DNA from: Xylona heveae TC161
Taxonomy: Eukaryota > Ascomycota > Xylonomycetes > Xylonales > Xylonaceae
Reading direction: 5' to 3'
Assembly: GCF_001619985.1 (NCBI RefSeq)
Contig: NW_017264194.1
Location: 3,098,187 to 3,125,686, forward strand
DNA: 27,500 nt
Positions 1 through 27,500 of this stretch are shown here, in pieces; the stretch's first letter is position 1; each line of letters starts with the position of its first letter. The translations under genes were made by a program, and so were the position numbers. Below the pieces are notes generated by a model. That model was not told the DNA's origin, ran no database searches, and was given only the letters and a program-made list of their open reading frames with translations.

Positions 1-231
1 AATAATCTAGTTGCACACATTGGCTGGGTCCATTTGACTAGTGGTTTCAATCATCTGTACTACAGGTTCACAGATCAGATTGTATTACCTACCTCTGCAT
101 TGGAAGAGTGACTTCAGAAATTGTTGCAACTCTGGCAAAACCCACATGCCTTCATATATGACATTTTCAATACAGGCAAAGACATATGGGTGGCATGTTG
201 CTCAATGCTCTGGGAAGCATATGATGATTAA
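1..231 (+). pseudogene. C-terminal end of an unrecognised gene, cut by the window edge
   Basis: Reading frame 1 from the first base gives about 76 codons of ordinary-looking protein with a single internal stop. It includes WVHLTSGFNHLYYRF near the start and DIWVACCSMLWEAYDD at the end. The frame closes with a TAA that lies inside the first copy of the 18-bp palindrome. The 5' part lies outside the window, so the family cannot be judged. It does not resemble the C-terminal blocks of the three tandem paralogs downstream. An alternative reading is chance coding-like sequence; the Trp/Tyr-rich, low-complexity-free composition argues mildly for a true exon. Confidence 0.4.
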
Positions 232-244
232 ACCATGGTTTGAT
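227..244. repeat. 18-bp palindrome, copy 1
   Basis: ATTAAACCATGGTTTGAT, one transition away from the perfect palindrome ATCAAACCATGGTTTGAT. It contains the apparent stop codon of the partial gene to its left and lies 80 bp before copy 2. Confidence 0.9.
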
Positions 245-280
245 TATGTATCTAAATTTGTATTAGCAAGACCTGTTATC

Positions 281-303
281 ATTCAATCACCAAGTGATTG
301 AAT
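281..303. repeat. Perfect 10-bp hairpin with 3-nt loop
   Basis: ATTCAATCAC, loop CAA, then GTGATTGAAT: the arms are exact reverse complements. It sits between palindrome copies 1 and 2. It is not followed by a T-run, so a terminator role is not indicated. Function unknown. Confidence 0.75.
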
Positions 304-306
304 AGA

Positions 307-324
307 ATCAAACCATGGTTTGAT
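307..324. repeat. 18-bp palindrome, copy 2 (perfect)
   Basis: Exact ATCAAACCATGGTTTGAT. It lies in non-coding DNA just after the hairpin at 281-303. Confidence 0.95.
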
Positions 325-1499
325 TTATGTATGCTTGTAACCAAGACCCAACAGGACTATTATAAAAGAATTTAGGCTTGAAACAAATGTATATATTAAT
401 AAAAAACAAAGCCTTGGTTTAAAAACCCATAAGCAAGTTCAAACATTAGAAATATCATTGACCCATCATATGATTAATAGTATTGACTGTAAATTCTTAT
501 CATCACATGATGGGTTGTAGATTGTCAATTAGGTCAACCATGATGGTTCAAATAACATGCCTCCTTAAATTACCTTTACTAGTTGATTTTTGCTCCATTA
601 TTTAGTGTTTTCATGATGCATAAATGAGGCTGCTTTTAAACTGCTCCAGTTTTCTTCTGCATGCTTGGTTTGGCATCAATCTGCTACAATTTCATGTTTA
701 CTATGTGCAGAAAATAGCTGTTATTAGACCCTAATTCTACCACATACTCAGTTGTTTACATGATCTGTTAAATTCTACAAATGTACAAACCCTACTCTTG
801 TACCCTGTTGTAGCATAAAGATACCTTTGTTTTTACCATTTGAGGTTTTTAGTCATGTTTTCACACTCTGACTTTGAACATTCTAGATTGTTCTCTAGTT
901 GTGTTTGTTTTACAGATTCACTCTGTTGCCATGACTGTAGACAAAGCAGCCCCAGCAACAATTGCCTGCAACCAGCTCCATAGCAACAGCTAGGCACATG
1001 TTTGTATATTTAGTTGCTTCTGCCTGGAAATTTTCTTCCTTCTTCTCAACACTAGCATCATGATAGTCAGTCAACATTACACTAGTAAGTGCTTCTACAC
1101 AGCTTGACATAACAAAGTACTAACTCTAAGCAGTGTCTGATCATCCAGGTAGTTAAATACAATCCTAACACACTGTTGGACCAGCTGCTGTCAACAGAAG
1201 CTAAGCATGGGCAGATTCTCAGACCCTGCCAGGTGGAACTCCAAACACCATGAATACTGCTCCCAGTTGTAGGCCTTGTTCATTACATTAGCATTATTAT
1301 GTCTAACCTTATTGTTGATCTAGCAGCCATGTCACAAGAGTAACAAGCTAGTAAGCTTAGATTCTACCAGGTTGGTCAAGGTTGGAAAAGATGCTAAGAA
1401 TCTACAGGACAAAACAAATCCACGAAGGGCTGTGGAGGTAGGGATTACCTTCCCATTAAGATTGTACACTTAAACTAACTTAAAGCAGGGCAAAATCAC
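325..1499. other. Gene-free stretch upstream of the tandem gene family
   Basis: No frame on either strand looks coding; the short minus-strand frame near 910-1110 has no recognisable content. The base composition is AT-rich without low-complexity arrays. The only structure seen is an inverted repeat with 14-bp arms at 461-474 and 502-515 (13 of 14 pairs, ACCCATCATATGAT against its complement) around a 27-nt loop. A promoter for the first paralog would lie here, but I see no element I can support. One of the three surviving CpG of the window is at 1423. Confidence 0.6.
461..515. repeat. Inverted repeat, 14-bp arms
   Basis: Arms 461-474 and 502-515 pair at 13 of 14 positions with a 27-nt spacer. 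It is isolated in gene-free DNA and no flanking target duplication was seen. It may be a minor transposon remnant or chance. Confidence 0.45.
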
Positions 1500-1992
1500 T
1501 TGGCACCTGAAGAGCAACAGCATGATTACACCAAGGAAAACCTTACATTTACAGACCCTCTTGCAGACACCATCAATAGCGCGTACCTTGGTACAGTGTT
1601 GGTTTCTATTGACAAGTTGAACACCAACTGGGGAGAAGGACTTGACACCAATTGTCCTCTTTCTGAGTCCCAGGTAATGAACCTGGTGAAGATATTTACC
1701 CAGTCAGGTCTCTGAAAGGAGGAGTTTGATCATAGGTTGGTGGCTGGGTGTGATCAGGGGATGTGAAACAGACTAGTTGCAAAAGGAAACCTTTCTGTGG
1801 CAATTGTCAGTCAAATCTGAGATGGCCTTCACAGGTTCTCCACCAATCTCCATGAATTTCATACTATTAACATTGATGATGAGAATATTCTGCTGTATGC
1901 TGGTCAACATAGATGCAGGGCCATCATCCACATTTGTAATACAACTGAAAACCTCACTGAGGAAGACAAATGCAAGGTATGCTTCAAACAAA

Positions 1993-2010
1993 ATCAAACC
2001 ATGGTTTATA
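1993..2010. repeat. 18-bp palindrome, copy 3, in intron 1 of paralog A
   Basis: ATCAAACCATGGTTTATA: left arm perfect, right arm altered at its end. It lies in the 49-nt intron 1977-2025 (GTATGC...ACAG). The intron is phase 0, and removing it joins the upstream frame to the frame that carries the next conserved block (LWPCKFYDD). Confidence 0.9.
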
Positions 2011-3582
2011 TTAATAACAAAACAGGTCAAATTGTGGCCTTGCAAGTTCTATGATGACAACAAACTCATGGTGGGAGCAAAAATGAAGCTCCAAGAGAAT
2101 CTCTGACTGATTATTCTTGCCAAGTCAGATGGTGACTTGTGGGCTCAAATGCAACAACTTCTGTCCCTCTTGCCAGACCATGAGCACAGTGCCATCCTCA
2201 AGAGCAAGAAGACATTTGAGACATGGGCATCATGCATCAGCTGGCTGACTGATGGAAGCATTCAATGTTTTACTACACTTCTTCAACATCTACTTGCAGA
2301 AATTGTCACCAAAATATGCTTGACTCTATGGGGTCACAAAGTGATGTGGATCTCAATGGTGGATTGCATTGCATACACTCACATTGACAAAGTATGTGCA
2401 ATACCTAAAGGAAATTTGTACCATCACTGACTGCAGCATTAGGTGTAGGTCTGTCTCTTTTGGCACACCCTGGATGAAATGGTGAGGTTGGTAGGTGAGC
2501 ACAACAAGAACAAAATTACTAAAGAAGACATCAACATGGTCAAGCTAGCTGGCAAAAAGATGACACAACCTTCAGACCTTGAGAAGCACTTTTTTCCTGC
2601 CAAAGATATTCAGTAGTTGCTGGGGACAAGCCATGACAGAGATGGTGCAAGTTGGCAACCCCCTCATTTGTTTTCATACCTTTCAAACAATGACTATAAT
2701 AGAGTCTATGACACCCTCAAGAGAAGTCTGCCACATCTACATGACTTTCTTGATATTGGCCATCTTGCTTCAGGTCCTGGCAGAGTGTGCAAGTTTCTTC
2801 TGCACTATATAATGAAGTGGGTGCATTGACAGTACAAAAAACCTGGCAATGCTGATGTAGCAAGGTGGTATGAACAGTGGTTAATTTTCCTCAGCACACA
2901 GATCTGACCAGATATTGAGAGTACAACCTGGCTGGGATGTCAATTAAACCTGGTCAATGTGTTTATTGTGTGACTCTTTGAGCTTGTGTGGGATAATCCA
3001 ATCTGGCTGGAAAAGGCATTGACTGAAACCTATGTAAGTGCCTGCCAATCATGTCCACTGGTACTCCTGGTAACACTTGGCACAGGAGGAGTTGCCAGAG
3101 GCATATGAAAAAGGGGGTGATCAGGAACACAATGTTTTGATGTATCATAAAAGGTTTGACCTAGAAGTATGGGTTGACATTCTTAGACTTGTAGAAGAGT
3201 ATTTCTACAATGGAGCAATCACAAATCCACTCATGGCTGGTATATCTGTTGAGGTATGTAACTCAAGTCACAGCACAGAAGGATGATTGGGGCAACATCC
3301 TGACTATGTTGCAGGGACTTAAATCAAAGCTGTGGACCATCTGGGGTCCAAAGATCTGTGAGATGATGATGTCTCTGAACCTAGAGTTGAAAAATTTGAA
3401 CTTTCTGCATTTGGACTTGAACATCACTGACCTGGAAAATTGGGGGGCTATCTTTGGGGCAAGATGGTCATACTTTGTGCTCTGCAAAGCCCTCTACTGC
3501 AATGACCCCATCATGTTCATGCCAAAGAAGCATAAGCAGGCTGCCATCATCAAAGAAGAGCCCTTGAACAAAGTAAGTAAAT

Positions 3583-3600
3583 ATTAAACCATGGTTTGAT
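3583..3600. repeat. 18-bp palindrome, copy 4, in the second family intron of paralog A
   Basis: ATTAAACCATGGTTTGAT, one transition from consensus. The donor is GTAAGT at 3573. The acceptor at about 3629 restores the frame that carries YLNTYRYNLDPEDN; an AG at 3621 is also present but leaves the wrong frame. Confidence 0.88.
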
Positions 3601-4769
3601 AATCTCATTCATTATTGACAGCATCATAGGAAGAGAAGACCATCTGCTGCACTTGGCTTTGGAACTATGTGATATATCTGAACACCTACAGATACAATCT
3701 TGACCCAGAGGACAACATGGAAGATGTTTTGTCCCTCTGGCTGGATGGGATGGTTTGGAAGACAACCTCAAATGCACTTAAACAAGCAAGCTGCAATGTC
3801 CTGGGACAACAACAAGGTATCAAATGAGTGTGTATGCTACAGGTACAACATAGGGTTCACTGACAAAGGTTATAGGCACCAATGATCAAGAGCTACCTCA
3901 AAGAACACTAGGTTCTCAACAAACTGCCCATGGTATGCTTGCTTCTTCATGGTTTTTGTTGGTGCCTCAACTAGGCCTTCACTAACTTTGAACAGATCAC
4001 ATGAGAAATTGTATCTTGGAGTGGGAGATCACAAATCTAGGAATTGGTCCCCAATAAAACATTCAGCTCACTCAACCAAAATTGATAGATATAGGTAGCA
4101 GAGAGCAGATTGCCCAGCCCTAGATAGCTCCAGAATGTTGATCAAGTTACCCTTGGACAAGTGCTTAGCTAATTTCAGGTGGTAAAAATCAAACTGTTGT
4201 TTAATTTGTCTAGCTGAGCAACCCAACTCCTACATTCCAAATCTCATCCCACTGAGTTCCCATGGAGAGTGTGCAAAACAAAACAGGCTCCTTAGCACTT
4301 CAAAAGAGCAATCTCATTTGTGATGATTCTGTCCAAGAGTAGATTGCAGGTGTGTACCTAGGAACTTTGGCAGTTAACATCCAACACCTCAACACTGACT
4401 AGGGCTCAATCTTGACTGCCAACTGCCCTCTGTGGTCAAATCAAGCCAAGGCTCTGGTGGACCAATTTCTCAATGCATGTCTTCAGAAGGAACCCCTTGA
4501 GAATTGGATCATTGGTGGCTGCAATTTAACAGCCTGGAATGAGCTGTTGAACCAGGCACAGTTGGATAAGCCAGCTGAATGGGAAGCAATGAAAAATGCC
4601 AGACATTAATATCATCTAACCTTGGCCATGTTTCCCTCTGTGCCTAACATCTGGGATTTGAGCCTACTGCTATTCACTGGCCAACATTGTCAAGCCACCA
4701 TTTGTCATGTCCTCTGTGTACATTCAGATAATTTTACTAGAGACAAGAAAGATGCAGTAAGCTTCTACA

Positions 4770-4787
4770 ATCAAACTATGGTTTAAA
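4770..4787. repeat. 18-bp palindrome, copy 5, in intron 1 of paralog B
   Basis: ATCAAACTATGGTTTAAA, with transitions from consensus at three positions. It lies in the intron 4757-4809 (GTAAGC...CATAG), at the same site in the protein as the palindrome-bearing intron of paralog A. Confidence 0.85.
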
Positions 4788-6399
4788 TGGCAACTCATCT
4801 TTATCATAGTTTGTCATGATTCTAATGTGGCCCTGCAACTTCTATGACATGGGACACCTCAACCACTCTGCAATGCTACAACTACAGGAGAACTGGTGTC
4901 TGATGATACTCCCTGAAAGTGATGGCAACCTCTGGGCAAGATTGTCTGCTCTCTTAGAACCAATGTTAGATGGCAAATGAGATAGCATCATGAAATCAAA
5001 AACATCTTTCCAAATGTAGGCATCACAGGTGTTGTGCATTGATGGCAAGGATGCATAGTGATTCATCACCTTACTTTGGCATCCTTTGAAGGACCTTCTG
5101 GATTGGATCTGTATAACACCATAGAGCCAGGAGACTACTAAGATTTCTGCCTTTGATTGTATGGCTTGGACACACTTGGATCAGGTCTGCTGCAGGCAAA
5201 AAAACAATTCTGGGAGTGGATTTGCTAACAGTGCTATGCAGGTGTGGCAAAAGCTGTTCCACAAAACCTTTGAAGGCATGAGGGACCTCCTGAGAAACAA
5301 GCACAGCACAAAATACACTTGACAGGATGTGGAGATTATGTATTGGATCATGGAACAAGATTATGTAATGGAGCTATATATGGCAAGGCTGTTCTATCTG
5401 ACAGAGCAAGAGGTGTGATTGAAATCAGACCTTGTAAAACTGGATGATGCTGTCTGGCTTGCAGGGAATGACCATCTCTACCATCACTACCAGCTCTTCT
5501 TGTATCTGTTGGAGCAGGAGTATCATACACTGTTCATGACTGTTCTGAAGAGAACTCCAGAGGTCCACACCTTCTCCAAGCTGGCCACATTGGCCAACAG
5601 AGAGATGACCATCACCAGCCATGTCATTGAGCACATTGTTCACTGGCTCAATCTGATGTACACAAAGCCTGCCAACACAAGCAAAGAGTGGCAAAATGAA
5701 CAATGGGTAGATGTGCTAACATAAGAGCTAGAACTGGGCACACCTCTGGCCAAGGGCCAGGAGGACACTAGGGGCCACCAAGCTCATGGTTTAGTCAATC
5801 ATCTGATTGAGATGATCACTAGAGAACATCATGTAGGATGGCAAGAGAAGGCTCTTGCCTTGACCTACATACTGAGTTTACCCATTACCATCAGGGGACA
5901 AGGCAATGCACTAATGGCCACAGACTCTGCCACCATCTGAATGGACAGAGATGAAGCCTCAAGAAGCTACTATCACCAAATACCAGAAGTGCTTTGAGCA
6001 TGAAACATGGTGTGACATACTGCAGTTGGTGAAAGACAACATACCATCCACACACCTGTGGTCATTTCTCCTAGATGGTCTCATTGAGCAGGTAAGGAAT
6101 CATCTTGTGGTACAGCAGGAAGGGCTCACTCTGTCAGGATCCCAAATCAAAGCCATGGACAAGCTGGGCTACCAAGACCTGTGCTGTGATGTAGAGGTCA
6201 CTCCAAGACTCCAATGCCATGCATCTAGTGTCTCCATAGGTGGAGTGAAAGATCATGGAGCACAAAAGTGCTATATTCTGCACCAGGCTCATGTACAGTG
6301 CTATCAAGAGACAACTGCAGTGGCAGAGTGAGCAGGATCTAGAGCCACTGTCAAGAAGAACCTGTGCACACAAGGAGAGAATGACAATGGTATGTCCAA

Positions 6400-6417
6400 A
6401 TCAAACCATGGTTGGAT
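6400..6417. repeat. 18-bp palindrome, copy 6, in the second family intron of paralog B
   Basis: ATCAAACCATGGTTGGAT, with one mismatch in the right arm. It lies in an intron running from GTATGT near 6390 to ACAAG at about 6435, just before the block YAEFLQLKGYNLN. Confidence 0.85.
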
Positions 6418-6633
6418 TCTGAGCTAATCCACAAGAAGGACAAGGTGAACAATGCCCATTATACTCTCCACCAGTATGCTGAATTCCTCCAATTGAAAGG
6501 CTATAATCTCAACACCAACAATGACCAAGAGGATGTGTCCTGGCTAAGTTTGGAACTTTGTAAGAGTGACAGGGCAGACACTAGAGCCTCACAGAAGTGT
6601 CAAAGATTGCCAGCACCAAGTTCATCATTCTGA

Positions 6634-7219
6634 CCCATCTCTCTCAACAAAGGAGTTGCTAACTCACCACCATGCCAGCAATTCCCCACAATCAGAGCCA
6701 GCACCCTGAAGGGAGCACTCCTGCACAGATGAGCATCACCAACCAGCTAATACACAATGAAGCCTCCAGGATGTGACTTACCATGAATAGATTGTGGTCT
6801 CATAGATGCACATGACAAAACAGTCATGAGATCACATAACTCCTCACTGCCCTAATCCTTTTCACTATCTTTTCATCCTCATGGGCCAGACAACAAGCAT
6901 ACTTCAAGGATCAATGAATGTTTGAGCAAGCATGTTTGCATCCACATGCAGCATTCTGCTAAGTTTGTATGATCTAGAAATTTCTTTCAGGCTTTCTTTG
7001 AGCACCACTTAGACCATCTTAGTGGTTCAAGCCAGGCATACAGCCTAATAGTAATTCTTTGTTTGAATAATGCCAGAATTCATCCTTTATCATGCCCAAA
7101 ACAGCATCCAAGTGTGTTAGCAATCAACTACAAGGAAAACATGGCTTAAATAGCTGCTGACCCACCCTGTAGATGTGCCACTATGATACCCACATGCCCT
7201 TTTGCCCATCTTGAGAGCC
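6634..7219. other. Spacer between paralogs B and C
   Basis: No convincing coding frame. The first part may be the 3' tail of paralog B, and the stretch before 7220 the leader of paralog C. No repeat or palindrome copy was seen here. Confidence 0.5.
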
Positions 7220-9749
7220 ATGTCTCACCAATGCAAAGCAGAAAACTCATCATCCAGCTCATCCAAGAGTGATCATAGTGATTCTTCCCAGCTGCATCTC
7301 CAGGCAAATGAGTCTGCAGATGAAGAGATTTTGCAGGCATATCTTAGGACAGTTACTGTCCTTGTAGAAGAGTTAAACACCTCCTGGGTCCACTCCACAC
7401 ATGGAAACCAGCTGCTTAATGCACACCACATGCAACATCTTCAACATGTCTTCACCAAGACCAGCATACACAAAACACCCATTGAAAATCAAATGCTTGC
7501 CAGCATTTCACTTTCCCATTAGAAGGAGATGGTTTGGGCCCTTCTTGACAAAGGAGAGCATTTGAAGGAGGCCTTAAGAAGGGCCATGGCAGGAGACTGG
7601 TGCATTTAGGGCCACTTCTCAAAATTTCAACAATTAGAAACACTTGGTAGGGGCCAATCACCCATCCTCTACACTGGTCAGCACCAACATGTAGCCATAC
7701 TTGCACTTCAAGAGCAAATTGTAAGTCCAGATAAATCAGTTTGTCATCATTCAAACCATGGTTTGATTTCTATACACTGACATACATTAGCTCACTGCCT
7801 GGCTTGTTGACTTTTTCAATAAGGCAAAGCTTAGCACACTGGGCAGAGCATGTCTACAAGAAAACTGAAAGCCAACAATCTTAGTTGACACCAACAGTGA
7901 CCTCTAGGCCAAGCTTACAACCCTGCTAGATGACAAGTCTGCCACCAAGTGAAAGACCATTTTCAAATCAAAGAGCATGTTTGAGCAATGAGGGTGCCAA
8001 GTTAGCAAGCTCTCTGCATCCAAGGCACAGCAATGGTACACACTCTTCTAGCATCCTCTAAAGAATGTCATTGACCATTTCTGTCAGACAACATAGGGCT
8101 GGAAGACCATGACTGTTGGTGCATTTGACAGCACCATCAAGTCATGGATGCACAATGTAAGTTTCTGTGATCACCTTTGACACACAAAGCTTACCATTCC
8201 TGCAGTGATTTCATGGCATACTAATGGCACAGCTGGACACCCTTTAATCAGCCCTTGATCAAAAGTTCCCCTCCATCCAAGCCTCAGAGGTCAATGCATT
8301 GGCCCAATTGAGCCAGCCTTTCACATGGACCAAGCTCACAAACTTGTTCTTTCCACCTGGAACAGCCAGCAAGAATCAAACACACCAGGTGGCTCTTCAG
8401 GAAGCTGTCTTTATCCAGGGAAAGGAGCACTCAAGCCAACATGCAGGCTTTTTCACCTACCTGGATGATATAGAGTACTTTACTGTGTATCAGTACTTTG
8501 TCCACAATCCTGATGTCAGCATCATCAGCTATGCTCAATTTGCAAGTCTGACACACAAAGTTAGGGTGACTGCAGGGTACATCCTACACCACATAGTGAT
8601 GTGGATCAATCCCTAGTATGAAAAGCCTAGAAATGCATCCAAAGACTGGAGAAATGAAACATGGAAAGAGGCCATCCATAGGTCACTTGATGCCTACTTG
8701 CAACAGCATCCCAATTGGACCCAGTCAGACAACAACAGTCATGCTGATGATCTAGAGAATCAGATCTACATGCTGATTTACCAAAGCTCTAAACACTGGA
8801 ACAACTCTGCTGTCAAGCCCACCTACATAAGGTTCCCTGCACCAGGTGCCTGGACCATTGCTGACCAGAACAGACCACCACTCTGGACCAGGTGCAAGCA
8901 CTCCTTGACCAAGGCAAAATGAGTGCTGCTGACTACCAGAAGAGGTTTGACCTCAGGATCTGGAACAAGCTGAGGAGCTGGGTGCAACACCACCTTGGAA
9001 CCAATCCCTTTCACTAGGAAGTGATGGCATTCTTCAATTATCATGCCAAGGAGGAAGAGATAGTAGGTTCCCCTGCCCCTCCAGGGGTCTTCACCTCCTA
9101 ACATGCAATAGCCCTATGAGACACTTCCATGGACCACTTGGGGATGAAAGATTCAGGAAAGCATGTGGGCATCTAACTGGGAACTTCAAGGATTGCCATT
9201 TCTTTGGACAGAACAGCTTCAAGCTGATCTTGTGCTACAAGGTGTCCTTTTTGGTGCAAAGTAGACCTATCAGGCACTCTGGCAGTGTTTGCTTGTGGAG
9301 CTGTCAGAGCCAGTGGTTTTGAGCTGGCAGAAGCAGCAGGAGCAGATGACCAAGGTAAGACTGCCACACCTGATGCTACATCTATCCCACTGACTGCTGA
9401 GCAGGACATGTGACAGGCTGTGAGAAGAGTGTTGTGGAGCTATGCCATGTTCCTCAACCAACATGGGTATGACCTGAACCCTGAGAATGACCTTGAAGGA
9501 ACTGAAACCCTTGATGAACAACCACTCAACCAGGCTGCACCACCCAAGACACAAAGCAGAGCAAGGAGAATTCAACCTGAAAATTTTGTGATGGAACTGC
9601 CTCATCCAAAGGTCAAACTGCCCATGGTGAGGAGATGGTCAAGGAAGTAGTGAGCCTCCACCAGTGAGAGCAGCCAGGAACCTGAGCCTAGGAATGACAG
9701 CAGCAGTACTGAAAGTGATCTATCATCTGTACCTACTGATTTTGAATAA
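7220..9749 (+). pseudogene. Tandem paralog C of an unrecognised gene family, decayed, clearest copy
   Basis: The best-preserved of the three. Start: ATG 7220, followed by a Ser-rich N-terminus (MSHQCKAENSSSSSSKSD). Blocks in order are YLRTVTVLVEELNTSW (about 7340), LYTGQH (about 7664), LQENWK and SDLWAK (about 7865-7915), FFTYLDDIEYFTVYQYF (about 8450), YEKPRNASKDWRNETW (about 8618), YQKRFDLRIWNKLRSWV (about 8937) and YAMFLNQHGYDLNPEND (about 9438). Introns are at 7721-7823 (phase 0, palindrome-bearing), probably one from about 8158, and 9355-9404, which lacks the palindrome. After the last block the frame runs through a Ser/Glu/Asp-rich tail to a TAA at 9747-9749. The product would be mostly soluble; no membrane segment, signal peptide or known catalytic motif was seen. 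Internal stops show it is not functional. Confidence 0.82.
7750..7767. repeat. 18-bp palindrome, copy 7, in intron 1 of paralog C
   Basis: TTCAAACCATGGTTTGAT: the palindrome is intact except for the outermost base. It lies in the 103-nt intron 7721-7823 (GTAAGT...AATAAG), twice as long as the homologous introns of A and B, so the site survives despite a change of intron size. Confidence 0.9.
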
Positions 9750-9908
9750 GATGTACAACCCTAAGAGAAATGAACCAAAATCCTTTCAGCACCTGACACC
9801 TTGTCTTTCCTGAAAAAAAAGTAAACAACATGATTACTAATAATATAATTTGCTCTTAAACAAACATTTGACATAGATTGGCTTGATAGCTATCTTGCTC
9901 TACCATCA

Positions 9909-10439
9909 ATCAAACCATGGTTTGATTTATCAATGCTCAACAATTCTTTCACTCTCTGACTAAAGTTGATTGTATTGTACTTTCAGATCTAGTAATTAAT
10001 TTGGACTGCTTAACTATCCATAAAAAAATTAAACCATGGTTTGATCTAAAAATCTTTCAATAACTTTAATTTAGTTACAGTGTCAACAAGAAATCAAACC
10101 ATGGTTTGATTTATCAATGCTTAAAAATTCATTCACTGACTATAGTTGATCATATTGTACTTTCAGATCTAGTAATTAATTTAGACAACTTAACTATCCA
10201 CAAAAAAATTAAACCATGGTTTGATTTTGAAATGTTTATTTTATTTTCATTTGATCTAATAGAAAAATAAATGAAAAATCAAACCATGGTTTAATATAAA
10301 AGCTTTTTATTAATTTTAATTCTTTCTAGTACAAAAGTTTACTACTAATCAAACCATGGTTTAATTATAGAATTTTCTAACTGTTCATTATAATTTAATT
10401 CAGTTATAAAGTTAAACATAGATTAAACTATAGTTTAAA
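9909..10439. repeat. Cluster of seven palindrome copies with a duplicated 137-bp unit
   Basis: Copies start at 9909 (perfect), 10028, 10093 (perfect), 10208, 10278, 10348 and 10422. The segments 9909-10045 and 10093-10225 are direct repeats, near 90% alike by eye, each bounded by a palindrome at both ends. To the right the copies become more AT-rich (TTTGAT to TTTAAT, and finally ATTAAACTATAGTTTAAA at 10422) and the spacing settles at about 70 bp. The array begins 160 bp after paralog C and merges into the AT-rich island. Confidence 0.92.
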
Positions 10440-10980
10440 TTTTTATACTATTAAAATATATAAACAGAATCAAGAAAAAAAAGACTACTTTATTACTTTT
10501 TAAATCTAGTATCTTACTAACTTGTATTTACTTAATTTTTATTATTAACTAATAATATAGAAAGCTTTATTACTAGATAAAGACCCTTGACAATACTAAA
10601 AAATATTTATTTATAAATATAACTATAGTATATAACCCTAACTTTACTTACAAGCTTTTTAAGGACTGTTATTAGTAAATATAATTTATATAAAACTTAG
10701 GACTAGTAAGACTTAATGTTATATAATATAATGATATAAAATTAAGAATAAAAATATTTAGAAGTACTTAATTAACCTATTATTAAGTATAAAGAATTTT
10801 ATAGGTTAAAGATATATATTATAACTTTTATTTCAAAAAAAAAAAGAAATAATAAAATGTTTAGTAATAAATTATACTAATATAAAGATCAAGAGACATT
10901 AGTATAATGTTTAGAGTACTATCTTTATAAAAATTGTAGTCTTAAAAATTAAGAACAATACTAGTAATAAAATAGGGTTA
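10440..10980. other. AT-rich island
   Basis: Almost pure A and T with few C or G, no open frame and no clear repeat unit. It separates the palindrome-bearing left domain from the 11-bp-repeat right domain. It is probably heavily mutated non-coding DNA; the change in composition near 10980 is sharp. Confidence 0.8.
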
Positions 10981-11560
10981 AAGGTAAACAACCCTAAGGC
11001 CAATGCACTTCTAGAGCCTTGTACCATCCTTAATCACCAGCAAAGCCACCAACCCACCACACCCAGGCCTGAGTATACAAGAACTTAGGAGCTTAGGGTT
11101 AGAGCATTGTCCAGGGTTTGACTTTTTAAAAATTAGTCTACTAGAAACTCCTGCTTCTTCTGATTCTCCTAGTATCATTTTCTTCTAGATCAAGGCTTGT
11201 TTAATCCTAGAATCCTCTATTGAAAACTAAGAGTTTTGATGGTTTTGGTCTGATGCAGTTGGCTAGCATGAGAACCATCAAGTACCTGAGCTACAAGTTC
11301 TCAAGCTCTACTTGATTGGGTTTAAACCATTACTGTCACCTTCCTATCAAGGCTAAAGTGTCACCCTCTGCCAGCTAGACTGTCACCATGGTTGGGTTAG
11401 ACTGGTTTTCTCACTAATCACAGCCTGCAGCAGCTCTGCTAGTACCTCTACTAGAGGTACTGGTTGAGTTCTTCCCCATTGTACTGCATGAAGCTCTAGC
11501 CATTGTTGTCACAACCAGGAGTCTCTCTACTGCCAGCAGGTGGTAGGTGCCCAACCACCA

Positions 11561-11630
11561 TGCAATTGATCACCAAATACCTGGGGTGCAATCAGTGTGC
11601 AATTGATGTGTAATGAACCTGCAATTGCTA
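11561..11630. repeat. 11-bp minisatellite array (TGCAATTGATG type)
   Basis: Consecutive 11-nt units include TGCAATCAGTG, TGCAATTGATG, TGTAATGAACC and TGCAATTGCTA. The period is kept although individual bases vary. Related arrays occur at eight or more other sites to the right. Confidence 0.75.
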
Positions 11631-11980
11631 CATTAACCTCCCACCATACCTGCTACTCTATTCTGCTTGTATTTATATCTTGAGGTCATTCTAGACTATC
11701 TTTTCAAGCCAGCAATCTACTCTACTTGTCATTGTTGCAGTCCTCATCACTTCATTGTATTGCTGTGCCACTGTTGACCACCTGACAGCCAAGGTGCAAT
11801 TGATGTGCAATCAATGTGCAATGCATGTGTGATTGTCATGCCATTCTCCTACTACACATGCTACTCTGCCCTGCTAATGTTTATATCCTGAGGTCATTCT
11901 AGACTATCCTTTTGAGCTAGCAATCTACTCCACTGGCCATCATTGTGGTCCTTGTTGCTTCATTGTATGGCTGCACAGCT
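11587..11980. repeat. Direct duplication with a period of about 208 bp
   Basis: TGCTACTCT at 11651 recurs at 11859, and similarity runs on for about 120 bp, including the shared string TGAGGTCATTCTAGACTATC. Each copy is preceded by an 11-bp array. Identity is roughly 80-85% by eye, so the duplication is not recent. Confidence 0.7.
11795..11838. repeat. 11-bp minisatellite array
   Basis: Four units: TGCAATTGATG, TGCAATCAATG, TGCAATGCATG, TGTGATTGTCA. It precedes the second copy of the 208-bp duplication. Confidence 0.75.
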
Positions 11981-12046
11981 AACTGACAGGCTACTAATCT
12001 ACAGGGTCTAACCAGTCTACAATGCTATAGGACTCCACCACAGGCA

Positions 12047-12112
12047 TGCTATGGATGGGCAATTGGTGGGTGATGGGTGGGCAATGGATTGGCAATGAAC
12101 ATGCTATAGCAC
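12047..12112. repeat. 11-bp minisatellite array
   Basis: Six 11-nt units: TGCTATGGATG, GGCAATTGGTG, GGTGATGGGTG, GGCAATGGATT, GGCAATGAACA, TGCTATAGCAC. Confidence 0.75.
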
Positions 12113-12480
12113 TGTCATTGTCCTACAACTAACCTATCCTTGATTAGCCACCATGTTGTGGTTGCAACTCCTACAATAAGCTCCTACACCCCCCCAATAT
12201 GCTGCTCTACAGCCAGGGAAAGAACAAAAAGAAAGGAAAAGAAAAAGGAGAAGACAGAGAAGCAGCAGCAGCAGACATAAGCACACACTGTTGATAAGCA
12301 CAGCTCAACAGCAGGCAAGGGGTGAAGAATGCTCAAGGGGACCTCCATCTCTACATGTTCTTTACATCAACTGTTACACATCCCCCCAACAAGAGATGGA
12401 CCACAGTCTCTTTATCTGTCTTTCCTTTGTGTCAATCCTGCCATCATGGAGTCACAACACAGCAAGCTCAGGGCAGATCC

Positions 12481-15400
12481 ATGGCAGACCACCCATCAGT
12501 CAACTCAGCAGCCATTCAGGCTGCTGAACTGTAGTGCTAGCAGCTCACTGCAGTGTGTACATGACTGTGGCATGAGTAAAAGCATGCATCTCAAGCTATC
12601 CAACCATCTCCTACACCAGAGTAGCTACAACAAGGGGAAGCAATCATCAATCTCTTGTTCTACTCATGGGAGACCCCCCTGACCTCAGTGGCCCTGGGCC
12701 TCTGCTATCAGAATGGCTTGCTGGCTCAGGACCATGAGGATGCTCAGTGTCAACAGTACACAGTGGCCACTCCTGTGCATGAGAGCTTGTATTACTGTCC
12801 TGGCATTGGGCACTCTGAGAGGCCTCCACCTGGCACTGCCATGGTGAATGCCACAACTGTGACCAGCACCAGGCCTGCCCTGAGCCAGCCTGGTCAGCAA
12901 TCCATCTCACACTTCTTCACCAGCCTACCAGCCCCAAATCCCCTTCAGCCTCCTGCCATCAGAGAGCATGAGGGGCCCAGCCTTGAGAGGGAGGGAGGGC
13001 ACATGTCTACACCTGCCAACAACCAGCCTGGGAGCCTAGCCAATGAGCCTCAACCCCAGGAGGAGCTGCCACAACCACTGGACCCAGCTGCTCTAGTACA
13101 GGGCCTAAGCCCCACCTCTCCTATGCTGACACCATGCTCTGACTCTACCCTGTCCTGGGGGGGTTTCTGGCCACATGGCAGCAAGGACCACCTGCACAAG
13201 ATGGACCAGTGTAGCCACAGCAGCTCATTCCATGACTTTCTGTCTGAGCATTCTGAGCTGGAGGACAAGCTGGAGGATGAGCTGGAGGATGAGCTGGAGG
13301 ATGAGCTGGAGGATGATCCACTCCTCACTCCTGAGTAGGCACATGCCATGACAAAACTCTATGAGCAGCTTCAGGAAGGATGCCATGGATGCATGGCCAA
13401 GGAGCATGCTGAGGTGCACTGGGCACACCTCATGGCCACAGATGGGATGCATTATGGGCTCAATGACATCTCTAGCATCCCTGGGTTCCCCTCTGTTCTC
13501 TCCCTAGACATGTTCATCTCTCCTGATTGCCTAGGCCAACAGCAATCCCCCACCCCTGATGCATGGCAGGAGATGTTCTGTAGCATCCATGACTTGTCCT
13601 CCCTGCCCATGAGGATCTGCCTGCATGCTGAGGAGACCCAGGCCATGGAGCCACATGTGGTTTTTGACATTGATAGCTTCCTGGGGTTTGCCAGCTCACT
13701 GGCTGTGGCTTGTTAAGGGATCTGGTACCAGCCTGCCCTGTAGATCTGGCAGAACCTCCAGACTGATGTGCATCTCCAGAGCCACCTTGCCCAGGACACT
13801 AGCAACCCTGAGTAGCCCTACTGGTTCACCTTGGCCCTGCTCAAGAAGATCCCCCACTTCTACCTGGGCTGGGTGGAAGGGGCTTGGGATATTGCCATCT
13901 ATGTCCTCTTCCCCCACCTCCCCTTTGACAGTGCCCAGTTCACCTGCCTGACCCAGGCCCAGAGCTTGAGCTGGCTTGACAAGATCTTCTACCTGGCTGT
14001 GTATTGCTACTGCTGGGCTGACTACATGCAGCACCTACCTGTGAGCTATTGCCATGTGCTATATAGCATGCAGGCTGTGTAGGTGGAGGGTTGCCTGGTC
14101 TAGACTGCCAGCTACCAGGCCTGCCAGCAGCTGAGCTACTACCTGCAGCCTGAGTACCTGGCTGACATCTGGTGTGACATCCTTGACACCATGGCTAGCA
14201 CCCTAGGCCTGTGTCACTTCTGTGACCCCTAGCTGTTCTTCTCTGCCAAGGATACCAAGCTGCAGTTCAAGACCACTCCCTCTTGGCCAACCCTGCTTGA
14301 TGCCATGGACAACTTTGAGGTCTTCTTTGATTGTGTCATGGACATGGCCTACATCTTCCCTGACTGCCTCTTTGTTGACCTGGGCAAGGAGATCTGCCCT
14401 TGTGCACACTGGCTACCTGGACAGCTGGCCCTAGTTGACAGCCAGGCCTAGGTCTATCTGTGGAAGTGGTGCTGCCTGGAGCACACCCTAGACTGGATGT
14501 ACAATGGCAAGCCTCCAGCCACTGGCAGCTCCAGGCAGCACTTCTACCAGCAGAACATGCTCTACAAAGCCTGCACAATGACCAGTGAGACCTGTAAATG
14601 ATCATGCCTGTGGAAAGGAGGCCTGATCTATAGCCAGTTCTACAGCTCTATAAAGGAGATCACCAATGCAGCCAAGACTGTGCCCTTTGAGAACAACAGG
14701 CTCAAGGAGCTCATGCTGGATCCCTAGATTAGACAAGCAGCTAGCAACATGATTGGCAGATGGCAGCACAACACCTAGATCATCTAGCATGCATATTGTG
14801 CTAGCAAACAATGGTCCTGTGTGGCATTGAAGGACTCAATGGGGAAGTCCTTTGGCATCCATGAAGAGCACCATGTCAGCTGGACTCTCTTCCAGGGCCT
14901 CCAGAGGCACCTGCACTGGAAGCACCCTGCCAACCTCAAGATCCTCCTCAAGGACTGCCCCTTGTATGCCTGGGCTGTGCAGACCAAGGTGTACCTCAAC
15001 TACCTGTGGCACACCACTAACAAGTTCACCACAGGGTTCAAGGTCATCTACATACAGTGCCACCCTGATTTTGTCACCTGGGAGCAGATGAAGATCATGG
15101 CCATGTTCCTGTGCTGCCTGTGCTTTGTGTTTAGCAGTCACAAGCTGTTGTGTGAATCCCCCCTCTGGTAGAGCCAGAGGTGGTTGGGTGCTCAGAGTGG
15201 TGAAGATGTGCACCTCTGGATCAGACTCAGCTTCTGTAACATGCTGCCACAATACAGACACTGCTGGCTGGAGCCCTAAGTGGACTGGGATTGGCTCATC
15301 TTCAACATTACCATCATGGATCACATCATGTTTGGCAATGACAACCTGAGACACACCTACCATAGGTGAGGTGGTCAGCTCTGTGACTTCTTTGACATGA

Positions 15401-16128
15401 CTCAGTGCCTGGAGCTGGCACTGGGTTGGTTGAAGGAGCACCAGACCCATTGCACAATCACTTCCTGGTTGATGAGCTGGATGGCTTACATCTGCCTGTA
15501 GCAGTTTCAGGCTGACATGCTTCATGGGGTGGAGGCCAAGATTGAGCCTGAGCATTGGCAGGCTGCCCTTGAGGCCAATCAGCCATTCTGTTACAAGTAT
15601 TTTGACTCCATCATGTGTGATGAAGTCTACCTTGCCAGTGGCAATTGTAGTGGCCTGAAGAAGGTGAAATACCTCTTCACCCTGCTCTGGGACTACAATG
15701 ATGGGAAGGTCTGCAATCACTGGGAGGACTGGCCTTATTGCAAGCTGTTTCAATGGGCTTGCATGGGCTTGCAGGTCTAGCAAAGGGATGCTGTTGTCAA
15801 GGACTTCCATGCAAAACACAAGCATATCTTTTACCTCTACCATTGGATCCTCCCCTACCCCAATGAGATGGGCTTGCTACAGAAAACTAAGCAGGGCCAG
15901 TGCATGTGGTATTTGATTAGCATTGCTTCCAAGCATGATCACCATGGCTGCAATTTCTATCAAACTGCATGGGAGAAGACTAACTACAAGGCTGGGTTCC
16001 CTAATCTGTTTCCACAATACTGCTTGTGGACAAAGGAGGAGTGGGAGTTGTGGATGGAGTGCTATGTGGAGGTGCAGGAGCAGCTGCTGGATGTGGTGGA
16101 GGTGGGCAGGGGTGCTAGCTTGGGATAA
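12481..16128 (+). pseudogene. Large unrecognised Trp/Cys/His-rich gene, decayed
   Basis: One frame is kept from about 12655 to a terminal TAA at 16126-16128 with no net frame change. It has about 17 internal stops, about 13 of them TAG. I do not recognise the family. The N-terminal third is Pro/Ser/Gln-rich and probably disordered. It ends in an acidic repeat (ELED units, 13255-13314), after which the protein becomes globular and rich in Trp, Tyr, Cys and His (e.g. HLHWKHPANLKILLKD, VYLNYLWHTTNKFTTG, FPQYCLWTKEEWELWMECY). There is no membrane segment, Walker box or nuclease motif I can name. The start is unsure: ATG 12481 (MADHPSV) is in frame and in good context, but several stops or an intron lie between it and 12655; ATG 12841 is the other candidate. 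Codons end mostly in G or C, which also leaves the opposite strand open by chance. It could be a dead host gene or an ORF of an unknown repeat family. Confidence 0.62.
13255..13314 (+). repeat. In-frame 12-bp repeat encoding ELED units
   Basis: Five 12-bp units of GAGCTGGAGGAT type, the first two varied. They keep the reading frame of the surrounding large gene and form an acidic linker between its disordered N-terminus and globular part. Confidence 0.9.
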
Positions 16129-16417
16129 GTACAATGGGCCATTGCCCTTGTGCTACTACAGATCCATTATCTGCTGATAGATGAGCTGATAGACCAATAG
16201 ACCAAAAGTTCCTGTCATGTATAGCCTACTGTAGTTGTGATTAATGAAGGCTGAGCCTTTGTTAGAATCTTGCAGAGTGCCTGCTTGGAGAGGAGCTGGG
16301 CACAGAAGCTGATCCACAGAGTTATCACCCACCAATCACATGCCTATTGCATGTTGATGGCACTGCCCTTGTGGAGGGTTCTCATGGGTGCTGTGGTCCA
16401 CCTGGCAAAGGGGTTGG

Positions 16418-16472
16418 TGGTGGCATGTCTATTGCACATCTATTGCAGGCCCATTGCATGCCAATCATGCTG
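16418..16472 (-). repeat. 11-bp minisatellite array, reverse orientation
   Basis: Units CTATTGCACAT, CTATTGCAGGC, CCATTGCATGC are the complement of the TGCAATGG-type unit. They lie about 290 bp after the large unknown gene. Confidence 0.75.
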
Positions 16473-16609
16473 CCACAGATGGAGCTCTACCCAGTGCTGG
16501 TCCAAGTAGCTTATGGTTCTCATGCTGCTGGATGAACCACTGCTTGATTTACTGCTACAAGGAGACATCTCCTGGGTTGATGATAGGTTGGTAGCATTGC
16601 AAGTACTAG

Positions 16610-16643
16610 TTAGTTGCAGGCCTGTTGCATGTTCCTTGCATGG
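16610..16643 (-). repeat. Short 11-bp minisatellite array
   Basis: About three units (TTAGTTGCAGG, CCTGTTGCATG, TTCCTTGCATG) in the same orientation as the array at 16418. Confidence 0.6.
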
Positions 16644-16679
16644 CAAGTACATGATGATTCTTTTAGGATGGTACAATGA

Positions 16680-17140
16680 TTACTATATATGCAAGGGACC
16701 TTGGTATAATTTCCATTCCATCAAGCTACTTACTAACTAGACTATAATTTGCTTAGATTATTAAAATCTCTTTATAAATCACCTGATTAATGATATTCTA
16801 AAAGAACAAAAATATATTTAATTTTATTAATTCTAGACATGGAATATTCAGAATTAAATTCTAGAGTATAGTTATACTAGAATGTGGTTTTTTAACTTCT
16901 TCTAAAGTTAAAGGTATCTTGAAAGATGATAGAGATAGATTCTTGTTAACTAATATTAATTCTTATATAAAATATATATAAGCATTATTAAAAAAATCCT
17001 CTAGTCAGACTTATTTAAATATTTTATAATTTTCTCAAGTTATATATTATAAGAAAATAGGAGTTTAACATAGTATAAAATTTTTATTTATCAATCTACA
17101 AGATAGTATAATATTTATTCCTAGATTTTACCTATTGTCA
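16680..17140. other. AT-rich island
   Basis: Very AT-rich, without reading frames or tandem units. It is similar in composition to the island at 10440-10980. Confidence 0.7.
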
Positions 17141-17340
17141 AGTTTGCTTAGGGTATCTGTCAGGTCTGGGTTGGGTTGGTCTTTACCCTCCTTTTCCCAA
17201 CCTGGCTTGGTAGAAATTGAATGGGCAAGCAGACCATGTGATCAAATTTACAGATGGGCATAGTGCCAGTGAGTAGTTGAGACATTGGCCTCTAGCATGG
17301 TTCAATGTATAATTTACTATTGTTGATGAACCTCTAATTG

Positions 17341-17508
17341 ATCTGCCATTGATGTGCAATGGATGTGCAATGGACAGGCAATGACTCAGCTATCAACTTC
17401 ACTTTTGCCTCCTCATCATGGGCCTGTGATTGGACAGATACTCCTCTGAATTGCACCTCCAAACAATCTGCCATTGATGTGCAATGGATTTGCAATGGAC
17501 AGGCAATG
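17341..17508 (+). repeat. Twice-repeated 43-bp block of 11-bp units
   Basis: 17341-17383 and 17466-17508 are nearly identical, 125 bp apart. Each reads ATCTGCCATTG followed by TGCAATGG-type 11-mers and ends in GGACAGGCAATG. Within a block, successive units end in TG or CA. Confidence 0.85.
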
Positions 17509-17619
17509 GTTTGACCATTGCACAAGCTATCTTGTCTGTTTAAGCTTGCTCATAATTCTCCAAGCCTGGTTGATCAGATAAATCTAGGATAAGGTGGCTA
17601 GAGTGGCAGTTACTTGAAA

Positions 17620-17880
17620 CTAGCTAGGTACCTAAGGTAAGGTTGGTATGCTAAATTAGACATGACAGGTGGCCTAACAAATGTACATCTGAAGTACCTA
17701 AGGTAGCTACATGGGTAGAACTATGTCTAAGTACCTTAGTTTAGAAATAAAAGAAGTGTATGAGGAAGTATTATATACATCTCTTAGGTTTACCTAGTAC
17801 CCACCTTACCCTAACCATACCTGATGCAAGGTTAGTAAGGTAGGTTAGGTAGGTAGGTATGGTACCCTTGGTTGATCCTT
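17620..17880. repeat. GGTA/TACC-rich segment
   Basis: GGTACCTAAGGTA (about 17627), GTACCTAAGGTA (17694) and GTACCTTAG (17731) are variants of one near-palindromic motif. It is followed by a TTAGGTAGGTAGG-like run near 17840-17860. No target duplications or coding content were seen. Confidence 0.5.
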
Positions 17881-18296
17881 GAGCTAGCAGTGCTACCTGG
17901 GGCCTTGATAGCACTCTTTGTTTGTTGATGTATCATCTCACTACCTGCTTTCTCAATTCTTCTTTCATCAAACCATCAGTCTTCTCATCATCAAACTTTC
18001 ATCTCTTAACCTTCATTCAAATCACATGATGGATTGGCCATACCTGTGTCATGGTTCTGATGGGCTGCTGCTCAGCCACCTTCATCAGCTGACCTTCTCC
18101 TATGCTTTGGACCAGATATTGATCTACTCTGCAGGCAGGCTGCTATGTAGATTTACTCTCCTACCTGAATGAACATGGCTCTGAAGCTCTCACTAATCAC
18201 AGTCTGCTGCCTACTGAGTTATGTAGTGCTTAAACTTGCTTGACTGATTATAGCTCTAATCAACATGACATTTTACATTCTGTTGTTGTTACATTT

Positions 18297-18611
18297 TCCA
18301 ACACTATGCTCTCACTGCTTGCCTTCTGTTCCCTATTCATCTAATCCTTCAACTAGACTAGTGAGTTCTCCAGAAGCCTCTTTTCCCTTTACTAAGCATC
18401 TCTCAGGTCAGAGCAGACCACCTCTTACATCTGAGTGCAATCACCATTGTGATCTCCAACACTATGCTCTTACCTTCTTGCCTTTGCCTCCCAAACTCTC
18501 TAATAAAACCCTAAGACTGGTGAGTGCCTCCTAGAAGCTATTCATGTCCTCTACTAACCATCTTGTATCACAGGAGATCATCTCTTATATTGGAGCACAA
18601 TCAGCATCATG
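18297..18611 (+). repeat. Tandem 158-bp duplication of the leader just before the UPF1-like start codon
   Basis: 18297-18454 and 18455-18611 both begin TCCAACACTATGCTCT. They align through a GTGAGT, a pyrimidine tract, a CAG acceptor and a segment ending just at the ATG (GCAATCACCATTGTG in copy 1; GCACAATCAGCATCATG in copy 2). Each copy holds an intron-like segment: 18361-18406, and 18520-18573, the latter with GTGAGT, CTAAC and CACAG. This is most likely a duplicated 5' leader exon and intron. Confidence 0.7.
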
Positions 18612-21600
18612 GATGCCAGCTTGGTACATGATCCATGGGCTGATACCAGTAGCAAGAACATCACTCCCATCTTATACCCTACAATCATGATCATCCCCAC
18701 AGGCAATGGATCTGTGTGCACCTCCATAATCATGGGTGAGGCTCCAGGAATCAAAGCCTGCACTGTAATCTATGATGTACCTGGGCACTCTGCATATGTT
18801 GGGATCTGGCTTTTGATCTGTGCTAATGACCAGGAAGTGGTCCAGGCAGAGGCCTGCTTTGACTATGACTCCATTGACACCATTACATGGAGTGTAGCTG
18901 CTACAGAAGAGACCCTCCCCCCCAACATTGCTACTACAATCTAGTTGGTAGATTCTGTGCTAAGGGACCTAATGTAGCAAGGACTCATTACAAAGCTTAC
19001 CCTGTCATTGTGTTGTCTAGCAGGGACAGTATGGGCTTAAAATTTGTTCAATAACAGTACCCATGGTAGATTGACTGTGGCCTTTGACAAGATTTGGCAG
19101 GCACTCCACAGCAGCACAGAAATCCATCTGCTTTGTAGAGGCTTACATGTTGGTGCCAAGCTGAAGTTGGTGGAAGCCTGGCTCCAGGAAGATCAAGCTG
19201 ATTTGCCAATCCACTAATGGCTCCCAAAAGGGGCTGGAGGAAGCCTGGGCTGGGTCTTCCTACAGTATGGGGTGGTGCTTGCACCTGAGCAGTGACTGTC
19301 TGAGCTGTATGAGGCCTAGTCCTCCTTCACAAGCCTGGATGAATATGTTGTCATGCTTGGCCACATGGTGCTACAAGAGTATGAACATGTTGACTGCATC
19401 ATGTAGAGCCTTGGAATGCCACCATACAGTTGTGCTATTGTCCTTGCCTCAATCCTACATGTAGGTGACTGCCAATACCTTGCCTTCATGTGGATGGATG
19501 ATCTACCCTTTTGCTTCCAATCTGGTGATTATCTACTCATTAACTTCTCCCCTGCCAGGAATGTCTCATTAGAAAACTGGGCAGCTACAGCCTTGGAGCC
19601 CTTCTCTTTCTCTCCCAAAGGCACCATGCCCCTGCTTCTAACCTGACTATGGGACTGCAAACAGTGGTAGTGGCTATGCCAAGATATCCCCCTGTAGCTC
19701 CTTGACCTTGCCTCCCACACTGGCATTGCTGGTGCCTACAATGCCCTCCAATCTGCCAAGTGCCTGGATGTTGCTGCCACCTGGAGCTACCCAGACAAGC
19801 TCATTTGATGGTCACTCAATTCTCTCTGTATACTGCAGGAAAACCTCTCCAATTAGTCTGATCTCCCAGCCACCTGGTGTGAATTGGTGAAGACAATTCT
19901 GCTGATGCACAACCTGCTGGCTCTACCAACTGTGGACCTGTACAAGAATGTCAAACCCACCATCAACATGAGCACAGTGATCAACCAATTTGTGTTTAAT
20001 ACTTAGCAGGTTGTTACCATGAAGGCATTGAGGCACCTTCTAGGTGGATTTGGTGTGTTCTAGGGGCTGCCCAGAACTGGGAAGACCTTCTGGGCACTTT
20101 GAATCCTCCTCCCCCTCATAGGCAGCAAGGACTGCACCATTCTCATCACTACACCAATCAATGAGGTAGTAATAGACCTGGCATGCTAACTTTCACAACT
20201 AGTTAAAAAGGAAGCAGTCACCAACACCACTGGTCACCCACCTGTAATCATTCAAATGTACTTGGTTGCCATGGAGGATGCCATGGTGTGGAGCAGAGCT
20301 GGCACTGATTGACTGCCTCCTGCAGACACTTGCCCTCTGATTATCCAAGGTATGTATTGCTTTCATAACTTTGATGCCACTGGTGTGTAATGGGTGTGCA
20401 ATGGGTGTGCAATGGGCATGCAATGGGCTGACAGTCAATCCTTGATTGTGGAAGCTGCTTTGCTACCTAAGACCCCTTTCTGACAGCTCCTGCAGGTCCT
20501 CAAATGAGCAAAAGTGCTGATAACACCATGTCAACAGACACTGTGGATGATGAGACCCTCCTGTTGTAGATGATCACTACACAAGAGATTGTGTCTGCCC
20601 ATGAAGAATGCACATGATGACCCCATGGTGTTGCAGACCTTTGTGTGCAGGAGATTGAACTTAGCCTTGCACTCTAGATGCTCCACTTTGTAGGCATCCT
20701 GTTGGCTCCTGGGTATGAACAGCCTGACTGCTTTGCTAAGTTCTGAGACTGTTATGAACAGTACATGACATCTGCTGATGATGGTCAATTGACACAGCTA
20801 TTCTGTGAGTCTATGAAGGCTCTCCATGAGTACACTCTCCACACCACTAACATCATGCTGACAACCTGCTTAAATGCTATAGATCCTGCCCTCTGTCTGG
20901 TAGTGGGTCATGTAGACACCATTCTCATCAATGAGGCTGCCAAGGTTGCTGAGCCCAAGATCTGGAACATGCTGGCTGGATACTACCCCCAGGTAGTTCT
21001 CCTCATGGGTGATCACCAGCAATTGCAGCCAACTGTACTCAGCTAGCCCACAGAAAACAACCTGGTGCCTCAATTGAGCAAGTTACTCTTCATGTGACTC
21101 AAAGAGAATGGCTTTATGGACCTCATGTTTGAAGAGCAGCACCACATGATCCCTGAGATTGGTGGCATTGTCTCCTCTCTCTTCTATAGTAGCCAGCTCC
21201 AACACATGCACACCTCATCCCCCTTGCACCTTGTCACCACTGCCATCCAGAAAGCCAACCAAGTCCTGCTTGGATGCATGGTCCTGGTGGCCTGGATTGA
21301 CATGCCAATGAGCATTGCTGTCAAGTGCCTATCTAGATCCACTGCAAACAAGATGCATGCTCAAGTCATGTTGTGCCTCATGGACATTCTGGTGACCAGT
21401 CATTCCATGCAACCCTGTGACCTTCTCATCCTCATGCCATATCAAGCATAGTATAAGCTTTACAGGACTGGGATTGTATGGTTGGCTGAGTGCACAGGCC
21501 ATCAGGATCTACTACATCTCCTAGTCCACAAGATTGATGGGTTCCAGGGCAGCAAGCATCCTATTGTCTTGCTCAATCTGACCATCACTAACTAGCTGGG

Positions 21601-21928
21601 CTTTGTCTAGGAGGGCTTGCACCTGAATGTGGGACTGAGTCAGGCCTAGCACATAATGTACATGGTCAGGAATCTCACCACAATGACAGCCACCAGTGGT
21701 ACTCACCATCACCATTTCATCTTGAAGCTTGGTGACACCTTTAAAAAGTGGGAGCTCTTCTTCTTGGCTCCTCTCAGCATGCTCAAACCCTTGGAGCCTG
21801 TGTTGGTTGGCCTTGACTCTCCTTCAACCATGTCTCTTGAGACACCTGCAACCCAGGAATGGGGAGGCAGGGAAGACTGGACCATGACCAACACAACCAA
21901 ACAAAGTGCACAGGGACAGAAATGGTGA
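18609..21928 (+). pseudogene. UPF1-like superfamily 1 helicase (AAA_11/AAA_12 type), decayed
   Basis: Start: ATG 18609 (MDASLVHDPWAD). About 1060 codons with one 137-nt phase-1 intron (20350-20486); its removal joins frame 3 to frame 2, in agreement with the helicase motifs. The N-terminal half ends in a beta-barrel-like part (about residues 280-345, WMDDLPFCFQSGDYLLINF). Motif I is at about residue 485 (GLPRTGKT in place of GPPGTGKT), with TTPINEVVIDLA after it. Motif II is at about 725 (ILINEAAK; DEAA expected), motif III at about 754 (GDHQQLQPTV), the QYRMHP-like segment at about 800 (EQHHMIPEI), and motifs V-VI at about 927-965 (IDGFQGS; LNVGLSQA for LNVALTRA). In the family these enzymes unwind RNA or DNA with ATP. 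The key Gly of motif I and Asp of motif II are changed, and there are many stops, mostly TAG, so it cannot work. Several changes fit CpG to TpG or CpA. Confidence 0.93.
20350..20486 (+). other. Intron of the UPF1-like helicase with an 11-bp repeat array
   Basis: GTATGT donor, TGACAG acceptor, 137 nt, phase 1. It is verified by the frame change it corrects. Positions 20386-20429 hold four 11-nt units (TGTAATGGGTG, TGCAATGGGTG, TGCAATGGGCA, TGCAATGGGCT), the same family as the intergenic arrays. Confidence 0.9.
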
Positions 21929-22531
21929 TGGTGGGATGGGGGAAATTGCCTGATGTTCTAGTGTGCAGGACTAGTAGGGTCAGTCCTTTTCCTTTGTCAC
22001 TGCTCTTTGTCTTAACTCTTCTCATGTTCTCTTTCTAATGTTCTAGCCCATGTTACTAGAGAAATCAGTGAATCTATGCCTGTGTGACAGTAATCTAACT
22101 GATGGGCTTTCATCCTCTAGCCTGCTGTCATATGTAGTGCCTTGTCTGCTTCTTGATTGTGCCAGCCCTCTTTGATGAACTGTAGATTACCAATGGTATT
22201 TAAGGATTAGTCATTCCCCACCAGAGTAAGTTCTTCCTTGCCCATGTTATCATTTGTGCCTCTTCTTGGCTGCCATTGTATCCTGAGCTCCCCTGCCTTG
22301 GTAGAAGACATCCTACTGTTACTGCTGTGCTCTCTCTCCCACCTACTTATTGTTGGCACTGTGTGCCTGTGACCCCTGAACTGATTGCTTTTCTCTCCCT
22401 CTGCTGCCTGCCTCATTACATGGCTTGTATCTGGTTTAGGCTCTGACCATCCATCACAGCTGCCCCTTCACTACCACCTCCTGTCTCATGACAACCCTTC
22501 TCTAGTGTGTCTTGAGGATTGCCAGTTTGCT
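21929..22531. other. Gene-free stretch after the UPF1-like helicase
   Basis: Pyrimidine-rich DNA without a supported frame. It may hold the 3' end of the helicase transcript. No repeat was recognised before the 140-bp array begins. Confidence 0.5.
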
Positions 22532-22900
22532 GCCAGGCCATCACACTGCAATTGTACATCCCTTGTACACCCATTGCCTGCCCATTGCAGAACTGTCATG
22601 TAGCCATTGGCACCAGGAACATTGTGTTTGATGGAAACAGCCTACCATACCTCACAAGCTGCAGGTGCATTGCCAGGCCATTACACCATGATTGCACATC
22701 CCTTACACACCCATTGCCTACCCATTGCAGAACTGTCATGCAGCCATTGACACCAGGAACATTGTGTTCAATGGAAATAGCTTACCACACCTCACAAGCT
22801 GCAGGTGCATTGCCAGGCCATCACACCATGATTGTACATCCCTTATACACCCATTGCCTGCCCATTGCAGAACCATCATGCAGCCCATTGTGTTTGACAG
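22532..22900 (+). repeat. 140-bp tandem repeat, two full units and a partial third
   Basis: Units begin GCCAGGCCAT(C/T)ACAC at 22532, 22672 and 22812, exactly 140 bp apart; identity between units is above 90% by eye. The third lacks about 15 bp and ends near 22900. Each unit contains CCATTGCCTGC and CCATTGCAGAA, complements of the 11-bp repeat. The period is not a multiple of three, so the open frames across it are not a repeat protein. Confidence 0.93.
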
Positions 22901-23328
22901 GTACACACCCCCCCCATGTTACACTCTCTCCTTTCAGGCAGGGGGATCATCTCTTGGCCAGGTCTTACATCTCTCCTTACTCACCACTACAGCATTCTGT
23001 CCTCTACTGCACATCCTTTTGTTAGAGTTTCCTTCCTATCAAACCAACCCAGTCCAGTGAATTTCTCCAGGACTACACAACCAGCCATTCCTCTGCCAAC
23101 ACCACTGTTGCTTAGGTGTATTGATTTCCTGCTTAGATGTGTCCAGCCCTCCTCCATTACCCATCTATCTACCTACCATCACCCTTCTATTACACCCCAT
23201 GCTCTATACAATATTAACCACCATCTTCAAGCCTCATTGTTTATTCCATGGCACAATCTGCCTTAGACAATTCCATCTAAATACCATGTTCTCATTTGGA
23301 CCTTCATGGCCAGCCCTGTCCAATCACC
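22901..23328. other. Upstream region of the SNF2-like gene
   Basis: Pyrimidine-rich, CT-dominated DNA without a supported gene, fitting a fungal promoter and 5' leader. No specific element can be named. Confidence 0.45.
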
Positions 23329-26300
23329 ATGGCAGAAGACAAGAAGAGGGGCAAGCAGAGCAAGAAGAAGAAGGAGGAGAAGAAGAAGAAGAAGGAGGAG
23401 GAGAAGAAGAAGAAGGAGGAGGAGGAGAAGAAGAAGAAGAAGGAGGACCAATAGAAGCTTCAACCAGGATATGTCTTGATCACAAAAATCAAGGAGGCAC
23501 TAGAAATTAATCAGGAGGAATATAACAACATACAGGAGATAATCACCTAAATCTATACTAAAGAGGAACTCAATAAGCTCCAATATAACACCAAAGCATC
23601 TCAGATAAAGGTTGAGGAGGTGATGAGAAAGCAATTAGGGGAACTGCCCACTTCCCTGCATGTGGCACTAGAATTGTGGATTGCCATTGTCAGTTGCAAC
23701 ATCTTTAAAAACTACACTTGGAAATTGGAGAAACAGAAGCCATTGGCAGAATTGAGCACAACAGGTGACAACAAGAAAGGTGTCTCAGACAAGGAGACAG
23801 AGGACAATGAGGATGACAAAGAGGATGATGAAGAGGATGACAAGGAGGAGGATGAGGACTAGGACAAGGGCAAGGGCAAGCTACAAGCAAAACAAGAGGA
23901 AAGCCATTCCTCTAGACAGCAGTCCAACACACTGTTCAAGGTGCTCATTAGTTTACAGATCCTCACCACACATCAAGATATGCATGTCTCCAGAGTGGCC
24001 TTACAGGAACTCCTTGCATCCACTCCTGCCAACAAAATCACCAATCTTAACCTGTTCTAAATTTTAGATGACACTGCCTTTCAAAGATGGGTCAACTACC
24101 TAATCAAGGATCTTAACTACAATCCAGCCCTCAATTCAATCATGTACCAGGATACATACAGTGAACAGATCATCCATAACCCATGTCATTTTCATGTATC
24201 TGCTCTCCACCTCTTGACACAATTTAAAATCACCTATATGCTTGTCCCTTTGGCAATTCATCAAGAGCCAACCCCTGCAGAAGGCAGTGTTCAGGAGAAA
24301 ATCAATACACTAGCCCAAAGGACACACAGCCTGAGTGTAATAGCACCACCTTCTCCTCTTGTTCAAATGCCTTGTCATCAAGAAACAGCAGGCAACAAAC
24401 ACATACATGATTCAGACTCATCCCCTGGTGACCATGACTTGATCTCCCCCAGCACTCAGCACAAGCCAAAGAAACCAAAGCTGTCATCTTGTGCAAAGGA
24501 CTATGACAACAAACAGAAGCCCAACAATGATCCACCAGATGATGACTGCCTAGGCAGTTCAAGCAAGGCTGTGCCATACAAACCAGATGACAATGTCAAC
24601 AATGGGAAGGGAAAGCAACCCAAAGAGCAGCACCAACCAGATGAGAAAGAGCCTGAGCTCAATAGGGATGTTGAGATGAAGGATGATGAGGACCTTGATA
24701 CAAAAGAAAATAAGGATGTCAATATGAAGGACTCCAATGACCCTCCCAAGAGACTCAATTCTCCATCACCCATCTTGCTGAATGACAGTGATGATGACTC
24801 TACCTCCAACCCTAAACTGGGTGGTTACCTGCCAAGCATTATTCCTATTGCAGACTCTGGTGCTGAACTAGACACTAATCAGCTTGGACTGTTGGCAGTG
24901 GACCTGAATATGGACTGTAATCAATTCTTGGGTGAGCTCTGGGCATGGTGCTAGTAGTTCTTTAAGCTTGGCATTGGAGATAGGCCAATGGGAAACAAGA
25001 ACACCAATCAATTCACACTGGCAGGCCTGCAAGGTCAGCTGATGCCTCACTAGCTGTACTTTCTCTATTTTGCACTGTGCAATGAGGCCACTCTGATTGG
25101 TGGTGGCTTCCTGGCTGATGAGATGGGTCTTGGCAAGATGATCCAACTCATTGCACTAATGGTGATGGGTGCTTGGCTAGCACATGCCCAACACAAGGTT
25201 TCAGAGGCACAAAATTCTCTCAACAAGGCTTAGCACAACAACTACCTGCCCCTAGATGTAGAAGAGGGCACCACATGCCCAACTGACCCCTACCTGTTCC
25301 TCTGTCCCTGCATCCCTGGCAGTGAAGCCCAGACCTTCTCTGTCAAACATAGCCCAAATCTGCTGTTTACACCTTCCAATCTGATCAGAAACTGGGTTAA
25401 CAAGTGGTACAAATGGGTGACACCTGGCACACCCTTGAACATGGTCCTGTACCTCAGCCACAGCTTTGATTATTCAGCATCTCCTGCCTCCAGTGAGCCT
25501 TTTCTGCTAAAGCTTCACCATGACCATTGATCTGATTTATGGCCAATCCCCCAGACTGATGAAGAAAGAACAAAACCTGAGCTCTGCAATGGTGGACACA
25601 CATACTTGCAGAACAGACTGGTTATGCTGACAACACTACAATCATACAGCCCCTGGGTGAAGCAAATCCTTCAACACATGTACAAGCAGCAAGTGACAAA
25701 ACTTGGCAAGCCAACAAACAGTTCCCACAGAAAAAAGGTGGATGTATTTGCACTGATGGTTTGATGGGGACAAGTGATCAAGGATGAATTTCACAAGGAG
25801 AAGAGAGATGGCTCAAAGACTCACCAGGCCCTCTGAGCCCTCCTTGGGAAACCACACTTCTGGTTTGCAAGTGGTACCTCATTTGACATCAGCCCAACAG
25901 ACATGGCTGTGTACATCACCCTGCTGGAAGAGAACCACTGGAAGGAGGATACCTAATTAAGACACTGTCAGTGGACCAACATGGACCAAATCAGGGGCCA
26001 ATTAAAGTCCAAGACAACAACTGAAGAGCAGCAAGTTCAGCTGAGTCATGAATTCAGGTCCATCCTTAGGACCCTGATGATTCACCATACAACAAGGTCT
26101 AGCTGGTTCAAGGCAGCACTTGTGCAGGTCACTCCCAATGAGTACCAGGAGCTTGTCATCACCCTGTTTGCAGATGATGCCACCTTGATCACCCAGGTGT
26201 AGCAGTGGATCACTAGGAAGTTCCTTGATGATCACCAGCAACATGTCTAGAACTGGGAGGACACTGGCAAGAAAGGCAAGCAACCTGTGCTGCAAACCAA

Positions 26301-27237
26301 CACATTTTTTAAGTATGCTCACAGGCTACAGCTGTTGTCCACCTTTCCTATACTCAAGAGGGTACAAGACAAAATGTAGACCAAATACAATCAGGGACAA
26401 ATGGATTTGATGGTCAATGGCATTCATCCCTGGTGTAACATGAGCAGAGAACAAAGCAGCCCATGGTTTCAGGCTCTGGGGACCCTCACCAAAGGAAGCC
26501 CAAAAATAACATCACTGCATTAGAAAGTAATGGCCTAACAGGGCCAAGGAGAGAAGCTGGTTGTGCTCTCATTCAGTCCTCTGGTGGCATTCATTGTGTA
26601 CCTAGTACATCTTTCCTTTGTTGCATGCTCTTCCCCTGTCCCTCCCTCCTGACCATTCTTCTTCTAGTGGATAAAGTATACACTTAAGAGGCCCATGATC
26701 CACATATATAGCCAGATGCCTGATCTGTCCTCCCATGTCAAGAACTTCCAGACAGAGCCTACCTTTGAAGTCCTTGTGGGTACAACCAGCATTCTCTGAG
26801 AAGGGCACACATTGATGTTGGCCTTTTGCCTGGTGCTGATAGAACCAGATTTCACTGGCAGCAACAAGCTGCAAGCATTTGCCCACATCAATTGCCTGGG
26901 CCAGACCATGTCACAAATGTATATGTACCAACTCTCCACTGTGCAGAGCCAACTGGAGCAGGCAATTGTGGAGTGGCATGATAGCCACAGGCTCATCCAG
27001 ATGCTGGCTTATGGTGAGAGTGGCCTAGCTGACAGTCAACTGTTCAACAAACTTAGGGTGGACAAGACCAAGGAGGAGGTAGTGCCAGAGGACAGTGCCA
27101 GGAGCCAAATAACTTCCCCTGAAACCAGTTGTGCCAATCCTCCAGGGCTGGGATGGAACTCAATCAATTCAGACCAAAATACTACTAGTATGTTTCCATG
27201 GACTGATGCATTTTATTATGAGTGGGATATGAGTTGA
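23329..27237 (+). pseudogene. SNF2-like superfamily 2 helicase, decayed
   Basis: Start: ATG 23329 in good context (ATCACCATGG); one frame is kept to the stop after 27237, about 1300 codons. The N-terminus is a Lys/Glu run (residues about 5-40), followed by an acidic stretch (about 157-178) and a charged, probably disordered region (about 315-500). The SNF2 ATPase begins at about residue 592 with GGGFLADEMGLGKMIQLIAL (family GLGKT). PSNLIRNWVNKW follows at about 683, then the DEAH-box position as KDEFH (about 818) and FASGTSFD for the SGTP motif (about 846). The C-terminal helicase domain shows LVGTTSIL (about 1148) and QAFAHINCLGQ (about 1181) for the usual QAxxRxxRxGQ. SNF2 proteins move or remodel nucleosomes or DNA complexes using ATP. 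The motif I Thr and both motif VI Arg are changed, and some 20 stops occur, so it is dead. A spliceosomal-type intron may lie around 26595-26669. Confidence 0.9.
23342..23451 (+). repeat. GAA/GAG purine repeat coding for Lys/Glu
   Basis: About 110 nt of almost pure purine on the + strand, made of AAG and GAG triplets, giving a KKKKEEE-type N-terminus of the SNF2-like gene. The long Leu-rich frame on the opposite strand is its shadow. Confidence 0.9.
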
Positions 27238-27320
27238 AAGATAGAGTTTTTTTACTTTTTTTATTATATGTTGTTTAATAATCTAGCTATTGATAAACTA
27301 TCTCTTTTAAATGGAATGAA

Positions 27321-27485
27321 CCTGTAATAAATATGCAATAGATAGACAATTCCTGTATAGAGTAACAATTAAACTATAAATTTCTCTAAGTTCAACCTAT
27401 AACAGACCTATAACAGACCTGCAATGGACATGCAATGGATGTGCAATGGATGTGCAATGGATGTGCAGTAGACATGCAATGGATG
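27321..27485 (+). repeat. 11-bp minisatellite array, decaying into AT-rich DNA
   Basis: Six clear units at 27420-27485: TGCAATGGACA, three TGCAATGGATG, TGCAGTAGACA, TGCAATGGATG. The same 11-nt phase continues leftwards as CCTATAACAGA twice (27396-27417), and less clearly to about 27321 as AT-rich variants such as CCTGTAATAAA and TATGCAATAGA. The unit's last two bases are always TG or CA. Confidence 0.88.
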
Positions 27486-27500
27486 GTACTGTTACTCTCT

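Follow-up and report, generated by a model that had tools for sequence, protein, structure and literature searches.

Clusters of short dyad sites are carried by mobile elements, as in parS clusters and in the subterminal repeats that are bound by transposases. The locus described here resembles these clusters in that a short palindromic or repeated word is present in many copies, both at the flanks and inside. In contrast to them, it holds copies within homologous introns of paralogs that are saturated at silent sites, and no clear termini (25 longest inverted pairs) or consistent target duplication (intron copies, by eye) were seen. In the accessible text of PMC8494293, bacterial parS sites are 16 bp long. 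The ParB-parS systems, as presented in the accessible parts of PMC8494293 and PMC12704722, resemble it in having several copies of a comparably long site close to genes, whereas the genes of this locus look spliced and eukaryotic and their homology to ParB is not significant. Fungal introner-like elements, as outlined in the accessible portions of PMC4457414 and PMC9860276, likewise place a repeated sequence in short spliceosomal introns, but the present repeat is only 18 bp, its intron sites are common to the paralogs and most of its copies lie outside inferred introns. Among open-access titles and the starts of abstracts, no report of the palindrome was found, and of 42 papers containing the core string AACCATGGTT, the 30 listed included no title on fungal introns.

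The locus occupies the left part of a 27,500-nucleotide stretch of DNA (the window). A scan of the window with the palindrome ATCAAACCATGGTTTGAT returned 13 matches at ≤3 mismatches, from 227 to 10365, against 0.03 expected (mean of 100 dinucleotide-preserving shuffles; maximum 1), and 18 places at ≤5 mismatches. Fifteen copies, spread over 10.2 kb, were counted: the 13 matches, a copy at 4188 with four mismatches and one at 10422 with five, the last being included because it is in line with the array, is palindromic bar one pair and keeps AAAC and GTTT intact. Three further places with five mismatches each, 8605, 22820 and 26455, were not counted as copies and have matrix scores of 6.2, 0.8 and −1.3 bits respectively; the 15 copies score 19.3–32.1 bits on their own matrix, which was trained on the same 15 and therefore inflates these scores. 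The string AAACNNNNGTTT is found 14 times in the window, always inside a palindrome copy, and only the copy at 6400 is without it. The first 10,450 bases contain 14 sites at ≤4 mismatches (simulated mean 0.21, maximum 2, in 300 second-order simulations) and the rest of the window contains none. No CpG occurs within the 15 copies, and three occur in the whole window. A preliminary description of this DNA had reported 14 copies; the recurrence is borne out, with 15 copies clustered far above shuffled sequence. The copies and the tract that holds most of the array are as follows.

227..244, unstranded: palindrome copy, left flank; TAA at 229, inside the copy, ends an upstream open frame
307..324, unstranded: exact palindrome copy, left flank; the 13 nt to its right are similar to those at 9909 and 10093
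1993..2010, unstranded: palindrome copy within the first intron of A; 3 mismatches, confined to the right edge
3583..3600, unstranded: palindrome copy within the second intron of A; donor offset 10
4188..4205, unstranded: diverged palindrome copy in the A–B interval; 4 mismatches
4770..4787, unstranded: palindrome copy within the first intron of B; 3 mismatches
6400..6417, unstranded: palindrome copy within the second intron of B; donor offset 10
7750..7767, unstranded: palindrome copy within the first intron of C; 1 mismatch
9909..9926, unstranded: array copy, exact
10028..10045, unstranded: array copy; 1 mismatch
10093..10110, unstranded: exact array copy; near-duplicate of 9909 that arose by tandem duplication of ~180 bp
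10208..10225, unstranded: array copy that nearly duplicates 10028; 1 mismatch
10278..10295, unstranded: array copy; 1 mismatch
10348..10365, unstranded: array copy; 1 mismatch
10422..10439, unstranded: array copy that has diverged the most; 5 mismatches, palindromic bar one pair
10001..10985, unstranded: AT-rich tract with six of the seven array copies; 20% GC in 10001–11000, right edge set by eye

Three tandem paralogs (A, B and C) share two homologous intron sites, and the inferred introns there contain five of the 15 copies; the other ten lie outside inferred introns. Introns were inferred from GT..AG ends together with a change of frame between homologous exons. These agree with the five intron copies described previously (both sites of A and B, and the first of C); the lengths do vary as had been stated, over 46–70 nt here against the 49–103 nt given before, with an uncertain 3' end in B1 and in C1. 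C2 has no copy, and the same holds for two or more further candidate introns in the family (3034–3085 and 8157–8205). The aligned exon stretches contain 20 stops, and the genes are now broken.

1300..4200, plus strand: paralog A, decayed gene unit, limits approximate
4250..6650, plus strand: paralog B, decayed gene unit, limits approximate
7150..9750, plus strand: paralog C, decayed gene unit, limits approximate
1977..2025, plus strand: inferred intron A1, 49 nt, with palindrome
3573..3621, plus strand: inferred intron A2, 49 nt, with palindrome
4757..4809, plus strand: inferred intron B1, 53 nt, 3' end uncertain, with palindrome
6390..6435, plus strand: inferred intron B2, 46 nt, with palindrome
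7721..7790, plus strand: inferred intron C1, 70 nt, 3' end uncertain, with palindrome
9355..9401, plus strand: inferred intron C2, 47 nt, without palindrome

Within these introns the palindrome is conserved far above its flanks and the silent sites. Third codon positions are 25–35% identical between paralogs, which amounts to saturation, and the intron flanks were matched or beaten by 86 (A1-B1), 355 (A1-C1), 461 (B1-C1) and 439 (A2-B2) of 500 shuffles. The palindromes themselves agree at 16 (A1-B1), 14 (A1-C1), 14 (B1-C1) and 16 (A2-B2) of 18 bases, and in A2 and B2 the donor offset is the same, 10. Because third positions are saturated, flanks behave like shuffles and palindromes still match at 14–16 of 18 bases, an unchanged intron inherited from a recent duplication is excluded by these sequence comparisons as the source of the likeness. 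The preliminary description had described the introns as otherwise dissimilar, the exons as strongly diverged and the palindrome as nearly intact, with which the flank alignments and third-position identities agree; simple inheritance of the palindrome with its intron, which it had set against its own reading, fails, since the palindrome was kept at homologous sites and the remaining intron was not.

These observations point to protein docking in preference to simple inheritance. We give about an even chance to the reading that the palindrome is the site of a dimeric DNA-binding protein, located within non-coding DNA of a locus with several genes that was probably selfish and later decayed. 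Each half-site would be approximately ATYAAAC on either side of the CATG centre, and the predicted sites would have been retained in the two homologous introns, in the gene flanks and in the seven-copy array in AT-rich DNA. The gene cluster at the locus was probably selfish or mobile, and the sites may have been bound by its own product or by a dedicated regulator, with a role in regulation or in building a protein–DNA complex; the genes would have decayed afterwards. We infer protein binding, dimerism, the purpose of binding, selfishness and the identity of the binder. As the genes are broken, any such selection is past or acts for something other than these proteins. The family's introns appear to hold a protein-binding dyad that outlasted their other sequence across silent-site saturation. 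Should this be confirmed, a gene cluster, whether selfish or self-regulated, would have had in its introns a protected place for its cis sites, and intact relatives and the binder could be sought by means of the dyad. A dimeric protein site, already proposed from the preserved palindrome in unlike introns, remains the best fit, and the earlier interpretation as a whole is partly supported.

Base-by-base variation is uneven among the 15 copies. Agreement with the consensus is 119/120 bases in the AAAC and GTTT arms, 54/60 in the CATG centre and 74/90 in the outer triplets. At positions 3 and 16, variation is confined to one half in nine copies and affects both halves in one, the pattern expected if each half-site tolerates change at that base. 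Among the five intron copies, four depart from the consensus in different ways. Invariant inner arms suit a hairpin too and were counted against the protein-site reading, as were the introns without a copy and the partial origin of the array by tandem duplication.

Folding of the palindrome in pre-mRNA, with a 7-bp stem and a CAUG loop that aids splicing or RNA processing, is improbable. The intron copies do sit between donor and acceptor of introns of 46–70 nt, the three inner pairs are invariant and the loop varies more than the inner stem does. In addition, 84.1% of cells are paired, against 19.0–58.7% when the structure is slid by 1–3 columns, as any palindrome would give; the shuffled mean, however, is 85.3% (9 distinct sequences). 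The covariation score of 0.040 is below the shuffled mean of 0.057, the invariant inner stem being beyond the reach of such a score, and a two-sided change is found in one cell, in the copy at 10422. Moreover, the loop keeps more of its bases than the outer stem, C2 and the two other candidate introns do without the palindrome, and ten copies are outside inferred introns. The hairpin suggested earlier is therefore compatible with the invariant inner stem but gains no support from covariation.

A mobile or homogenised short repeat without gene function, spread late through the non-coding DNA of the locus by insertion or by seeding from the AT-rich array, either as the palindrome alone or as a unit slightly longer than it, is unlikely, though it deserves the most weight among the alternatives. 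Part of the array did grow by tandem duplication, and the 13-nt right flank of 307 matches those of 9909 at 9/13 and 10093 at 10/13 (null 0.004 and 0.0008, uncorrected, 14 copies compared), these two being duplicates of each other. An extended flank motif stood out across copies only for these three, and no flank is common to the copies. By eye, no consistent target duplication is seen at the intron copies. Occupation of five of six homologous intron sites, with equal donor offsets in A2 and B2, would need targeted insertion, and the differing departures of the four intron copies also speak against late copying. Among the 25 longest of 80 inverted pairs, arms linking both flanks contain the palindrome itself, and no clear termini were seen.

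That the palindrome is a relic of intron-making, introner-like insertions is barely credible, even with five copies inside short inferred introns. The introns predate the paralogs, because their sites are common to saturated paralogs; they are unlike each other beyond the 18 bases, so that the repeat does not make up the intron itself, and two-thirds of the copies (10/15) lie outside inferred introns and have no intron sequence in common. The tiny introner envisaged previously is not sustained on these grounds.

In a special case of the dimeric protein site, the family itself would encode a eukaryotic ParB-like protein for which the copies serve as parS-like sites, a reading that is quite doubtful. 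Equally speculative, and if anything more so, is a eukaryotic selfish cluster with its own ParB-like palindrome-binding family, parS-like sites in introns and flanks, and an AT-rich array for nucleation or partition. The ~16 bp palindrome clustered near genes that marks ParB/parS has its counterpart here in 18 bp and 15 copies over 10.2 kb. GQH is present in the exon that precedes intron 1 of A, B and C (GQHR in A), the next exon has LQEN, and DndB, a DGQHR protein, gave a weak match at the GQH motif of A (E 0.14); the unrelated DUF1028 matches C equally well (0.14). A profile comparison, made with 10 ParB-like stretches of viral contigs and a typed consensus, scored 14.9 over 10 columns and was beaten by 4/40 column shuffles. 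A ParB profile ranked A 37th and C 166th of 473 sequences scored, from a set of 903 (3 real and 900 shuffled) in which B was not scored. No ParB match to the family was obtained in Pfam, PDB, NCBIfam or PHROGs, the weak matches being MapZ (0.11) and two PHROGs (0.18 and 0.23). A ParB N-terminal (PF02195) or related domain had no significant match in the family sequences, where gene decay limits such tests, and the predicted model of the first exons was unusable (mean pLDDT 39). Pfam gave no match in the three plus-strand frames of 1–9752 and 11000–20001; over 1–9752, 11000–20001 and 19500–27500, plus strand only, AAA_11/AAA_12 and SNF2 matches were found and no ParA. In the accessible part of PMC12704722, the eukaryotic form met most often is sulfiredoxin, and the main text of that paper has 0 occurrences of 'fung' and 'Basidiomycota'.

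In viral contigs, a search with the exact 18-mer yielded two stretches, each with one site at ≤3 mismatches, which were taken as chance. A two-core cluster pattern matched no stretch there, and of 155 viral stretches matched by a peptide pattern none was confirmed as a relative. The two-core pattern gave four stretches in genome contigs, which were judged unrelated from parts of two of them (L014 and L015). L014 belongs to an Arcobacter MAG; L013, L015 and L016 come from one Bacteroidetes MAG, and L015 is a tandem repeat of ~21 bp.

The 18-base palindrome ATCAAACCATGGTTTGAT, for which no report was found among the titles and abstract openings listed for open-access papers, is matched 13 times at no more than three mismatches between 227 and 10365 (0.03 in shuffles). 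Its core string occurs in 42 papers, of which 30 were covered by title. At up to five mismatches, 18 places in the window match. Fifteen of these were counted as copies, namely the 13 together with 4188 (four mismatches) and 10422 (five mismatches). A matrix built from the 15 copies scores them at 19.3–32.1 bits and the next place at 6.2 bits, a gap that is partly built in because the matrix was trained on the same copies. The places at 8605, 22820 and 26455 (five mismatches each) were dropped, the best non-copy place reaching 6.2 bits against at least 19.3 for copies. All 14 occurrences of the string AAACNNNNGTTT in the window lie within a copy.

The first 10,450 bases hold 14 sites at no more than four mismatches, against a maximum of two in 300 second-order simulations, and the remaining 17 kb of the window holds none. 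The clustering within 10.2 kb noted in the preliminary description is thus upheld, and its number of 14 copies becomes 15. Tandem duplication with a spacing of about 180 bp produced part of the seven-copy array at 9909-10439, so the 15 copies were taken as about 13 independent ones. Six of the seven array copies fall in 10001-11000, an AT-rich kilobase of 20% GC; the adjoining kilobases have 44% GC. The window also holds the following features:

About 1300-4200, plus strand: paralog A, decayed tandem unit, related protein
4250-6650 (approximate), plus strand: paralog B, decayed tandem unit, related protein
7150-9750 (approximate), plus strand: paralog C, decayed tandem unit, related protein
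20807-21670, plus strand: AAA_11/AAA_12 helicase match with six stops inside, downstream of the paralogs
25096-26094, plus strand: SNF2 match with five stops inside, downstream of the paralogs

Five copies lie in paralog introns, which were predicted from the sequence alone: the first introns A1, B1 and C1 and the second introns A2 and B2. This agrees with the placement originally proposed, at both intron sites of A and B and the first of C. No copy occurs in C2 or in the candidate introns 3034-3085 and 8157-8205. Introns this short, with GT-AG ends, would point to a fungal source, perhaps a basidiomycete. The other ten are in the flanks, at 227 and 307 on the left, at 4188 between A and B, and in the array. 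The left copies are part of a larger inverted repeat (215-245/306-336; 31-nt arms, 81% complementarity, 60 nt apart).

The paralogs are strongly diverged, as had been claimed. Identity to A over the aligned spliced stretch is 37% for B and 27% for C, and identity to C over another piece is 28% for B and 25% for A. Codon positions 1 and 2 match at 47–59% and position 3 at 25–35%. The aligned exon stretches contain 20 in-frame stops (10 TGA, 9 TAG, 1 TAA), half of which fall in the 23 columns with tryptophan in some paralog (1551-8159). A change from TGG to TAG or TGA lies outside CpG context. We infer that the paralogs diverged while still constrained at the protein level, long enough to saturate silent sites, and that breakage came later.

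Between homologous introns the palindrome matches at 16 of 18 bases (A1-B1 and A2-B2) or 14 of 18 (A1-C1 and B1-C1). The rest of the introns, aligned with splice ends excluded, is no better than shuffles, of which 86 (A1-B1), 355 (A1-C1), 461 (B1-C1) and 439 (A2-B2) of 500 score as high, in keeping with the earlier remark that the introns share no other visible similarity. The alternative that the whole intron is equally conserved and the palindrome simply inherited fails on this comparison; with silent sites saturated, carriage along with a recent duplication is refuted. Past selection, or later arrival or homogenisation of copies, remains to account for the kept palindromes. The presence of copies in five of the six homologous introns and the equal donor offset in A2 and B2 favour past selection, on the evidence of one window.

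Summed over the 15 copies, 119 of the 120 inner-arm bases (positions 4-7 and 12-15), 54 of the 60 central CATG bases and 74 of the 90 outer-triplet bases agree with the consensus; CATG is intact in 12 copies. At positions 3 and 16, only one half varies in nine copies and both vary in one. This pattern is read as two half-sites on DNA that a dimer would contact. The invariant inner arms, taken alone, would also fit an RNA hairpin whose loop is CAUG, but among nine distinct sequences 84.1% of cells are paired, below the shuffled mean of 85.3%, and a two-sided change occurs in one cell; the three inner pairs are invariant and hence uninformative on covariation. Slid versions of the hairpin pair at 19.0–58.7%, as expected of any palindrome. 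Bases off consensus number 9 of 90 in intron copies, 9 of 126 in the array, 1 of 36 in the left pair and 4 of 18 at 4188.

CpG is almost totally lost from the 27,500-base window, with three left (1423, 1580 and 1582), and both TpG and CpA exceed expectation in six of the seven regions where they were measured. None of the 15 copies contains CpG, TG at positions 3-4 or CA at 15-16, so this loss by itself does not explain the palindrome.

Palindromes are bound by ParB. GQH in the exon before intron 1 of all three paralogs and LQEN in the following exon are reminiscent of ParB/DGQHR proteins. A ParB-like identity of the binder is an improbable lead, and the tests do not carry it: a DndB match, to A alone, has the same E value (0.14) as a DUF1028 match to C; the profile comparison with ten ParB-like stretches covered ten columns and its score was exceeded by 4 of 40 shuffles; and no match to ParB came from PDB, NCBIfam or PHROGs. 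Against a ParB profile, A came 37th and C came 166th of the 473 sequences that received a score, out of 903 that were nearly all shuffles; B received none. The fold predicted from exons only has a mean pLDDT of 39.

A stretch of a Bacteroidetes MAG (L015:225-529) holds a unit based on AAACCATGGTTT, about 21 bp long, that is repeated in tandem; its likeness to the palindrome is taken as coincidence. Within the window, 22531-22890 is a tandem repeat of period 140 bp (2.6 copies), and 11-bp minisatellites with TGTGCAAT-like units, alike by eye, lie at 11790-11822, 17336-17371, 17476-17499, 20382-20427 and 27416-27483.
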